This document shows, one piece after another, positions 1 through 64,000 of a DNA stretch of 64,000 nt. The position numbers and the translations under genes are program-made. The stretch lies in NCBI GenBank assembly GCA_024277195.1, contig JAJRVS010000222.1, positions 1 through 64,000 of the forward strand, in the 5' to 3' direction. Numbering within the stretch: position 1 is the first letter of the stretch; every line of letters begins with the position of its first letter. Under the pieces are notes generated by a model. It did no database searches, had not been told where the DNA came from, and worked only from the letters and a program-made list of their open reading frames with translations. The stretch comes from Verrucomicrobiota bacterium. Lineage in GTDB: Bacteria > Verrucomicrobiota > Verrucomicrobiia > Verrucomicrobiales > DEV007.

Positions 1-1
1 A

Positions 2-1177
2 AGTCCCGTACCGACTCGGGTCAATCACTGGCCCTCGGCCTACCGCTCGGTCGCTTTTGCCTCCGATGGCAAAAACGGCTGGATTATCGGTGAAGGCGGA
101 GCCATTCTACAAAGTCATGATGGAGGGCGCAGCTGGCAGAATGTCATCCTGCCTTTCCTGCCCGAGCTGGTTGAATTGCTCGCTTTTGATAAAATCACCA
201 TCACTAACAGTGGAAAAGTCTGGCTCAGCTCGCCTTTTACCATCCTCAGCAAAGCGAATAAAAAATCAGCATGGAGCATCGTCAAAACCGGACAAAACGC
301 CCTTTACCGGGGCATCCACTTCAGTGACGACCAGCACGGCTGGATCTCGGGCGAGCGCGGCACCATCCTGGCAACTCAGGACGGCGGGCTCAACTGGACA
401 GTACAAAAACAAAGCCCGCGAAAAATGGGCCTGCTCTATGCCACTGCTCACGATCACCACATCAACAATGGTTCATTCAGCATCACCAGCGAATCATACG
501 ACACCGCCTACATCAATCCCGGTCGCGGAGTGCGCGCTTTTGAATTGAACGGATATTACACTCGCAACATGGTAGCCGCCTCGGCGATGACTCTCGGGGT
601 ATCGGTGGTGCACAGCTTCACCGAATACTCCTGGAGAGAACGCAACCGCCCCGACGCCACCGCTCAACGCTACCAGAATTACAGTGGCATCAACGGACTC
701 GAACGCCGTCTAGTCGCCATGATCCGCAGCCTGCGCCCACCAGTCCTGATCGCCGAGCAACCGGTCACCCAGGAAGACTACTACGCCCATGGAGTCGGCG
801 AAGTCGCCCGCGCCCTGATCGCCGCTTTTGATTCTGCCGCGGATCCTGACAAGTTCCCCGAATTGAATCAATTCGGTCTCGAACCTTACGCCCCCACCAA
901 GCTCTACATCGCTAGTAATTGGATCACTCAAATGTATCGCATCCACCCATCCACACTCACACTGCCAGCTCCTGACAGCAAAACCTTCTCCGAACGACTG
1001 GGATCAACTTATGGCGCAGCCAAAGCGGTTTCCCGCAACTGCTTCTGGGGACTGCTCGATCGCTCTCGTCCACCCCGCAACTCTCTCAGCACCAGCGAAT
1101 GGAATCTACATCTGAAAAAATGGCGCGGTTCCCCTCCTCTTCTTGACAGCGGCATCTACGATCACCTAAAGCCTTGA
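2..1177 (+). CDS. Ycf48-like repeat protein fused to a PIG-L (LmbE)-like domain, 5' end missing
   Basis: The frame is open from the first bases of the window, so the gene starts upstream; about 391 codons are visible. The visible N-terminal part has two Ycf48/BNR-type propeller repeats (GWIIGEGGAILQSHDGGRSW at about residues 23-42, then GWISGERGTILATQDGGLNW). From about codon 140 the pattern changes to that of a PIG-L/LmbE deacetylase: a strand ending ATAHDHHINNG where the family has AHPDDE, then R-x-x-E-L..AA..LGV, a VLIAEQP...YYAHGVGEVARALIAAF stretch where the family has HPDHR..., and a PTKLY strand. PIG-L enzymes remove N-acetyl groups from sugars with a metal held by HPDD and a later His. 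Here the first motif reads AHDHH, so activity is uncertain. The stop lies 6 bp from the convergent stop of the next gene. Confidence 0.6.
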   Translation, partial: SPVPTRVNHWPSAYRSVAFASDGKNGWIIGEGGAILQSHDGGRSWQNVILPFLPELVELLAFDKITITNSGKVWLSSPFTILSKANKKSAWSIVKTGQNALYRGIHFSDDQHGWISGERGTILATQDGGLNWTVQKQSPRKMGLLYATAHDHHINNGSFSITSESYDTAYINPGRGVRAFELNGYYTRNMVAASAMTLGVSVVHSFTEYSWRERNRPDATAQRYQNYSGINGLERRLVAMIRSLRPPVLIAEQPVTQEDYYAHGVGEVARALIAAFDSAADPDKFPELNQFGLEPYAPTKLYIASNWITQMYRIHPSTLTLPAPDSKTFSERLGSTYGAAKAVSRNCFWGLLDRSRPPRNSLSTSEWNLHLKKWRGSPPLLDSGIYDHLKP

Positions 1178-1183
1178 GCCCCA

Positions 1184-3091
1184 CTACTTTTCATCCTGGG
1201 AAACCTGCCCTTCTTCATCCGGCAAAATGCTATCCACCAGCCTTCCAATCCCCTCCTGGGCAAAAATGCTGTTAGGATAAATTTTGCGCGATTTGAGATA
1301 CCAAGCCAGACTCGAACCCGCCTGATTGCGCTCTTCCAAATTTTCCGCTTTTTTCAAAGCCCCGACAAACTCCGCCACATCAGTGGCCAGATCGGAGCGC
1401 TTGGTTCCCAATGGTTGGTCATCGGGAAAACGCTTGAAAACCCGCTCCACAATCTCCCAAGCACCATAACTATTGCCCCCCTTGGAAAGCGCCTCTGCTT
1501 GTTTTAATGAAATTTCGATCTCCTGGATATTAGTCAAAATCTGAGTCAACTTCTCCTGCCGTCCGGCATCATCCACCGTAGCCGCGATGAAACGTCCCTT
1601 GTCATTATAAATCTGACGATAACTCTGAGTGCTGATCAGTCGATCAAACTCCAGCTTGGCCTGCTGCATCACGTCACCTTGATCCGCAATCAGATTGAAC
1701 TGCTCCTTCAGCACCGGATTGGTTGGCCATATCTCGGCCGCCGCTTTGATATTCTCCTCATACACCTCGTTCTCACCTTTAAGCGCCGCATTTTTAGCAG
1801 TGCGAATTCGCATATTACTAGTTATCTTGGCGATCTCAATCGCTTGCAAAGGTTTGGAATAATCAAAATCCTTGGCGGCGTCCCGCATCTTCTTCACCAA
1901 TTCCTCGGACAGGGTGTAATCCTTCACCTGCAAAGCCGAAAGCAACTGGAATGACATGCGGGTGTATTCGGCCACCTTCTGCTTTTTCTCCATCTCCAGC
2001 GTGCGTATTTTTGGCATGTATTCCCCTGCCATGAAAGATTCCGCCAAGCGCTTGGAAGCTCCGTCCAGATTCTCCTGCTCAATCAAATATTCGAACGACT
2101 GCACTCCTTCGTTCACATCGCGAATCGCTTCATTAGCAAAAGAGTCCAGGGTGGTGACCGTCGGGCTGAAACCCAAGCTCTGACTAAAGGACTTTTCAAT
2201 ATCCGATCCTTTTTCAAAATCCAACTTACCATTGCCGTCACGGAAAAACTCAGTGTAAATACGCGCCGCCATGATCACGTGCTCAAAACGCCGCTGCATG
2301 AAAAACTGTAAAATCAATGCCTGAAATTCGAGCTTGGCCTGTATCTGCGACAATTCCATCTTCGCCATGTTTTTGACTCGGTTGGCTTCCACTTCAGTGA
2401 TCCTTTGCACAAAGCGCTGCACCTGTCCCGCATTCGCCACCGTCACAGGCTTGGAATTTGTTTTACCATCTTTTTTTCTCTCAAGGGCTTTCGGCTCATT
2501 CCACTGCTCAAATTTCCAGTCCAACTGCTTACGTTGTTTTTCCAACTCCTTGTTGATCCGTTTCAAATCGCCGACACTCTTTTTTGCCAACCACACCCGA
2601 TAAACCGCATTAGCCAGAGACTCACACAAGCGCGCATCTTGTTCGAAATTTGATGCGCCCTCCAGCAAAGCCACCGCCTTGGGCAAGTTGGGTTTGCGAT
2701 GAGGAGAAAGCGCGTCGAGCACCTCACGCATCACCGCTCGGTAGGCTTTATCCTGCTTACTTTCAGAAGGCGGCGCGTTAAGATATTTTTCAAAACGAGC
2801 GGCAAACACTCGGTTGTTATTGATATTCCAGTTTTTTCCATCAAAAGCAAAAGTCTCGGACCCCGGATCAAAAAAAGGCACGTCGTTACCCAACATCTGA
2901 TTCTGCCCACCTCCCCCACTGCTCTTGGTATTCACCGTAGTGGTATTATTATTGGAAGCAGGAGGCTTCTGACTTGGTGGGGTGAACACCTGCGCAAACA
3001 TCACCGAATCCAACGACAATACGAGCAAAGAACCGGCGATCAAGATCGCCAGACGTGTTTGCAACATTTTAGAGTAAAACAACTTCATCAT
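1184..3091 (-). CDS. Secreted helical protein of unknown function
   Basis: This 635-residue protein is not recognised. It begins with two Met residues and a typical signal peptide (hydrophobic ILIAGSLLVLSL core, residues about 15-30), followed by a Ser/Asn/Thr/Gly-rich linker (about 38-65). The rest is rich in Lys, Glu, Ala and Leu, with long helical stretches suggestive of TPR-like or coiled-coil packing; no catalytic motif is visible. The start is the ATG at 3091. The 141-residue gene at 3097-3522 ends just upstream on the same strand, so the two probably form a small operon. It could be a periplasmic scaffold or stress protein, but the sequence does not show which. Confidence 0.6.
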   Translation of the reverse strand: MMKLFYSKMLQTRLAILIAGSLLVLSLDSVMFAQVFTPPSQKPPASNNNTTTVNTKSSGGGGQNQMLGNDVPFFDPGSETFAFDGKNWNINNNRVFAARFEKYLNAPPSESKQDKAYRAVMREVLDALSPHRKPNLPKAVALLEGASNFEQDARLCESLANAVYRVWLAKKSVGDLKRINKELEKQRKQLDWKFEQWNEPKALERKKDGKTNSKPVTVANAGQVQRFVQRITEVEANRVKNMAKMELSQIQAKLEFQALILQFFMQRRFEHVIMAARIYTEFFRDGNGKLDFEKGSDIEKSFSQSLGFSPTVTTLDSFANEAIRDVNEGVQSFEYLIEQENLDGASKRLAESFMAGEYMPKIRTLEMEKKQKVAEYTRMSFQLLSALQVKDYTLSEELVKKMRDAAKDFDYSKPLQAIEIAKITSNMRIRTAKNAALKGENEVYEENIKAAAEIWPTNPVLKEQFNLIADQGDVMQQAKLEFDRLISTQSYRQIYNDKGRFIAATVDDAGRQEKLTQILTNIQEIEISLKQAEALSKGGNSYGAWEIVERVFKRFPDDQPLGTKRSDLATDVAEFVGALKKAENLEERNQAGSSLAWYLKSRKIYPNSIFAQEGIGRLVDSILPDEEGQVSQDEK

Positions 3092-3096
3092 TCTAT

Positions 3097-3522
3097 TTAT
3101 TTCGAATCAACGGACTCGGCAACCAGCAAACCATCCCTACCGACTTTCACCACAAAGGCCATTTTGGCTCCGCGGTCGATATTCACATGGCTGAATTCCT
3201 GAGGAATTAACACCGGTAGAGGAGAAGAAGTTGCGCCATTTTCTATATCCAGACTGACCAACCGTCCTCGGTCAGGGGTCCACTTCAGTCGCTCTTCCAC
3301 TTTTCCCTCCACCCGGTAAACATTACCACGCAGGCTGTTGGCGTTTTTCAAATACTCAGCCACATTCAAACTCACTGCCGACGACGAGCTTCCGCTTTTG
3401 CCCCCTCCTCCTTCCGCCACAATCCGGAACAGCAAAAATGCCATCACAAAAAAACCGATAATAGCTGCTGCAATGCCAATCACATGCCCCAAACTGATTC
3501 CTGTACTCGCTCGCCGTGCCAT
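3097..3522 (-). CDS. Small membrane-anchored protein, possible OB-fold
   Basis: A 141-residue protein with one N-terminal transmembrane helix (about residues 13-33, IIGFFVMAFLLF core), a Gly/Ser-rich linker and a C-terminal domain of about 90 residues made mostly of predicted beta strands (NVYRVEGKVEERLKW, RLVSLDIE, PVLIPQEF, KMAFVVKVGRDGLLVAESV). The strand pattern resembles small OB-fold domains such as CcmE, but the CcmE haem-binding His is not seen, so this is only a structural guess. It lies 5 bp upstream of the secreted protein at 1184-3091 and is probably co-transcribed with it. Confidence 0.5.
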   Translation of the reverse strand: MARRASTGISLGHVIGIAAAIIGFFVMAFLLFRIVAEGGGGKSGSSSSAVSLNVAEYLKNANSLRGNVYRVEGKVEERLKWTPDRGRLVSLDIENGATSSPLPVLIPQEFSHVNIDRGAKMAFVVKVGRDGLLVAESVDSK

Positions 3523-3650
3523 AAAATTTTAATTCGCTACCTTCTTTTTACATCCAAATCAAGCTGCCTCCAATAAAGGCCCCTCTAGCCGAGAAGCTTA
3601 AACGGAAGCACACCGCAACTCAATACAAATTCCATCCAACCCTCATACAT

Positions 3651-3692
3651 CCTCTCCTCATTCACGTTTATTGGCGTGCATTCGCGGTTCAT
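3651..3692. repeat. Divergent copy of the 10-bp-spaced CACTGAT-type repeat
   Basis: On the minus strand this reads CGCGAAT-GCA-CGCCAAT-AAA-CGTGAAT: three heptamers at 10-bp spacing, matching the layout of the blocks at 9051-9089, 39780-39809, 39919-39949, 43175-43205 and 60751-60784. It is the most diverged copy. It lies in the roughly 290-bp gap between divergent genes and encodes nothing evident. Confidence 0.55.
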
Positions 3693-3816
3693 CTCTCCCC
3701 TCTCCGGCCCACGTTCGCACAAACTGACCCGCGCCCTGCCCACCAGAATCTCCGCTTTCCCCAATTAAAAACTGAGCTATAGTGGATATTTCGGAACTGT
3801 TAATGATTATGCTGCT

Positions 3817-4461
3817 ATGAACCCTTCGCTCTCCATATCTGCAAGGCTTGTACTTTTGGCCTGCGCCACCATGACTTTGCTTTCCAGTTGCATCTCGGAC
3901 GATTACGCGACTGATGTCTATCTGGCTGGAAATACTGACGCAGGAGTCAATCAATACGGCTTGGGCCCATCGGAGCGTCTGACCAGCAGCGCGATGAAAC
4001 AAGACACTGTGTCCTATTGGGACGACAATGGAGTGCAAGGTGAGCCCTCCATCGTACTCAACCTCACCGAACAACGCGCTTACTTTTACAAAGGCAGGCA
4101 CTTAGTGGGGGTCTCGAAAGTTTCCAGTGGAACCGAAGGGCTCGAAACGCCCACCGGCACCTTCAAAGTCACGCAGAAGGACATCGACCACCAATCCAAT
4201 CTCTTCGGAGACTACGTTTACCCCGACGGAACCATCGCCAAAAGAGACATCGCTGTGGGAAAAGACCCCAAACCGCCCGGCACAGTTTTTGACGGTGCCG
4301 ACATGCACTACTTCATGCGTTTTGTGAACGGCATCGGCTTGCACGTAGGCTACCTACCCGGCTACGCCGCCTCTCACGGCTGCGTGCGCATGCCTGCCCC
4401 GATGGCTAAAAAGTTCTACAACAATGTAAAAAAAGGAACCAAGGTCACCGTTGTGCGCTAA
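3817..4461 (+). CDS. L,D-transpeptidase (YkuD) lipoprotein
   Basis: A 214-residue exported peptidoglycan enzyme. The N-terminus is a lipoprotein signal (lipobox LSSC, Cys at about residue 28). The YkuD catalytic domain fills the C-terminal half (about residues 75-214), starting with SIVLNLTEQRAYFYK and containing GLHVGYLPGY followed by the hallmark SHGCVRMP with the catalytic Cys and His. The family makes 3-3 cross-links in peptidoglycan or attaches lipoproteins to it through the Cys. Length and domain placement are normal for small lipoprotein ErfK/YbiS-type members. A separate ATG-started rhodanese gene follows about 30 bp downstream. Confidence 0.9.
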   Translation: MNPSLSISARLVLLACATMTLLSSCISDDYATDVYLAGNTDAGVNQYGLGPSERLTSSAMKQDTVSYWDDNGVQGEPSIVLNLTEQRAYFYKGRHLVGVSKVSSGTEGLETPTGTFKVTQKDIDHQSNLFGDYVYPDGTIAKRDIAVGKDPKPPGTVFDGADMHYFMRFVNGIGLHVGYLPGYAASHGCVRMPAPMAKKFYNNVKKGTKVTVVR

Positions 4462-4494
4462 CGCCGCTTGCGTAATTTCCCCATCGCTCGACCC

Positions 4495-4872
4495 ATGTCC
4501 GATTCACCTTCATTGCCACATCCCGACTCTCTGGAAATCAGCGTTCACGATGCGCGCGGGCATCTGCACGATCCCCGACAAGAAAGCAACAGCCCCAAGG
4601 TTCATTGGGTCGATTGCCGCGAGCAGGACGAACACCAGATCTGCCGCATCGAAGGTGCCAAACTACTGCCACTGTCGAATTTTGTCGCCATCATGGATCA
4701 GGCTCTGCCCGAGGACAAAAATCGCCCCGTCATTGTTTACTGCCACCACGGCATGCGCTCCATGCGAGCGACCCGGTTCCTACGCCAAAAAGGCTACCCC
4801 AATACTTGGAGCATGAGTGGCGGCATCGACCTATGGTCACGGGAAATTGATGCCGATGTGCCAAGGTATTAG
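4495..4872 (+). CDS. Cytoplasmic rhodanese-domain protein
   Basis: A 125-residue single-domain rhodanese. The ATG at 4495 is preferred over an in-frame TTG at 4468 because the extension adds only unstructured residues. The domain has WVDCREQDEHQICRIEGAKLLP and the active-site loop VYCHHGMRSMRA, whose Cys would carry the persulfide, ending in NTWSMSGGIDLW. It shows no signal peptide. It would act as a sulfurtransferase or sulfur carrier; the physiological acceptor is not indicated by the neighbours. It follows the L,D-transpeptidase by 33 bp and may be read from the same transcript. Confidence 0.85.
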   Translation: MSDSPSLPHPDSLEISVHDARGHLHDPRQESNSPKVHWVDCREQDEHQICRIEGAKLLPLSNFVAIMDQALPEDKNRPVIVYCHHGMRSMRATRFLRQKGYPNTWSMSGGIDLWSREIDADVPRY

Positions 4873-5172
4873 AGCTTGTTTGAAATCCCTTAAAAAACGG
4901 GCACACTCGCCTCCATCCGCTCTCTCCTTACTCATCCCTGATAGACAACAACAAAAATGCATGAGGCCTGACCCTTAATACTTAATAACGTTTTGAGCTC
5001 GAAACAGGGTAGTTATCCGGCTCACTTTCAGGGTGAGTGATTATAGCTTCAAATTTATCTCCCATACAACTAAGATCCAATGACTTAGCTCTAATTTAAG
5101 CAAATCTCATTGCCGTTTTTAGGTTAATAAATAAGGGGCTGCAAGCGAATAATTGATGAAGGATGGACGACT
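4873..5172. other. 300-bp gene-free stretch
   Basis: AT-rich spacer between a plus-strand rhodanese gene and a minus-strand toxin gene, both of which end here. No ORF, RNA gene or repeat is supported. One weak inverted repeat (CTCAC...GTGAG around 5023-5039) is too short to call a terminator. Confidence 0.5.
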
Positions 5173-5547
5173 TCAGTCACTCAGATATAGGTTTAATGCC
5201 TCATCAAAACCACGCATGAAATCCAACGACGCGAAGTCGATGAATTTCACCAAGCGCGACTTGGACACTTGCCTAATACCGGGCAAAACGGCAAACGACA
5301 TTTTGTTTTTGGCCCCAGTCAATTTGAGCCGTAAAGGCCAGATTTCACCTGGGCGGGTGGACAAAGGGACCACCACCACACTATCCAATATTGCATTCTG
5401 AACCGAATTGGAAATCACCAAGGCCGGGCGGGTTTTGCCAAATTCCGGAGGATGGCTCTCACCGAGATTCACCCAATACAAAGAGCCCCTTTTTACAGCG
5501 AGGCTTTCTTTTCGGTCGGCACTGTATTCAGATCTGCTCGCTCCCAT
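5173..5547 (-). CDS. MazF/PemK-family toxin
   Basis: A 124-residue protein with the PemK/MazF fold signature: RGSLYWVNLGE...GKTRPALVISN near the N-terminus, VVVVPLSTRP in the middle and SFAVLPGIRQVSKSRLV afterwards. The family cleaves mRNA at short motifs and is usually held inactive by the upstream antitoxin. The only usable start seen is the ATG at 5547, inside the antitoxin gene, giving a 55-bp overlap. This implies translational coupling and adds an N-terminal tail of about 16 residues before the core. Confidence 0.88.
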   Translation of the reverse strand: MGASRSEYSADRKESLAVKRGSLYWVNLGESHPPEFGKTRPALVISNSVQNAILDSVVVVPLSTRPGEIWPLRLKLTGAKNKMSFAVLPGIRQVSKSRLVKFIDFASLDFMRGFDEALNLYLSD

Positions 5548-5744
5548 TCATCCAGACACGCTTTTTCTATTTCATCCGATTCCACAAAAGCACGATACTC
5601 CAGTGCGGCTTCCTTGATTTTCAACCGATCCAAGCTCTCTTGCAGCACTGAACGCACATAGAAAGTCAGACTCTGATCAGGCGGCTTGCTGGCCTCAAGT
5701 TTCTCAAGCAACTCGCCCTGCAGTTTTATAGTAGTCGCTTTCAT
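5493..5744 (-). CDS. Ribbon-helix-helix-type antitoxin
   Basis: An 83-residue protein immediately upstream of, and overlapping, the MazF-like toxin. The N-terminal 45 residues (MKATTIKLQGELLEKLEAS...TFYVRSVLQESLDRL) have the strand-helix-helix pattern of CopG/RHH DNA-binding domains. The acidic, helical C-terminus (FVESDEIEKACLDEWERADL) would bind and neutralise the toxin. In such modules the antitoxin, alone or with the toxin, represses the shared promoter just upstream. Assignment rests on gene order and the N-terminal pattern. Confidence 0.78.
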   Translation of the reverse strand: MKATTIKLQGELLEKLEASKPPDQSLTFYVRSVLQESLDRLKIKEAALEYRAFVESDEIEKACLDEWERADLNTVPTEKKASL

Positions 5745-5794
5745 GCTCTAAAAATACCAAATAGGCATGAAGTCGTCAACTCATTCTAAAACAA

Positions 5795-6217
5795 TCACTC
5801 TCGCCAATCCCCTTTCAACACATAAACCTGCTCCAAACCCAACTCGGTGCGCAGGCGTTCGGCGATCTCACTGCTGCGACGGCAAGTCGTGCCATCGCAA
5901 TAAACCACCACCGGGCTTTCTTCGATCGCCTCAATCACCTCACGGTGCTGCCACAACAAATCGGCCCAATTCTCCTGGTTCAAAAGCAATGCTCCCTGCA
6001 CATGCCCCTTGGCATAATCCTTCTCACTTCTCGCGTCGATCCAGATCACTTCCCCTGTCCATTGCCGGACTTCAACCAAGCTGACCTCATTTTCATTGAC
6101 CACGGTCACTTCATACAAAGCCGGAGCCTTAGGATGGATAAAAAAAGTGATCAAAGCCGCCACCGCTGCCACCGCAACGATCAGAGTCACTTGTTTGATG
6201 CTCTCCTTAAACTGCAT
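5795..6217 (-). CDS. Membrane-anchored rhodanese-domain protein
   Basis: A 140-residue protein with one N-terminal transmembrane helix (about residues 9-27) followed by a rhodanese domain: VIWIDARSEKDYAKGHVQGALLL, then the active-site loop VYCDGTTCRRSSEIAERL (catalytic Cys in YCDG) and VYVLKGDW at the end. The domain would face the periplasm. It is the last minus-strand gene after the oxidase assembly factors, 28 bp beyond the DUF420-DUF1573 gene, so it may be the end of that operon and supply sulfur or redox chemistry to oxidase maturation. That role is inference. Confidence 0.82.
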   Translation of the reverse strand: MQFKESIKQVTLIVAVAAVAALITFFIHPKAPALYEVTVVNENEVSLVEVRQWTGEVIWIDARSEKDYAKGHVQGALLLNQENWADLLWQHREVIEAIEESPVVVYCDGTTCRRSSEIAERLRTELGLEQVYVLKGDWRE

Positions 6218-6245
6218 TTTTTTGATTCACCTTAACACAGGCAAT

Positions 6246-7322
6246 TCACTCTTTCGATTCATCCCGTTTCACCGAAAAATAAGCCATCTGGTTGCGGTGT
6301 TTTTTGATCTCGCAATCGGTCTCGATACGAATCATGCCCAAAAGAATGTACTCTGTCGAAACAGGTTTCACCACCAAATCATAAGCTTTACCCACTTCGA
6401 TCACATCCAGACGCACTTCGGCTTTTTCACTTTTGGTGCTCAGCGAAGTGATCTTCACCGGCTGATCTCTCAACACCCGGAACTTGATTCGTTTCTCTTT
6501 GGCCGGCTCCCCCACCACCCAATCGAGCATCTTCGGTTCGATCTCAAACAGCGGGTCGATCGTCACTCTCACCGTCAGGCGTTGCTCGTTGAATTCCGGC
6601 GACTTGGTCCTGACATAAACAAACTTCTCCGCCGTGCCAGCCAGCTTCTCGAGCGAAAAATCCGCTTCGATCAAAGCCTCTTGCCCTGGCTTCACCACCT
6701 TTTTATCCGCCCGCACATCCAGACAGGAGCACGAAGTCTCCAAGCCGATGATCTCTACATCTGCCGAACTGTTGTTTTTCAATACAAACGAAGCCTGCAC
6801 CACCTCATCCGCCGGTTCGGCGTGGTATTCAAACAAGGTGTTTTCAAAACTCACTTCACCCGTCTCCGCTTGTGGCTCTCCAGGATACCACTGATACAAC
6901 ATCATATAGACCAAGACCCCGGTCACCGAAACATAGAGCCAGATCGGAAAAGTCCACTTGGCCAAACGGCGATGACGATCAAAACGTTGCCGCACCGCAG
7001 GCACCACGGTTAAAACCACCAATGGCACATTCAATGCCGCCAGAATAATATGCGGCACCAGAATGATCAGATAAACAATACGAGCAACAGCATACTCCTC
7101 GGGGAATTTTGTCACCACTCCCGCTTTCATATAATGATAAGCCACATAACTGGTGAGAAAAATCGCCGACACCACCAAAGCCGACACCATAAAAATCACA
7201 TGTGCTTTTTTCCTATCGGTTTTGATGCAAACAAAACCCGCCAACAGCAACACCGTGCAAACAGCATTCAACGAAGCATTTAAAGCTGGCAGGTCTTGAA
7301 CAGTCATAACTATTGTGCTCAC
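6246..7322 (-). CDS. DUF420 membrane protein fused to DUF1573 periplasmic domain
   Basis: 358 residues. The N-terminal half (about 1-150) has four or five transmembrane helices and DUF420/CtaM-like features (His and Arg in TDRKKAH, YVAYHYMK, VPHIILAALNVPLV, RRLAKWTFPIWLYVSVTGVLVY). DUF420 proteins such as CtaM assist assembly of haem-copper oxidases. The C-terminal half (about 160-358) is a DUF1573-type Ig-like domain pair with the typical ASFVLKNNSSADVEI...TSCSCLDV start. A GTG at 7322 overlaps the SCO1 stop codon (GTGA), favouring this start; an ATG at 7307 is the alternative. The gene ends the oxidase biogenesis run. Confidence 0.8.
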   Translation of the reverse strand: MSTIVMTVQDLPALNASLNAVCTVLLLAGFVCIKTDRKKAHVIFMVSALVVSAIFLTSYVAYHYMKAGVVTKFPEEYAVARIVYLIILVPHIILAALNVPLVVLTVVPAVRQRFDRHRRLAKWTFPIWLYVSVTGVLVYMMLYQWYPGEPQAETGEVSFENTLFEYHAEPADEVVQASFVLKNNSSADVEIIGLETSCSCLDVRADKKVVKPGQEALIEADFSLEKLAGTAEKFVYVRTKSPEFNEQRLTVRVTIDPLFEIEPKMLDWVVGEPAKEKRIKFRVLRDQPVKITSLSTKSEKAEVRLDVIEVGKAYDLVVKPVSTEYILLGMIRIETDCEIKKHRNQMAYFSVKRDESKE

Positions 7323-8035
7323 TTTACATCCGCCTCCCCATCAAACAGGCGCTGGATGTCCGCCTTCAATCGCGCCAGTTCCTGCGTGCCACGCTGCGGA
7401 TCCATCACCCGGTAATAACCACGAATATTGCCGCCCCGATCCACCAGCACCAAACGCTGGTCATGGGAAAATTTCCCGTTAGCGGCAATGTCCGCGGCAT
7501 CGGTATTTTCCTTCACTGAATACAACTTAAAATACCGCAGCATGTACTTACGGATCTCCTCTTCATCCCCTGACAGAAACCACCAGTTGTCCGCGTCCAC
7601 CCCGTTCTTTTTGACAAAAGCATCCATCTTCTCCGGTGTATCACCCTTCGGGTTCAAACTGATCGACACCAATTGGAAGTCATCCTGCTCCCCATACACC
7701 TTATTCAAATCCGCCATGTAAGCCGCCAATCCCAGACAGGCCGAAGGGCAATCGGTGTACAAATACCCCGCCACCCAGATCTTGCCCTTCAACTGAGCCA
7801 GATGGATATCCTTACCATCGCGGTTCACCCCCTTCAGATTCTTCTCCAATTTGCTCATGAACGGCAGCCGTGGATGCTCCGCCTCATAACGCATGCGCCT
7901 CATGTAACTGCGCGTCACAAACACCGAGCCCATAATGATCACCAGACAAATGCCAATGATCGACGCCCAAAATAATTGCGGATTAAATTCCCTATCTCTA
8001 TTCATCATCTCAAATCTCTTCTTTTTTCTCTTCAT
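7319..8035 (-). CDS. SCO1/SenC copper chaperone for cytochrome oxidase
   Basis: A 238-residue thioredoxin-fold protein with an N-terminal membrane anchor (about residues 20-40). The copper site is visible: YTDCPSACLG supplies the CxxxC pair and FSHDQRLVLVD the distal His. SCO proteins deliver copper to the CuA centre of subunit II. The ATG at 8035 overlaps the ctaB stop (ATGA), and this was chosen over an upstream in-frame TTG. Its position between ctaB and the DUF420 gene, in an aa3 oxidase cluster, fits a CuA assembly role. Confidence 0.92.
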   Translation of the reverse strand: MKRKKKRFEMMNRDREFNPQLFWASIIGICLVIIMGSVFVTRSYMRRMRYEAEHPRLPFMSKLEKNLKGVNRDGKDIHLAQLKGKIWVAGYLYTDCPSACLGLAAYMADLNKVYGEQDDFQLVSISLNPKGDTPEKMDAFVKKNGVDADNWWFLSGDEEEIRKYMLRYFKLYSVKENTDAADIAANGKFSHDQRLVLVDRGGNIRGYYRVMDPQRGTQELARLKADIQRLFDGEADVK

Positions 8036-8946
8036 TCCCACGCCGCCCAACTAAAGAGCAACACCAACGGCAGATAAGCCAGGGTATAAAAAAACAAGGC
8101 GCGCGCTTTTTCCCGCGTCCTGACTTTGCGGAATACCAAAGCATACTTAAGCATCACTGCTCCCAAAAACACCCCCGGAATCAAAAACCACCCATGCGCC
8201 TCCCCGCTCAACACCGGCATGATCGGAATCACCACCGTGAAAAGCGAAAATATAATCGCCAGTCGTGAGGTCTTCGAGCCGTCATCGTCATCATTCGACC
8301 ACATCACAAAACCACCCTGCACGTATTGATCCCGGTACATCCAATTGATCGCCAGAAAATGCGGCATCTGCCAAAAAAACAACAAGGCAAACAAATACGC
8401 CCCGCCCAAAGTCAAAGTTCCACCGGCAGCCGTCCAACCGATCAAAGGAGGTAAAGCTCCCGCCACCGCTCCGATCACCGTATTCCAAGTCGAGCGCGTC
8501 TTCATCGGAGTGTAAATGAACAAGTAAGTCAACAGCGTCACCGCGGCAAAAACTGCAGCTAGGAAATCCACCTTCATCGCCAGGTGCACCACCCCGAAAG
8601 CCGAAAACAACCAGCCCATGACAAAAGCCGCCGCCGTCGAAACCCGGCGGGTCGGCAAAGGCCGGTCAGCAGTCCTATCCATCTTCGCATCCGCCTCCAA
8701 CTCCATCACTTGGTTAAAAGCCGCCGCGCCAAATGCGGTGAGCAAAGTACCGAAAATCGTATGCCCCAAAATCCACCAAGAAAAAGAATCATGCGAACGC
8801 GCCGCCAGCAAATAGCCAAACAAAGTAGTCATCACCACCAAGGCGCTCAAGCGCGCCTTGGTTAGCGTCATCAAATCCGCACGCCAACCCACCGCCGCAG
8901 ATTCCTCCGCGCTCTCAACTTCATCTGTAATCTCCCGACCAGCCAT
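8032..8946 (-). CDS. ctaB: Protoheme IX farnesyltransferase (haem O synthase)
   Basis: A 304-residue UbiA-family prenyltransferase that attaches a farnesyl group to haem b, giving haem O. The first Asp-rich motif is NQVMELEADAKMDRTADRPLP (about residues 95-115), with a second polar loop at YRDQYVQGGFVMWSNDDDDGS. Eight or nine transmembrane helices fill the rest. The ATG at 8946 is preferred over the adjacent GTG at 8949. It lies downstream of ctaA and upstream of SCO1, the classic order for aa3 oxidase haem A supply. Confidence 0.95.
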   Translation of the reverse strand: MAGREITDEVESAEESAAVGWRADLMTLTKARLSALVVMTTLFGYLLAARSHDSFSWWILGHTIFGTLLTAFGAAAFNQVMELEADAKMDRTADRPLPTRRVSTAAAFVMGWLFSAFGVVHLAMKVDFLAAVFAAVTLLTYLFIYTPMKTRSTWNTVIGAVAGALPPLIGWTAAGGTLTLGGAYLFALLFFWQMPHFLAINWMYRDQYVQGGFVMWSNDDDDGSKTSRLAIIFSLFTVVIPIMPVLSGEAHGWFLIPGVFLGAVMLKYALVFRKVRTREKARALFFYTLAYLPLVLLFSWAAWE

Positions 8947-9050
8947 CACCTATTTCCTACTATTCTTTCTTCCCCTTCATTCATAATCCCCCCTTTGCGC
9001 TCTCTGCGGCTTGAGCACAGCGGGCGTAAGCCATTCTTCTCCCTATACCT

Positions 9051-9089
9051 CTCCTTATTCGTGTTTATTAGTGTCCATTAGTGGTTCCC
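9051..9089. repeat. 10-bp-spaced CACTAAT repeat that encodes the end of CtaA
   Basis: On the minus strand it reads CACTAAT-GGA-CACTAAT-AAA-CACGAAT, three heptamers at 10-bp spacing. The last codons and stop of ctaA (EPLMDTNKHE) are encoded by it. The same block type recurs at 3651, 39780, 39919, 43175 and 60751. Confidence 0.75.
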
Positions 9090-10203
9090 TACCCGCTTCC
9101 CCACTACGCCAAGCAAACATTGCCGTCACAAAACTCAAAGCTAAAATCATTAATCCATTCAAAACATGTAAATTAGTTATCCAAAAGGACTTACCCATCA
9201 TTATCACGCAAATCCCCAGGGTGACCTGAACTCCCAACAAGGCTGACATCCCCCCCATCAAACGACGCAGCAGATGGCCACCCTTCAAATTTTGGAAGGT
9301 CCACCACGATGTCGAAAGAGTAACCGCAGTCACCAGAAAAGCCCAGTATTTGTGAAAAAACATCACCACCAAAATCTCATTTTCCTTATCAAAGGGTGGT
9401 AACCAAGCCCCCCCCGTCAACAGAATCCCCGTATCGGCCAGACCAAAACGATGATGGTGACGCATCAAGGCTCCCAGGATCAATTGTGCAAACACCGCGC
9501 TGCAAAGAAAGCTCGTCACCAACCGCAGAGCGCTTCTCTTACTGCCCCCCATCACCGGTTTCCACTGAGACCATTGCGGAGCCGAAGCCAGAATGATCAT
9601 GATCAACAAACAGAAAAAGCCCTGCGCCAAACAGCCGTGAATCACCGCGAAAGCATCTGAAATTTCCGTCACCCTGATGCCCCCCATCAAAGCTTGCAAT
9701 GTCACCAACAACAAAGCCAATGCCGACAGCTTGCAAGTCAAGGACCACTGCCGCCACCTCCAACTATAAACCAGCCACGCCATCACCCCCGCAGCAACCG
9801 CCGTCGCCGCCCACCAGAACGGCTCCTTGCGTTCAGCGACCATTTTTTCAGCACCTGCCATCGCCACCAAAGCCACCATCGCCGCCAAAGCCACCACCAC
9901 CACCACCAACTCCAAAGCATTTTTCCAGCTGCGCACAAAGGCCGTCGCAAAAAGCCCCAGGGTCAAAAAACCCACCAAGCTGGCCAGCAAACGGTGACCG
10001 TGTTCGAGAAAATAAGGCAAACGCTTCAGCCAACCGTCGGGATTAAGCGAGCCTTGACTCAAAGGCCAGTCGGCAAAAGCCATGCCTGCCTTTTCTGTGG
10101 TGGTCGCTGCTCCCCACCAGATCAGCAAAACCGTCACCGCCGCTACCACAATCGAGTAGCGATGCCAAATCTTGCCAGGATGCTGTAAGCTGCTGTTAAC
10201 CAT
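9055..10203 (-). CDS. ctaA: Haem A synthase (COX15/CtaA family)
   Basis: A 382-residue, eight-helix membrane protein that oxidises the haem O methyl group to the formyl group of haem A. Haem-ligand histidines are visible in EHGHRLLASLVGF (about residue 48), FAVIHGCLAQGFF, MRHHHRFGL and FFHKYWAFL, the typical two-repeat layout. The start is the ATG at 10203 rather than the in-frame TTG at 10218. The final ten residues (EPLMDTNKHE) are specified by a dispersed DNA repeat and are probably not part of the ancestral fold. It sits just downstream of ctaC in the oxidase cluster. Confidence 0.92.
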   Translation of the reverse strand: MVNSSLQHPGKIWHRYSIVVAAVTVLLIWWGAATTTEKAGMAFADWPLSQGSLNPDGWLKRLPYFLEHGHRLLASLVGFLTLGLFATAFVRSWKNALELVVVVVALAAMVALVAMAGAEKMVAERKEPFWWAATAVAAGVMAWLVYSWRWRQWSLTCKLSALALLLVTLQALMGGIRVTEISDAFAVIHGCLAQGFFCLLIMIILASAPQWSQWKPVMGGSKRSALRLVTSFLCSAVFAQLILGALMRHHHRFGLADTGILLTGGAWLPPFDKENEILVVMFFHKYWAFLVTAVTLSTSWWTFQNLKGGHLLRRLMGGMSALLGVQVTLGICVIMMGKSFWITNLHVLNGLMILALSFVTAMFAWRSGEAGREPLMDTNKHE

Positions 10204-10321
10204 CACAATACGGCGCAACCTTCAGGCTGCACTTTAAGCTGATCCACAGCTTGCAAAGCTGTTTCACACTCTACCTCACCCGACTTCCCTCGTCGCCACA
10301 AGCCCTCGCAAAACGGTGCTT

Positions 10322-11089
10322 TTATTTAGCATCCGGTGGAAACATTGGAGTCTGTTCCGCCAGCCAGGCATCAAATTCCTCTTTTGGTAGCACCCTCACC
10401 GTCGCCACCATGTTAGCATGACCCGCTCCGCACAACTGAGCGCAGACAATATCCCACTCACCGGTTTTGGTAGCGGTGAACCACATCGGAATCTCACGTC
10501 CGGGAATTGCGTCCTGCTGGGTCATCAAAGGGATCGGAGCCAAGCCGTGGATCACATCCTTGGAAGTGACCTGGACGATCACTTTTTGTCCCAGCGGCAA
10601 TACCAACTCATTCAAAGTAGCAAAGTCATCCCTCGCATTCGGATCCTGTTTCACCAAACCAATGCCATTAGCCGAGTTCATCGCACTGATATCCGTCAGG
10701 CCGATTTTGCCATCCACACCTGCGTAATGAAAGTTCCAGCGAAACTGCTCTCCCACCGCACGTATTTTCAACACATCATCACCTGTAGGAATCCCCTCGG
10801 TCCGAGCTGCCCACAGCGGAAAAGCAAAACCGAGCAACAATACCACTTCGACAATCACCACCCCTACTTCCACGTGAGTGGAAAAGTGAGAAGTCATGCC
10901 TTCGTATTTAGCTTTGGGATTGGCCTTCTGGTTAAAGCGAAACAAAACGAAAATCAAAAATGCCGACCAGCCGATAAACAAAATTCCCATCACCCAGTGA
11001 ACCATTTCAAGAAAATGGTCGACCATGTCGCCGTGTTCACTGGCAACCTCCGCCATTCCAATGGCTTGATTAATTCCCGCAATAATCAT
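10322..11089 (-). CDS. ctaC: Cytochrome c oxidase subunit II (CuA)
   Basis: 255 residues. Two N-terminal transmembrane helices (about 28-48 and 72-92) are followed by the periplasmic cupredoxin domain. The dinuclear copper site is complete: an upstream His in SKDVIHGLAPIPLM, then CAQLCGAGHANM with both Cys, His and Met, and the bridging aromatic segment EQFRWNFHYAG. This subunit takes electrons from cytochrome c or directly from ACIII. Unlike many caa3 enzymes it carries no fused cytochrome c domain, so a separate c-type cytochrome in this cluster must donate. An alternative start is the Met at about residue 12. Confidence 0.95.
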   Translation of the reverse strand: MIIAGINQAIGMAEVASEHGDMVDHFLEMVHWVMGILFIGWSAFLIFVLFRFNQKANPKAKYEGMTSHFSTHVEVGVVIVEVVLLLGFAFPLWAARTEGIPTGDDVLKIRAVGEQFRWNFHYAGVDGKIGLTDISAMNSANGIGLVKQDPNARDDFATLNELVLPLGQKVIVQVTSKDVIHGLAPIPLMTQQDAIPGREIPMWFTATKTGEWDIVCAQLCGAGHANMVATVRVLPKEEFDAWLAEQTPMFPPDAK

Positions 11090-11093
11090 CTTT

Positions 11094-11318
11094 TTATCTA
11101 TGTTTAATATCTGTTCCGACTGTTTCCAGCTCCAGCTGACGACTGCGTCGCGCCAGATTAATTATAAATCCTACTATACAGGACAACACTCCCATCAATA
11201 CCACCAGCATCACCCATATCCCCATGTTGGCCGCATTGGTCTGTGCATCATCAATCGAGCCAGTGCAAACCGCACAGGCAAAAATCGGATTCATCAAACT
11301 AGCAATCAAAGCACTCAT
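11094..11318 (-). CDS. Small membrane protein of the oxidase cluster
   Basis: A 74-residue protein with a signal-like N-terminus (ALIASLMNPIFACAVCTGS, with a CxxC pair but no following His, so not a haem motif) and one clear transmembrane helix (about residues 33-55), ending in a charged tail. The ATG at 11318 is preferred to the TTG at 11321. It lies 5 bp upstream of ctaC. A small accessory or assembly subunit is the natural guess, but no family is recognised. Confidence 0.6.
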   Translation of the reverse strand: MSALIASLMNPIFACAVCTGSIDDAQTNAANMGIWVMLVVLMGVLSCIVGFIINLARRSRQLELETVGTDIKHR

Positions 11319-11321
11319 CAA

Positions 11322-11519
11322 TCAATTCTCCTGACCTTTCAGCTTTTTTAAAAACCACACTCCGTAAATACTCAACGCCACGGCCACCACCGAACTGATT
11401 CCTCCCATCAGCATCACCCCGCCCTGTGGCTGATAAGTGGTGAAAGCCCACACCGCAAACCCTGCTGACACCATCACGGCCAGCACGATAAAAACGATAT
11501 GGAATTGTTTCAGCGACAT
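11322..11519 (-). CDS. Tiny two-helix membrane protein of the oxidase cluster
   Basis: A 65-residue protein almost wholly composed of two transmembrane helices (about 6-27 and 36-55) with a short basic tail (KKLKGQEN). A good ribosome-binding site (GAGGT) sits about 7 bp before the ATG at 11519, which supports translation. It lies between ctaF and the 74-residue gene. It could be a structural subunit of the oxidase; no family is recognised. Confidence 0.6.
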   Translation of the reverse strand: MSLKQFHIVFIVLAVMVSAGFAVWAFTTYQPQGGVMLMGGISSVVAVALSIYGVWFLKKLKGQEN

Positions 11520-11540
11520 AGAATTTACCTCAAAATTAAT

Positions 11541-11867
11541 CTAGAATGCTGCGTGGATCGGATTCCACAAAGAGTAGAGCATCAATAGCACCATGCCAAA
11601 AGCAAAATAACAGGTGAACAGCAGGATCTTGTAGATCAAACCTTTTTCATGGTTCAAATGCATGAAGATCAAAGCCACCAGAGTCGATTTGAAAACAGCA
11701 ATCGCCAAGCCGACGGCCACATCTATGGCGCTGACACCCGGTTCGCCAAAGTCAAAAAATTCAAACCGAGCCACCGCCACCGTGACCCCTGTAAATACAA
11801 ACAAGGCAATGCCCACAGCCCAGTAAGCTTTTCTGTGTTTTTCGATTTCTTCCGGAGAGTTCGCCAT
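11541..11867 (-). CDS. ctaF: Cytochrome c oxidase subunit IV (caa3/prokaryotic type)
   Basis: A 108-residue protein with three transmembrane helices, matching prokaryotic COX4/CtaF in size and in the motif DVAVGLAIAVFKSTLVALIFMHLNHEKGLIYKI. The family contributes a structural subunit to aa3/caa3 oxidases. It begins with a short soluble segment (SPEEIEKHRKAYW). It lies directly downstream of ctaE, the usual order. Confidence 0.88.
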   Translation of the reverse strand: MANSPEEIEKHRKAYWAVGIALFVFTGVTVAVARFEFFDFGEPGVSAIDVAVGLAIAVFKSTLVALIFMHLNHEKGLIYKILLFTCYFAFGMVLLMLYSLWNPIHAAF

Positions 11868-11917
11868 GATTTCAATTGCTAAAAATTATATCAATATTGG
11901 ATTTTCCAAGCCATTGC

Positions 11918-13381
11918 CTAGAACAAATACATGATTGGGAAAAGGAAGATCCATACCAAGTCCACAAAGTGCCAGAACAAACCGCCGACTTCCACCCGAT
12001 TGGCCATGTGCTCGGGATCCTTGAGGAACAGTTTTTTGCCAAACAACAAGAAATAACCCAATACCACAATACCACCGATCACATGCAAACCGTGCAAACC
12101 GGTCATAGTGAAATAGATCGCGTAATAGGTTCCGTAAGCCGGCCCATGATTGGAAAGAAACTTCTTCTGTCTGCGTGGCACTTCGATGACAATTTCACCA
12201 TGGGAACCTAGCTCGACTTCTTCCCCCACATCGTGACCGCTCTCTTTGGCATCCGCATGTTCACCGTGTTCCGCTTTGTTTTCGCCATGACCGCCCGACT
12301 CGCTTTTAGCCGCGTGCTCTTCACCACCGCTTTCGTGAAAGCCATGCACATTCACCCGGCGACTCCTCATCTGACGATCAGGAACTGGAACACCTTTGCC
12401 CTCCAGGTAATACTCTTCCATCTTCTTGATCTCATCATCACGGGCATGATCCCATCCGGATTTCACGGCTTCGTCATTGATCAATTTCCACACCAAAGCT
12501 TGATCCTGCTGACCGACAGGAATCATCTGCAAGTCCACTTCGTGCACTTCAAATTTGATACTGTCTCCGAGCAACTTACCAGTCACCTTGCTGCCATCCA
12601 CAAAGCTCATGCCTTTGTCATCGTAACCCGACAGACGAGCGTCATCGGCATAAATCTGAAAAGGCTCCGTACTCACCAAAGTGTAGTTACGTGTGATCTG
12701 CTTCAGAGCTTCCGGATCAGGCTCACGATCCTGGCGTTTTGCTCTCCAGCGCTCGCTGCGTGATGCGGCGATCTGCTTATTGGTTTTGCGACGCATCTTT
12801 TTGACCCAGGAACTCACGCTCCCAATGTCCTCCAATTGACCGTCCTCCCCTTTCAGTTGGAAAACCGGAGCTTCGCCCTTTTTGATCCAATTCAAAAACT
12901 CGGTGCTGCCAGTGGTCACATCCAAACTCACCGTCTTCGCTTCAAAACGAATCCTGTCGGTGTGATCCAAAACCACACCTTCGACCACTGAATTGTCAAT
13001 CAAACGCATGCCGTGATGAGTCAGCTTGTAGTTGTACTCAATGCCTTTGAGCACTAAGAACAAAAAGGCGCAGGCGATGACTGTCGTCATCCACATCTGG
13101 AATTTTTTCCAATTGCCTTCTTTTAATGCCAACCAGGCAAAAACCACAAACACCGAAGATGCGATCAGCACCAGTGTATTCACAAAACCGTAAGGCACCA
13201 ATTGCACATCCGTTGGCCACGGGCTATCCACACCAGGCTCCACGCCCAGTCGCAGAAAGATGTAGGAGGAAAACAATCCGCCGAACAACATCACCTCCGA
13301 TGCCAAGAACAGCCAGATGCCAATTTTGGCATTCCACAAACCGGTGTCTCGGCGCGCTTTTACTTCATATGGTATTTCCAT
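11918..13381 (-). CDS. ctaE: Cytochrome c oxidase subunit III with a large hydrophilic insertion
   Basis: 487 residues, versus about 200 for the usual bacterial short form. The N-terminal part (1-125) matches subunit III: KIGIWLFLASEVMLFGGLFSSYIFLR, then two further helices ending FLFLVLKGIEYNYKL. The C-terminal part (about 405-487) resumes with GTYYAIYFTMTGLHGLHVIGG, VGGLFWHFVDLVWIFLFPIMYLF. Between them lie about 275 hydrophilic residues with a His/Glu/Gly-rich end (HGENKAEHGEHADAKESGH). The reading frame and the flanking helices are intact, so this is an insertion in the loop and not a frameshift. The loop position predicts an extramembranous domain at the helix 3/4 junction. Confidence 0.9.
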   Translation of the reverse strand: MEIPYEVKARRDTGLWNAKIGIWLFLASEVMLFGGLFSSYIFLRLGVEPGVDSPWPTDVQLVPYGFVNTLVLIASSVFVVFAWLALKEGNWKKFQMWMTTVIACAFLFLVLKGIEYNYKLTHHGMRLIDNSVVEGVVLDHTDRIRFEAKTVSLDVTTGSTEFLNWIKKGEAPVFQLKGEDGQLEDIGSVSSWVKKMRRKTNKQIAASRSERWRAKRQDREPDPEALKQITRNYTLVSTEPFQIYADDARLSGYDDKGMSFVDGSKVTGKLLGDSIKFEVHEVDLQMIPVGQQDQALVWKLINDEAVKSGWDHARDDEIKKMEEYYLEGKGVPVPDRQMRSRRVNVHGFHESGGEEHAAKSESGGHGENKAEHGEHADAKESGHDVGEEVELGSHGEIVIEVPRRQKKFLSNHGPAYGTYYAIYFTMTGLHGLHVIGGIVVLGYFLLFGKKLFLKDPEHMANRVEVGGLFWHFVDLVWIFLFPIMYLF

Positions 13382-13405
13382 GATCCCAGTCTGTTCGTCT
13401 AAATT

Positions 13406-15304
13406 TTAGTGAGTTCCCTCTTCGGCAGGTTTTTCCCCTTCTGCAATAGGTTCAGTCTGTGGGCTGAAGTCAGACTCCGCGCCCGGCACACTGTATTCGT
13501 AAGGTCCGCGATATACGATCGGATCCACTACAAAGTTGCCATGCGGAGGCGGTGTCGGTGTCGCCCATTCCAAAGTGGTTGCATCCCAAGGATTGTCACT
13601 ATTGACCTTTTTACCAAAACGAATGCTGATGAAAAAGTTAATGATGAAAGGGATTTGTGCAATCGCCAACAACCAAGCCGAAGTCGACATCACGATGTTG
13701 AGATCAATCATCAGAATTGCGTCCCCTCCGTGGAAAAGATTTGCCAACAAGGTATCTTTACCTGCAAATATCTGGCTGGAAATTTGCTCATAAGCTTTAC
13801 CTCCATCAAAAGCACGACGGTGAAATCCTGCCATTCCTTGGAAAAACATCGGCATAAAGATACCATTCATGAAAATCAAGGATGGCCAGAAATGCAAGTG
13901 CCCCATCCAAGTGCTCATCATGCGGCCGGTTTGTTTGGGATACCAATAATAGATGCCGGCAAACAGCGCAAAAATCGTGCCCGGCGCGACCACATAGTGA
14001 AAGTGACCAATCACGTAATAAGTATCGTGCAAATGCAAGTCGATCAGGTTGAAAGCCAAGGGCAAACCCGTCAGCCCACCAATACCAAACATCGGAATGA
14101 ATGCCGTAGCGAACAACATCGGAACCGTGAAGCGGATCGAACCACCCCATAGTGATATCAACATCGACGTCAATAGAATCACCGAGGGTATCGATATCAA
14201 TACCGTCGTCGTCTGGAAGAAGGCACTGACACTCGCCCCCACCCCGGTCATATACATGTGATGCGCCCACACGATGAAACTCAGGAAACCGAGCACCATC
14301 ACCGAATAAACCATAGTTTTGTAACCAAACAGAGGTTTGCGGGTATTGTTGGGAATAATTTCCGAAACGATGGCAAAAGCCGGCAGAATCAAAACATACA
14401 CTTCCGGGTGAGCCAGGAACCAGAACAAATGTTGATACAACAGCGGGTTACCCCCACCGGCCGCATCCATCAGAACTCCATTATTCAAAACATCGGTCGG
14501 TAAGTAGAAACTGGTGCCGGCAACCCGGTCCATCAACTGCATGATGGCGGCGACCTCCAGTGGAGGGAATGCCAATAACAATAAAAACCCTGTCACCAAC
14601 ATCGCCCAGACAAAAAACGGCAAGCGCATCCAAGTCAGTCCCGGAGCACGCAGGTTGATAATCGTAACCAACACATTAACCGCTCCCAGCAAGGACGAAC
14701 TGATCAAAAACACCATGCCCAACAACCACTGGGTCTGTCCGGTCCACCAGATGTTCGAATAGTTGGTATCCGTCATCGTCGCCAGCGGCGAGTAGTTGGT
14801 CCAACCGACTTTAGCGGCACCCGACGGCAGGAAAAAGCTGACCAACATGATCACTCCACCGACAAAATAACACCAGTAAGAAGCCATGTTTAAACGCGGG
14901 AAAGCCATATCCGGCGCTCCCACCTGCAGCGGAGTCACGTAGTTACCAAAAGCACCAAAAGCCAGCGGCACAATGCCCAGGAACACCATGATCGTGCCAT
15001 GCATCGCACCGAACATATTATAAAGTTCACCCGTCACCTTGCCTTCATCATCCAACCACATCTGGAACCATGGCAACTCGGACAACAATGGAATCGGACG
15101 ATCCGGATAAGCAATGCTCCAACGCATCACCATCATCAGGAAAAACCCCACTGCGAGGAAAATCAATGCAGTAAAACCATACTGCAAGCCGATCATTTTG
15201 TGATCGGTGGAAAAAATGTACTTCTGCCAAAACGGCGGATCGTGGTGATCGTGATGATCACTGCTACTCTCTGATTGCTCGTGAGTCGTGGTTGACGCGC
15301 TCAT
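13406..15304 (-). CDS. ctaD: Cytochrome c oxidase subunit I (aa3, A1-type haem-copper oxidase)
   Basis: 632 residues, twelve or more helices. All catalytic ligands are present: the first low-spin haem His (MFGAMHGTIMVF), CuB motif HPEVYVLILPAF with the proton-channel Glu of the A1 family and the cross-linked Tyr, the CuB pair WAHHMYMTG, and HDTYYVIGHFHYV carrying the high-spin and low-spin haem ligands. It is therefore the true oxygen-reducing subunit of the cluster. The ATG at 15304 is chosen over a TTG at 15322. The N-terminus is His-rich (SSDHHDHHDPPF). It is followed by ctaE. Confidence 0.96.
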   Translation of the reverse strand: MSASTTTHEQSESSSDHHDHHDPPFWQKYIFSTDHKMIGLQYGFTALIFLAVGFFLMMVMRWSIAYPDRPIPLLSELPWFQMWLDDEGKVTGELYNMFGAMHGTIMVFLGIVPLAFGAFGNYVTPLQVGAPDMAFPRLNMASYWCYFVGGVIMLVSFFLPSGAAKVGWTNYSPLATMTDTNYSNIWWTGQTQWLLGMVFLISSSLLGAVNVLVTIINLRAPGLTWMRLPFFVWAMLVTGFLLLLAFPPLEVAAIMQLMDRVAGTSFYLPTDVLNNGVLMDAAGGGNPLLYQHLFWFLAHPEVYVLILPAFAIVSEIIPNNTRKPLFGYKTMVYSVMVLGFLSFIVWAHHMYMTGVGASVSAFFQTTTVLISIPSVILLTSMLISLWGGSIRFTVPMLFATAFIPMFGIGGLTGLPLAFNLIDLHLHDTYYVIGHFHYVVAPGTIFALFAGIYYWYPKQTGRMMSTWMGHLHFWPSLIFMNGIFMPMFFQGMAGFHRRAFDGGKAYEQISSQIFAGKDTLLANLFHGGDAILMIDLNIVMSTSAWLLAIAQIPFIINFFISIRFGKKVNSDNPWDATTLEWATPTPPPHGNFVVDPIVYRGPYEYSVPGAESDFSPQTEPIAEGEKPAEEGTH

Positions 15305-15383
15305 AATTTTTCTATTCTGCAAAGCCTAGGCTTAAATATTCCTCGTCACGTGATCTTTTATCCCGTGACAAATGATTGTCTTG

Positions 15384-16136
15384 TTATTCTCCAGCAACGG
15401 GTTGCCCGGTATTCAAATCCACTTCTACGCCTGGCAATTCCGCATCCCCAGGGATTGCCAACAAATCGGCCTCCGTCCAAGGAGAGGTGCGTTTGCCGTG
15501 TTTTTCACGCGCAGCTTTCATCATCTCCTTGGTCACCACTCCGCTCTGTCCTTCTGGCAATTCTCCAAATTCACGTCGAATGTAAGTCAGCACCTGAGCG
15601 AGTTTTTCATCATTCAAAGCTCCCCATGCCGGCATCGGCTGATTGTAGGTCGAACCAGAAACATTCAGCGGCCCCAAAACACCGCTCAATACGATCATGC
15701 CCAAACGCTCGGTTCCCCCATCCACCCATTCCGATCCTTTAAGCGGAGGGAAGAGTCCGGGTGTTCCCGTTCCAGCCGCCTGGTGACAAGCGATACAGTT
15801 AGTATAAACTTTTTTGCCATCCTTCATCCAGACCTCGATCCAAGGTTCCTGCTCAGCATCTGTATCTACACCCTCAACGACAGGTCGCGCCGCAGCCACA
15901 TAACCAGGATAAATGTATGAATCACTGCTATCAAAAAAATTGCTGTACCCCCCCAAATAACCACCGGCCATCACCAAAACGATGCCCGCTCCGACTACCC
16001 AGGAAATCAATACCTTGTTACTGCCTCCGGCAACCGGTTCTGGTTTTTCCCGACGCACAGAGTCATGCCCATCGCGAACGGCAGCACGCCCCCCTTGATA
16101 ATCCAAATTTGATTCTGTAGAATTTTTGTCGTCCAT
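15384..16136 (-). CDS. Membrane-anchored monohaem cytochrome c (CcoP/caa3-like)
   Basis: About 250 residues: a soluble N-terminus, one transmembrane helix (about 45-65), then a cytochrome c domain with CIACH and the axial Met in YNQPMPAWGAL. A C-terminal extension of about 60 residues follows the haem domain. The ATG at 16136 is used; an upstream GTG at 16142 overlapping the ccoO-like stop (GTGA) is an equally reasonable start. It lies between the cbb3-like pair and ctaD and is a good candidate to carry electrons from ACIII to CuA. Confidence 0.87.
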   Translation of the reverse strand: MDDKNSTESNLDYQGGRAAVRDGHDSVRREKPEPVAGGSNKVLISWVVGAGIVLVMAGGYLGGYSNFFDSSDSYIYPGYVAAARPVVEGVDTDAEQEPWIEVWMKDGKKVYTNCIACHQAAGTGTPGLFPPLKGSEWVDGGTERLGMIVLSGVLGPLNVSGSTYNQPMPAWGALNDEKLAQVLTYIRREFGELPEGQSGVVTKEMMKAAREKHGKRTSPWTEADLLAIPGDAELPGVEVDLNTGQPVAGE

Positions 16137-16138
16137 GA

Positions 16139-16813
16139 TCACTTAGCGGCCACTTCTTCATCTGTCCCTGCCCCAGGAATCGGAGCATCCATTTTGCGCG
16201 ATAACAGGTAGTCCACCAAAGCTTCTGCTTTTTCGGTGGGTACCACCTCATAACCTTCTTCCACCGCAAAACGCCCTTTCAGCTTGATCGCATTTTCCGA
16301 AGGTTGGGCGATCTGTTGTTTGCGATAGAGATTTTTATAGGACGGCATGCTCGAATCCACATTCTGGGTGCGGGCATTGTAGAGCTTCTGATGATACCAG
16401 GCTCGATCCCTGTTACGGGTTCCCACATTAGCCAGGTCCTGACCGATGCGCATGTAACCGAGCATCGCACGACGATCATTGGTATAATCCGCTGCACGGG
16501 TTTCGCGAGCCAGCCCCTCTTCTTCATTACCACCCCAGCCCTTGCGCCACATATCAGCTCCAGCGTAAGTCGGACGCACCATTTGAGTGTGACAATAAGC
16601 GCAACCCTGGGAAGCATAAACTTCCTCACCCTCCTTATTCGCCCCTGTCCACACCGCTGGGTAAGCCCAGGCCGCCACGACATCATCTTCTTCGGAGTAA
16701 TTCTCCGGTTTGGCGTCACTCAACTGCAGGTAAGGCACCACGATCAAGAAGATCAAAGGCACGATAAATGCCGCAGCCAAACCAAGGATAAAAACTGGAA
16801 ACTCTTTCTTCAT
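16139..16813 (-). CDS. ccoO: CcoO-like monohaem cytochrome c subunit
   Basis: 224 residues with an N-terminal transmembrane helix (about 7-27) and a CcoO-type cytochrome domain: EEVYASQGCAYCHTQMVRP carries the haem-binding CxxCH and the family's QMVRP, then GQDLANVGTRNRD and the axial-Met segment SSMPSYKNL. All features for a working c haem are present, unlike the neighbouring CcoN-like protein. Its ATG overlaps the CcoN-like stop (ATGA), so the two are translationally coupled, as real ccoN-ccoO pairs often are. Confidence 0.88.
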   Translation of the reverse strand: MKKEFPVFILGLAAAFIVPLIFLIVVPYLQLSDAKPENYSEEDDVVAAWAYPAVWTGANKEGEEVYASQGCAYCHTQMVRPTYAGADMWRKGWGGNEEEGLARETRAADYTNDRRAMLGYMRIGQDLANVGTRNRDRAWYHQKLYNARTQNVDSSMPSYKNLYRKQQIAQPSENAIKLKGRFAVEEGYEVVPTEKAEALVDYLLSRKMDAPIPGAGTDEEVAAK

Positions 16814-18300
16814 GCTTTTGCAGTATCTTCTGGTGCAAAACCGGCTGCCGCTTCAGCACTCGCCGCTTCACCGGGATTTTTGTGAATCAAAGTGGGACCT
16901 TCTGACTTCCGGCCTTTGCCACATGCCATCATCAACAACTGGTAATAAAAGGCCAGATTAGCCACGGAAATCAATGCCCAGGCAACCGCCAAGGCCACGA
17001 TATAACCTTTGCCACGACGAACCGAGTCCATGAAGTCTCCACTCCAATCGTCGATCGCTCCACCCTGCGCCAGTCCGGCAAATATCATGAACGCCACGAT
17101 GGTGATAATGCCGTAAGAGCTATACCAAAAGTGGAAACGGATCAGTTTGGCCGAAGGCCACTCACATCCGGTGATGCGTGGCACGATGAAATAGATCGCG
17201 CCGAAAACCACCATCGAGAAAAAACCGTAAACCACCATGATGTCATACCCCAGCGTCGCGTAAGAAAACTGCAACAAACGGCTGATGTCAAAGTAGGATG
17301 AAAAGGCAACCAGCAACCCATACAGATTAAACATAATGCCACCAAAAACGGTGAAGCGCAGTGAAGGACTGAAGTGCATCAAACTTCCGCGACCGGAAAT
17401 AGTTCCCAGGAGGTTCACCGCCACTGCACCGATCGGCAACAGCATCAGAATGATCGCGGTTCCACTGATCGCAGGCATCCACGAAGGGAACGGCCCGCCA
17501 AGAAAACGATTAAACCCAGTCCACCCTGCCAATACAGCCAGTGCCCAAAAAGCAATCTGCGCCAACTGGTAACTGTAGATCGGACGACCGACAATCTTGG
17601 GGATGATATAATAAGCCGAAGCCAGACCCACGGGAACAAACCAGAAGTAAATCAGGTTGTTCATGAACCAGGCATTAACCCCTGCATTCATCAATGCCGA
17701 TCCACCGGTGTGATTCAAAATCAGATTAGCCACGGCAAAGATCCAAGGGAACCACAAGGCCGCACCAAAAATATACTTTTGCGAGATATAAGCCTCCCCT
17801 TCCCGACGACGACGGAACATCATCAACAACGAACCCGCGATCACCGCGTAAGAAAGGAACATCGCCGGCCACAAATAAGCGGGGAAATCAAGCCAGGGCA
17901 TTGAGTTGCCGTAACCACTCCAAACCGCCACCACACCAAACAGAATCGTCAGATTCCAGACAAAACCCGCAGCCACCAAAGTAACCCCGTTTTTGATCTC
18001 CACCCGGCACAGGCGAGCCATCAACCAGATCATCACTCCAAAACCCGCCTGCATGCCCCATCCGTAAATCAACGAATCCATGTGGGCTGGGAAAAGCTGC
18101 CCGTAGGCCAACCAAGGGCAGGCGTCCCACAACTCGGGCGCGGCCAGTTTCACCGAACTGGCAAAACCCAACAAGGTTGCCAGAAACAACCAACCGGCTG
18201 CCGATGTGAAGAAAAACAACACAGGGAGTCGAGCGGATTTATCAATCGCCGCCCTTTCCTGTATGTCTTGTACGCTTGCCTCTTGCATGGTTTCACTCAT
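16810..18300 (-). CDS. CcoN-like haem-copper oxidase subunit I lacking its metal ligands
   Basis: 496 residues, about twelve helices, with the cbb3 subunit I backbone: GQLFPAHMDSLIYGWG (low-spin haem His73), YYIIPKIVGRPIYSYQLAQIAFWAL and FGAIYFIVPR. Aligning these anchors with canonical CcoN from memory, CuB ligand His207 is Asn214, the HH pair 257/258 is Asn264-Arg265, the cross-linked Tyr251 is Ala258, haem b3 ligand His345 is Tyr352 and second low-spin ligand His347 is Ile354. Only five His exist in the whole protein. It therefore cannot hold the active site. The intact CcoO-like partner argues for a retained structural or electron-relay role. Downstream of actF and one small gene. Confidence 0.88.
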   Translation of the reverse strand: MSETMQEASVQDIQERAAIDKSARLPVLFFFTSAAGWLFLATLLGFASSVKLAAPELWDACPWLAYGQLFPAHMDSLIYGWGMQAGFGVMIWLMARLCRVEIKNGVTLVAAGFVWNLTILFGVVAVWSGYGNSMPWLDFPAYLWPAMFLSYAVIAGSLLMMFRRRREGEAYISQKYIFGAALWFPWIFAVANLILNHTGGSALMNAGVNAWFMNNLIYFWFVPVGLASAYYIIPKIVGRPIYSYQLAQIAFWALAVLAGWTGFNRFLGGPFPSWMPAISGTAIILMLLPIGAVAVNLLGTISGRGSLMHFSPSLRFTVFGGIMFNLYGLLVAFSSYFDISRLLQFSYATLGYDIMVVYGFFSMVVFGAIYFIVPRITGCEWPSAKLIRFHFWYSSYGIITIVAFMIFAGLAQGGAIDDWSGDFMDSVRRGKGYIVALAVAWALISVANLAFYYQLLMMACGKGRKSEGPTLIHKNPGEAASAEAAAGFAPEDTAKA

Positions 18301-18321
18301 TCCCTGTTATCCAAAAAATCT

Positions 18322-18768
18322 TTATTTCTTATCCGCTGCTGCCTCTTCTTTCGCAGGAGCCTTCTTCTCTGCTGCTGCTGCCGCAGCTTTGGCCTGAGCC
18401 TGGGCTTGTTTCAAACTGGTAGGAGATCCTGGCACCACCACTTTACTAACAGCGGCTTTTTGTTTTCTCAAATCCGGCAGGATCAGTTTCATTCCAGCCG
18501 TCACCGGAATACGAACCAAATTATTCTCTTTATCGACCACTGCGACTTGAGTGATCAGGGCCTGCTGCGCAGCGTTCACTTCGGTTAGCTTTTCCAGGCG
18601 TTTACCAGCTCTCTCATTTTCCCCCGCATTGGCTGCGGCATCTTCATTCGAAGAATTGAAACAAAGGATGAATGAAATGACCACCACAAAAACCAGCAGT
18701 GAAATCACAATCATCCAAAACGCGGTGAAGCGGCTCTGGGCATTGTCTTGTGGATGTTCCTTATTCAT
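18322..18768 (-). CDS. Small single-helix membrane protein with Ala/Lys-rich tail
   Basis: 148 residues: a cytoplasmic N-terminus, one transmembrane helix (about 15-36, ending FILCF), a short folded segment (QALITQVAVVDKENNLVRIPVTAGMKLIL) and a low-complexity Ala/Lys/Glu/Gln tail from about residue 112. No family is recognised. It lies 9 bp from actF and 21 bp from the CcoN-like gene, so it belongs to this operon and may link ACIII with the downstream cbb3-like module. Confidence 0.6.
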   Translation of the reverse strand: MNKEHPQDNAQSRFTAFWMIVISLLVFVVVISFILCFNSSNEDAAANAGENERAGKRLEKLTEVNAAQQALITQVAVVDKENNLVRIPVTAGMKLILPDLRKQKAAVSKVVVPGSPTSLKQAQAQAKAAAAAAEKKAPAKEEAAADKK

Positions 18769-18777
18769 TATTAAGTA

Positions 18778-20337
18778 TCAGTTCACCACGTTCAAAGATT
18801 CTTCCAGGCGAGGATCCTGGCTGGGATACAAACTCGATTTACCCAGACTGCGCAGCAAGAGGAATCCGAAAATACCACCCACCGTAATAAAGGCCAATAC
18901 ATCAAACCAGATCGCACCTGGGATGACCAATTGCGCCCCACCCGTCAGGGATACCCCACGCTCGGGAATAATGATCCAATAGATGTCAGCGATCTGCATC
19001 AACAAAATCCAAACCGAGATGGCCACCATCAGTGCCGGGGTCTTTTTGACCTGACGCACCAACAATGCCGCGAAAGGAATGAAGAAGTGACCGATCACTA
19101 ACAAGGTGATGGTGTAGGTATTAAAAAAGTCTGTGTTACGCAACAGGAAGAACTTGGTTTCTTCGGTGATGTTGGCATACCAGATCAGGAAAAACTGACT
19201 GAACGCAATGTAAGCCCAGAAGATCACAAAGGAATGCAGCAACTTACCCATCAAGTGATAGTGCTCCATGGTCACGGTGTCTTTGAAATGTCCCTGGCTG
19301 CGCAAATAAGTCAGCAAAGCAATCAGCAAAGCCATCGAGCTCAAGGCGGCTCCGGCAAAAAGGTAAACGCCCCACATGGTGGAGAACCAGGTGTAATCCA
19401 AAACCATCAACCAGTCGACCACCAGGAAAGTCCAGCAAATACCAAACACCGCAATAAAAGCACAACTGAAACGACGCATCAAAAGGGTATACTTAGGATC
19501 ACCGGTTTTATCCTGGGCAATCGACCATTTTCTCAAAGTGTAAATCACTCCACCCAGACCAATTACATAAAAGATGTAACGCATCACCCATGAACCTATG
19601 TTCAAATACCCGCTTTTGTGGAACAACAACGGATTGCCGTGACCGCCTTCACCGTCACCGTGTTTCATGAAGTGAACCTGCAGCTCTTTGCTCAGGGCTT
19701 TGTCATCCAACTGCCCCTCTTCCAATTCCGCCAACTTGCTTTTGGCATGCACCAGACGCTCATTGAGAAAGCTCGCTTCTCCCTTGTTCTCGCCCGCTTT
19801 GGTCAAAGCCGCTGCTGTTTCAGTTTCCAGCTTTTTGAAATCCACCTTGGATACTTCCAAATCCTTCGCACGTTTGGTTTTTTCAGCTTCCAAATGTGCT
19901 TCTGCGTATTTTTCACCACCTTCGATCAACGCCGCCTGCTCAGGAATCCACTCCCACAGTGCACTTTTAAAATCGCTCGAAAAGACCAAAGGCAAACCCA
20001 ACAACAAAATCCACGGGGTGAGACTACCGAGGTTTTCCATCAAGCGTCTGACCATCACTCCCCAACCCGAGTTGGTGGCATTATGAACCAGCGTCCAGAA
20101 GATCCCCCCCACGGCGAGAGTCAAAAAAAACATCACCGCAAACAACCAGGAATAAGCCATCATCGACCGGCGTGAAACTTCTCCGTCTTCTCCGCCTCCT
20201 GTCATCGCTAGGATGGCGAACAACACCAAACCGACAACGCCGACTGCCAGAAACACCATTTTCAGCATTCCTGTTTTCGACTTGTTCAGAGCTTCCCCGT
20301 CTTTCGGGAAATCATCTGCTGACTTAAGTGCGCTCAT
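18778..20337 (-). CDS. actF: Alternative complex III subunit ActF (NrfD-like)
   Basis: 519 residues. About ten helices with PsrC/NrfD-like features (FFLILANITEE region, IPFAALLVRQVKKTPALM, ERGVSLTGGAQLVIPGAIWFDVLAFI) identify the smaller quinone-site membrane subunit. Between helices 3 and 4 (about residues 140-235) is a hydrophilic, Lys/Glu/Ala-rich insertion with coiled-coil character. ActF pairs with ActC in ACIII, which oxidises menaquinol or quinol and reduces periplasmic cytochrome c. It follows actE. Confidence 0.88.
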   Translation of the reverse strand: MSALKSADDFPKDGEALNKSKTGMLKMVFLAVGVVGLVLFAILAMTGGGEDGEVSRRSMMAYSWLFAVMFFLTLAVGGIFWTLVHNATNSGWGVMVRRLMENLGSLTPWILLLGLPLVFSSDFKSALWEWIPEQAALIEGGEKYAEAHLEAEKTKRAKDLEVSKVDFKKLETETAAALTKAGENKGEASFLNERLVHAKSKLAELEEGQLDDKALSKELQVHFMKHGDGEGGHGNPLLFHKSGYLNIGSWVMRYIFYVIGLGGVIYTLRKWSIAQDKTGDPKYTLLMRRFSCAFIAVFGICWTFLVVDWLMVLDYTWFSTMWGVYLFAGAALSSMALLIALLTYLRSQGHFKDTVTMEHYHLMGKLLHSFVIFWAYIAFSQFFLIWYANITEETKFFLLRNTDFFNTYTITLLVIGHFFIPFAALLVRQVKKTPALMVAISVWILLMQIADIYWIIIPERGVSLTGGAQLVIPGAIWFDVLAFITVGGIFGFLLLRSLGKSSLYPSQDPRLEESLNVVN

Positions 20338-20366
20338 AAAAATCTAGTCTTCTTGCTTTTTAAAAA

Positions 20367-21047
20367 TTACTTTCCGGCTTGTTCAAAAGCCTTTTTCACT
20401 TCTCCCTCGTTTTTCGCCGAAGAAGAAAACTGCAAAGCTCTGACATAAGCGATAATCGCCCACCGGTCTTGCACCGTGATGATGCCCTTATACGATCCCA
20501 TCAGGCCTTTGCCGTTGGTCATCGCAGAAAAAATCTGTCCATCCGGTGCGTCCTTGATCAACTGGGTCATCAAGTCGGCGCTTGGCGGAAATCCCAACCA
20601 ATACTTCGATACCGTGCCTTTGCCGTTGCCGGATGCGCCATGACACATTGTGCACTTGATCTCGTATTGCTGCTTGCCGCGTTTGAGCAGCGCCGCATCC
20701 ACTTTCACTTCAGACGGAATGCCATCGCCGTAATAATCACCAAAACGTCCGCTGTTATAATAGTCATCCGAATGACTGAATCCAAAAGCAGCGATCGCTT
20801 TGCCATTGGCAGCACGATTGTCCCCTTTGGGCAGTTCAAAACCAATCGGCACGGTGCCAAGCACCGGCAGGCGGTTACCACTACCGTCAGCAAACTTGTC
20901 GCTGGGTTTTTGATACTTCACCTTATACTGACGATCCATGTCAGGAAACAGCTCCATCGGTGGCTGCGTGAAACGCGTACCACGAACTCCGATCGCCGAA
21001 ACCACGGCCACCGTTACAATAAATAATATGAGAAAAAACCAGCGCAT
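20367..21047 (-). CDS. actE: Alternative complex III monohaem cytochrome c subunit ActE
   Basis: 226 residues with an N-terminal hydrophobic anchor (about 3-20) and a single haem motif CTMCHGASGNGKGTVSKYWLGF; the axial Met is probably in NGKGLMGSYKG. The N-terminal linker (FPDMDRQYKVKYQKPS..) is typical of ActE. It would pass electrons from the pentahaem ActA toward the soluble or oxidase-bound acceptor. Position between actD and actF matches the canonical actABCDEF order. Confidence 0.9.
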   Translation of the reverse strand: MRWFFLILFIVTVAVVSAIGVRGTRFTQPPMELFPDMDRQYKVKYQKPSDKFADGSGNRLPVLGTVPIGFELPKGDNRAANGKAIAAFGFSHSDDYYNSGRFGDYYGDGIPSEVKVDAALLKRGKQQYEIKCTMCHGASGNGKGTVSKYWLGFPPSADLMTQLIKDAPDGQIFSAMTNGKGLMGSYKGIITVQDRWAIIAYVRALQFSSSAKNEGEVKKAFEQAGK

Positions 21048-21066
21048 TATGAGTTTCCTAATTCAA

Positions 21067-21627
21067 TCACACTTCATCTTCGACCAACTCCACATTGGTT
21101 GCCCCCAAGGACTCCAACATTTCTTTGGTCCGTTCCCGGGAAAATTTCGGATCCCGTGCTTCAATTGACATAATAAATCCGTCATCGGAAAATTTCAAAA
21201 AGGTCTTCGAGGCGAGCAGCGGATGATTCAACCGCGGCAACATCAGGATCACCAACAAACCACCCAGCACCGCAAACGCAGAGAGCAAAATCGTCAGTTC
21301 GAAAATCACTGGGAAAAAAGCCGGCAAGGTCGAGAAGTCCGTCGGTTTGCCCTGCACCACGGTAGGATACAAATTCACCTGGGTAAAGAACTGCAAAAAC
21401 AAGGCAGTCAAACCACCGGTAGCTCCCCCTGCCAGCACCAAAGCCGATAACCAGGATTTTTTCAGTCCCATCGCAGCATCCATGCCATGAATAGGATAAG
21501 GGGAATGCACATCCCAGCGTTTGAAGCCAGCGTCGCGCACTTTTTCCGCAGCGTGATAAATCGCCGTAGCGTTTTCAAACTCTGCGACATAACCGTAGGC
21601 CGGTTTGCTGTTAGTTGTTGCCTTCAC
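21067..21627 (-). CDS. actD: Alternative complex III subunit ActD (DUF3341)
   Basis: 186 residues with a GTG start. DUF3341 features: YGYVAEFENATAIYHAAEKVRDAGFKRWDVHSPYPIHGMDAAMGLKKS, then two transmembrane helices (about 62-82 and 105-130) and a short C-terminal soluble domain. ActD is a structural subunit of ACIII without cofactors. It lies between actC and actE. Confidence 0.92.
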   Translation of the reverse strand: MKATTNSKPAYGYVAEFENATAIYHAAEKVRDAGFKRWDVHSPYPIHGMDAAMGLKKSWLSALVLAGGATGGLTALFLQFFTQVNLYPTVVQGKPTDFSTLPAFFPVIFELTILLSAFAVLGGLLVILMLPRLNHPLLASKTFLKFSDDGFIMSIEARDPKFSRERTKEMLESLGATNVELVEDEV

Positions 21628-21673
21628 CTTTAATTCAAATTCAATCTTAATTTATTCTAGCTCTGCACCGCCC

Positions 21674-23119
21674 TTAGGCATCTGCTCCAGCACGTCCCTT
21701 TTTCAGTTTTTGCCAATCAGGATAATGAGCGTCCGACTCCGGCAACACCCCTTTCACCTCGCTGATCGCGATCACCGGCAAGAAGCGGATGAACAACAGG
21801 AACAACATCATGAACAAGCCAAAAGTTCCGGCAAACATCAACCACTCCACCCAGGTCGGGCTGTAGTAACCCCACTGCCCAGGCAGGAAGTCACGTGCCA
21901 GAGTAGTCGTGATGATCACAAAACGCTCGAACCACATACCCGCATTCACAAACATCACTACGATGAAGACCACCACCAGGTTGCGTCGAATTTTATCGAA
22001 CCAGAAAATCTGCGGAGCAATCACGTTGCAAAAGAACATGCAAGCATAAGCCCAGGTATAAGGGCCGTTGACGATCCGCATGTAAAAAGCATCACCCTCA
22101 AACTTGTTGCCCGAGAAATACGCCATGAACAGCTCCATGATGTAGGCGTAACCCACAATCGTGCCGGTCAGCAAAATGATCTTCGCCATGTTGTCGATAT
22201 GTTTCAAAGTGAACATATCCTGCAAGCCGTAAAGACTGCGTATGGGGATCATCAAAGTCAGCACCATGGCGAATCCACCAAACACCGCCCCTGCCACAAA
22301 ATAAGGCGGGAAAATCGTCGTATGCCAACCTGGCACCACTGAAGTAGCAAAGTCGAAGGAGACCACCGAGTGCACCGAGAGCACCAGCGGAGTAGAAAGC
22401 GCTGCCAACAGCAGGTAGCCCATTTCATAGTGTTTCCAAGCCCGGTTGCCACCGCGCCAGCCAAGAGCGAACATACCGTAGAGAAACTTACGCACTTTTG
22501 TCGTCGCGCGATCGCGCAGCGTCGCCAGATCGGGAATCAGGCCGATATACCAGAAGATCACCGATACCGTAAAATAAGTCGAAACCGCGAACACATCCCA
22601 CAACAGCGGGCTTTTGAAGTTCTGCCAGATCTCGTTGGAGTTAGGAACCGGTGCCAAAAACCACACCATCCAGAATCGTCCAACGTGGAAACCGGGGTAA
22701 ATACCCGCACAAACCACCGCGAACAAAGTCATCGCTTCCGCCGCCCGGTTGACCGAGGTCCGCCACTTCTGGCGAGTCAAAAATAAAATCGCCGAGATCA
22801 AGGTTCCCGCATGGCCGATACCAATCCAGAACACGAAGTTCACAATCGCCCAACCCCAAGCCACCGGCTGGTTATTCCCCCAAACCCCGACACCGGTCGA
22901 AACCAAATACACCAAGGTGTAACCAAGACATGAGGCCAGCAACACGGAAGGCACAAACAAAATCCACCAGACAAACGGTTGGCGGTTTTCCACGATACCG
23001 CAGACGCGATCCGTGATCCAGCTCATCGAGCGGTTGTTCAGAACCAACGACTCACGCTTCACCCCTGGAGCTTCGCTCGGGTGCACCGTCTGATTCGAAT
23101 CTGTTGTTCCCTTAGCCAT
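21674..23119 (-). CDS. actC: Alternative complex III quinol-binding subunit ActC (NrfD/PsrC)
   Basis: 481 residues, about ten transmembrane helices of the NrfD/PsrC family, with [92 protein letters not shown] and [12 protein letters not shown]. ActC holds the main quinol oxidation site of ACIII and contacts the Fe-S part of ActB. It is preceded by actB with a 58-bp gap. Confidence 0.94.
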
Positions 23120-23177
23120 TCAAATAATTCCTTTAAATCTTTTAGTCAATTCTGTGATCACTCGCGTTGATTCCAAT

Positions 23178-26100
23178 TTATTGCATCTTCGCGGTTGCCT
23201 GCCCCACCTTCGCTGCACCCGGCATGCTTGGATTCGGATTCCGAACTCTGCCTAGATAAGTCGTGCGAGCACGAATCCCAAGGTACTTCAGTATCTCGTA
23301 GTTACGGGGAGAAGCTTTGGAATTTTTCTGATTCACATCCTCTTTCGGGTTTTTTAAGTTCCCAAAAATAATCGCATCCGACGGACAAGCCACCTGACAG
23401 GCAGTCTCCACTTTATTGGTCGGCACTTGCACGTCCGCAGACTCACGAGCTTTGGCTTTCGCCGCAATTTTAGCCGTGGTGATCCGCTGCACACAGTAGG
23501 TGCATTTTTCGATCACCCCACGCATACGAACGGTGACGTTTGGATTCTTCTGCAACTGTTCGGTCGTTGTCGCATTGCCCTCGGCTGGCGCCAAAGGTCC
23601 CAGACGCAATTTATCCAGCGGACGTTTGTTGACGTCGAAATAATTGAACCGTCGTGCTTTATATGGACAATTGTTGGCACAATAACGTGTGCCGATACAG
23701 CGGTTGTAAGTCATCGCGTTAAGCCCATCGCTGGTGTGGACAGTGGCGTTGACCGGGCAAACCGTTTCGCACGGAGCCGCTTCACACTGCGCGCAGTTAA
23801 CCAACTGCGGAATCATTTCGATATTGTCATCGTCCACGCTGCGACGACCGGGGCGATCCCCGTCTCCATCGCGGAACTGGCTGGCAAGATCTTCCTGTTT
23901 CAAGGTAGTGAAATAACGATCCATGCGGATCCAGTGCATTTCACGACCATTGAGCACCTCGGCTTTACCGACGATGGGAATATTGTTCTCTGCCTGACAA
24001 GCCACGGTGCAAGCATTACAACCGAGACAAGAATGCAAGTCCACTGTCATCGCCCACTGGTGGTCAGGGTCGACACGGAAAGGGAAATTCCACGGATTGC
24101 TGCGCTCGGTATCGTTCACCGGATTTTCCGCGTTCATGAAATCCGGCCCTTTATACAAAGAGATGTTTTCCGGAATATGAGCATCCATGCCGTGCTTCTG
24201 CACCGCATCAGGATCATCATCAAAATTGTCCAGGGTCACTTCGCGAGCCAAAGCACGGCCTTCCATACTGTAGTGTTCTGCAGTGAGAGCCAGAATGTGT
24301 TTTTTGCCCGTGCCAGTCACTTTTGCGCCAGACACCACGTAAGAAGCTGATGTCGTTTTCAGCGGATAAGCATTAAAACCAACGCCTGTTCCCACCCGAC
24401 CAATTTCCACTTCCTGCCCCTTAGCATCGTGGCCGTAATAACCCAATGCCAGAGTGATCGTGAAATCTGCCTGCCCCGGACTGCGCAAAGCCGGAACCTT
24501 GACAACCGCCTCACCCACAGCGACTTCCAAAAGCTCTCCGTCCTCTTTGAGACCCAACTTATCGAAGGTCGCCTGGCTCAACAGAGCCGCGTTGTCCCAA
24601 GTGAGTTTGGTGATCGGATCAGGCACTTCCTGCATCCAACCGTTGTTGGCAAATCGTCCGTCGTAAATCGCCGCGCTAGTAGTCAGAACCACTTCCATCG
24701 ACTCGGCATACGGCATGTCGACCAATTTAACATCTTCGATGGCTCCAGCCACCTTGGTTACATCTACTTTAGCTCCAGCAGCCGCTGCAAATTTGGATTT
24801 GTCGAGGTAACCGTCACGCAAAGTTGCGTTCCAAGCTTTTTTCACGTCGCCTTTTGCCAAAGCAGCAAAAGTCTTTTTCACTTCAGCCAAACCAGGCAAG
24901 GGCACATCTTCAATCGCCACCGCTGCTCCGCCATCTGCCTCCTCACCTTCAGCAGATGCTTTTTCAGGCTCAGCCAAAAGGCGGATAAAAAATTCAATCT
25001 CTGAAAGTCCACCATATAAAGGCAACAACATTGGCTGCATCACGGAATACACTCCGGTCACCGACTGCAAATCGCCCCAGCTTTCGAGGTAGTGAGCACC
25101 CGGCACATGCCAAGTCGCTGCTTTGGCGGTGAGATTTTTTCTCACGCCCAAGTGAACCGATACCGGCACTTTGGCCATCAGCTCAGCAAAATTCAAATCA
25201 GCCGGGGCGTCAAACACCGGATCCGTTTCGCCGACCACCACCAAGGTGCGCACCAAATCGGATTTCATCTTTTTCGCCAAGGCATCGATGCCTGGCAAAC
25301 GGGCTTCTTTTTGCCCCGTATTCACCACCTGCAGGGAAGCTTTGCTACCCGAGAAAGCACCCAGTGCAGTATTGATCGCTGCCACCAACAAATGCACTTC
25401 TTTGTCGTGACGAGAACCCGCCACCACCAGTGCCCGGCCTTTGGATGCGGCCAAATCCTTGGCGGCTTCCACGATCCATTTGCGGTTAAAAATCGCGTCG
25501 TTCACGCGTCCCGCCGTAGCGGCCACAGCTTTTTTCAAAGCCGCATCGCCGGTTGCTTTGGCGATTTCGCGGGCAAACAAGACCGCAATTTTAAAAGTCT
25601 GACTTGCGGGCAAACGCAAACGGTGATCCCCCATGCCGCCGGTCAGCGTGAACGCTGGTTCCACGACATAAAGTCGATTCATCTTTTTAGACAGCTTGCC
25701 CTTGGCATCCTCAACCCGGCGTCCCAAAGTGAATTGCTTCACTGGATCCTCACCAATTCGGTCGAGACCAAGAAAGTCACAGTCGAGTGACAAAATTTTC
25801 TCCGCCCGGTCAAAACGGGTCACCTGACGACCACCTTTGCCAAACAAAATCTCCTGCGCTTGCGCACAACCGTCATGCGAAATCGCTTCGTGGCGATAAA
25901 ACTCAGCCGACGGGTAACGTTTTTTCAGCTCAGAGATCAAACGATTGCGAGTCGGTGAAGAAGAGTCCCCTACCAAGAAAGCCGTGCCGTCACCCACCCC
26001 TTTTTGAAAGTCGGTGAGAAATTCACCGTTGAAGTCCGCTTCACTGGAAGTTTTCCCTTTGGCCAAATACAAATTCGAACGATCCGGATCGTAAAGATCA

Positions 26101-26552
26101 AGCACCGAAGCCTGCATGAAAGCATCCGACCCACCGGAAACGGTCGGGTGCAGACGATTGCCATCCACTTTGGTCGGACGCCCTTCGTGAGTCGTCACCA
26201 CCAGCGGATCTCCACCGAGTCCGCCGATACGCGGTTTCACCGTGGAGTAAAACAAAGGATTCCCCGGCACGTTCCACTCAACATGCTCGTTGAAAGGGAC
26301 CAAGAAACGTCGTGGGCGACGGCAAGAAGCCATGCCAAAACCCGCCAGTGCGGTAGCCGCACCCATCAGGCGGACAAAATTGCGTCGTGAAACTCCCCCA
26401 TCCGTTTCCGGTCCGGCCAATTCCGCCGCTCCCTGTGGGAATTCACGTTCCAGCCATGAAGTGAATTCAGGGCTTTCATCAAGCTCGCCCAGACTACGCC
26501 AGTACTGACGACCGGTGTCGGGAGTTTCAGGATGTTGCCACTTGCGTTTCAT
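23178..26552 (-). CDS. actB: Alternative complex III iron-sulfur/molybdopterin-like subunit ActB (fused)
   Basis: 1124 residues. An extended Tat-type leader has SRRNFVRLMGAATALAGFGM at about residues 55-74. The first 800 residues follow the molybdopterin oxidoreductase fold, which in ACIII is known to lack molybdenum. The C-terminal part is a four-cluster ferredoxin domain: CLGCNACTVAC, CAQCEAAPCETVCP, CIGTRYCANNCP and CTYCVQR...ACQVACP. The two halves are fused as in most ActB. A TatA gene at 44270 in this window could serve its export. It would pass electrons from ActC to the haems of ActA/ActE. Confidence 0.95.
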   Translation of the reverse strand: MKRKWQHPETPDTGRQYWRSLGELDESPEFTSWLEREFPQGAAELAGPETDGGVSRRNFVRLMGAATALAGFGMASCRRPRRFLVPFNEHVEWNVPGNPLFYSTVKPRIGGLGGDPLVVTTHEGRPTKVDGNRLHPTVSGGSDAFMQASVLDLYDPDRSNLYLAKGKTSSEADFNGEFLTDFQKGVGDGTAFLVGDSSSPTRNRLISELKKRYPSAEFYRHEAISHDGCAQAQEILFGKGGRQVTRFDRAEKILSLDCDFLGLDRIGEDPVKQFTLGRRVEDAKGKLSKKMNRLYVVEPAFTLTGGMGDHRLRLPASQTFKIAVLFAREIAKATGDAALKKAVAATAGRVNDAIFNRKWIVEAAKDLAASKGRALVVAGSRHDKEVHLLVAAINTALGAFSGSKASLQVVNTGQKEARLPGIDALAKKMKSDLVRTLVVVGETDPVFDAPADLNFAELMAKVPVSVHLGVRKNLTAKAATWHVPGAHYLESWGDLQSVTGVYSVMQPMLLPLYGGLSEIEFFIRLLAEPEKASAEGEEADGGAAVAIEDVPLPGLAEVKKTFAALAKGDVKKAWNATLRDGYLDKSKFAAAAGAKVDVTKVAGAIEDVKLVDMPYAESMEVVLTTSAAIYDGRFANNGWMQEVPDPITKLTWDNAALLSQATFDKLGLKEDGELLEVAVGEAVVKVPALRSPGQADFTITLALGYYGHDAKGQEVEIGRVGTGVGFNAYPLKTTSASYVVSGAKVTGTGKKHILALTAEHYSMEGRALAREVTLDNFDDDPDAVQKHGMDAHIPENISLYKGPDFMNAENPVNDTERSNPWNFPFRVDPDHQWAMTVDLHSCLGCNACTVACQAENNIPIVGKAEVLNGREMHWIRMDRYFTTLKQEDLASQFRDGDGDRPGRRSVDDDNIEMIPQLVNCAQCEAAPCETVCPVNATVHTSDGLNAMTYNRCIGTRYCANNCPYKARRFNYFDVNKRPLDKLRLGPLAPAEGNATTTEQLQKNPNVTVRMRGVIEKCTYCVQRITTAKIAAKAKARESADVQVPTNKVETACQVACPSDAIIFGNLKNPKEDVNQKNSKASPRNYEILKYLGIRARTTYLGRVRNPNPSMPGAAKVGQATAKMQ

Positions 26553-26600
26553 TCTAATATAACTGGAAAATCTACTTATTTCTCGGTTTCAGTGTCAACA

Positions 26601-27368
26601 TTAACGGTGACATGCGGTGCAACTCTCTGGAGGATTCACGTTCCAAGCCTCTTTCAGCCCTTTACCAATATCTTCACGGGTCAAAGGTTTCTCTTTCCCT
26701 TTCACTTTATGCTCTTCAGCAAAGTCCTTGGCCGATTTGCCCGTCTTCTCCGCCAGATACTTGAAAAACTCGTGACGATCGACATCTTCAGCTTTCCAAT
26801 TCAAATTAGTGATCTCATCCATCGGACGCAGATGTTTTTCCGGATTGCGGTGACAATCCAAACAAAATCCCATCGAAAGTGACTTCTCCTGACGAACCAC
26901 CTTCATCTCGTTAACCTTGCCGTGACACTCCATACAGCTCACTCCACGATTGACGTGAACCGAGTGATCAAAATAAGCATAATCCGGAGTTTCGTGGATC
27001 TGCACCCACTTCACCCGCTCACCGGTGTAACCTTCGTAGTTTTTATCCACCGCTTCACGCAGCTTCAACAACTTGTCGCTTTCGGTGCGGATCGCCTTGT
27101 GGCAATTCCAACACTGCTCGGCCACTGGTATATTCGAGTGTTTTGAATTTTCTACAAAACTGTGACAATAACGGCAATCCATGCCCAACTGCCCCGCGTG
27201 GATACTGTGATCAAAAGGGATCGGCTGTTGTGGTTCGTAACCCACCCGGGTGTATTTAGCCGTGGCGGTGTACCAAAAGGCCGGAACCACCAGCATTCCT
27301 ACCACTGAAAGGCCAAAAATGACTTTCAGTGGAATCCAATTTACCCAGCGTGGAAAAAAGTTACCCAT
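26601..27368 (-). CDS. actA: Alternative complex III pentahaem cytochrome c subunit ActA
   Basis: 255 residues with an N-terminal membrane anchor (about 15-35) and exactly five haem-binding motifs: CRYCH, CWNCH, CMECH, CLDCH and CTACH, the last near the C-terminus. PFDHSIHAGQLGMDC and FDHSVHVNRGVSC carry distal His ligands. Five haems and the anchor are diagnostic of ActA. It is the first gene of the run of 18 minus-strand genes in which the respiratory cluster is encoded; the palindrome at 27400-27417 lies just upstream. Confidence 0.95.
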   Translation of the reverse strand: MGNFFPRWVNWIPLKVIFGLSVVGMLVVPAFWYTATAKYTRVGYEPQQPIPFDHSIHAGQLGMDCRYCHSFVENSKHSNIPVAEQCWNCHKAIRTESDKLLKLREAVDKNYEGYTGERVKWVQIHETPDYAYFDHSVHVNRGVSCMECHGKVNEMKVVRQEKSLSMGFCLDCHRNPEKHLRPMDEITNLNWKAEDVDRHEFFKYLAEKTGKSAKDFAEEHKVKGKEKPLTREDIGKGLKEAWNVNPPESCTACHR

Positions 27369-27805
27369 TTGTGATGATTTATCGGGCGTATTAAAGACTT
27401 TGTGAAACTTTTCACAAGCGTTTTTCCTGTTTTTTTGAAAGTTTTTTTTTTACCCCTTGTCAAATCGACGATCAGCGCCCAAACAAAGTTTTCAATACAC
27501 CTTGATAATAAAGCTCTCACGCAACCTTTGTTGCATGAAACCGGTAACAAAGCTGAAAAGCCATTTAATCCTTCCTAGAACCCGAAAATCGAATCTAAGA
27601 ACTACTTCCCCTTAAAAAACACCCCAACCCTGACCCAATATGCCACAACTCTCACGCCTGACTTTTGAACCTGAAATTGACAGTGTAAATAAGCCTACCT
27701 TCGCCAATTTTGTAATCTTCTTTTTTCAGCCTCCCCTTTGCCCCTATTGAAAGAAGCAGCTTGTGATTGCTCTTGATGCTTCAGAAGATATGGTGAGGTC
27801 ACATC
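27369..27805. other. 437-bp divergent intergenic region (act operon / pta)
   Basis: Holds the control region of the respiratory operon (minus) and of pta (plus). Besides the CRP-type palindrome there is a run of ten T at 27442-27451 and, on the minus strand, a TTGACA hexamer at 27458-27463; a good -10 at 17 bp is not seen (TTTCAA). For pta, GAGGT lies about 10 bp before its ATG. No ORF is supported. Confidence 0.6.
27400..27417. promoter_or_regulatory. CRP/FNR-superfamily-type operator upstream of actA
   Basis: TTGTGAAA-CT-TTTCACAA is a perfect 8-bp inverted repeat. Its core is TGTGA-N6-TCACA (27401-27416), identical to the consensus half-sites of CRP-type sites. It lies 32 bp from the actA start codon. 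At this distance it overlaps or follows the likely transcription start, so it could be a repressor-type or a class II activator site. Regulator and effector are unknown. Confidence 0.6.
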
Positions 27806-29980
27806 ATGAAGCACATTTTCTTTTTAGCCGCTTCCAGTCCAGGCGCAGGTTTGACCTCTGTCGCCCTGGGTGCATTCCGCGCTTTGGACCGTCGGGGTAT
27901 CAAGGTGGGTTTTTGTAAACCTATCAGTCAAAATGGCTCAAGCGGTGATAAGCCGGATCCGTCGATTCATTTTGTCAAATCCACCAGTGCTTTCACACCG
28001 CCCGATCCCCTACCTATCGAAGAGGCCGAGCGCTATTTGCGCGATGACCGCATGCAGGATCTAATGGAACTGGTGGTCGGTAAGGTCAACAATGCAACTG
28101 AAGATCTCAATGTGGTTGTCGTTGAGGGATTACTGCCCACTCATGAGCAAACTTTTCCTAATCGAATCAATCGCGCTTTAGTCACGGCGCTTAATGCAGA
28201 GTTGATTTTAGTGCATGGTGTAGAAGAAGACTCGATCCGAGAGACAGAAGAAAAAATCAAAACCGCAGCAACTTTATATGGCGGGATCAAAAACCCCTCC
28301 ATCATAGGGTGTATTCTCAATAAGGTGGAAACCCGTTCAGAGCTTGCCTCGAAACATGAGGTTCGCTCATTGATGGAAAGTGGAGGTGCTTTGGAAGGAG
28401 CCCCCTTTGACATTGAAAAACTAGAAAGCATTCGAGATGGCTATCTAAACCACAGCGATTTATTTAAAGCGGGTCACTTCGATTTGATTGGCTGCATCCC
28501 TTGGAATCGTAATCTATTGTCATTCAGGATGTCAGATGTCGCCGAGCACTTAGGGGCTGAAGTGGTGTTTGAGGGAGACTTGAAGCATCGACGCGTGACC
28601 TCCATCGCCTTATGCGCACGTAATGTGCAGAATATCCTGCATGTTTTTAAAGCCGGCGCTTTACTGCTGACGCCGTTGGATCGCTCTGATGTCATCATGG
28701 CTAGTGCTTTGGCAGCTTTGAACAAAGTGTCTTTGGCTGGCCTGATTCTCACCGAAGGGGTGAAAGCCCCTTCACAACTTTATGATTTTTGTCAGCATGG
28801 GCTTGCAACAGGATTGCCTGTTTTGCGAGTAACTACCGATAGTTTTACCACAGCGACTTGCTTGGCTCGGATGAGTAATGAGATCCCTGCTTCGGACGGT
28901 GAGCGATTTGATACGTCGATGGACTTCATTGCTCGTCATGTGGACGGAGTGATGCTGCAGGATCGTTTGAAAGTGGAACCAAAATTCCGCATGTCGCCGG
29001 CAGCATTTCGCCATAGGCTGGCTTATACCGCACGGGCAAATCGCAAGCGTATCATTCTGCCCGAAGGCGAGGAACCACGAACGATTCTGGCGGCGATGAA
29101 TTGCGCCCAACGCGACATTGCTACTTGCGTGTTAGTCGGAAACCCTGATGAGATCCACCGTATTGCCGAGGCACAGAATGTGGTAATTGGACAAGGCATT
29201 GAAGTTCTGGATCCCCTTCCGATTCGCCATCAGTATGTGGACTTTCTGGTGAAACGTCGTCAGCACAAGAACATGACCCAACAACAAGCAAGTGAGGCTT
29301 TGGAGGACAACGTGATGTTGGCTACAGCGATGCTGGAGCTGGGCGAAGTGGATGGCCTGGTGTCGGGAGCGGTTCATTCCACTGCCAATACCATTCGACC
29401 GGCACTGCAACTGATACGCACTCATCCAGATGCCAAAGTGGTCTCATCGGTATTTTTCATGTGCCTTCCAGAACAGGTGTTAGTCTATGGGGACTGCGCG
29501 GTGAATCCTGACCCCGACGCAGAGCAGCTGGCTGATATAGCGATCCAAAGCGCGAACTCAGCTGCGCAGTTTGGAGTGCCGCCCAGGGTAGCGCTTATCA
29601 GTTACAGCACTGGGGAATCGGGTGCGGGCGTCGATGTGGATAAGGTTCGATGTGCTGCGAAACTGGCTAAAGAGCAGCGCCCCGACTTATTGATTGACGG
29701 CCCTTTGCAATATGACGCAGCTGCGATCGCAGAAGTCGCAGCCACCAAAGCTCCTGACAGCCCAGTGGCAGGTAAAGCGACCGTATTTATCTTTCCAGAC
29801 TTGAATACCGGCAATACTACCTACAAAGCAGTGCAACGATCGGCGAATGTCATCAGCATTGGGCCGATGTTGCAAGGCTTGCGCAAACCTGTCAATGACC
29901 TCTCCCGTGGAGCTTTGGTGGATGATATCATCTACACCATCGCCATCACTGCAGTGCAGGCGCAGTCAATGGATGAATGA
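27806..29980 (+). CDS. pta: Phosphate acetyltransferase (three-domain type)
   Basis: 724 residues, the usual length of the long Pta form. Order: an N-terminal P-loop-like domain (FFLAASSPGAGLTSVALGAFRAL), a DRTGG domain in the middle (about 225-340, with LLTPLDRSDVIMASALA), and the catalytic PTA_PTB domain (about 400-720, with IILPEGEEPRTILAAM, GLVSGAVHSTANTIRPALQLI, FFMCLPE, DGPLQYDAA, FPDLNTGNTTYKAVQR). It interconverts acetyl-CoA and acetyl phosphate. GAGGT precedes the ATG. No ackA is in the window. The coding strand is G-rich, opposite to the plus-strand genes that follow it. Confidence 0.95.
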   Translation: MKHIFFLAASSPGAGLTSVALGAFRALDRRGIKVGFCKPISQNGSSGDKPDPSIHFVKSTSAFTPPDPLPIEEAERYLRDDRMQDLMELVVGKVNNATEDLNVVVVEGLLPTHEQTFPNRINRALVTALNAELILVHGVEEDSIRETEEKIKTAATLYGGIKNPSIIGCILNKVETRSELASKHEVRSLMESGGALEGAPFDIEKLESIRDGYLNHSDLFKAGHFDLIGCIPWNRNLLSFRMSDVAEHLGAEVVFEGDLKHRRVTSIALCARNVQNILHVFKAGALLLTPLDRSDVIMASALAALNKVSLAGLILTEGVKAPSQLYDFCQHGLATGLPVLRVTTDSFTTATCLARMSNEIPASDGERFDTSMDFIARHVDGVMLQDRLKVEPKFRMSPAAFRHRLAYTARANRKRIILPEGEEPRTILAAMNCAQRDIATCVLVGNPDEIHRIAEAQNVVIGQGIEVLDPLPIRHQYVDFLVKRRQHKNMTQQQASEALEDNVMLATAMLELGEVDGLVSGAVHSTANTIRPALQLIRTHPDAKVVSSVFFMCLPEQVLVYGDCAVNPDPDAEQLADIAIQSANSAAQFGVPPRVALISYSTGESGAGVDVDKVRCAAKLAKEQRPDLLIDGPLQYDAAAIAEVAATKAPDSPVAGKATVFIFPDLNTGNTTYKAVQRSANVISIGPMLQGLRKPVNDLSRGALVDDIIYTIAITAVQAQSMDE

Positions 29981-30099
29981 GCAGCAGGTCTTTAGCTGCT
30001 GAGATTGCTCTTCGGGCCTCTTTCATGAAAAACACCTGAAGCTTCTTTACACAGTGCCTGCTATTCACTAATCTTTACTAGCAAGCATTTTAACAACCA

Positions 30100-31437
30100 A
30101 TGTCTGAAACGGAAATCTCCACAACCTGGCGTCACATTGCCCGTCAAACCCAGGCGAAAATCAATGCCGCCTGGTGGCTGGATCGTTTCACCCCCCTGCT
30201 GGTTGCGCTGTCAGTTATCAGCGCAGGCGTCGTGCTCTATCTGCGCAGCATCGAAAACACCCCATCCCTCCCCATCCTGTTCGGTGCTTTTGCCACCGCC
30301 TTGATCTTGTTAGCTATCACCGCCTGGATCACCACCCGCCGCTCATACATCCGCCGACAGGATGCCTTGGTTCGCCTGGAAGACCAACTGCACCTCCACA
30401 ACGCCCTGACTACCGCCGATCAGGGAATCGGCAAGTGGCCCACCCCACCTGGCACACAAAACATCAATGTAGGACTCGACTGGCATTGGCCGCGCATCCT
30501 CACCCCTTTCGCGGTTTCAATCACTCTGGTTCTGGCCGCCTTCCTCGTCCCTGTCACCATCATTCAAGGCACCGCCCTGCCACCTCCAAGCCAGCCGCTC
30601 GCTTGGGAGCAAATGGAGGACTGGTTGCAGAGCTTGGAAGAAACCGAGTTGATCGAAGAACAATCGCTCGATGATGTGCAGGAAAAAATAGAAGCCCTGA
30701 GCGAACAGCCCAAAGACGAATGGTTCAGCCACAGCAGCATGGAGGCCTCGGACAGTATGCGTGACGGTCTCAACAAACAAATCGAACAGCTCGGAGCCGA
30801 TCTCGCCCATGCAGAACGCGGCCTGAACGCCTTCCAGAATTTTTCCAACCAGATGAATGAGGCCACCAAAAACCAACTGCTACAAGAATATCAACAAGCA
30901 CTGAAAAACCTCCAAAGCGGCGCCTTGCCGCTCAATTCAAAAATGATGCAGGCGCTCAAAAACATCGACCCCTCGATGTTGAAAAATATGAGCCAGCTCA
31001 GCAAGGAACAAATGGATGCCTTGCGCAAACAACTGAAAAAAGGCGCGAAAGCAGCCCGCAAAGCGGGCATGGGAAAAGGTGGCTTGCCCGGGCTCGAAGA
31101 AGGTGACTTGATTGCTTATCTGCTCAGTCAAAACGGCAAAGGCCCCGGACGAGGCGGCATCAGTCGTGGCCCGGGCGAAGCCCCGATCAGCCTCGGTGAT
31201 CCCCAACACCTTGGTACAAAAAACTTCGAAGCGGTGCAAAATCCCGACCTCTCCCGCGCCGCGCCCGGTGATCTGGTAGGCGTCGGCCAGAGCGAACACG
31301 ACATCGACAAAAGCAAACAAGGCCCCCAGCAAGCCGGAGCGGTCAAATCCACCGGTCAAGGCGGTGACACCATCTGGCAAGAATCTTTATTACCCGCCGA
31401 AAAAGAATTGCTAAAACGCTACTTCAAATCACCTTAG
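30100..31437 (+). CDS. Membrane protein at the head of the MoxR/Bat operon
   Basis: 445 residues. Three N-terminal transmembrane helices (about 26-46, 58-78 and 125-150) are followed by a long Gln/Lys/Glu-rich helical region (about 170-330) and a Gly/Pro-rich tail. It resembles in layout the DUF4175-like proteins found beside MoxR and BatA genes, but I cannot name the family with confidence. Its stop is 42 bp before the MoxR start, and it is the first gene of the plus-strand operon. Confidence 0.65.
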   Translation: MSETEISTTWRHIARQTQAKINAAWWLDRFTPLLVALSVISAGVVLYLRSIENTPSLPILFGAFATALILLAITAWITTRRSYIRRQDALVRLEDQLHLHNALTTADQGIGKWPTPPGTQNINVGLDWHWPRILTPFAVSITLVLAAFLVPVTIIQGTALPPPSQPLAWEQMEDWLQSLEETELIEEQSLDDVQEKIEALSEQPKDEWFSHSSMEASDSMRDGLNKQIEQLGADLAHAERGLNAFQNFSNQMNEATKNQLLQEYQQALKNLQSGALPLNSKMMQALKNIDPSMLKNMSQLSKEQMDALRKQLKKGAKAARKAGMGKGGLPGLEEGDLIAYLLSQNGKGPGRGGISRGPGEAPISLGDPQHLGTKNFEAVQNPDLSRAAPGDLVGVGQSEHDIDKSKQGPQQAGAVKSTGQGGDTIWQESLLPAEKELLKRYFKSP

Positions 31438-31479
31438 TTAATATTTTGAAATTTCAAATCTGAAGTCTGAAATCCCACC

Positions 31480-32493
31480 ATGCCCATCTCCGAAAAAGAT
31501 ATTCAAAAATACGCTACCGAGATCACTAAGCTCAACGATACTCTAAACGGCGTATTATTCGGTCAGGAAGACCTCATCGAACTCACCATCACCGGCCTGC
31601 TCGCCCGCGGCCACATCCTGTTGGAAGGTCTGCCCGGATTGGGGAAAACCGAACTGGTCACCGCCCTGTCAAAAGCCCTGCAAATCGAAACCAAACGTAT
31701 TCAGTTCACCCCCGACCTATTGCCCGGAGACATCACCGGAAACCCCGTATTGCAAGAGACCTCCAACGGTCGCGAGTTTGTTTTCCAACCCGGCCCGCTG
31801 TTTGCCAACCTGGTGCTCGCAGACGAGATCAACCGCGCCTCACCCAAAACCCAGTCCGCATTGCTCGAAGCGATGCAAGAGCGCCGCGTCACGGTGCTGG
31901 GAAAAGCCCATCAACTGCCCGTCCCGTTTTTTGTATTGGCAACCCAGAACCCAATCGAACTGGAAGGCACCTACCCCTTGCCCGAAGCTCAACTCGACCG
32001 CTTTCTCTTCAAACTCGAAGTGCAACGCAACAACGCCGAGACCCTGGAACGTATCGTCCAGCACCGCGAACTCGGTATCGAACCCAAAGTCGAATCAGTC
32101 ATGGATGAGCAAACGCTCATCAACATCATGGATGCGGTGCGCAAAATCTACCTGCCCGACGTGGTCGCCAACTACATCGCCCGACTGGTCGACGGCACCC
32201 ATCGCGGTCAAAGCAAAGTCTCAGAAGGCATCCGTTTTGGTGCCAGTCCTCGTGCCGCCTTAAGCCTGGCTTCAGCAGCCAAGTCGCGTGCTTTGATCAA
32301 GGGCCGCATCAACGCCAGTTTCGAAGATGTCAAAGCGGTGGCCATTCCGGTTTTACAACACCGTATCGTATTGGAATACCAAGCCCGGATTGACGGCACC
32401 ACCGCCCGCGACCTTGTCGGAAAACTGCTCGCCGAAATCCCCACCCAGGATCTCGATACCCCAGCTACCTTAAAAGAAAAAGCAAATGCTTAG
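31480..32493 (+). CDS. moxR: MoxR-family AAA+ ATPase
   Basis: 337 residues. Walker A GLPGLGKTEL (about residues 52-61), Walker B LVLADEINRASPKTQSALLEAMQERRVTVLG, sensor ATQNPIELEGTYPLPEAQLDRFLF and the C-terminal lid (GASPRAALSLASAAKSRALIKGR) are all typical of MoxR. These ATPases act with VWA-domain partners as chaperones for metal or cofactor insertion or for envelope stress. Here DUF58, BatA-like and VWA genes follow in the same operon. Confidence 0.95.
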   Translation: MPISEKDIQKYATEITKLNDTLNGVLFGQEDLIELTITGLLARGHILLEGLPGLGKTELVTALSKALQIETKRIQFTPDLLPGDITGNPVLQETSNGREFVFQPGPLFANLVLADEINRASPKTQSALLEAMQERRVTVLGKAHQLPVPFFVLATQNPIELEGTYPLPEAQLDRFLFKLEVQRNNAETLERIVQHRELGIEPKVESVMDEQTLINIMDAVRKIYLPDVVANYIARLVDGTHRGQSKVSEGIRFGASPRAALSLASAAKSRALIKGRINASFEDVKAVAIPVLQHRIVLEYQARIDGTTARDLVGKLLAEIPTQDLDTPATLKEKANA

Positions 32494-32535
32494 GGCTGCG
32501 ACTCATAGAATTTCGTTCAAATCGAACCTGCCTGT

Positions 32536-34422
32536 ATGATCCCGAAAAGACGCCTCCCAGCTCCGTTCCTGACCTTGATTCTGCTGATCGCAGGTTTGCA
32601 TTTTCTCGTCGGCTTTGCCTCGGCTCAGAAAAACATTTACCAACACACCTACCCCAAGTCGGGAGGCTCCAAAATATCCCTTACCAGTCCTTTTGAAAAA
32701 GGCCCCAACTACGGCTTCCAGCCCATCCAAGTGGTGATCAAAAACGGCACAGCCAAAGACCGCAGCTGGCGGCTGCAATTCCGCAGTGACAGCGAAAGAA
32801 ATCACCACTCAGTATTTAAAATCACAGCCAAAGCCGGACAGGAAGTCAAACAGGACATCCTTGTTCCTGTTCACTGGCTGCCACAGTATTCACGTTACCG
32901 CCAGGAAAGCATTCACATCCAGGCTGACGGGTTCTCCAGCCTTTCCACCTCCAACTACGAGCAATTACCTGAAAAATGGCCCAGCATCATCATCAGTGAA
33001 AAACTCGCCGCCCGCAATCTGACCCTGCTGAGCAACTACCTCAAAAAACAGAAAAGTAAAAGCTCCAAATCCCGCTCATCTTCCAATATTTCATTTGCCG
33101 CCAGCTGCGACAATCAACTGCTGCCCGCCGACTGGAGGGCCTACATCGGTTACGACGCCCTGATGATCGCAGCCGATGAGTGGACCCAGTTGCGCCCCGC
33201 CGTGCAAAAAGCCATTCTGGAACGCAATCGTTTTGGCGGCATCCTGCAGATCTATACCGAGCCGCGGGACAAACAGCTCGATTACCGCTCACTGGGTTTC
33301 GATCGCAAACCGGTGCTCGGCAACATCATCCGCAGCGACCACAGTTACGGCGTCATCGAGTTGCACGGTTGGGACGGACGCAACGTCAAATTGGCTCAGG
33401 CTTACAACACCTTGAGAAACGCCGCAACCAACCGCCTCAATTTCGAACAGGCCTACCGCAAGGACTGGAAACTACAAAAGGATTTTGGCCACAAGAGATC
33501 CAATCCTGTCCTGGTCATGCTGATCCTCACCATCTTCAGTGTGCTGGTAGGACCGGTGAACTTTTTTGTCTTCGCCAAAGCCGGCCGCCGTCACCGCCTC
33601 TTTTTCACCACCCCGCTGATCTCCCTCATTGCCGGTCTGTTGGTGCTGGCATTCATTCTTTTTGAAGATGGCGTTGGCGGGCAAGGTCGCCGCATGTTGG
33701 TGATTGATCTGGAAAGTGCCACCACTGAAAAGCGTGCTTACATCACCCAGGAGCAAATCAGCCGCACCGGGGTACTGCTTGGTAATCATTTTAAACTCCA
33801 GGACAGCAGCTTCATTACCGCAGTAGCACTGGCCCACTCACGTTGGAGCCCGCGCGTTTCTTACTCCAACCACACTAACTTTAATTTTGCTGGCGATCAA
33901 CTTTCCGGCGACTGGTTTCAAAGCCGTCGTGAACAGGCGCAGTTTATCCAAAGCATACAACCCACCCGTTCCCGTATCGAGATGACCACTGAAATCACTC
34001 CTACCCAGGATCCCAAGCTGTTTTCCAGTCTTGAGTTCACTGTCGAAGATTTTTTCTACGTGGGTGAAGGTGGCCGGGTGTGGAAAGCCAAAACAGACAA
34101 GCCCATCGCCCCGGGCAGCGAAATCATCCTCGTAGCTTCCTCCCGCAGTGAGCTGAACACCTGGTGGAACGAACACAGTTCCGTTCTCTCGGCAAACCGC
34201 TCCAACAACAAAACCACTGATAACTCCTTACGTCGGCAAACCCGTGCCCTATCCTTTCGCCCGGGTCATTTTTTTACCGTCAGTAAAGATCCCAAATTAG
34301 CCTTTATCGAAACCCTCGATTCCATTCGATGGACCAACGCCGACGCCATGATCTTTGGCCCCGTGACCAAAGCTTCGTCAGCTCCTTCTTCAACCAACGA
34401 CTCCGCTGCTGCAAAACAATGA
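32536..34422 (+). CDS. Unrecognised exported protein with two central membrane helices
   Basis: 628 residues: a signal peptide (about 12-31), an extracytoplasmic beta-rich N-terminal domain (about 32-310), two transmembrane helices (about 328-350 and 358-377) and a second soluble C-terminal domain. No catalytic motif is visible. The layout (large soluble domain, paired helices, soluble end) is common among genes in MoxR/Bat and ABC-2 operons. It ends with an ATGA overlap with the ABC ATPase gene, so it probably works with the transporter. Confidence 0.6.
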   Translation: MIPKRRLPAPFLTLILLIAGLHFLVGFASAQKNIYQHTYPKSGGSKISLTSPFEKGPNYGFQPIQVVIKNGTAKDRSWRLQFRSDSERNHHSVFKITAKAGQEVKQDILVPVHWLPQYSRYRQESIHIQADGFSSLSTSNYEQLPEKWPSIIISEKLAARNLTLLSNYLKKQKSKSSKSRSSSNISFAASCDNQLLPADWRAYIGYDALMIAADEWTQLRPAVQKAILERNRFGGILQIYTEPRDKQLDYRSLGFDRKPVLGNIIRSDHSYGVIELHGWDGRNVKLAQAYNTLRNAATNRLNFEQAYRKDWKLQKDFGHKRSNPVLVMLILTIFSVLVGPVNFFVFAKAGRRHRLFFTTPLISLIAGLLVLAFILFEDGVGGQGRRMLVIDLESATTEKRAYITQEQISRTGVLLGNHFKLQDSSFITAVALAHSRWSPRVSYSNHTNFNFAGDQLSGDWFQSRREQAQFIQSIQPTRSRIEMTTEITPTQDPKLFSSLEFTVEDFFYVGEGGRVWKAKTDKPIAPGSEIILVASSRSELNTWWNEHSSVLSANRSNNKTTDNSLRRQTRALSFRPGHFFTVSKDPKLAFIETLDSIRWTNADAMIFGPVTKASSAPSSTNDSAAAKQ

Positions 34423-35393
34423 CCCCTCCCGCTCTACCTGCTATCGAAGTCATTGATCTTCATCGCAACTTCGGCAACCTGAAAGCGGTTGACGGGGTCT
34501 CTTTTAAAATAGAAAAAGGCACCGTAGTCGGTTTTGTCGGAGCCAATGGCGCAGGCAAAACCACCACCATGCGTATCCTCGCCACGCTGGACTACCCGAC
34601 CCGGGGCACGCTCAAAGTGAGCGGTATCGACGTCACCCAATACCCTGCCGAAGTTCGCGCCAAGATCGGCTGGATGCCTGATAGCTTTGGCACCTATCAC
34701 CACATGACCGTGATCGAGTATCTCGATTTTTTTGCCCGCGCCCTGGGTTTCAAAGGCCAGGAACGAACCCGGCGCATCACCGATGTGATGGACTTCGCCG
34801 ATCTTGCTCCCCTTGCCGACCGACTGATCAATACCCTGAGCAAAGGCATGGGACAACGACTCTGTCTGGGTCGCTCGCTGCTTCACGACCCGGAAGTATT
34901 GATCCTCGACGAACCCGCCGCCGGCCTCGATCCCAAAGCCCGGGTGGAACTCAAACACCTGATTCGGATTCTAGCCGAGGAGGGTAAAACGGTTTTGATC
35001 AGTTCCCACATCCTCTCCGAGCTCGCCGAGATGTGCGACAGCCTGCTCTTTATCAACGAGGGGCGAATCATTCACCAGGGCAGCGCCGAGAGCCTCAAGC
35101 GCGATGACAGTGGCAGCACCATCATCCGTGTCGAAGTCCACGGTGATACCCGGGCACTGCTCGAATGGGCGCAAATGTCGCCGCATGTGAAACTCAAAGA
35201 AGGGCTCAAGGAAGGCGCCCGGATCGAAGTGGACTCTGTTGATGATCAAATCACCGCAGATGTCCTCCAGCGCATGATCAAGGACGGCCTGCAAATCATC
35301 GAATTCCACCGCGAAGAACGCAAACTCGAAGACGCCTTCATCGACATCCTCGAAAACATCGAAGCGCAAAAAAATCAAACCACTCCAGCTTGA
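34419..35393 (+). CDS. ABC-2-type transporter ATP-binding protein
   Basis: 324 residues, starting at the ATG that overlaps the preceding stop (ATGA); a longer in-frame start upstream lies inside that gene. Walker A GANGAGKTTTMRILATL (about 44-60), Q-loop region, signature LSKGMGQRLCLGRSLL, Walker B VLILDEPAAGLDPKARVEL and the H-loop ISSH are present. The C-terminal 90 residues form the accessory domain seen in exporter-type ATPases. The permease follows after a repeat-bearing 245-bp gap. Confidence 0.94.
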   Translation: MTPPALPAIEVIDLHRNFGNLKAVDGVSFKIEKGTVVGFVGANGAGKTTTMRILATLDYPTRGTLKVSGIDVTQYPAEVRAKIGWMPDSFGTYHHMTVIEYLDFFARALGFKGQERTRRITDVMDFADLAPLADRLINTLSKGMGQRLCLGRSLLHDPEVLILDEPAAGLDPKARVELKHLIRILAEEGKTVLISSHILSELAEMCDSLLFINEGRIIHQGSAESLKRDDSGSTIIRVEVHGDTRALLEWAQMSPHVKLKEGLKEGARIEVDSVDDQITADVLQRMIKDGLQIIEFHREERKLEDAFIDILENIEAQKNQTTPA

Positions 35394-35418
35394 ACACTTT
35401 CCCCTCACCCACTCATTC

Positions 35419-35632
35419 CGCCCTTACAGGGCTTCATTTTTTTTACACCTTTCCCCAGGGCCTTGCCCTGGGCTATCTCATTTCACCCCTTCGGGGCCAA
35501 TCCAGCTCGGAGCAAATCCATCATCCCCCCCTCCTTTGCAACTCAATACCAGCTCCAACGGAGCGACCTGTTACAGCCCAGGGCAACGCCCTGGGTATCT
35601 CGCACCAAAATATTCCCAGCCCTGAAAGGGCG
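35419..35632. repeat. Composite palindromic repeat, copy A
   Basis: Ends are inverted repeats: CGCCCTTACAGGGCTT on the left and the complement of CGCCCTTTCAGGGCTG on the right (14 of 16 match). Inside are two palindromes, CCCAGGGCCTTGCCCTGGG (35454-35472) and CCCAGGGCAACGCCCTGGG (35577-35595), themselves in inverted order, plus a CCCTTCGGGG hairpin and a CCAACGGAGC spacer. The same layout recurs at 42942-43118 with different stem bases. It separates an ABC ATPase from its permease, whose ATG begins 7 bp beyond the right end. Confidence 0.82.
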
Positions 35633-35638
35633 TAATTC

Positions 35639-37057
35639 ATGAAAGCGCCAGCAGCCACTACGGAACTCACCGACTTCCCCAACCGCTTCAGCCCGATGCT
35701 CGTCAAAGAGCTTCGCCAGGGTTTGCGCACCAATATCTTCACCACCTCCTTCATCCTGCTGCAAGGCTTCATGGTGTTCACCGTATTCATCGGTGCCGCC
35801 TCCACCGGTTCGGCCAACGCCGCCAGCGGCTTTTTCTGGACCTTCCTAATGGTGACTCTTTTAGTTGCCATGCCCATTCGCGGTTTCAACGCCCTGGCCG
35901 CCGAAAAACAAAACAACTCCCTCGACCTGCTCAAGCTGACCCGCCTCAGCGCCTGGCGTATAACCTTCGGCAAATGGGCCGCCCTGATGTCACAAACCAC
36001 CTTACTGGTCATCAGCATTCTGCCCTACCTCGTCATGCGCTACTTTTTCGGTGGCATCGATCTGATCGAAGAATTCCTCATCCTGTTTTTCACATTTTTT
36101 GCCTCCGCTTTGTTCACCGCACTCACCGTGGGGTTTTCGTCATTCCCAGTCTTACTGCGAGGTTTTATCGTTGCCGCAACAGGCTTTATCTGTTTTTACG
36201 CCATAACTATTTTTTCTTTCAGCCCTACCTACCGCACCTTTGGTAGCGGCCGGACTGATCCCAACTTTTGGTGGCAAATCGGAGGCATCGTGATTGCCGG
36301 CACTTACATCATCTATTTCCTGCTCGACTTCGGTGCCGGCCAGATTGCCTCGCTGGCAGAAAACAACGCTACCCGAAAGCGCTTGATCTCACTTTTTTTT
36401 GCCATCGCCATCATCTTGTTAAATCTGGCCGGCGTAGACGAAGAACTTGTATTTATGCTGGCAGGCATGGTCATTACTCTTGTCTGGGCCGACGCGATCA
36501 CCGAACGCCCTTCCACCTTACCCAGCGTGCTTCGCCCTTTCACCAAAAGCCGTATCTACCCCTCAGCCAAATACCTGCTCACCCCCGGTTGGCATACCGG
36601 CATCCTCTTTCTTATTTTCAGCAGCTTGATTTTTATTAGCATTTTTCTCTTTAGTGAGGGTATCCTCTATTCAGACTGGACCATTGTAAACGCCGCGATG
36701 CTGATCAGTCTCATAGGCTCCATCACCTACCCCCTTATTTTCATCCATCTGTTTTTTCCAAAATCCAACCAGATGTTTGCTTTATACATTCTGATCCAAT
36801 GTTGCACCGTAGTCATCAGCTTCATCCTCGCTTTGGTAGGAGATACCTCCAAAAGCATTGGCGACGTGCTATTTTTCTGCCTGCCCATCCCCCCGGTCTC
36901 GCTGCTCGCTCTGAGTGATTCCGCGGGTAAAAACCACCCACTCTACTTCCTGCTCGCATCCAGCATTTTCACCCTGATCAGCCTGGCCATCCCCCTCTGG
37001 CGAGCAAGACCTCTCTACCAAGAAATGCGCTCAAAAAAACCGAATCCTGAATCCTGA
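35639..37057 (+). CDS. ABC-2-type transporter permease
   Basis: 472 residues with about twelve transmembrane helices. The N-terminus (NRFSPMLVKELRQGLRTNIFTTSFILL) and LAAEKQNNSLDLLKLTRLSAWRITFGKW carry the coupling-helix features of ABC-2 permeases. An in-frame TAA lies two codons before the ATG at 35639, so translation must start here, with AAAGGGCG from the repeat as the only visible ribosome-binding sequence. It pairs with the ATPase upstream. The cargo is unknown; gliding, polysaccharide or lipoprotein export are options. Confidence 0.86.
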   Translation: MKAPAATTELTDFPNRFSPMLVKELRQGLRTNIFTTSFILLQGFMVFTVFIGAASTGSANAASGFFWTFLMVTLLVAMPIRGFNALAAEKQNNSLDLLKLTRLSAWRITFGKWAALMSQTTLLVISILPYLVMRYFFGGIDLIEEFLILFFTFFASALFTALTVGFSSFPVLLRGFIVAATGFICFYAITIFSFSPTYRTFGSGRTDPNFWWQIGGIVIAGTYIIYFLLDFGAGQIASLAENNATRKRLISLFFAIAIILLNLAGVDEELVFMLAGMVITLVWADAITERPSTLPSVLRPFTKSRIYPSAKYLLTPGWHTGILFLIFSSLIFISIFLFSEGILYSDWTIVNAAMLISLIGSITYPLIFIHLFFPKSNQMFALYILIQCCTVVISFILALVGDTSKSIGDVLFFCLPIPPVSLLALSDSAGKNHPLYFLLASSIFTLISLAIPLWRARPLYQEMRSKKPNPES

Positions 37058-37932
37058 ATTCTTCATCCCACATATCCGAGATCAGCGCTCGCGCCCAAAC
37101 CTACGCCGAACTGTTCAAGCTCCCCATCGCCCATCAAGTATGGCGTGGACAAGTAGGTGATTTCCAGGGTGCCGGCGTCGGCAGCTCCCTCGATTTCCAG
37201 GATCACCGTTCTTACATGCCCGGCGATGACCCCCGTCACATCAACTGGCAGGCTTATGCCCGCACCGGCAACTACTCGATGAAACTCTACCGCGAGGAAG
37301 TCCGCCCCTCCGTCGATGTCATCCTCGACATCTCCGAGTCAATGAAACTCAGTGAAAAAAAATGGCAGCGCTCACTCGAACTTTTCTACTTTGCCATTCA
37401 TGCCGCGCTCAAAGCCAGCGCCTCGCTGTCCGTATCCGTGATCAAAGGCAGCGAACATTTGCATTTCCAAAACGACATGATCCACGGCTCCTCTTGGATC
37501 GATAAAATCGACGACCTTCCAAGCACCCCCGCCGCCGCCTCCCCCGACTTAAGCCAAGTCCCCCTGCGCGCTCAATCGATGCGCATTTTTGTCAGTGACC
37601 TGCTCTTCCTCGACTCCCCTGAGAGCACCCTCATCGCCCTCAGCCGGGGTCGCGGACGCGCCATCCTCATGGTTCCCTTTTTAAGCGACGAAGAAAAACC
37701 TCAATGGGATGGCAATTACGATTTCGTCGAAGTCGAAGCCGGCAGCCACCATTCACACCGCATCGAAGCCCACTTATTAAAACGCTACCGCAGCGCCTAC
37801 CAACGCCACTTCGATCTATGGAAAACCCTAGCTCAAAAACACGGCCTCCTGATGGCCCGCATCCCCAGTGAACCCGACTTCCAAACCGCTCTACAATACG
37901 AAGCCCTCTCCGCCAAAGTCGTGGAATTTTGA
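37054..37932 (+). CDS. DUF58 (VWA-like) protein
   Basis: About 292 residues. The DUF58 signature starts well before the first ATG: LPIAHQVWRGQVGDFQGAG, then GSSLDFQDHRSYMPGDDPRHINWQAYARTGNYSMKLYREEVRP. The frame is open back to a stop at 37048-37050, and the only candidate before these conserved residues is the CTG at 37054, which overlaps the permease stop (CTGA). The start codon is therefore non-standard or needs confirming. The C-terminal half has a degenerate VWA fold (SVDVILDISESM). DUF58 proteins partner MoxR ATPases. Confidence 0.85.
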   Translation: MNSSSHISEISARAQTYAELFKLPIAHQVWRGQVGDFQGAGVGSSLDFQDHRSYMPGDDPRHINWQAYARTGNYSMKLYREEVRPSVDVILDISESMKLSEKKWQRSLELFYFAIHAALKASASLSVSVIKGSEHLHFQNDMIHGSSWIDKIDDLPSTPAAASPDLSQVPLRAQSMRIFVSDLLFLDSPESTLIALSRGRGRAILMVPFLSDEEKPQWDGNYDFVEVEAGSHHSHRIEAHLLKRYRSAYQRHFDLWKTLAQKHGLLMARIPSEPDFQTALQYEALSAKVVEF

Positions 37933-37973
37933 AAAACAGAATTCAGAAGATTTAACTCTTATATCCTACACCC

Positions 37974-39773
37974 TTGCCTTTCACCTTCGCCAATCCTCTC
38001 GGTTTCTGGGCTTTGCTCGGCATCCCTGCTATTATCCTGATCCATTTTTTGCAGCAGAAATCGATCGTGGTGAAAATCAGCACCCTCTTTCTGCTCGATC
38101 ACCTGCAGCACCAAAGCGTGAAAGGCCAGAAATTCGACCGGCTGCGCTCATCCATCCCTCTGTGGTTACAACTTCTAGCTGTCCTGCTGCTGACCTGGGT
38201 TCTGGTTCAACCTCGTTGGATGCAAAACAACGCCGTTCAGCGCATCGCCATCGTTATCGACAGCTCCGCCTCGATGGAAACTTTCCGAGAACCTCTATAC
38301 CTGCAATTAAAATCCGAACTCAGCCGTTTGGCGAGCACGGTCCACCACACCGAATACATCGTACTGGACTCCCACCGCTCCAAACAGCCCATCTACAACG
38401 GCAACAGCCGCGCCCAACTCATCGACGCTCTCAAAAACTGGCAACCACTCGCCACCGCCCACGACTTCACCCCGGCGCTCAGAACCGCCCGCAGTCTGGT
38501 CGGGACAAGCGGCACCCTGATCATGGTCAGTGATCACCTCATCGACGAACTCGCTTACGACGCCCAACTGCTCGCCATTGGTCAACCCACTGACAACGTA
38601 GGTTTTGCCGGACTACAAATTGTGAAACGGGACGACGGCCAGGTGATGTGGAAAGCACTGGTGCGCAACTACTCCGAACAAACTCAAAAACGAAACTGGT
38701 TGTTACACACTGACGAGAAAAAATCAAAACAGCGATCCATCGAACTGGCCGCCGGTCAAACCCGCTCCCTGCAAGGCGCATTCCCCGACGGCTCGGACCA
38801 GATCACTCTGCGCATGGATCCGGACGCTTTTGCGTTAGACGATCAACTGCCCATCATCCGCCCCAAACAAAAAAAACTCAGCCTAGCCACCATTCTCACC
38901 CCGGAAATCCAACCGCTACTGAAAACCACCCTCAGCTCCCTCTCCGGGATTTCCCTGCCCACTCCCGATCAAAGCGCTGATTTAACTTTTTCCGTTTATC
39001 AACCGCTCAATCCCGCCCCTTTATCTAAAGGCCACGGCATCGTTTTCCTCGACCGCAACCAACTGCCCTCCAAATACCTCAAAGGACAGATCTACGCAGA
39101 ACACCACCCCTTACTTGATAATCTCAATTGGCAGGGCCTGCTCGCCCGCGCGTCACTCGGATTACCCCTGACCGAGGCCGACACCCCCTTGTTATGGCAA
39201 AACAAACACACCCTCATTTTCCTGCGCCGCGGTGAACAAGGCAATCAACTCATCTTCAATTTTGACCTTGCCTCGTCCAACGCCACCCACCTGCCCGCTT
39301 TCATCGTCACCATCCACCGTTTTGTCGAATCAGTGAGAAAAATGAAAGTAGCTCCCTCGCAACTCAACTTCGAAATATCCCAACCCATCAACCTTGCTTT
39401 TGCTCACAGCGAAGAGGCTGCCCCGCTCACCCTGTCCAGCACCATCGAGCAAAAAACCATCAGCCGGGATCTGCCCGCACATCAAGCTCAAATCCGCGCG
39501 CCCGCTCAAGTCGGTTTTTTTCAAATCCGGCAAGGCGACGAAGAACGCCCTCTACTCAACGGAGCCACCCACTTCGCCGATACCCGCGAAGCCGACCTGC
39601 AACAAGCCGCGTCACGCAACGACCTAAACAAAGCAGAAAACGATCTAATCAATCAATACAGCGAACAAGATGCTCGCTGGCAACTCTGGCTGCTCATCCT
39701 CTGCGCCGCCCTACTCACCTCCTGGCACTTCGTCTCCCGCCCCACAAACAATCCCTCCCAATTGTTTAACTGA
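37974..39773 (+). CDS. BatA-like membrane protein with VWA domain
   Basis: 599 residues starting with TTG. The BatA N-terminal motif (FTFANPLGFWALLGIPAIILIHFLQQKS) and a second helix (LWLQLLAVLLLTWVLVQPRWM) precede a VWA domain (about 88-220, RIAIVIDSSASMETF with the DxSxS MIDAS core). A C-terminal helix (about 570-590) completes the layout of the aerotolerance-type BatA family. It interacts in such systems with MoxR. It lies between the DUF58 gene and the large VWA protein. Confidence 0.85.
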   Translation: MPFTFANPLGFWALLGIPAIILIHFLQQKSIVVKISTLFLLDHLQHQSVKGQKFDRLRSSIPLWLQLLAVLLLTWVLVQPRWMQNNAVQRIAIVIDSSASMETFREPLYLQLKSELSRLASTVHHTEYIVLDSHRSKQPIYNGNSRAQLIDALKNWQPLATAHDFTPALRTARSLVGTSGTLIMVSDHLIDELAYDAQLLAIGQPTDNVGFAGLQIVKRDDGQVMWKALVRNYSEQTQKRNWLLHTDEKKSKQRSIELAAGQTRSLQGAFPDGSDQITLRMDPDAFALDDQLPIIRPKQKKLSLATILTPEIQPLLKTTLSSLSGISLPTPDQSADLTFSVYQPLNPAPLSKGHGIVFLDRNQLPSKYLKGQIYAEHHPLLDNLNWQGLLARASLGLPLTEADTPLLWQNKHTLIFLRRGEQGNQLIFNFDLASSNATHLPAFIVTIHRFVESVRKMKVAPSQLNFEISQPINLAFAHSEEAAPLTLSSTIEQKTISRDLPAHQAQIRAPAQVGFFQIRQGDEERPLLNGATHFADTREADLQQAASRNDLNKAENDLINQYSEQDARWQLWLLILCAALLTSWHFVSRPTNNPSQLFN

Positions 39774-39779
39774 TTTTAT

Positions 39780-39949
39780 AACCACTGATTCACACTGATG
39801 GACACCGATATATACTTGAAAAACGAAAGCAAAGTATTGATTGGATGTGCCATGCGCGTTCACAGCGAACTTGGTTACGGCTTTCATAAAAAACCCTACG
39901 AATACACTAATAAAAAAATCAGTGTTTATCAGTGCCCATCAGTGGTTTA
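39780..39949. mobile_element. GxxExxY-gene remnant between inverted CACTGAT repeats
   Basis: Terminal blocks 39780-39809 and 39919-39949 are inverted copies (24 of 30 bases match) of the CACTGAT-type repeat. Between them one frame reads VLIGCAMRVHSELGYGFHKKPYE, the start of the GxxExxY protein family (usual pattern IGxAxxVHxELGxGFxExxYE), then stops matching. The full family member is about 120 residues; only some 25 codons remain. The unit looks like a small decayed insertion carrying, or captured from, such a gene. It sits between bat genes without breaking them. Confidence 0.65.
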
Positions 39950-39967
39950 ACTCTCTTCTCCCCCTAA

Positions 39968-42679
39968 ATGTTCCTCGCTCCTCAATGGTTTCTACTTCTG
40001 CCTGTATTCGCCGTCATCGGTTGGTATTTTCGCAGCCTGCATTTATGGCAAAGCCGGCGCGTGATCATTCTCATCTTGATCACCCTGATCCTCACCGACC
40101 CGCAGATCAAACGTCTCAAGGACGGGCTCGATCTCTGGGTTCTGATCGACCGCTCCGCATCCGCCGAAAAAATGGTCGACCAGAACATCGACGAGTGGCG
40201 CCGCTTACTAGAAAAATCACGCCCCTCCGAAGATGATCAATTACGTTTTGTAGACTATGCCGCCGAAGTGGTCACCCAGTCAAACTCAGAAACCCGCAGC
40301 TATCCCGGCCCGCGCAACCTGACTCGAACCGCCCTCGCCCTGGAGGACGTGATCGCCCTCGCCGATCGCAAAAAACGCAGCCGTATTTTACTTTTCACCG
40401 ACGGCTACAGCACCGAGCCCTTAACCGGCCTCAGTGAAAAACTCGAACAGATGTCGATCCCGCTCGACTACCGCTTACTGACTGCAGAATCCACCGTCGA
40501 TTACCAGATCACTCAATTCGACCTACCCAACCGCATCCAAATCGGTGAGCCCTTTTTGCTCGACATCAAAGTTCTCGGCAACCGGGATGGCGATATCCCC
40601 ATCACCATTTACCGCAATCAGGAAAAGCTCGGAGAAAGCAATATCAAAATTTCCCAAGGCAGCGGCAAGCTCAAATTCACCGACCGCATCATCAAAGGCG
40701 GCTCCTACCAATACCAAGCCCGGATCTCACCCCAGAGCGATGCTCACTCAGGCAACAATCATTACGAAAGCTGGGTCGAAGTTCACTCCGGTCCACGCAT
40801 CCTACTGGTCACCCACTACATCAAAGACCCGCTCGTGCCCATCCTTCAGAATCAAGGTTTTCAGGTTCAAGTCGTGAGTGAACCCGCCTTGTTGAAAATA
40901 GGACAACTCAGTGGCTGCAAAAATGTGATCTTTAATAACGTGCCCGCCCACGAAGTGCCGCAGTCTTTCCTCAAAGCCCTCGATTTTTTTGTCACCGAAC
41001 AGGGCGGCGGATTCCTCATGGTCGGTGGCAAACGCAGCTTCGGTTCCGGCGGCTATTTACAAAGCCACGTCGATGCCTTGTTGCCGGTTTCCATGGAACT
41101 CAAAAACGAGCACCGCAAACTCTCCGTCGCCATGGCCATCGTCATGGATCGCTCCGGTTCAATGTCAATGACCGCCGCCGGAGGGCAGACAAAAATGCAA
41201 CTGGCCAACGAAGGCGCCGCGCGTGCCGTCGAGTTGCTCGGCTCGATGGATCAGATCACTATTTTTGCGGTGGACAGCACCGCTCACGAGATCGTGCCGC
41301 TGATCGGTGTGGAAGCCGGGCGGGCAGACATCATCAACCGCGCACGATCCATCGAAAGCATGGGCGGCGGCATCTACGTTTACGAAGGGCTCAAAGCCGG
41401 ATGGAACTCTCTGAAAGAAGCCGAAGTCGGCCAACGTCACATGATCCTTTTCACCGATGCAGCCGATTCAGAACAGCCCGGTCAATACAAAGCCCTGCTC
41501 AAGGAAATCACCGCCGATGGTGGCACCGTCAGTGTGATCGGCCTAGGCACACGCTCCGACCCCGACGCCGTTTTCATTGAAGATGTTGCCACCCGGGGTG
41601 GGGGTCGCATTTTTTTCACCACCGACCCGGCCAGTCTGCCCAACATATTCGCCCAGGAAACCGTGACCGTGGCCCGCTCCACCTTCATCGATGAAGCACT
41701 CAAAACCCAAAGCACCGGCGGTTGGTTCGAAATATCCAGCCAAAACATGAAGTGGCCGGCCGTTATAGACGGTTATAATTTAAGTTACCTTAAAAACGGC
41801 GATACCGCCGCTTTAAAATCCGCCGACGAATACAATGCTCCACTGATCGCCACTGGCCGCCGTGGCATCGGTCGCAGTGCCGCCATATCCTTTCCACTCG
41901 GTGGCGACTTCTCCCAAAAGGCTCGTGACTGGCCTCAACTGGGGGATTTTATACAGACCTTGAACCGTTGGCTGATGGGCGAACAGGTGCCTTCCGGCAT
42001 CGGGATCCGCACCCAGCTCAACGGCACCGAACTCACCATTGACCTGCTCTTTGATGACAAAATCTGGGGCGAACGTTTTACCACCTCCCCGCCCAAACTG
42101 GTGATCAGTGAAGGTATCAAAGGAAGCCCAAAAACCAAAGAGCTTATCTGGGAAAGGATTTCCCCCGAACACTATTCGCTGCGCACGGATTTGGCCGAAG
42201 GCCTGCCGGTGCGCGGAGCGATCCAAATTTCCTCAACACAGGCGCTGCCCTTTGGGCCACTGGTGGTAGGGTCGAGCACCGAATGGGCTTTTAATGGCCA
42301 ACGAATCGAAGATCTCAAAACCCTCTCAGCATCCAGCAAAGGCCGCAATCTGGTCGACCTCTCCGACGCCTGGCAAAAACCCACCCGCCGTGACTTCGCC
42401 TCGATCCAGCCATGGCTGCTCGCCGCCTTGCTGCTCGCCATCATCCTCGACGCCCTCATCACCCGCACCGGCTGGCACCTACCCTACTTCGCCTTGAACC
42501 TGAAACGCCCGCGTTTCCCACGCGTCAAAAAAGCTAAACACCCTCCCAAAACAAACACCCCCAAGCCTCCCGCCCCAGCTGAACCAGCCACGCCTTCAGA
42601 GCAGACCGAGCCAAGCCCCACACAACCACCTCAATCCGCCCGCGCACGTTTTGCCCGCGCCAAGCGCCGGGGAAAATAA
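39968..42679 (+). CDS. Large VWA/glutamine-amidotransferase-like membrane protein
   Basis: 903 residues. Two N-terminal helices (about 1-20 and 35-50), a first VWA-like segment (DLWVLIDRSASAEKM), then beta-rich domains, a GATase1-like segment (PRILLVTHYIKDPLVPIL...EQGGGFLMVGGKRSFGSGGY), and a second, complete VWA domain (about 385-560) with MIDAS VMDRSGSMSMT. A C-terminal helix (about 818-835, LLAALLLAIILDALI) and a Pro-rich tail end it. This fits the periplasmic partner class of MoxR/Bat systems. It closes the operon; the 575 bp after it are repeat-rich. Confidence 0.8.
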   Translation: MFLAPQWFLLLPVFAVIGWYFRSLHLWQSRRVIILILITLILTDPQIKRLKDGLDLWVLIDRSASAEKMVDQNIDEWRRLLEKSRPSEDDQLRFVDYAAEVVTQSNSETRSYPGPRNLTRTALALEDVIALADRKKRSRILLFTDGYSTEPLTGLSEKLEQMSIPLDYRLLTAESTVDYQITQFDLPNRIQIGEPFLLDIKVLGNRDGDIPITIYRNQEKLGESNIKISQGSGKLKFTDRIIKGGSYQYQARISPQSDAHSGNNHYESWVEVHSGPRILLVTHYIKDPLVPILQNQGFQVQVVSEPALLKIGQLSGCKNVIFNNVPAHEVPQSFLKALDFFVTEQGGGFLMVGGKRSFGSGGYLQSHVDALLPVSMELKNEHRKLSVAMAIVMDRSGSMSMTAAGGQTKMQLANEGAARAVELLGSMDQITIFAVDSTAHEIVPLIGVEAGRADIINRARSIESMGGGIYVYEGLKAGWNSLKEAEVGQRHMILFTDAADSEQPGQYKALLKEITADGGTVSVIGLGTRSDPDAVFIEDVATRGGGRIFFTTDPASLPNIFAQETVTVARSTFIDEALKTQSTGGWFEISSQNMKWPAVIDGYNLSYLKNGDTAALKSADEYNAPLIATGRRGIGRSAAISFPLGGDFSQKARDWPQLGDFIQTLNRWLMGEQVPSGIGIRTQLNGTELTIDLLFDDKIWGERFTTSPPKLVISEGIKGSPKTKELIWERISPEHYSLRTDLAEGLPVRGAIQISSTQALPFGPLVVGSSTEWAFNGQRIEDLKTLSASSKGRNLVDLSDAWQKPTRRDFASIQPWLLAALLLAIILDALITRTGWHLPYFALNLKRPRFPRVKKAKHPPKTNTPKPPAPAEPATPSEQTEPSPTQPPQSARARFARAKRRGK

Positions 42680-42941
42680 ACAAACTTGAGCTCCCTACGA
42701 TTTAGCTTCGCACCTAAAACAAAAGGCGATTCAATTTTTGTAGATCCTAGCGGATTTTTTGCTCGTTCTTAGGCAAAACTCCAAGCTCGCGCTTGATTGA
42801 ACTCCCAGAAATAGAACCCACTTCCCAACCAATCGTAAGAGATTCGAGACCTTTCGTTTTCTGTATTTCCCTCCCGGCCGCAGGACAAAAAAATCAGCCA
42901 TTGTTTATTGAAAGCTAGCTTATCACCCGACAACATCATTT

Positions 42942-43118
42942 CGCCCTTTTAGGGCTGGCAATAAAGACAATTTAACCCCAGCGCTTCGCACTGGGCTATC
43001 ACATTTTGTCCTTTCAGGACAGTTTGCTTACATCTCTGTTGCACCAACGGTGCTCAATGATATAGCCCAGTGCGAAGCACTGGGTAAAAAACCCAATTCT
43101 CCCAGCCCTGCAAGGGCG
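42942..43118. repeat. Composite palindromic repeat, copy B
   Basis: Ends CGCCCTTTTAGGGCTGG and the complement of CGCCCTTGCAGGGCTGG match at 15 of 17 bases. Internal palindromes CCCAGCGCTTCGCACTGGG (42977-42995) and CCCAGTGCGAAGCACTGGG (43066-43084) pair almost perfectly with each other in inverted order. A TCCTTTCAGGA hairpin and a CCAACGGTGC spacer sit between them. The architecture matches copy A at 35419-35632, but stem bases differ while pairing is kept. Confidence 0.82.
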
Positions 43119-43174
43119 AAATGCATAGCCGTCAGCAGCTTAACTTTCTTGTCCCCCTCTAAGCTCTTCTTCCC

Positions 43175-43218
43175 CATCAGTGTTTATCAGTGCACTCAGT
43201 GGTTAATTTCTTTATCGT
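43175..43218. repeat. CACTGAT-type repeat with shared tail
   Basis: On the minus strand CACTGAG-TG-CACTGAT-AAA-CACTGAT. The following ATTTCTTTATCGTG (plus strand) is shared with the copy at 60751-60800, so these two copies extend beyond the heptamers and are more closely related to each other than to the rest. Confidence 0.75.
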
Positions 43219-43254
43219 GTAGTGCCAAAAAGCGGGTATTCACGAATGAACCGT

Positions 43255-44256
43255 TCAACGATCTTTCGGTATAATAACCAACATCAAAGGGCGGTGATCA
43301 CTGGCGAGGTACCAGTCTTCTCCATGCGGAATATAACTCTTTTTTTTATCGATCTCCCGCAGCCCCCCTTTACTCGCCAAGGCAAAATCAAAACGTGCAT
43401 ACGAATCGGCGTAATTCCAATAGTGGGTCCAGCGAAAACCATACTGATCTTCCACATTGATTGCAGTGAGATAATAATCGCTGCGGTAGCGACCTCGCAG
43501 AGTACGCACCGGCGCTTCATTTTTGGTATCATTCAGGTCGCCATAAACGATCAGATTAACTCCCGGCTGCTCCCTTAAAATTGCATCAATATGCTGACGC
43601 GCCAACTGCGCCTCGTTCCTGCGCATCAAAGCCTGGTCTGCCTGCGGAACTTCTCGTTTGGATTTCAAATGCAAACCCACCAAACGCAGCCGGTAAGTAG
43701 GGTTCGGAGCAATCGTGACATCTAAAATACCACGTTGAAAAGGCAAACGTTTATCGCCAATCAAATAACTGAGACCCGTCCGCGGATCACGCTCCACAAT
43801 AGGAAACCGTGACAACAATGCCAGATTGCGCTCATATTCGGTAGAGGCTTCGACCCATTCAAGATACGGCAAGTCAATGCCCGCTTTTTTTAACCGCCGC
43901 TGGAAATCCAGCAAATAATCCATACCCCCTATTTCACAGACTCCGACAATATCCGGTTTGGATTTCACCACCACTTTGATCAAGGCGTCAATCTCATCCT
44001 CCGGTTTGGGAGCATCCTCTACACTGATGCCATCCACCCGCCGTTTCATCGGCAGGTAATTGCGCAAATTATAAGAAAGAAAACGAATCTCCCCCTCAAC
44101 CACAGGTGCCGCTTTGTGTTCTTGTGCGTCGGCACTTGCTGAACCAAAAAATCCACCATTCCCTAAAAGCAGAAAAATAGCCAAGAAAAAACCCGCAAAA
44201 GAGCGTTTCGCGGGTTGCCTTTGAGTCGAAGCGCTGATGCTCTCGACTCTCATCAT
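43255..44256 (-). CDS. Secreted endonuclease/exonuclease/phosphatase-family enzyme
   Basis: 333 residues from the ATG at 44256; longer in-frame starts would overlap tatA. A signal peptide (FAGFFLAIFLLLGNGGFFGSASA) precedes the EEP fold: IRFLSYNLRNY (Asn ligand), PDIVGVCEIGG (metal-binding Glu), NLIVYGDLNDTK (catalytic Asp and Asn) and ASDHRPLMLVI (final Asp-His pair). All catalytic residues are present. Substrate (nucleic acid, phosphoinositide or other phosphodiester) cannot be told from sequence. It starts 14 bp after tatA ends. Confidence 0.88.
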   Translation of the reverse strand: MMRVESISASTQRQPAKRSFAGFFLAIFLLLGNGGFFGSASADAQEHKAAPVVEGEIRFLSYNLRNYLPMKRRVDGISVEDAPKPEDEIDALIKVVVKSKPDIVGVCEIGGMDYLLDFQRRLKKAGIDLPYLEWVEASTEYERNLALLSRFPIVERDPRTGLSYLIGDKRLPFQRGILDVTIAPNPTYRLRLVGLHLKSKREVPQADQALMRRNEAQLARQHIDAILREQPGVNLIVYGDLNDTKNEAPVRTLRGRYRSDYYLTAINVEDQYGFRWTHYWNYADSYARFDFALASKGGLREIDKKKSYIPHGEDWYLASDHRPLMLVIIPKDR

Positions 44257-44269
44257 CTCAAAAAAAAGC

Positions 44270-44563
44270 TTAAGCAGCTGTTTCTGCTTTTTCCTTCTCA
44301 GCTTTGGCTTCTTCACCATCTTCCTCTACGACATTATCAGAAGACTGCGCTACGGTTTCAGAAGGCGCGGGAGTGCTTTTTGAAGGATTGTTTCCCTCCT
44401 CGGTGCCACGCTTGATTTCGTCTTCGAAATCCTCCTTGGCTTTTTTGAATTCCCCCATACTCTTGCCGATGCCACGTGCAAGCTCAGGCAGTTTTTTTGC
44501 TCCGAAAAGCAAAAGAATTACCAGTGCGATCAAAATCATTTCCTGAAAACCTATAGGACCCAT
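44270..44563 (-). CDS. tatA: Twin-arginine translocase subunit TatA
   Basis: 97 residues: a short N-terminus, one transmembrane helix with the characteristic FQEMILIALVILLLFGAKKLPELARGIG, then an amphipathic helix (SMGEFKKAKEDFEDEI) and a charged, low-complexity C-terminus. TatA forms the pore for folded Tat substrates; ActB in this window has a Tat-type leader. No tatB or tatC is nearby. The hinge FGAKKLPE is the canonical FGxxKLPE. Confidence 0.93.
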   Translation of the reverse strand: MGPIGFQEMILIALVILLLFGAKKLPELARGIGKSMGEFKKAKEDFEDEIKRGTEEGNNPSKSTPAPSETVAQSSDNVVEEDGEEAKAEKEKAETAA

Positions 44564-44655
44564 AATAAAGTGTAGTTGGAGTTATTGTTAAATTATGTCT
44601 AAAGATACGATCCGTCAGCAGCTTTGCAATGGAAATTTTTCGCAAGCGAGCCCCT

Positions 44656-46554
44656 TTATTTAAAGGCTCCGGCTTTCTTAATAAACAAACGCTGCCATTT
44701 GTCAGGCAGATTCACCCCTGCTGCTTTTTTCAGCTGGGGACTATCCGCCAAATGCAGAACCTTCAAGGAATCCGGGTTCAGCAATCCTTCCAGATCCGCC
44801 AACTGGTCGCAATTGGCGATGCAAAGCTCCCCCATATTCTGCGCAAGCTCCGCAGCAACCAGCGATTTCAGTTCTCCGCATTTACGAATACTGATCGCCG
44901 ACAAAATACTGCCTCCCCCTGCGACTTTAACACTTTGCAAGCTCTGCATCTGCTGCAGATCCAAACCCTGCAGAGTCGCAAAGGCAGTCACATTCAAGGC
45001 CGTCAAATCCTGCTCGGATGTTCCAAACTGTTCATACACCTTCAAATATTTCAAAGCCGGCAATTTGGCCAATGCAGCAATATCCGGACATCGGGGGAAA
45101 CGAACGGAAAGCGTGCTTAATTTTTTCAAATTCGCAGCATTGCTTTGCAACGCTTGCACATCATCCGAGCTCATCATCTGCACCTCTAAGTTGGTCAACC
45201 CGGCAATTCCGCCAAGGATGGCCATATCCAGATCATCCTGATCTCCGGTCAGGTATAAGTTGCTCAACAGGGGCAATTTGGAAAACGGCATCTCCACATG
45301 CGTTTTTAAAGTCGTGACCTTTGCAAACAATCCAGCGTCAGCCAGAGCCACCACTTCACTGCCATTATAAGTCCCGCTCAAAAACACCGTGCGCAGTTGT
45401 TTCAATTCCTTCAACCCGGCCACCTGCGGATCATAACATTCATCCCCAAGCCTCAATACCGACAGCTTGGGACACGCCGCCACCCCCTTCACATTCATTT
45501 CATTCTCATCCGGCAGTGCCAGGCTTTCCAATTCCGGCAGCCCGTCGATGAAATCACCAAACTTGTCCGCGTCCTCTATATCCGCGCGCTGCAGTGACAA
45601 TCGACGCAAAGCCGGCCACGCCGATTCCCCGGTCGCAGGCCCCAAGCTGACATCTCCGTCCGCTACCAAGGTGGTTAAGCTTTTGAGCCGCGACACATCA
45701 CCAAGGGGAAAATCCCCCGTCATGGTGATGTCCAAATACTCAAGTTCTTTCAAACTGCTCAACCCGTCAAAAGAAACCAAATCCCGGATCACCCGGATCG
45801 CACGGATTTTCGAACCCGCTACGGACAACCGTGGGGTCTTTCTCACCACAAAGGAAAATACCGGCTTGGATCCCAGCAAAGCAAAATCCGCATCATCCAG
45901 AAAACCGGCAAAAATACAAACCCCGCTATCGGGTATTTCATCCTTGAGAGCTTTGAGCTGCTCCTTGCCCCCGTCATCCTCGATGTCGATCCCGACCAAC
46001 ACCGGACGGGTTTTCCCCGCACCCACGGATCGATACAATTTTGATTTTTGATAAGTAAAGGTCCACTCACTCTGCCCGTCGTAAGGTAGCAAAAACTCCG
46101 GCGCATACCAATCGCCACTGCGCCGCCAAAGCCGGATCAATACCCAGGCTTTTTCCGGTAACTCAGCCTCCCAGGTGTGCAAGCCCACCCGCCGGAAGGC
46201 CGCCGGAATGCCTGGAGCTTCAACCGAATCTACAAACTCTGGCAAATGCACGCGCAGGATTTTCCATCCCGCCGGATGGCCCATCAACTCGCGACGCTTG
46301 AGCCATGTTTTCAGAAAAGTCACATCTGCCGCGCTCAAACTGTTGGCAGGCAGTTGAAAACTTTTGCCATCACTCATTCGACTGATCGACACCTTACCGC
46401 CACTGACCGCCAAAACCCGGGCAGTCAGAGTTTTGCCATTTTTGGCAGTAAACGTATGCACATCCGGGGAAGACTGCTGCGCTTGCAACAAAACCAGTCC
46501 GCTAAAAAATAACCAGACCGCACTTGTCAAAAATATACTTCGTAAGGACATCAT
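44656..46554 (-). CDS. Secreted SHD1-like / leucine-rich repeat protein
   Basis: 632 residues. The ATG at 46554 (followed by a second Met) starts a clean signal peptide (SIFLTSAVWLFFSGLVLLQAQ). Residues about 35-90 (HTFTAKNGKTLTARVLAVSGGKVSISR...FLKTWLKR) resemble the SHD1 module frequent in Planctomycetes and Verrucomicrobia. The C-terminal 380 residues are irregular leucine-rich repeats (LKELEYLDITMTG, LTNLEVQMMSSDD, LPALKYLKVYE). Such proteins are thought to mediate surface or protein interactions. No catalytic site is seen. Confidence 0.65.
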   Translation of the reverse strand: MMSLRSIFLTSAVWLFFSGLVLLQAQQSSPDVHTFTAKNGKTLTARVLAVSGGKVSISRMSDGKSFQLPANSLSAADVTFLKTWLKRRELMGHPAGWKILRVHLPEFVDSVEAPGIPAAFRRVGLHTWEAELPEKAWVLIRLWRRSGDWYAPEFLLPYDGQSEWTFTYQKSKLYRSVGAGKTRPVLVGIDIEDDGGKEQLKALKDEIPDSGVCIFAGFLDDADFALLGSKPVFSFVVRKTPRLSVAGSKIRAIRVIRDLVSFDGLSSLKELEYLDITMTGDFPLGDVSRLKSLTTLVADGDVSLGPATGESAWPALRRLSLQRADIEDADKFGDFIDGLPELESLALPDENEMNVKGVAACPKLSVLRLGDECYDPQVAGLKELKQLRTVFLSGTYNGSEVVALADAGLFAKVTTLKTHVEMPFSKLPLLSNLYLTGDQDDLDMAILGGIAGLTNLEVQMMSSDDVQALQSNAANLKKLSTLSVRFPRCPDIAALAKLPALKYLKVYEQFGTSEQDLTALNVTAFATLQGLDLQQMQSLQSVKVAGGGSILSAISIRKCGELKSLVAAELAQNMGELCIANCDQLADLEGLLNPDSLKVLHLADSPQLKKAAGVNLPDKWQRLFIKKAGAFK

Positions 46555-46591
46555 AGCCGACAAGTTCAACCAAATTTATCTATTGTCTATA

Positions 46592-47623
46592 TTAGCTTTT
46601 TTCCTGCTCCAATGCCGCCAGCTTCTTTTCAAGCAGCTTCACTTTTTCCTTCCACTTCTGCAAGCGCATCAAGTTGGCATGCCCTTTAGCTGCTTTGTCG
46701 TGAGGAATGGCAGGGTAACCTGTCACATATACTCCCTCTGTGATATTTTTTGTCACCCCTGCCTGAGCCCCCACCCTCGCGGTGTCTCCCACGTGCAAAT
46801 GCCCCGCCAACCCCGCCTGCCCACCGATCGCCACGTGGCTGCCAATCGTCGCACTTCCTGCGATGCCGGCCTGGGCCGCCATCACCGTGTGATCCCCGAC
46901 TTGCACATTGTGCCCGACCATCACCAGGTTATCGATTTTCACTCCCTGACCAATGACGGTCTTGCCAAAACGTGCCCGATCAACGGTCGAGTTCACCCCG
47001 ATCTCCGCATCGTCGCCGATCTCAACCGTGCCGATGTGAGGGATTTTCTGCCACACCCCGTTTTCCAAATAATTACCAAACCCCTCACCTCCCACCACGG
47101 CACCTTCATGGAGAATCACCCGGTTCCCAAGGACCACCCTTTCCCGCACCACCGAATTGGCATGCAAAACACAGTCACTGCCGATCACCGCATCGCTGCC
47201 AACATAACAGCCGGACACCAATACCGTGCGCGGTCCTATCACCGCGCCGGGTCGCACCACACAGAACGGTCCCACGCTGACACTTGCATCCAAGCAAGCA
47301 TCTTCATGCACAGAACTCGCCACATCTATACCCGGATCTGCCAAAGGGTGGCAGCTAGGCTCAAATGCATAACCTGCCATCGCCATCGCTTTATCAGGAG
47401 ACTTGACCCTGATCACCGCACACGGGCTGCTGCCTTCCCAGTCCTCGGCAACAATCACTGCCGACGCCTTGGTTTCTGCCAACGATGATGCATATTTTGG
47501 ATTGGAAAAAAAGCTGAGCTCGCCTGCTACGGCTTCAACCAAACCAGCAATCCCGCTGATCTCCAATTCAGTATCCCCTTCAAGGCTTCCTTCTATTCTT
47601 TCTACCAGCTCTCCGAGTTTCAT
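46592..47623 (-). CDS. lpxD: UDP-3-O-acylglucosamine N-acyltransferase
   Basis: 343 residues. An N-terminal uridine-binding domain (about 1-100) precedes a left-handed beta-helix of hexapeptide repeats (about 105-310) with the catalytic-His segment [30 protein letters not shown], and a C-terminal coiled coil ([25 protein letters not shown]). It adds the second 3-hydroxyacyl chain in lipid A synthesis, so the organism makes LPS. No other lpx gene is adjacent. Confidence 0.95.
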
Positions 47624-47656
47624 CGCTCGATGTGCAAATTTTTAATTTCCGTTTTG

Positions 47657-48772
47657 TCACCCCTGCAGGGCCACACTCGGCGTCAGGCGCGAGCTCCTCC
47701 AAGCTGGATATAAACCACTGACCACACCCACCAATACCGCGATCATCACTGCACGTGACATCAGTGTCCATGAAAGATCGGGTTCCAGCAAGCCGTGAAT
47801 CGCGGGTGTCATCTCAAGGATCGCACAAGTGAGCACTCCCAGAATCACCCCAATCACACCTCCCAGCAAACCCAGTATCGCAGATTCACACAATATCAGG
47901 TAAACAATGCGGCGACGTTTCCAGCCCAGAGCGAGAAAAATACCGATCTCATGGGTGCGTTCAAAAACCGTCATCAACATGGTATTCATCACTCCCAGAA
48001 CCCCGACAATGATCGCCAACAGCGAAGTGCTCCAACTCATCGCCCGGGCAATTTTAAAACCCTGACTTGTGCCCACCACTTCTTTTGCCATCACCGCACG
48101 CCCCTCGGGGAAAACTTTCTGGATTTTATCACACAAAGCCTGGGTCGCCTCCTTATCGACTTCCGACGGCACTTGAATATCAATGAAATTCACCATGCCC
48201 TCATAACCACTCACCTCCTGAAACAACGGCAAAGCCAGGATCACCGCCCCATTCTCCACCACCGATTTGCCATCGACAATCCCCACCACTTCAAAATCCT
48301 CAATCTCAACTGTCACCGTATCCCCCACCTTTTTTTTCAAAACCTCCGCGGCAAGACGCCCCAGCACCACCACTCGTTCCTTTTCATCCTTGGGCATACG
48401 ACCTTCCACCACCGTCAATTGATCCCAGGTGAAGCCTCCCCATTCACGCCCAGATACCATCATCATCGGCGCATCCTCGACACTGATCATACGCATCAAG
48501 ACGCTGGTGATCTTCTTCACATTCGGAAAGCCCCTGATCTCATCCTGAAGCTTGGCATCAAAAGGTTTTGGCATCATGCCGCCCTCCATATTACTGACAA
48601 TCACATCAATACCGAGCACTTCGAGCTGTTTGACTACGCTTTTTTCATAACCCGATGCCATACCCACCAAGGCCACCACCGCGGCAATTCCGATGGCGAT
48701 ACCCACAAGAGTTAAACTGGTGCGCACCGGACGGCGCCAAAGACTACGAGTAACAATAGTTAAAAAATTCAT
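47657..48772 (-). CDS. MacB/LolE-like ABC transporter permease
   Basis: 371 residues with FtsX/MacB topology: helix 1 (about 20-40), a large periplasmic domain (about 45-245) with MMMVSGREWGGFTWDQLTVVEGRMPKDEKERVVVLGRLAAE, then three C-terminal helices and the FtsX motif GVMNTMLMTVFERTHEIGIFLALGWKRRRI. It starts 5 bp downstream of its ATPase. Such exporters use mechanotransmission to move lipids, lipoproteins or small molecules. Being next to the PKS cluster, it may export its product, but LolCDE-type lipoprotein sorting is an equal option. Confidence 0.9.
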   Translation of the reverse strand: MNFLTIVTRSLWRRPVRTSLTLVGIAIGIAAVVALVGMASGYEKSVVKQLEVLGIDVIVSNMEGGMMPKPFDAKLQDEIRGFPNVKKITSVLMRMISVEDAPMMMVSGREWGGFTWDQLTVVEGRMPKDEKERVVVLGRLAAEVLKKKVGDTVTVEIEDFEVVGIVDGKSVVENGAVILALPLFQEVSGYEGMVNFIDIQVPSEVDKEATQALCDKIQKVFPEGRAVMAKEVVGTSQGFKIARAMSWSTSLLAIIVGVLGVMNTMLMTVFERTHEIGIFLALGWKRRRIVYLILCESAILGLLGGVIGVILGVLTCAILEMTPAIHGLLEPDLSWTLMSRAVMIAVLVGVVSGLYPAWRSSRLTPSVALQG

Positions 48773-48777
48773 AATCC

Positions 48778-49497
48778 TTATGCGCTGGTTTCTTCGACGG
48801 AATTATTATCAGAAACAATCAATCCATCCTTCATTTTTATCACTCGTTTGGCATGACCCGCGACCTCCAAATCATGCGTCACCATCACCATGGTCGTTTT
48901 TCTCTCCTCGTGAAGTTTGTCCAAAAGTTCCATGATCTGCACCGCGTTTTTGCTATCCAGATTACCCGTCGGTTCATCCGCCAGCAATACCGCTGGCTCG
49001 TTCGCCAAACTGCGTGCGATCGCCGCCCGTTGGCGTTCTCCACCTGAGAGTTTCAAGGGCAAGTGATCACAGCGATGGGAAAGCCCCACATCATCCAGCA
49101 ATTTAACCGCTCGCTCACGGCGTTCTGTGCGCGACCAGGGCATACCGAACATCGGAATCTGGACATTTTCCACTACGGTGAAAGTCGGCAACAAGTGAAA
49201 CGATTGAAAAATAAACCCAATCTCACGCGCCCGGTAAGCAGCGGGATCCGGCAAATCGAGAATCGATTGCCCTCGGAACAGCAAACTGCCCGTGGTCAAA
49301 TGATCCAAAGTTCCCAGCATATTAAGCAGAGTACTTTTACCACATCCACTCTGACCGATAATGGCTACAAAATCCCCTTCTTCAATCTTGAAATTGACCC
49401 CCCGCAATGCCGGAACCCGTCCGTCATCGTACTCTTTTTTCAGTTCAATGGCCTCAAAAAGGAGGGCATTGGCATCAGATGGGCTGGCAGAACTCAT
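48778..49497 (-). CDS. MacB/LolD-like ABC transporter ATP-binding protein
   Basis: 239 residues. Walker A GQSGCGKSTLLNMLGTLD (about 43-60), signature LSGGERQRAAIARSLA, Walker B VLLADEPTGNLDSKNAVQ and the H-loop VTHD are complete. The GxLxF(R)G spacing and DEPTGNLDS are typical of the MacB/LolD group. It is the ATPase for the permease at 47657-48772 and starts 66 bp downstream of the desaturase. Confidence 0.94.
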   Translation of the reverse strand: MSSASPSDANALLFEAIELKKEYDDGRVPALRGVNFKIEEGDFVAIIGQSGCGKSTLLNMLGTLDHLTTGSLLFRGQSILDLPDPAAYRAREIGFIFQSFHLLPTFTVVENVQIPMFGMPWSRTERRERAVKLLDDVGLSHRCDHLPLKLSGGERQRAAIARSLANEPAVLLADEPTGNLDSKNAVQIMELLDKLHEERKTTMVMVTHDLEVAGHAKRVIKMKDGLIVSDNNSVEETSA

Positions 49498-49563
49498 GGG
49501 TTTTTATCAAATCTTGAATCAAGGCGAAAGTGTAGCCGAAGCTTGGGGAAATCACAAACTCTA

Positions 49564-50520
49564 TCAATCCCCACTGGTTTCAACCGTTTTCCACTGACTG
49601 CCCACTTTAGGGTCAGGCAGTTGACGGATCAAATGCGCAATAGCCGCGTGATAACTCGCATAGGGCTGGGTATCCCCCTCTTCTTCCGGAGCCAGCCAAT
49701 CGGTGTGCTCGGGCATTTCCGAATAGTGCATTTTGCCATTGATGTGATGAACCCCGTGAAAAGGCTCATGCAACAAAGAAAGCGAAATCAATTTTCCCAC
49801 CCAGGTATCAGTGACGATGCTGCGGGTGCCGCTGCGTGCCGTATTACCACTCAGGCCGACATGCTCGATGTATTTGCGCCAACTCTGCATATTCCCCGTG
49901 ATATAGGCCGGGATGAGATAGTTCCAGAAAAACCAGGGCCACAACTGGTAATGAGCCACCAAGGTGAAAGCCACCGTCCAGAATACCACGATCAAAGCCA
50001 GTTCCTTCCAGATTCGACGCCTGATTTTAGGATTGCGAATTTCCGTATCACGATGGAAAAACGCCCGCCAAAATAGAAAAGGAGTGAAAGCCAAGCCAAA
50101 GTTCAACTCGATAAAAGCAACCAAACGCCGTTTCCATAAAGGCGCACCGGGATCATTAAAAGGCCACAATTCCACATCCCGCTGAGTGGCAAAATGCACA
50201 TGATGTGACTGATGCAACATGCGGTAGAGCGTAAAACTGTTGTAACTGATCGTGCCCATCAGCACGCCATTGAAGTCATTCAAAAAACGATTCTTCCGGT
50301 AACCCCAATGAGTCGCTTCATGAAAGCCAATGAGATAACCATGCATCAAATGACTGACCACTAAAACCAGGGGAATAGAAAGCCAAAGCCAGCCCCGGTA
50401 AACACTGTAAGCCAGCAGAGCCTGACCGAGATAAAAAAGAATATTAACGACCGGGATGGCGGTGCGATTAACCCACGATCCCCACGGAGTATAAGTGACT
50501 TGGCTGTTCTGCTCGCTCAT
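49564..50520 (-). CDS. Membrane fatty acid desaturase-family protein
   Basis: 318 residues with about four transmembrane helices and the three His boxes of the membrane desaturase/hydroxylase superfamily: HEATHWG (HxxxH), HQSHHVH (HxxHH) and HGVHHIN (HxxHH). The di-iron centre they build introduces a double bond or hydroxyl group into a lipid chain. It directly follows the condensation-domain gene of the PKS cluster (24 bp), so a lipid or polyketide tail is a likely substrate; this is inference. Confidence 0.85.
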   Translation of the reverse strand: MSEQNSQVTYTPWGSWVNRTAIPVVNILFYLGQALLAYSVYRGWLWLSIPLVLVVSHLMHGYLIGFHEATHWGYRKNRFLNDFNGVLMGTISYNSFTLYRMLHQSHHVHFATQRDVELWPFNDPGAPLWKRRLVAFIELNFGLAFTPFLFWRAFFHRDTEIRNPKIRRRIWKELALIVVFWTVAFTLVAHYQLWPWFFWNYLIPAYITGNMQSWRKYIEHVGLSGNTARSGTRSIVTDTWVGKLISLSLLHEPFHGVHHINGKMHYSEMPEHTDWLAPEEEGDTQPYASYHAAIAHLIRQLPDPKVGSQWKTVETSGD

Positions 50521-50544
50521 TCGCTTCCGACTTTAAAAGAATCA

Positions 50545-51930
50545 TCAGACCTTCATTGCCGCTGGACTGATTTTCGGTTGTTCACAGACGCTTGTCAATA
50601 CCTCGTGAAACAGTTGGTTCAGTTCCTTCACCTCATCCAAAGATACCACCGATTCCCGGTGCAGCCACACCACCTCGAATCCCCCATTGTCTTCGGTCAA
50701 TTCGCAGGCCAGATCAAAACGTGCGGTGCCAGTGGAAATCACCCTGACCCGGGTCGAAATACCCGGCAAGGAAACTTCCGGCATCGGGTGGTTCTGGTAA
50801 GCAAAACGGGTATCAAATACGCAGTGCTGATCTGCTGATTTGGGTTCACCCACAGCCGCTGCCAGTTCGGCAAAAGGGATGGCGTGCTCAAAAGCATCCA
50901 TCGTCTGTTCATGCACCACCTTTGCCCGGTCGGCAAAAGCTTGCTCAGGATCGATCTTGCCGCGCAAGGGCACGACTCCCGAAAAATAGCCCATCGTTTC
51001 ACGCACTGCAGTCTTGGTTCGATTGGCCACCGGTGTCCCCAATACAATGTCATCGACCCCGGTCCGCTTGAAAAGTGTCAGTTGGAAAGCCGCCAGCAAG
51101 ACGTTAAAAACCGTCACCCCCAACTGGCGAGCCAGGTCACGAACCTTATCTGCCTGTTCTTCGGACATTTCCGCGACCCAACGCTGCAGCCGCTCACTCT
51201 TGTCCCCTTGTTTTCCTGCGTCCCCCCACAACAACTTTGATCCCGCCAGGCGGACTTTCCAAAAGTCCGTATGTTTGGCAATCTCTTCAGGTTTCCACTG
51301 GGCACGCTCAACCGCTCCCCATTCGCTATGGGTCATCGCCAGCGGAGTCAGGGAATCACGAATGCCCTTAATCTTTCCCAAATCCATTCCCGATTCACGC
51401 AAACCCAGAATGTAAGCCGTGCACAAATCTTCAACAAACGCACCCAGCGTCCATCCGTCCCCCACGCTGTGGTGAACCGTAAAAGCCAAAACCAAATCCT
51501 CCGGACCACGTTGCAGGATATCCATGCGGTAAAGCGGTCCGTTCAAAAAATCGAAAGGTTTAAAAAAACCTTCAGCCATCACCGCTTCGATGGCTCCGGG
51601 TTTGGCCTCCTCTTCACTCAACTCACGAAAGCTCACAGCAGGTTCCCCCCCAGCTGCTCGAATAATCTGCAGTGGGCGTTCCTTGCCAGGCAAAAAAGAG
51701 GTGCGCATGGCCTCCTGCCGCTCGACCACCTTACCCACCGCCGCTTTGATCTGCTCAACCGTGGCCGGTCCTTTGACTTCAAAAAACGAACAGATGTGAT
51801 TGGCCGGATCACTCGGTTTGACCGGTGAGGTCTCCCAAATCTCGCGTTGGGAAAAAGTCAAAGGTTGCAGGCGGGCTTTTCCGCTCGCCAGCATTTCCTT
51901 CAACCGTGATAAGGCATTGTTTTTTTCCAT
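50545..51930 (-). CDS. Stand-alone condensation-domain protein
   Basis: 461 residues with a free NRPS-type condensation domain. The catalytic motif is FTVHHSVGDGWT (HHxxxDG, His about residue 155), preceded by the N-terminal FSQREIWE and followed by the DDIVLGTPVANRTKTAVRETMGYFSGVVPLRG segment that forms the donor/acceptor tunnel. Such enzymes join an acyl or peptidyl donor on a carrier protein to an amine or alcohol. A basic N-terminal helix (MEKNNALSRLKEMLASGKARL) could be a docking element for the acidic ACP tail. It starts 14 bp downstream of the ACP frame. Confidence 0.88.
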   Translation of the reverse strand: MEKNNALSRLKEMLASGKARLQPLTFSQREIWETSPVKPSDPANHICSFFEVKGPATVEQIKAAVGKVVERQEAMRTSFLPGKERPLQIIRAAGGEPAVSFRELSEEEAKPGAIEAVMAEGFFKPFDFLNGPLYRMDILQRGPEDLVLAFTVHHSVGDGWTLGAFVEDLCTAYILGLRESGMDLGKIKGIRDSLTPLAMTHSEWGAVERAQWKPEEIAKHTDFWKVRLAGSKLLWGDAGKQGDKSERLQRWVAEMSEEQADKVRDLARQLGVTVFNVLLAAFQLTLFKRTGVDDIVLGTPVANRTKTAVRETMGYFSGVVPLRGKIDPEQAFADRAKVVHEQTMDAFEHAIPFAELAAAVGEPKSADQHCVFDTRFAYQNHPMPEVSLPGISTRVRVISTGTARFDLACELTEDNGGFEVVWLHRESVVSLDEVKELNQLFHEVLTSVCEQPKISPAAMKV

Positions 51931-51944
51931 CCGCTCTGTTCCGT

Positions 51945-52337
51945 CTAGCTCGCCGATGCTGCCGTTTCCGGCTCCGCTTCATCTTCCGAAGCGCTATCAA
52001 GCAAACCGTCCAAATCCGCATCCGACAGAGCATCCAAATCAACTTCGTCCAAGGACAACTCTTCTTCAACCGGAGCCACTGCTTCAGCCGGAGCCGTCGC
52101 GCTGCTTTCTCCACCAAGATGGCCGTAGATCAATGTCGCAATCTGGCCAATGGTGCGGGCACGCATCAGGCTGGTCGGTGGTAAAGTCACCCCGATGGAA
52201 CTTTCGATCAAAGTCTCGATTTCCACCCCCATCAACGAATCCAGACCGAGGTCAGTCAGCGGTTGATCTTCACGCAAAGTTTCAGGTTTGACTCGTAGAA
52301 CCGAACCAACGATGTCCTGAACCGCCTTGCAAACCAC
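51945..52337 (-). CDS. Acyl carrier protein continuing the PKS reading frame
   Basis: About 130 residues. The carrier domain has the phosphopantetheine site LGLDSLMGVEI (Ser at about residue 35) in a PKS-type context (TDLGLDSLM, LPPTSLMRARTIGQIATLI). An acidic tail of about 45 residues (LSLDEVDLDALSDADLDGLL) follows. The frame is exactly that of the PKS at 52347-59684, separated only by one TAA at 52347-52349; between that TAA and the first usable start, GTG at 52337, the frame reads REA, and the linker REAVVCKAVQDIVGSVL is what normally joins a KR to its ACP. So it is either a re-initiated gene or a PKS interrupted by a nonsense codon. Confidence 0.85.
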   Translation of the reverse strand: MVCKAVQDIVGSVLRVKPETLREDQPLTDLGLDSLMGVEIETLIESSIGVTLPPTSLMRARTIGQIATLIYGHLGGESSATAPAEAVAPVEEELSLDEVDLDALSDADLDGLLDSASEDEAEPETAASAS

Positions 52338-52346
52338 CGCTTCACG

Positions 52347-55300
52347 TTAGTCAGGATCAGCCGATTCGATCTTCACCCGCCAATCACCTGCGCCACTTGA
52401 AGACTCATCCGCTTCCACTCCGCCAGCGAAGATTCGCTCGAGCAAAGGGTTCTCCTGCATGCTGCGGAAAGACTTACGCCACTTGGCCCAATCCACCCGA
52501 ATCGCAGCGGCCTGCGCCACATCGGCATCCAGAAAAGCCTCAAGCAGACCGGTCACCTCGTTGGGTTCGATCGACGAAGTGCCTTGTTTTTCCAAAAACT
52601 CAGCTACTTTTTCATTTCGAGCGACATAACCTTCACCACCGAGAACACCCCAGTTGACGCCCAAAGAAGGCAAACCAAGAGAATGACGGTGATGAGTCAG
52701 CGCATCGATGAAAGCATTAGCCGCAGAGTAGTTACCCTGCGCCGGATTTCCGAAAATACTCGAAATCGATGAGAACATCACAAACGCATCCAAATCCATT
52801 TTCGCCGTGCCTTCGTGCAACAACCAGGCACCGAGTGCCTTCGGCTCCATCACCGCTTTCATGCGATCAGCATTCAGATCACCCAACGGCGCATCGTCGA
52901 TCACCATCGCCAAATGGAACACACCTTTCAGCGGACGGCCGGTAGCTTCGACTTCTTTGAAGATGCCTTTCACACTTTCAGCAGAGCCCACATCGGCAGC
53001 CACTGCCAGAGTCTCCACTCCCAGCTCCTTGAGCTCGGCGATGAATTCGGGTGCGCCCTTGGTCGCCGCACCTTGTCGACTGGTCAGGGTCAAGTGACGC
53101 GCACCGGATTCAACCAGCCACTTCGCCAATACCCGACCAAAACCGCCAAAACCACCGGTAATCAGATAGGTCGCTTCAGCACTAACGGTGAAGTCCTTAT
53201 GCAGAGCTTCTCCCACTCGATGAACAAAAGGGTCAGCAAAAGCGATCACCACCTTACCAATATGTTTGCCCGCAGCCATCAATCTGAAAGCGGCATCAAC
53301 TCGACAAGCGGGGAAGGTGCGGAAAGGCAAGGCGGTCAAAGCCCCCTCTTTCACCAAATCCACCACCTCTTTCAGCAACTCGCGGGTGAGATCCTCGTCT
53401 CCAGCAAAAATCGCATCCATGGCGATCACGTGGAAAGAAGCATTGCGACGCAATGAGAATAAAGGCAATTTCGAATTCTGATAAATATCACGTTTACCGA
53501 TTTCGATGAAACGTCCGGATTCGGCGAGACAGGACAAGCCCATCGGAATAGCCTCGGCTGCCAGTGCGTTGAGCACCACATCCACTCCTCGACGGTTGGT
53601 CAACTCCATCACCTGCTCGGCAAAGTCACCCTTACGTGAATCAATCACCTCGGCCACACCGAGCGTCTTCAGCATGTCGCGTTTGACCGCACTACCGGCA
53701 GAAGCGATCACATTGGCTCCCAAATGGTGCGCAATCTGAATAGCCGCCATGCCCACTCCGCCTGCTCCGGCATGAACCAAAATCCATTCACCTTTACGCA
53801 AACGCGCAGCGTGTTTCAAAGCATGCCAGGAAGTCATGAACACCACCGGCAAGGTAGCCGCCTCCTCATGTGTCACTCCCTCTGGAATAAGCGTCACATC
53901 AGCCGCGCGGGCCAAAGTGTGCGTAGCCAGACCAAAAACAGCCAAACCAAAAACCTGGTCACCTACTGCGACACTGTCCACCCCTTCGCCAATCGCGACC
54001 ACCTCACCAGCCACCTCATCTCCATACATCCGGGCATCAGCCGTTTCAGCAGGATAAAGTGCCAGCGCTTTAAGCACATCACGGAAGTTCATACCCGCTG
54101 CTTTAACCTTGATCAAAACCTCGCCCGCGGCACATTCTTCATTAGCAAAAGCAGTGAACTTCAAACTGTCGAGGATACCACGCTCACGGGATTCCAAACG
54201 CAAGGACACGTCGGGTGGCAAAATTTTCTCATCAATAGCCAGACCTCTGGTCAAGCGCTGCGAATACCTCGCTTCACCACGCAGAGCCACCTCTCGATCG
54301 GTGTTAGGGCTACGCAACTCAGCCAACAACACTTCTGCATCATCAGCCGAAACATGGGTAGGCAAATCAACTCCCTGACAAGGAATGTTAGGATGTTCAC
54401 TGAGAACCACCCGGAACAAACCAATCGCCGGTCCCTGGCTCACCGTCACCGGACCTTGATCGCGTCCTGCAGGCTGTCCCCCACGGGTGATGTGATCCAC
54501 ACGACAACCGCCGGTTGGATAAAATTGATCCAAAGCATGGGAAAAATGCAACATGGAATCAGTGCCAATCAACGCATCCTTACCATCCTCGGCAATTTTC
54601 TCGTCAATCGTCCACATATAAACAAACCGCTGTGGTCGATCCTCGGCAGTCCATGATTCGAACAACTTTGTCCAATCTTCCGGATTTTTCGGATTCATCT
54701 CAAAAGCCCCCTCGCCTTTGTCCGCGAAAGCCCCTGCCTGGGTCACCACCCGGCACTCTTTGCCTTCGGATTTCAGGTTTTGTGCGAGACTCGCGCCCAC
54801 CCCTTCTTCGTCGGCGAATATCACCCATGAGCTTGCCTCCGGCTCTTCTGGTGTCTCCACCGCTTCAGTTTCTTCACCCTCCTCCGTTTCCTCGGAAGGT
54901 TTCTTAGCAATGCGAACAGGCGCTTTGCCATCCCAGGCTTTACGCCCCATGATGCCAACCTGTCCCTCGCCACCTTCCGGCCCCAGCAAGCCGGGCAATG
55001 TGGTGACTTCTTCAAATCCAGAATTTTCCAGAACTTTTGCCCAGGTTTCACGCGAAATCAAAGGCTGGTCGGGACGAAGGTCGCGGTCAGTGAAACTCCA
55101 CCAGCCACTGGTCAAACCAAATGTCATTTCCGTCCACAACTGCGGTGTCGCCAAATCCATGAACAACAAGGTGCCGCCTGGAGCCAACATCTCATGCAGG
55201 TTTTTCACACTCTCCGTCACATCCGCCACCGCGTGCAATACATTGGTGCCGACAATAAAATCAAAAGGCCCCTCATCAAACCCCTGCTCTTCAGGCGTTT

Positions 55301-58300
55301 TTTCAAGGTTGAACGCTTTATACTCGACCTCTGGGAAAGCCGCCAGTTTCTGCTGCGCCGGCAGGAAGAAACCTGCCGAAACGTCGGTAAATATATAGCT
55401 GTGAAGATTGCGTTCCAGCTGAGGCAAAATGTATGCCGCCAAACCACCGGTTCCCGCACCCACTTCAAGAATACGCAAACCACGTCCTTCCGGAAGACGG
55501 CGCGCAGCTTCCTGCACCCCGGCAGCCATACCGGTCATCCAGTGACTGGAAAACAAACCATCACCATAAAACTGCTCCAACAAGTCAGCACCAGGACCTC
55601 CGAAAAGAACTTGCACCGCGTCTTTTTCACCCGTCAGGATCGGACCGAAATCCGCTCCGGTGGTGGCACAGATCATCCCCTCCGGCAAATGCCCAGGATG
55701 ATTGATCAGGAAACTTTTCAATGCCGCTTCGGAGGATTGGGCAGCTTCATCAAAAGCAGGCAAAGCCGTCCAGCCTTCTCCGGCAGCTTCAACCAATCCG
55801 CGTTTGGCCAGCTTGTCCATCAGACGCTTGAACACCGGACGCATCAACTCGGTGACCTTGAGTGAATCAGCGGAAAATGTTGCTGCCGTTTTGGCGTTAA
55901 CCCCCATCTCACGCATACCATTGGCGATCTGTGCCGCAGCCAGAACATCCTCCTCCGCCATCACCTTGATCAACTTGTCACGACCGCGCATGTCCAGCAC
56001 TTCATTGAGTGCGGTCTCCACGGTTTTACTCAAATCTTGCAACGGCATGGACTCCAGGGCTTTGGGCTGGGCCGCCGCATCCGAACGTTCCCAATCCACA
56101 TGGTAAACCACATCGCGTCCACCACCGGAAGCTCCCGAACGCCTAACCGAACTCATCGCCACGGCGCGGAAACCGTCAACCAGCACACAAGGGCTACCCG
56201 ACTCATCATACAAGCCAATCCGGCCTTCGATCAGTTCTTCGTTGCAGGTCAAAACCTCGGCCCGCACCCGACTGGTCGCACCCGGAGATTTGACATACAA
56301 AATACGATCAAAACGAACCGGCAGTTTCATCCCCGCCTTGCGATCCTCAATGGTTTGTGCTCCAGCAGAAAAGACGTGCAACGCCCCGTCCAGAATAACT
56401 GGGTGCAAGGCATATTCACCAACACGTTTGGCGCTGGCTTCGGACATCTTCACCACTCCGGACGACTTGCCATTACTGGCATTCAACTCTTTGACCGGCT
56501 TGAACTCGTCGCCGTATCGCAAACCGAGGTTCGCCATGTATTCGTAAAATTCATCTGCAGGAACCGATGCCAGATCATCCCCCGGAGCTTCCCAATCAGA
56601 CTCCGTGAAGGAGGACTCCACCCGCTCCGAGCGCAGGTAACCCACCACATGGACGGACCATGTGTCCGAAGGCTCAAAACAACTCTGAATCAAAAACGTG
56701 CGCTCATTCGGATCATAACTCAGCTCCAGAATCAACCCCACCGGCGGATCGGACATGATCAAAGGCTTGCGAATATCCAAACCTTCGATCGCAAAAGGAC
56801 GACCTTCAAAAATCTCGATCCCGGCTTCCAGAACCATGTCGATAAAAGCAGCCGCAGGGAAAACCACATGGCTGTCCACTTTATGATCACGAAGATAAGC
56901 CATGTGACGCTCATCGAGACGAGTGGTCCAGGTAGGCGTCGCACGTGGCGTGCGGGTATCAAGCAAACCTTTGCCACCGGGAGCCAGACGACTGTCGCGC
57001 AGCTCTCCAGCTTCATGCCACCAACGCTCCATATTCCAGGCATAAGTCGGCAGAGTCAGCAAATGACGCGATGGCGTCATCGCCGCAAAATCCATCACCA
57101 CACCCAAACGATGCAGTTCGAGAGCGGCTTCGAGAGCCGAAGCATACTCGCGCTCACGACGAGCCGAGGCTACCACCGTCGATTTGTTCTCACTATCAGC
57201 AAGGCACTCCTTGATCGAAATCGCCAAAGCCGGATGAGCGCTGATCTCCAGCCACACATCCACTCCAAACTCATCCACAGCTCCTACCGCAGAAACAAAT
57301 TGCACCGGTTGGCGAATGCCTCGCGCCCAGTGATTAGCGGTGACGTCTTTGCCGTCACAACGCTCTCCGGTCACCGTGCTAAAAAATGGCACCGTTTCTT
57401 CCTGCGGAGTGAAATCTGCCAGCGCTTTTTCCAAAGCATCAGCGGCAGGTTGCATCAAAGCGTGATGGAAAGGATGATCCACTTTCACAAAACGCGCAAA
57501 AATCTCTTCAGCTTCCAGCTCTTCCTGAATCAGTTTCAGAGCCGCTTCCGGTCCGGACAAAGTCAAAGATTGCGGGCCGTTGAAAGCGGCAATGCTCACC
57601 GAAGCGTCGTGCTTGTTGATCAATTCCTCCGCTTTCTCCTTAGTGACCGCTATCGCCAACATCGTGCCTTCTCCACGCGCACACTCATTCATCAACTGTG
57701 CCCGCAGCACGATCACCCGCGCGCCTTCTTCCATCGTCAAAATTCCTGCCAGGCAGGCCGCGGCAATTTCGCCCACACTGTGACCGGTGATCGCAGCAGG
57801 TTGAACCCCCCACGATTTCCACAACTCACACAGCGCATACTGCATCGCAAAAATAGCTGGCTGACCAATCGCCGTTTGTTTCAAACGGGAGTCTTCCTCA
57901 TCGCGTGCCAATTCCTCAAGCAGCGAAAACTGTGCATGAGGGTCCATCGCCGCCGCACAAGCTTCCATCGCCTCGCGAAATACCGGCTCGCTCGCCATCA
58001 GTTCCCGTCCCATGCCCCACCACTGAGGCCCCTGACCACTCATGATAAAACCCACTCGAACCGGATGTTCCGGTGCCGGAGTAAACGAATCACGCAAAGT
58101 GGTGCCGTTTTCCTCTTCGACGTGAGCACGCAGCTCCTCCACCAACTCGGCCGCCGAAGTGACCACTGCCGTCAGGCGATACGCGTGTTGGTTACGTCGT
58201 GCCCCCAGCGTGAACACCAGGTCACCCAATAAAGTATCACTTCCCTCACTCACATCCTGGGCTTCCACCCAGTCAGCCAGACCACTCGCCGCCGCTTTCA

Positions 58301-59684
58301 GCGACTCTTCCGAACGAGCAGAAAGCATCACCGGCCAAGATTTGGCCGATTTCTCAGAAGCTTTGCGTTTGGTCTCCTGAGCCGGAGGCTGTTCCAGAAT
58401 GATGTGCGCATTCGCCCCACCAAAACCAAAAGAGTTGATTCCCACCAGACGCGGTCCGTCACCATTGGTTTTAGGAAAATCCTCGGTTTCAACCGGCACC
58501 CGCAGTTTGCACTCGTCAAAATCGATGTGCTCACTGGGTTTCTCGAAATGCAAACTCGGCGGAATCTGTCCGCGCTCGACCACCAAAGCCGCCTTGATCA
58601 GACCCGCTACACCCGCAGCCGTCTCCAAGTGTCCCAGGTTGGATTTGACCGAACCAATCGCCAATGGTTCATCAGCAGAACGATCCTCACACAAAGCACC
58701 TGCCAAAGCATGAGCCTCGATCGGATCCCCCACTGCCGTTCCTGTGCCGTGAGCTTCAACGTAACCGATAGTGCTCGGATCAACCCCCGCATCCTTACAG
58801 GCATCTTTCACCAAGCGTCGTTGCGCGTCTTCACCGGGCAGTGAAATCCCGTTGGTGTGACCGTCCTGGTTGGTCGAAGTACCACTGATCACCGCATAAA
58901 TCTGATCTCCGTCAGCGACGGCTTTGGAAAGCGGTTTCAATAAAACCATGCCCGCACCTTCACCACGCACAAAACCATTGGCCGAAGCATCAAACGCCCG
59001 GCATTGACCACTGGGCGAAAGCATTCCCGCCTGGGAAAAGCCGATAAAACCGTCCGGAGTGATCATCACCGTCACCCCACCGGCCAAAGCCATGTCGCAG
59101 CGACCTTTCAAAAGTTCCTCACAAGCCGCGTGCGTCGCACTGAGCGCCGACGAACAAGCCGTATCCATAGCGATACTTGGTCCAATCAGGTTCAAGCAAT
59201 ATGAAATCCGGTTGGCCGCGATACTGTGCGCATTTCCAGTTGGAGAATGGGGACTGATGCCCGTTCTATCCGTCGCACTTCCCTGGATGCTCTGGTAATC
59301 CGTATGTGAAATACCGGCGAACACGCCGATATTAGTGCCATTCTCAAAATCAAGTATAACCCCAGCGTCTTCGATCGCTTCATAAGCCGTCTCCAGCAAC
59401 AAACGCTGCTGCGGGTCGATATACGGAGCTTCACGCGGTGAAATTCCAAAAAATTGCGGATCAAATTGATCAATGCCTTCAATAAAGCCACCCCACTTAG
59501 CGATCGTTTTGCCAGCCAAACCAGGCTCGGCATCATAAAAACGCTCCGCATTCCAGCGATCTGAAGGCACCTCCACCACCGCATTTCCACCCTTCAGCAA
59601 AAAATCCCAGTAAGATTCCACATCATTCAGCTTGCCGGGAAAGCGGCAGCCCATTCCAATGATAGCAATTTTTTCTTTGTCCAT
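52347..59684 (-). CDS. Giant type I polyketide synthase (KS-AT-DH-MT-ER-KR)
   Basis: 2445 residues. KS (about 5-430) has DTACSSALS (Cys177), VEAHGTGT and NLGHLETAAG; AT (about 545-860) has GHSVGE (Ser636) and the HPFH specificity motif; DH (about 905-1190) has DHKVDSHVVFP (His934, with Ser where Gly is usual) and HPVILDGALH; C-methyltransferase (about 1360-1530) has EVGAGTGG; ER (about 1850-2130) has LVHAGAGGVGM; KR (about 2175-2370) has YLITGGFGGFG and GNYSAANAF. All reductive domains look intact, so a reduced, methyl-branched chain is predicted. The ACP lies beyond an in-frame TAA. The order parallels fungal highly reducing PKSs. Confidence 0.95.
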   Translation of the reverse strand: MDKEKIAIIGMGCRFPGKLNDVESYWDFLLKGGNAVVEVPSDRWNAERFYDAEPGLAGKTIAKWGGFIEGIDQFDPQFFGISPREAPYIDPQQRLLLETAYEAIEDAGVILDFENGTNIGVFAGISHTDYQSIQGSATDRTGISPHSPTGNAHSIAANRISYCLNLIGPSIAMDTACSSALSATHAACEELLKGRCDMALAGGVTVMITPDGFIGFSQAGMLSPSGQCRAFDASANGFVRGEGAGMVLLKPLSKAVADGDQIYAVISGTSTNQDGHTNGISLPGEDAQRRLVKDACKDAGVDPSTIGYVEAHGTGTAVGDPIEAHALAGALCEDRSADEPLAIGSVKSNLGHLETAAGVAGLIKAALVVERGQIPPSLHFEKPSEHIDFDECKLRVPVETEDFPKTNGDGPRLVGINSFGFGGANAHIILEQPPAQETKRKASEKSAKSWPVMLSARSEESLKAAASGLADWVEAQDVSEGSDTLLGDLVFTLGARRNQHAYRLTAVVTSAAELVEELRAHVEEENGTTLRDSFTPAPEHPVRVGFIMSGQGPQWWGMGRELMASEPVFREAMEACAAAMDPHAQFSLLEELARDEEDSRLKQTAIGQPAIFAMQYALCELWKSWGVQPAAITGHSVGEIAAACLAGILTMEEGARVIVLRAQLMNECARGEGTMLAIAVTKEKAEELINKHDASVSIAAFNGPQSLTLSGPEAALKLIQEELEAEEIFARFVKVDHPFHHALMQPAADALEKALADFTPQEETVPFFSTVTGERCDGKDVTANHWARGIRQPVQFVSAVGAVDEFGVDVWLEISAHPALAISIKECLADSENKSTVVASARREREYASALEAALELHRLGVVMDFAAMTPSRHLLTLPTYAWNMERWWHEAGELRDSRLAPGGKGLLDTRTPRATPTWTTRLDERHMAYLRDHKVDSHVVFPAAAFIDMVLEAGIEIFEGRPFAIEGLDIRKPLIMSDPPVGLILELSYDPNERTFLIQSCFEPSDTWSVHVVGYLRSERVESSFTESDWEAPGDDLASVPADEFYEYMANLGLRYGDEFKPVKELNASNGKSSGVVKMSEASAKRVGEYALHPVILDGALHVFSAGAQTIEDRKAGMKLPVRFDRILYVKSPGATSRVRAEVLTCNEELIEGRIGLYDESGSPCVLVDGFRAVAMSSVRRSGASGGGRDVVYHVDWERSDAAAQPKALESMPLQDLSKTVETALNEVLDMRGRDKLIKVMAEEDVLAAAQIANGMREMGVNAKTAATFSADSLKVTELMRPVFKRLMDKLAKRGLVEAAGEGWTALPAFDEAAQSSEAALKSFLINHPGHLPEGMICATTGADFGPILTGEKDAVQVLFGGPGADLLEQFYGDGLFSSHWMTGMAAGVQEAARRLPEGRGLRILEVGAGTGGLAAYILPQLERNLHSYIFTDVSAGFFLPAQQKLAAFPEVEYKAFNLEKTPEEQGFDEGPFDFIVGTNVLHAVADVTESVKNLHEMLAPGGTLLFMDLATPQLWTEMTFGLTSGWWSFTDRDLRPDQPLISRETWAKVLENSGFEEVTTLPGLLGPEGGEGQVGIMGRKAWDGKAPVRIAKKPSEETEEGEETEAVETPEEPEASSWVIFADEEGVGASLAQNLKSEGKECRVVTQAGAFADKGEGAFEMNPKNPEDWTKLFESWTAEDRPQRFVYMWTIDEKIAEDGKDALIGTDSMLHFSHALDQFYPTGGCRVDHITRGGQPAGRDQGPVTVSQGPAIGLFRVVLSEHPNIPCQGVDLPTHVSADDAEVLLAELRSPNTDREVALRGEARYSQRLTRGLAIDEKILPPDVSLRLESRERGILDSLKFTAFANEECAAGEVLIKVKAAGMNFRDVLKALALYPAETADARMYGDEVAGEVVAIGEGVDSVAVGDQVFGLAVFGLATHTLARAADVTLIPEGVTHEEAATLPVVFMTSWHALKHAARLRKGEWILVHAGAGGVGMAAIQIAHHLGANVIASAGSAVKRDMLKTLGVAEVIDSRKGDFAEQVMELTNRRGVDVVLNALAAEAIPMGLSCLAESGRFIEIGKRDIYQNSKLPLFSLRRNASFHVIAMDAIFAGDEDLTRELLKEVVDLVKEGALTALPFRTFPACRVDAAFRLMAAGKHIGKVVIAFADPFVHRVGEALHKDFTVSAEATYLITGGFGGFGRVLAKWLVESGARHLTLTSRQGAATKGAPEFIAELKELGVETLAVAADVGSAESVKGIFKEVEATGRPLKGVFHLAMVIDDAPLGDLNADRMKAVMEPKALGAWLLHEGTAKMDLDAFVMFSSISSIFGNPAQGNYSAANAFIDALTHHRHSLGLPSLGVNWGVLGGEGYVARNEKVAEFLEKQGTSSIEPNEVTGLLEAFLDADVAQAAAIRVDWAKWRKSFRSMQENPLLERIFAGGVEADESSSGAGDWRVKIESADPD

Positions 59685-60042
59685 TTGAACCAGATATATT
59701 TTATCGTTTCCTTATGCTCCCTCTTCTAGACAGAACACAAAACAGCAACTTCAATTTCAGAGCATAATTTAAGCCGGATTGAATAGTAGAACTACACAAA
59801 ACTGCACGCTACTCCCATCACAGCTTGTAACTGTTGAGGAAGAAGTCAGGAATTCGCACAGGATAGAACCTTTTGCAAGCACCTGTTGAGGAAAAAACGC
59901 CCCTTCATCCATCCCATGGCTCGCTTGCCCACCCCTGCTTACAAACACCAGTGCTGTCACCTTGACACGCCCTTCTGCTGTATTAGCTTGAAAAATACTT
60001 TTTTATGAAAAATATATGCGCTTCGTGTCGCTATTTCGTTAT
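59685..60042. other. Divergent intergenic region between PKS and CHI-like gene
   Basis: About 360 bp without a supported ORF. It contains two direct CTGTTGAGGAA repeats (near 59831 and 59883) of unknown meaning and, on the plus strand, TTGAAA (59988) with an AT-rich AATATA region 17 bp later as a weak promoter candidate for the CHI-like gene. Confidence 0.45.
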
Positions 60043-60642
60043 ATGAAATCAACCAGACGTCACCCTTGGCCTCACATCCTCGCTTTCACTTTCACTCTGC
60101 TGCTCATCAGCCTCTCGGCGCCAACGACCCGAGCGGAGCATGTCAAAGGCATTCTGCTACCTGAGATTGTTGCCATTGATAAAAACAAGCTTTACCTGAA
60201 CGGCACCGCCGTCCGCTCCAAGTGGGGGTTTAATGTCTACGTCATTGTCCTCTACCTGACCGAGAAAAACCACGATGCAAAAACGATCTTGGCCAATCGT
60301 GACCCAAAACGCATCCACATCACCATGTTACACGGTGTTAGCAAAAAACGCTTCGTCTCTACCATCGAGAAGAACATAGATGTGAATTTCACCAAGGCCG
60401 AAAAAGAAAAATTCGCCCAACACTTAAAAGACTTCATGAAATGCTTTCATGGCGGCTCCTCACTGGTGGAATACAGCACGATCAATATAGATTTTCTGCC
60501 AGGGGAAGGAATGCGCGTGGAGGTTGATGGTAAATTGTTGAATACCATCCCCGATGACGATTTCTACCACGCCATCATGCGCCTGTGGATCGGCCAACCC
60601 CCGCAGGAATCATTAAAAACCGGCCTAGTTGGCAGCGATTAG
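60043..60642 (+). CDS. Secreted chalcone isomerase-like protein
   Basis: 199 residues from the ATG at 60043, chosen over one at 60016 because it gives a compact signal peptide (HILAFTFTLLLISLSAPTTRA). The domain matches bacterial chalcone-isomerase-like proteins: LYLNGTAVRSKWGFNVYVIVLYLTEKNHDAKTILANRDPKRIHITMLHGVS and VDGKLLNTIPDDDFYHAIMRLWIGQPP. These secreted relatives lack proven enzyme activity and probably bind hydrophobic ligands such as fatty acids. It is divergent from the PKS cluster, so a lipid-ligand role would fit, as inference only. Confidence 0.82.
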   Translation: MKSTRRHPWPHILAFTFTLLLISLSAPTTRAEHVKGILLPEIVAIDKNKLYLNGTAVRSKWGFNVYVIVLYLTEKNHDAKTILANRDPKRIHITMLHGVSKKRFVSTIEKNIDVNFTKAEKEKFAQHLKDFMKCFHGGSSLVEYSTINIDFLPGEGMRVEVDGKLLNTIPDDDFYHAIMRLWIGQPPQESLKTGLVGSD

Positions 60643-60862
60643 TTGAGCACAAGCACAAACAAACCTGCAAAGCTCTGATAACTTCCATCCCACCCACTCG
60701 ACATTTTTTGCCGTGCCGCATAAAATTATCTCCTGAATCATTTTCTCTTTCCCATCAGTGAAATCAGTGCCCATCAGTGGTTACATTTCTTTATCGTGCC
60801 ACTTGAATTTCCCTTAAATTACTTTTCCTATAAATAACGTATTAATAATACACTTCTCTCTC
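60643..60862. other. 220-bp intergenic stretch with a dispersed repeat
   Basis: Holds the CACTGAT repeat at 60751-60800 and an AT-rich segment just before the next gene. No ORF or terminator is supported. Confidence 0.5.
60751..60800. repeat. CACTGAT-type repeat with shared tail
   Basis: Minus strand CACTGAT-GGG-CACTGAT-TT-CACTGAT; on the plus strand it is followed by ATTTCTTTATCGTG, as at 43206-43219. This is one of six positions of the family in the window. Confidence 0.75.
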
Positions 60863-62503
60863 ATGCAGAAACCACTCCATCAATTACTTGTTTTAATCCT
60901 CTGCCTCCTGCTGCCTGCCTGTAGCCATTATTCCAAGGCCAGACTGCGCCCGATATCCAAGGTAACGGTCACCGCCGAGCAAAAAGATCTATACAAATCT
61001 ACAAAAAGGTTCTCTAAACAACCACACAAACAGCTCGCCCTTTATCTCGACGCCGCCAATGCGGCACGTTTGCGCCTGGTGACCCACCCCCAGAATACCG
61101 TTGCCCTGGTCGACTACAACTTCGCCACCTCCCGCATCGTGGAAATCATCAGCGAGGCCAATCTGCGCCCATGGGAAAACCCACTCGGCTGTGAATCCGA
61201 TACCAGCGGTCAATGGAGCCTCAGTCTCAAACCCGCGCACCAGCGCCAAGCTGACAATCTAAACCTCTATCAGTTAAGCTCGGCCGACCGCTACGACTTC
61301 AAAGGCAAACTGGTCGGCGAACATATATTAAAAGAAGGCCTGGGAGCCCCCGTCATTGCTATCGCCAAAGATGCCAGTTTAAAAGAATTCAGTAAGTATG
61401 CCAAACAGGGCTTGCCGATGTTCTATGGCTTGACCGCCGTGATCCAATTCAAAGGGCGCAACTGCGAATTGCAATTGATCGACCCCCTGGCAAAAGAAAA
61501 CGTATCTTTCAATGGCCGCAGCTACCCGCTCGCGGCTGATTTCCAAGCACCACTGGCTTTGACTCTGGCTGACCTGGATCTGAAGAAAGTCGAACTGTCC
61601 GGTATGTTCTCACCCAGCAAACACGAAAACTCCGCGCGCCTGGCTCAGCTCCAACCTTACGACCCATCCAAAACCCCGGTTCTCTTCATTCATGGACTGG
61701 GCAATTCTCCTGCCACCTGGGCCCCGATGATCAACTATCTGAGAAACGACGAGCAGGTTCGCAGACGCTACCAATTTTGGTTTTTCAGCTATCCCACAGG
61801 CGTTCCCTACCCTACCAACGCCGCTATTTTACGCACCCAACTTGACCAGATGAAAAAGAGATACCCCGGCCACAAAGACATCTTAGTCGTCGCGCACAGC
61901 CTGGGTGGCAACATCACCCGCTTGCTGATCACCGACTCGGGAATGAAACTGTGGGACAAATATTTCGCCCAGGACCCCAGCGATATCCCCTTCCACGAGG
62001 ATACCCGTAAATTTCTCAGTGAATCCCTCATCTTCAAAGCACGCAACGACATATCACGAGTCATTTTCGCTTCCTCCTCCCTGCGCGGCAGCAATGACGC
62101 CACCAATTTTGTCGGCCGCATGGGAGCCAAGCTGATCGGCAACCCGCTCGCCGAAGATCAAATCACCGAAGAAACACTGGAATACCTGCGCCCGGAAGCC
62201 AAAGCCATGGGCAAAAAACACCTTCCCAACAGCGTCGAAATTTTGAACCCGGAGAGCCCGTTCCTTTTATCCGTCAATGCCCTGCCGATCAAACCCGGCA
62301 TCCCCTACCACTCACTCATCGGTGACCGCGGCAAAGGCGGCAACCTCGATCACACCAAACCGCAAAGCAGTGATGGCATCGTCCCTTACTGGAGCAGCCA
62401 CCTCGACGGTGCCCAAAGCGAATTGGTCATCCCCAGCGAGCACTGGAGCATCCTCCACCCCCTCGGCATGGCCGAAGTGAAACGCATCCTGAAAAAATAC
62501 TGA
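60863..62503 (+). CDS. Alpha/beta-hydrolase lipoprotein, copy 1
   Basis: 546 residues. The lipoprotein signal ends LPAC (Cys at about residue 20). The first 250 residues are a domain without recognised motif; the hydrolase follows with VLFIHGLGNSPATWAPMI (oxyanion strand), VVAHSLGGNITRLL (nucleophile Ser in GxSxG-type AHSLGG) and the late DGIVPYWSSHL and SEHWSILHP segments that supply the acid and His. It is probably an outer-membrane-anchored lipase or esterase. A paralogue follows in tandem. Confidence 0.85.
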   Translation: MQKPLHQLLVLILCLLLPACSHYSKARLRPISKVTVTAEQKDLYKSTKRFSKQPHKQLALYLDAANAARLRLVTHPQNTVALVDYNFATSRIVEIISEANLRPWENPLGCESDTSGQWSLSLKPAHQRQADNLNLYQLSSADRYDFKGKLVGEHILKEGLGAPVIAIAKDASLKEFSKYAKQGLPMFYGLTAVIQFKGRNCELQLIDPLAKENVSFNGRSYPLAADFQAPLALTLADLDLKKVELSGMFSPSKHENSARLAQLQPYDPSKTPVLFIHGLGNSPATWAPMINYLRNDEQVRRRYQFWFFSYPTGVPYPTNAAILRTQLDQMKKRYPGHKDILVVAHSLGGNITRLLITDSGMKLWDKYFAQDPSDIPFHEDTRKFLSESLIFKARNDISRVIFASSSLRGSNDATNFVGRMGAKLIGNPLAEDQITEETLEYLRPEAKAMGKKHLPNSVEILNPESPFLLSVNALPIKPGIPYHSLIGDRGKGGNLDHTKPQSSDGIVPYWSSHLDGAQSELVIPSEHWSILHPLGMAEVKRILKKY

Positions 62504-62531
62504 TTGAAAGCCCCCTCGCTGTGATCTTGAC

Positions 62532-62551
62532 TAAAGGCCTCACAGCCTTTA
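62532..62551. other. Stem-loop between tandem hydrolase genes
   Basis: TAAAGGC-CTCACA-GCCTTTA is a perfect 7-bp stem with a 6-base loop, 14 bp before the next ATG. It is followed by A and not T on the plus strand, so it is not an intrinsic terminator; it may affect translation or mRNA stability. Confidence 0.4.
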
Positions 62552-62565
62552 AAAATGGGGCAGCC

Positions 62566-64000
62566 ATGCAAAAGACACTCCATTTTTTGAGCTTGATGCT
62601 CAGCCTGCTCTTACTCAACGGGTGCAGCCAATACTCCAAAGTCATCAAGCGCCCCCTGTGGGCCGTTGCCGCGACCCCCGGGCAAAAATCCCTCTACCGC
62701 TCCATCCGGCCCCACTCCAAACAACCGCTGATCAAAATAGGTCACTACCTGGACGCCGCGAATGACGCACGATTAAAACTAATCGATCAACCTGACGATG
62801 AAAACGCTCGTGACATTTACGATTTTGCCGTTTCTCGTATTTTAGAAGTCATCGAAGATGATGATCTGGAACCCTGGGACAAACCCCTTTCCTGCGCCTC
62901 GGCTGATGGAAAAAACTGGCAGTTCAGACTCAAGCCTCCCGACCCCCGACCCGAATACCACCCCTCCAACTTTCACATCCTGGCTTCGGACCGTTACCGC
63001 TTTCGCGGCACCCGAATCGGTGAGCGAGTGCTGCCCCCTGGTCTAGGAGCCCCCGCGATCGTCATCGGCAAAGACATGGACTTCACCAAAGTGGACCAGT
63101 TTGCCCAGGGAAAACGCATTTATTACGGGCTCACCGCCATGATCCGCTTCAAAGGCCGGAAATGCACCATGGAATTTATCGACCCATTGCGAGAAGATAC
63201 CCTGTCCCTGGATGGTCACAACTACCCCCTGGCAACCGATTTTCAAGCCCCGCTGGCTTTATCCATGGCTGAATCCCATCCGAAAAAAACCGGCCGAGGC
63301 ATGATGTTCCAACCGCAAAAATACGAGCGCTCAGCTCGACTCTCACGCCTGCAACCTTACGACCCCGGCAAAATTCCGGTCATTTTCATTCATGGCCTGG
63401 GCGATTCACAATCCACCTGGATGCCGATGATCAACGACCTCCGGAATAATAAGAAAATCCGCCACACATACCAATTCTGGATTTTCAGCTACTCGTCCGG
63501 CCAACCCTACCCGATCCCAGCCGCTCAATTGCGTATGCAAATGGATCAAATGAGCCAGAATTATCCTGATCATAAAGATTTTGTCATCATCGGGCACAGT
63601 CTCGGTGGCAATATCAGCCGCATGCTGATCAGCGACAGCGGGATGAAGTTATGGGACACCTATTTCCCCCAGGCGCCTGATAAAATTCCCTTCCACGATG
63701 AAACCCGTTTGGTCCTCAGCAAAATGCTCATCTTCAAAGCCCGCCCCGACGTTTCCCGCGTCATCTTCTCTAACGCCTCCCTGCGCGGCAGCGAAACCGC
63801 CGTGAACTTCTGGGGGCGCATGGGAGCCAAACTGATCGGCAACCCGATCACCATGGATCAAGTTAATAGAGAAGCCCTGCAATATGCCCGCCCCGAATTC
63901 CGTGAAGGCAGAAAACACCTGCCCAACAGCGTTGAGATTCTCGACCCCGGCAGCACCTTCCTCAGCCTGGTCAACAGCCTGCCGATCAAATCAAACATCC
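62566..64000 (+). CDS. Alpha/beta-hydrolase lipoprotein, copy 2, 3' end beyond window
   Basis: About 478 codons are visible with no stop. It is collinear with the preceding gene throughout: lipoprotein signal LLLLNGC (Cys at about residue 18), PVIFIHGLGDSQSTWMPMIND, the nucleophile segment IIGHSLGGNISRML, then AVNFWGRMGAKLIGNPIT and LVNSLPIKSN at the edge, matching residues of copy 1 one for one. The final acid and His of the triad would lie beyond the window. Tandem duplication with divergence is the simplest origin. Confidence 0.85.
   Translation, partial: MQKTLHFLSLMLSLLLLNGCSQYSKVIKRPLWAVAATPGQKSLYRSIRPHSKQPLIKIGHYLDAANDARLKLIDQPDDENARDIYDFAVSRILEVIEDDDLEPWDKPLSCASADGKNWQFRLKPPDPRPEYHPSNFHILASDRYRFRGTRIGERVLPPGLGAPAIVIGKDMDFTKVDQFAQGKRIYYGLTAMIRFKGRKCTMEFIDPLREDTLSLDGHNYPLATDFQAPLALSMAESHPKKTGRGMMFQPQKYERSARLSRLQPYDPGKIPVIFIHGLGDSQSTWMPMINDLRNNKKIRHTYQFWIFSYSSGQPYPIPAAQLRMQMDQMSQNYPDHKDFVIIGHSLGGNISRMLISDSGMKLWDTYFPQAPDKIPFHDETRLVLSKMLIFKARPDVSRVIFSNASLRGSETAVNFWGRMGAKLIGNPITMDQVNREALQYARPEFREGRKHLPNSVEILDPGSTFLSLVNSLPIKSNI

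Follow-up and report, generated by a model that had tools for sequence, protein, structure and literature searches.

A CcoN-like protein without an oxygen-reducing site, and its intact c-haem partners, between alternative complex III and an aa3 oxidase in Verrucomicrobiota: a putative non-catalytic module

In Rhodothermus marinus (ACIII–caa3) and Flavobacterium johnsoniae (ACIII–aa3), the alternative complex III (ACIII) genes actABCDEF adjoin an A-type oxidase, and a supercomplex running from quinol to O2 has been proposed or seen. In R. marinus a c-domain on subunit II provides the connection to the oxidase, and in F. johnsoniae an extra c-domain on ActA does so (PMC5928083). A C-type (cbb3) oxidase adjoining ACIII is further described for verrucomicrobial methanotrophs and Opitutaceae in PMC8498564, which cites Refojo et al. 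(2010). The act-linked locus of Methylacidiphilum is counted as a working cbb3 (PMC6688271, PMC8498564, PMC10205796), and one of these papers ties it to high O2 affinity.

The window, i.e., the whole stretch of 64,000 nucleotides of Verrucomicrobiota DNA analyzed here, shares with these systems the arrangement of actABCDEF followed by an oxygen-reductase operon. In contrast to R. marinus and F. johnsoniae, its CtaC and ActA carry no linking c-haem, and a module encoding a CcoN-like protein, a CcoO-like protein and a cytochrome c lies between the two gene sets. The operon position and gene family of this module are those of the C-type oxidase reported in methanotrophs and Opitutaceae. The genes of the locus are:

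18778–27368, minus strand: actFEDCBA, alternative complex III; five CxxCH in ActA, one in ActE
18322–18768, minus strand: small protein with one TM segment, encoded between actF and ccoN; matches no family above the cut-off
16810–18300, minus strand: CcoN-like, putatively non-catalytic subunit, 496 aa; CcoN fold, one of six His ligands, no cross-linked Tyr
16139–16813, minus strand: 224-aa CcoO-like cytochrome c, monohaem, overlapping ccoN by 4 bp; CxxCH at residue 71 and a conserved Met at 156
15384–16142, minus strand: 252-aa monohaem cytochrome c with a membrane anchor, overlapping ccoO by 4 bp; CxxCH at residue 116 and a conserved Met at 170
13406–15322, minus strand: CtaD, A-type oxidase subunit I; ligand motifs intact
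11918–13381, minus strand: CtaE, subunit III, 487 aa; large insertion
11541–11867, minus strand: CtaF, subunit IV
10322–11089, minus strand: CtaC, subunit II; CuA motif, no fused cytochrome c domain

The three module genes thus overlap by four bases at each junction. The small single-TM protein is recognizable in many Verrucomicrobiales and Chthoniobacterales, and in the methanotroph-family genome G063.

Sequence and structure comparison identified the 496-residue protein as a CcoN homologue. Its PDB sequence matches were to cbb3 CcoN only (phmmer; best E-value 7e-28, 1.9e-27 for 3mk7), and it scored 147 bits against Pfam COX1 and 108 bits against the ccoN profile, for which the cut-off is 583. 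The AlphaFold model (pLDDT 93.7) superimposed on Pseudomonas stutzeri CcoN (3mk7_A) with a TM-score of 0.89 and an rmsd of 2.1, and every top structure match was a cbb3 CcoN; only single-chain models were used for this evidence. The CcoN fold proposed in the initial annotation was thereby confirmed, the coordinates given there are right, and alignment to P. stutzeri CcoN showed all its residue assignments to be correct. Fold, ccoN–ccoO order and the CcoO haem site are common to the module and the cbb3 oxidase 3mk7, whereas the window protein has neither CuB and haem b3 ligands nor the cross-linked Tyr, has lost one low-spin ligand, and is not accompanied by a canonical CcoP. The same genome also encodes, as a separate gene, a canonical CcoN (C250, 608 bits) whose ligands are intact.

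From site 207 on, P. stutzeri numbering equals query numbering minus 7. The low-spin haem b ligand H60 is retained as His73, while the CuB ligands H207, H257 and H258 are replaced by Asn214, Asn264 and Arg265, the haem b3 ligand H345 by Tyr352, and the cross-linked active-site Tyr251 by Ala258. The second low-spin haem b ligand, H347, is Ile354, so that the requirement for both low-spin ligands is not met. The initial annotation had recognized that it would fall if the ligands were found elsewhere in the fold. This was ruled out: no relocated set is possible, since the protein has only five histidines in all (73, 197, 309, 390 and 473) and a confident CcoN fold. There is also no conserved substitute ligand, because the Tyr251 column is Ala, Gly, Ser or Thr in 80/80 aligned degenerate sequences and the b3 and b ligand columns are highly variable, at the 89–92nd percentile of variability. 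Among the features of a C-type oxygen reductase, the module has the CcoN fold and a CcoO with c-haem; four defining features were tested and are missing, and the protein is a CcoN homologue but not a C-type oxygen reductase. Without haem b3 and CuB ligands, oxidase activity by any known mechanism would be impossible, and its absence, although inferred, is very likely. His73 is Phe in 10 of the 80 degenerate sequences; therefore, even this ligand is dispensable, and we infer that the protein, with one low-spin ligand left, probably binds no haem.

The two partner cytochromes are intact. As previously proposed, the CcoO-like protein, which matches FixO above the Pfam cut-off, and the following cytochrome c have complete haem sites, each with one CxxCH and a conserved Met. 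Beside degenerate CcoN, CxxCH is present in 111/111 CcoO and 102/103 cytochrome c sequences, and the Met columns are conserved at 90% and 98%, respectively.

To place the window copy in its family, related genomes were searched at E ≤ 1e-5. The CcoN-like protein was present in 51 of 57 near relatives and matched in 60 of 195 Verrucomicrobiota genomes, where weak matches include ordinary CcoN. Absences within the order correspond to one genus with genomes of 2.2–3.3 Mb, probably Akkermansia by inference. Three records, two titled Akkermansia muciniphila (L123, L129) and one assigned to Acidobacteriota (L174), carry act–ccoN genes of environmental type and are probably misnamed or misbinned. Of 433 matches in genome contigs, the best 80 belong to Verrucomicrobiota except for one record labelled Acidobacteriota; sampling was of Verrucomicrobiota, and other phyla were not covered systematically. 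The conserved gene order is ActA-B-C-D-E-F-(small protein)-CcoN-CcoO-cytC, followed by CtaD-E-F-C in Verrucomicrobiales, many Chthoniobacterales and Methylacidiphilum. The module is not universal in act operons: other classes have none, and G063 lacks the ccoN–ccoO–cytC–ctaD block. In this pmoA-bearing genome, actA–F, the small protein, ctaE, ctaF and ctaC follow in order (L204, 8500–12100) without ccoN, ccoO, cytC or ctaD, which suggests that the dead module and CtaD were lost as one block.

The ligand state is sharply bimodal. Among 150 distinct relatives, 37 have all six His and the Tyr, 113 have three His or fewer, and none has four or five. Loss of active-site residues would also be expected of a decaying pseudogene or hitchhiker; however, the frames are open, the genes overlap by 4 bp, the module is retained class-wide, and dN/dS of the CcoN-like gene against two close relatives is 0.055–0.061. 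The corresponding values for CcoO (0.125) and cytochrome c (0.09–0.15) are both higher; all ratios are approximate, because dS is near saturation. On this purifying selection we rejected decay, to which we attach practically no credence. A second outcome that would have overturned the initial annotation, intact relatives around a lone decaying copy, is therefore not met as regards the window gene, but other families do have intact homologues in this operon position.

These intact, act-linked copies (families f7, f9, f14, f16 and f17) show the ancestral state, and since the act operon of some lineages contains a copy with every ligand in place, the degenerate form is read as an inactivated ACIII-linked C-type oxidase. 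Maximum-likelihood trees of 92 and 49 sequences both place the degenerate state as three changes: (i) G222 alone within an intact clade; (ii) a 12-sequence clade, mostly f9; and (iii) Verrucomicrobiales, Chthoniobacterales and Methylacidiphilum with one further genome (G174). The changes are read as losses because the ligands are complete in outgroup CcoN and in the earliest branches. A single inactivation, with all degenerate sequences in one clade, was rejected (AU p=0.0008), and joining changes ii and iii, giving two losses instead of three, was not (AU p=0.09). Judging from these trees, inactivation occurred at least twice, with three losses on the best tree. Besides the ligands and the Tyr, the positions that intact proteins conserve and degenerate ones have lost include the equivalents of T215 and Y317, which we take to be part of the cbb3 proton channel. 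The act-linked CcoN is intact in G057, G195 and G177, all of which lack an A-type CtaD, a result in favour of the platform-and-wire reading given below. G006 (L087, L086) has a degenerate act-linked copy, and no CtaD was found in it (contig end, 92% complete); it also encodes a fully intact ccoN–ccoO–cytC set with no act genes nearby.

Most Chthoniobacterales CcoN (L143–L173) keep both low-spin haem b ligands and have lost CuB, b3 and Tyr, a pattern that points to stepwise loss. It is possible, as far as residue patterns can tell, that they represent a haem-b-only intermediate, and since many Chthoniobacterales keep both ligands, some relatives may still carry haem. The equivalents of H60 and H347 retained there, without CuB or b3 ligands, would also suit a CcoN-like protein that holds low-spin haem b and acts as a transmembrane haem relay. 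We regard this as very doubtful, given that the H347 equivalent is absent from the window protein and from nearly all Verrucomicrobiales, and that His73 itself gives way to Phe in the relatives noted above.

Next, the c-haem content of the neighbouring complexes was compared. In operons with the module, CtaC has the CuA motif in 59/59 cases and a c-haem in 0/59, and ActA has five haems in 44/44; i.e., neither a linking c-haem on CtaC nor a sixth ActA haem is found. CtaC of unlinked oxidases carries CxxCH in 14/14 cases, as it does in both act–cta operons without the module (L208, L209), the only two such operons examined and both from other classes. The lack, in module operons, of the fused c-haem that module-less cases carry supports a relay function for the module. 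In L204 the module and CtaD are lost, yet CtaC is still without c-haem.

We hypothesize, with a probability of roughly two in three, that the CcoN-like protein is a non-catalytic former subunit I serving as a membrane platform, and that the CcoO-like protein and cytochrome c form the wire from ACIII to the aa3 oxidase; there are no physical or kinetic data. On this view the protein is a former C-type (cbb3) subunit I derived from an ACIII-linked oxidase. The loss of its CuB, haem b3 and one low-spin ligand is seen in the sequence, and we infer that it no longer reduces O2, is probably haem-free and has remained in the ACIII assembly. It would there hold the CcoO-like protein and the following cytochrome c, and electrons would pass from ActA/ActE through their haems to the CuA of the aa3 oxidase (CtaC). 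These haems would replace the c-haem domain fused to CtaC or ActA in other ACIII–oxidase supercomplexes. With the fold and the partners' haems conserved and no extra c-haem on CtaC or ActA, supply of the link by the CcoO-like protein and cytochrome c is the simplest reading. The underlying proposal, a retained non-catalytic CcoN within an ACIII–aa3 operon, is borne out by class-wide ligand loss, purifying selection, synteny and conservation of the CcoO haem. The relay role itself is inferred from gene content; electrons may instead reach CuA directly from ActE/ActA or go to other acceptors.

Direct transfer from ActA/ActE to CuA would leave the CcoN-like protein, together with its two partners, as a purely structural adaptor that docks aa3 or other proteins on ACIII. 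No redox cofactor is expected in the CcoN-like protein, as this would have it; a pure scaffold, however, would not need the near-invariant haem sites of the CcoO-like protein and cytochrome c, and the extra c-haem that serves other systems is missing from CtaC and ActA. We consider a structural adaptor unlikely. Comparably unlikely, perhaps slightly more so, is a branch point at which the module feeds acceptors besides the adjacent aa3 (a caa3 encoded elsewhere, soluble cytochromes, other reductases). Clade ii and G222 retain the module without adjacent cta genes and with a caa3 elsewhere in the genome, and the act cluster of M. caldifontis IT6 contains a nos cluster (PMC11102522). The window order argues otherwise: the cta genes come immediately after the module, and their CtaC has no c-haem of its own. 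The idea that an adjacent aa3 accompanies every inactivation was rejected. Since no cta genes follow the module in clade ii (the f9 losses) and G222, the wire to an adjacent aa3 cannot be its general role; for these lineages, delivery to other acceptors is likelier, and the module may pass electrons to a caa3 encoded elsewhere or to a soluble carrier.

The ligand-less type extends to published cbb3 assignments. In Methylacidiphilum Kam1 and SolV, genomes with 3–4 pmoA copies, positions 60, 207, 251, 257, 258, 345 and 347 of the act-linked CcoN are Ser, Glu, Ser, Ser, His, Phe and Val, and there is no HxH; the SolV model (pLDDT 88.4) has a TM-score of 0.88 to cbb3. A ccoN profile search found no other CcoN in these two genomes, only weak cross-matches to CtaD. 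In G148, presumably Opitutus terrae PB90-1, the act-linked CcoN is likewise dead and other, intact CcoN genes are present. Five of the six His and the Tyr are missing from all three proteins, although these loci have been published as working cbb3. On residue evidence, the "cbb3 oxidase" of Kam1 and SolV is of the same dead type, in contradiction to the published assignments, and the cbb3 next to ACIII that has been tied to high oxygen affinity is unsupported by sequence.

Taking the family as a whole, the evidence leans, though not strongly, towards a non-catalytic haem-copper oxidase subunit I family, its catalytic site lost at least twice (probably three times), whose members are obligate structural and wiring parts of ACIII–oxidase supercomplexes across Verrucomicrobiota, with the Methylacidiphilum "cbb3" not reducing O2. 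No ligand-less cbb3 or other haem-copper oxidase subunit was found in the literature searched, which left out most subscription journals, nor any description of such a catalytic subunit retained by selection after metal-site loss. If this is correct, a respiratory supercomplex would include an oxidase pseudoenzyme, the family's sequences would form a series leading from active (6/6 His) via haem-b-only to ligand-less proteins, and the wiring of ACIII to an aa3 oxidase that has no c-haem of its own would be explained.

Two features of the cta region were also recorded. The 487-aa CtaE matches Pfam COX3 in two stretches separated by a long charged insertion; CtaE of the same operon in Methylacidiphilum is about 270–290 aa. 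Beside the cta genes, a DUF420 fused to a DUF1573 domain is encoded at 6246–7322 (minus strand), between a rhodanese-like protein (5795–6217) and Sco (7319–8050).

Follow-up and report, generated by a model that had tools for sequence, protein, structure and literature searches.

The TAA codon that divides a polyketide synthase (PKS) gene from its ACP in this verrucomicrobial genome is most likely not a real biological feature, and is probably an assembly or sequencing error in the metagenome consensus. The gene itself would be an ordinary single-polypeptide verrucomicrobial PKS, KS-AT-DH-MT-ER-KR-ACP, in which one base error in the metagenome-assembled contig would have turned an ancestral Glu codon into TAA, and in the living organism KR and ACP would be joined, neither split nor recoded. 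Caution is appropriate here, as an in-frame stop placed cleanly between two domains resembles biology, yet the same assembly also breaks valS and ftsA.

The window, by which we mean the whole 64,000-nucleotide stretch analysed, is part of contig C154 in a verrucomicrobial genome of 5.49 Mb and 422 contigs (labelled G000), and its features around the stop are as follows.

52347..59684, minus strand: polyketide synthase ORF of 2445 aa (KS-AT-DH-MT-ER-KR), ending at the TAA
52641..53174, minus strand: KR domain (PF08659), the last one ahead of the stop, residues 2171-2348
52347..52349, minus strand: TAA codon, found in this genome only, where both congeners have GAA (Glu)
51945..52337, minus strand: ACP ORF, 130 aa, from the first in-frame GTG past the TAA; corresponds to the C-terminal end of the PKS in relatives
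52128..52325, minus strand: PP-binding (ACP) domain (PF00550), with the GLDSLM phosphopantetheine site intact
51999..52055, minus strand: conserved acidic C-terminal tail of the ACP, SLDEVDLDALSDADLDGLL

Pfam domains in the PKS ORF follow the order KS, AT, PS-DH, methyltransferase, ER (ADH) and KR, and the ORF downstream of the TAA matches PF00550 PP-binding (E 8.7e-14). The full type I PKS domain set KS-AT-DH-MT-ER-KR-ACP is thus present in order, but across two ORFs, and with the TAA in the consensus KR and ACP are not joined in one polypeptide. The preliminary description had a PKS of 2445 residues ending at the TAA (52349-52347) with the ACP in exactly the same frame, and its arithmetic is correct: 7347 bases, or 2449 codons, run from the PKS ATG to the GTG at 52337 that opens the ACP ORF, 9 nt downstream of the TAA. 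By codon usage, both sides of the TAA are coding in the PKS frame and no other frame competes. The residues after the stop, which had been said to resemble a KR-ACP linker, are indeed an ordinary one, since the congeners read the same linker (...SADADEREsVICQAVQDIVGSVLRVKP) straight through. The TAA sits within this linker and outside any homopolymer.

Comparison with relatives shows a gene of fused ancestry. It had been proposed that homologous clusters be compared at this codon, and the codon proves to be sense, GAA (Glu), in both congeners (G001 and G002, each a different species of this genus), within a conserved flanking linker, while genes of the family are fused. The window KR-ACP end is 66-86% identical to its homologues in eight genomes spanning genus, family and order, and all six outgroups at the family or order level (G014, G024, G041, G045, G048 and G051) have KR and ACP fused. 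Among 84,980 species genomes scanned, 67 PKS loci were recovered, 62 of which carry KR and ACP in one stop-free frame; a 63rd, L077, was read by tblastn, and the contigs of three others stop short of the ACP. Fusion thus holds for 63 of the 64 readable verrucomicrobial homologues, the sole exception being a draft with two frameshifts, and this rules out a conserved KR/ACP split. Among 35 aligned near-full-length PKSs the stop position is occupied by Glu in 26 and by Asp in four. With GAA in the congeners and a fused family, the ancestral PKS gene was KR-ACP fused, and the stop is private to the window genome. A break private to one assembly, in a gene intact in its relatives, is one of the marks of a spurious pseudogene, and it is seen here.

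The exceptional draft is that of Chthoniobacter flavus Ellin428 (L086), with frameshifts near 8800 and 10474, one of them near the KR-ACP linker, where a G run seems to be one base too long. We considered a convergent fission in this species and set it aside, as there are two frameshifts and an extra base in a G run is typical of draft error; both frameshifts are probably sequencing errors. An apparent frameshift in the PKS of the congener G002 proved to be a run of Ns.

Cooley and Wright (2024, PMC11017572) tied spurious pseudogenes in public bacterial assemblies to reads of low quality or to low coverage, and, as in that study, we find here scattered internal stops and frameshifts in genes that are intact in neighbours; that work drew on assemblies with metadata and reads, whereas ours draws on the consensus sequence alone. 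In a two-way comparison of a sample of the genomes, covering 1.14 Mb from G000 and 0.73 Mb from G001, using coding-like ORFs picked by codon usage and with extension artefacts upstream of start codons removed by hand, G000 has four internal stops and two one-base deletions against G001 (158 genes, 62,163 aa), while the reverse direction (176 genes, 65,717 aa) gives one internal stop and no frameshifts. The four stops fall in this PKS, in valS and in one gene each on L260 and L255, and the two frameshifts in ftsA and a gene on L150. The valS stop is a TAA at L136 7532 (G000:C38), 88 codons before the gene end, at a position that is CAA (Gln) in both congeners; it takes off the conserved C-terminal arm of what is the only full-length copy, and the only match over the family cut-off, in G000. 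The ftsA break is a one-base deletion in a T run at about 4707 of L126 (G000:C28), again in the sole G000 match over its cut-off. Cells without intact valS and ftsA are not expected to live. Part of the G000 breaks must therefore be consensus errors, and breaks in indispensable single-copy genes of the same assembly are another mark of spurious pseudogenes.

It is because of these unique breaks in valS and ftsA that we favour an error at the PKS stop as well, and we infer that this particular TAA most likely belongs among the false stops. At the break rate of G000, 0.17 stops are expected in 2579 codons, and one stop in a gene of the length of this PKS is unremarkable. Several considerations count against an error. 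The TAA lies outside any homopolymer, and a genuine break would be least damaging in a linker such as this one. The sampled breaks are few, at six events, and some may be true pseudogenes. The MAG also scores as 95.6% complete and 1.3% contaminated, and, as a gauge of contig error rate, the window PKS has six private changes at 908 near-invariant columns, compared with 25 in L085, a MAG of 1x coverage; from so few private changes the window contig does not look grossly error-ridden.

Other loci in G000 were inspected too. No break was found in alaS or in the N-terminal part of rpoB, which lies at a contig end, and rpoC was looked for and not found. A copy of secA shows a frame change between two matched stretches (G000:C189, about 1354-1360), and a codon-usage scan of G000 alone indicates that a membrane protein gene on L142 is probably interrupted by an in-frame TAG. 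A tight array of divergent, low-scoring tRNAs occupies positions 13732-15730 of L237 (G000:C68), an 18-kb contig, and is suggestive of a phage contig or a prophage in the bin.

A real and recent nonsense mutation is the second most likely explanation, though clearly less likely than an error. It would leave the PKS without its ACP, with no chain extension and the pathway off, as a young pseudogene or strain polymorphism. A single substitution separates the GAA of the congeners from TAA, and the remaining PKS ORF and the neighbouring genes are intact, as a very recent break would predict. The ACP core is highly conserved, with three to four amino-acid changes compared with 165 expected under neutrality (a count of eight private ACP changes includes an ungapped, misaligned tail past the domain), so that the stop must be unreal, or very recent, or must not abolish translation of the ACP; if the ACP has been silent, the changes seen allow this for at most some 6% of the branch that leads from the congener split. 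There is precedent in mycobacterial pks15/1, normally a single type I PKS gene, which in some strains is two adjacent ORFs, with associated loss of the lipid product (PMC7205293). The likeness lies in one type I PKS gene broken into two adjacent ORFs; the mycobacterial break, however, is a real, population-wide frameshift between the KS and the rest, whereas ours is a single nonsense codon ahead of the ACP, seen in one MAG. No second genome of the species supports the mutation. Moreover, the breaks in valS and ftsA are equally drastic, and the breaks of this assembly cannot all be tolerated mutations.

A further explanation is a recent and functional split, in which the ACP would be re-initiated at GTG 52337 and would serve the truncated PKS in trans. 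An ACP begun at this GTG has the complete domain, the GTG is itself private, the valine codon of the congeners being GTT or GTC, and the 9-nt gap falls inside the range of -8 to +10 nt in stop-start spacing that is taken as predictive of termination-reinitiation (PMC10666635); dissected iterative PKSs can also load a stand-alone ACP in trans (PMC6334511). We nevertheless consider this arrangement improbable. No Shine-Dalgarno-like sequence precedes the GTG: at +0.3 kcal/mol its site is weaker than those of 93% of internal starts that arise by chance, but many native starts in G000 lack one too, so this says little about re-initiation. Of the 187 Val codons in the PKS gene 111 are GTG, more than any other, and a random codon has an in-frame start within eight codons with P = 0.63, so that a GTG after the TAA is unremarkable. 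No relative has a split of this kind: among the readable members of the 67-locus set, none has a stop and a start at this junction, nor is there in these homologues the separate ACP with conserved start and stop that the preliminary description had named as an outcome telling against its reading, and that a naturally split PKS/ACP pair would show. It is a long shot that an iterative type I PKS has genuinely and very recently undergone fission here, one substitution having freed a re-initiated stand-alone ACP that still works with the PKS; if true, it would be a snapshot of a discrete carrier protein being born.

Programmed or suppressor-tRNA readthrough of the TAA is the explanation to which we give least credence, and we regard it as extremely improbable. 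The frame is intact on either side of the TAA, and a further in-frame TAA occurs in valS of G000, but the G000 breaks mix TAG, TAA and frameshifts, and TAA is a common normal terminator in G000, ending 122 of about 351 coding-like ORFs. A suppressor tRNA is absent among the roughly 50 tRNAs found in this 95.6% complete MAG, none of which has a TTA, CTA or TCA anticodon, and no relative has a stop here, hence no evolved recoding signal is expected. The preliminary description had offered four explanations, of which nonsense mutation and sequencing error stand, while readthrough finds no support and the split has no sequence feature in its favour.

Apart from the stop, this PKS is normal for the widespread verrucomicrobial family to which it belongs, and its neighbours on the same strand are conserved.

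50545..51930, minus strand: free-standing condensation-domain protein (PF00668), the next gene, intact
49564..50520, minus strand: fatty acid desaturase (PF00487), conserved neighbour
47657..49497, minus strand: ABC exporter pair, conserved neighbours
48778-49497, minus strand: LolD/MacB-like ATPase of the exporter pair
47657-48772, minus strand: MacB/LolC-like permease of the exporter pair

The cluster of PKS, condensation protein, desaturase, LolD/MacB-like ATPase and permease is seen at 47657-59684 of the window and in loci L022-L085, and its order and strand are kept in most loci with enough flank. Verrucomicrobial KS-AT-DH-MT-ER-KR-ACP PKS clusters share with the window their domain order, ACP tail and gene neighbourhood; their PKSs, where readable and with the exception of one draft, have no break, whereas that of the window has a TAA before the ACP. 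No match to a characterised member of this verrucomicrobial PKS family or cluster was found in this analysis. If the break were real, a conserved and apparently unstudied verrucomicrobial lipid cluster would have undergone either a loss specific to this lineage or the beginnings of a PKS split. The product appears to be a methyl-branched lipid with its own dedicated machinery for synthesis and export. The acidic ACP tail, EVDLDALSDxDLDxLL, is present in nearly all relatives, and the condensation protein encoded by the next gene may dock onto it.
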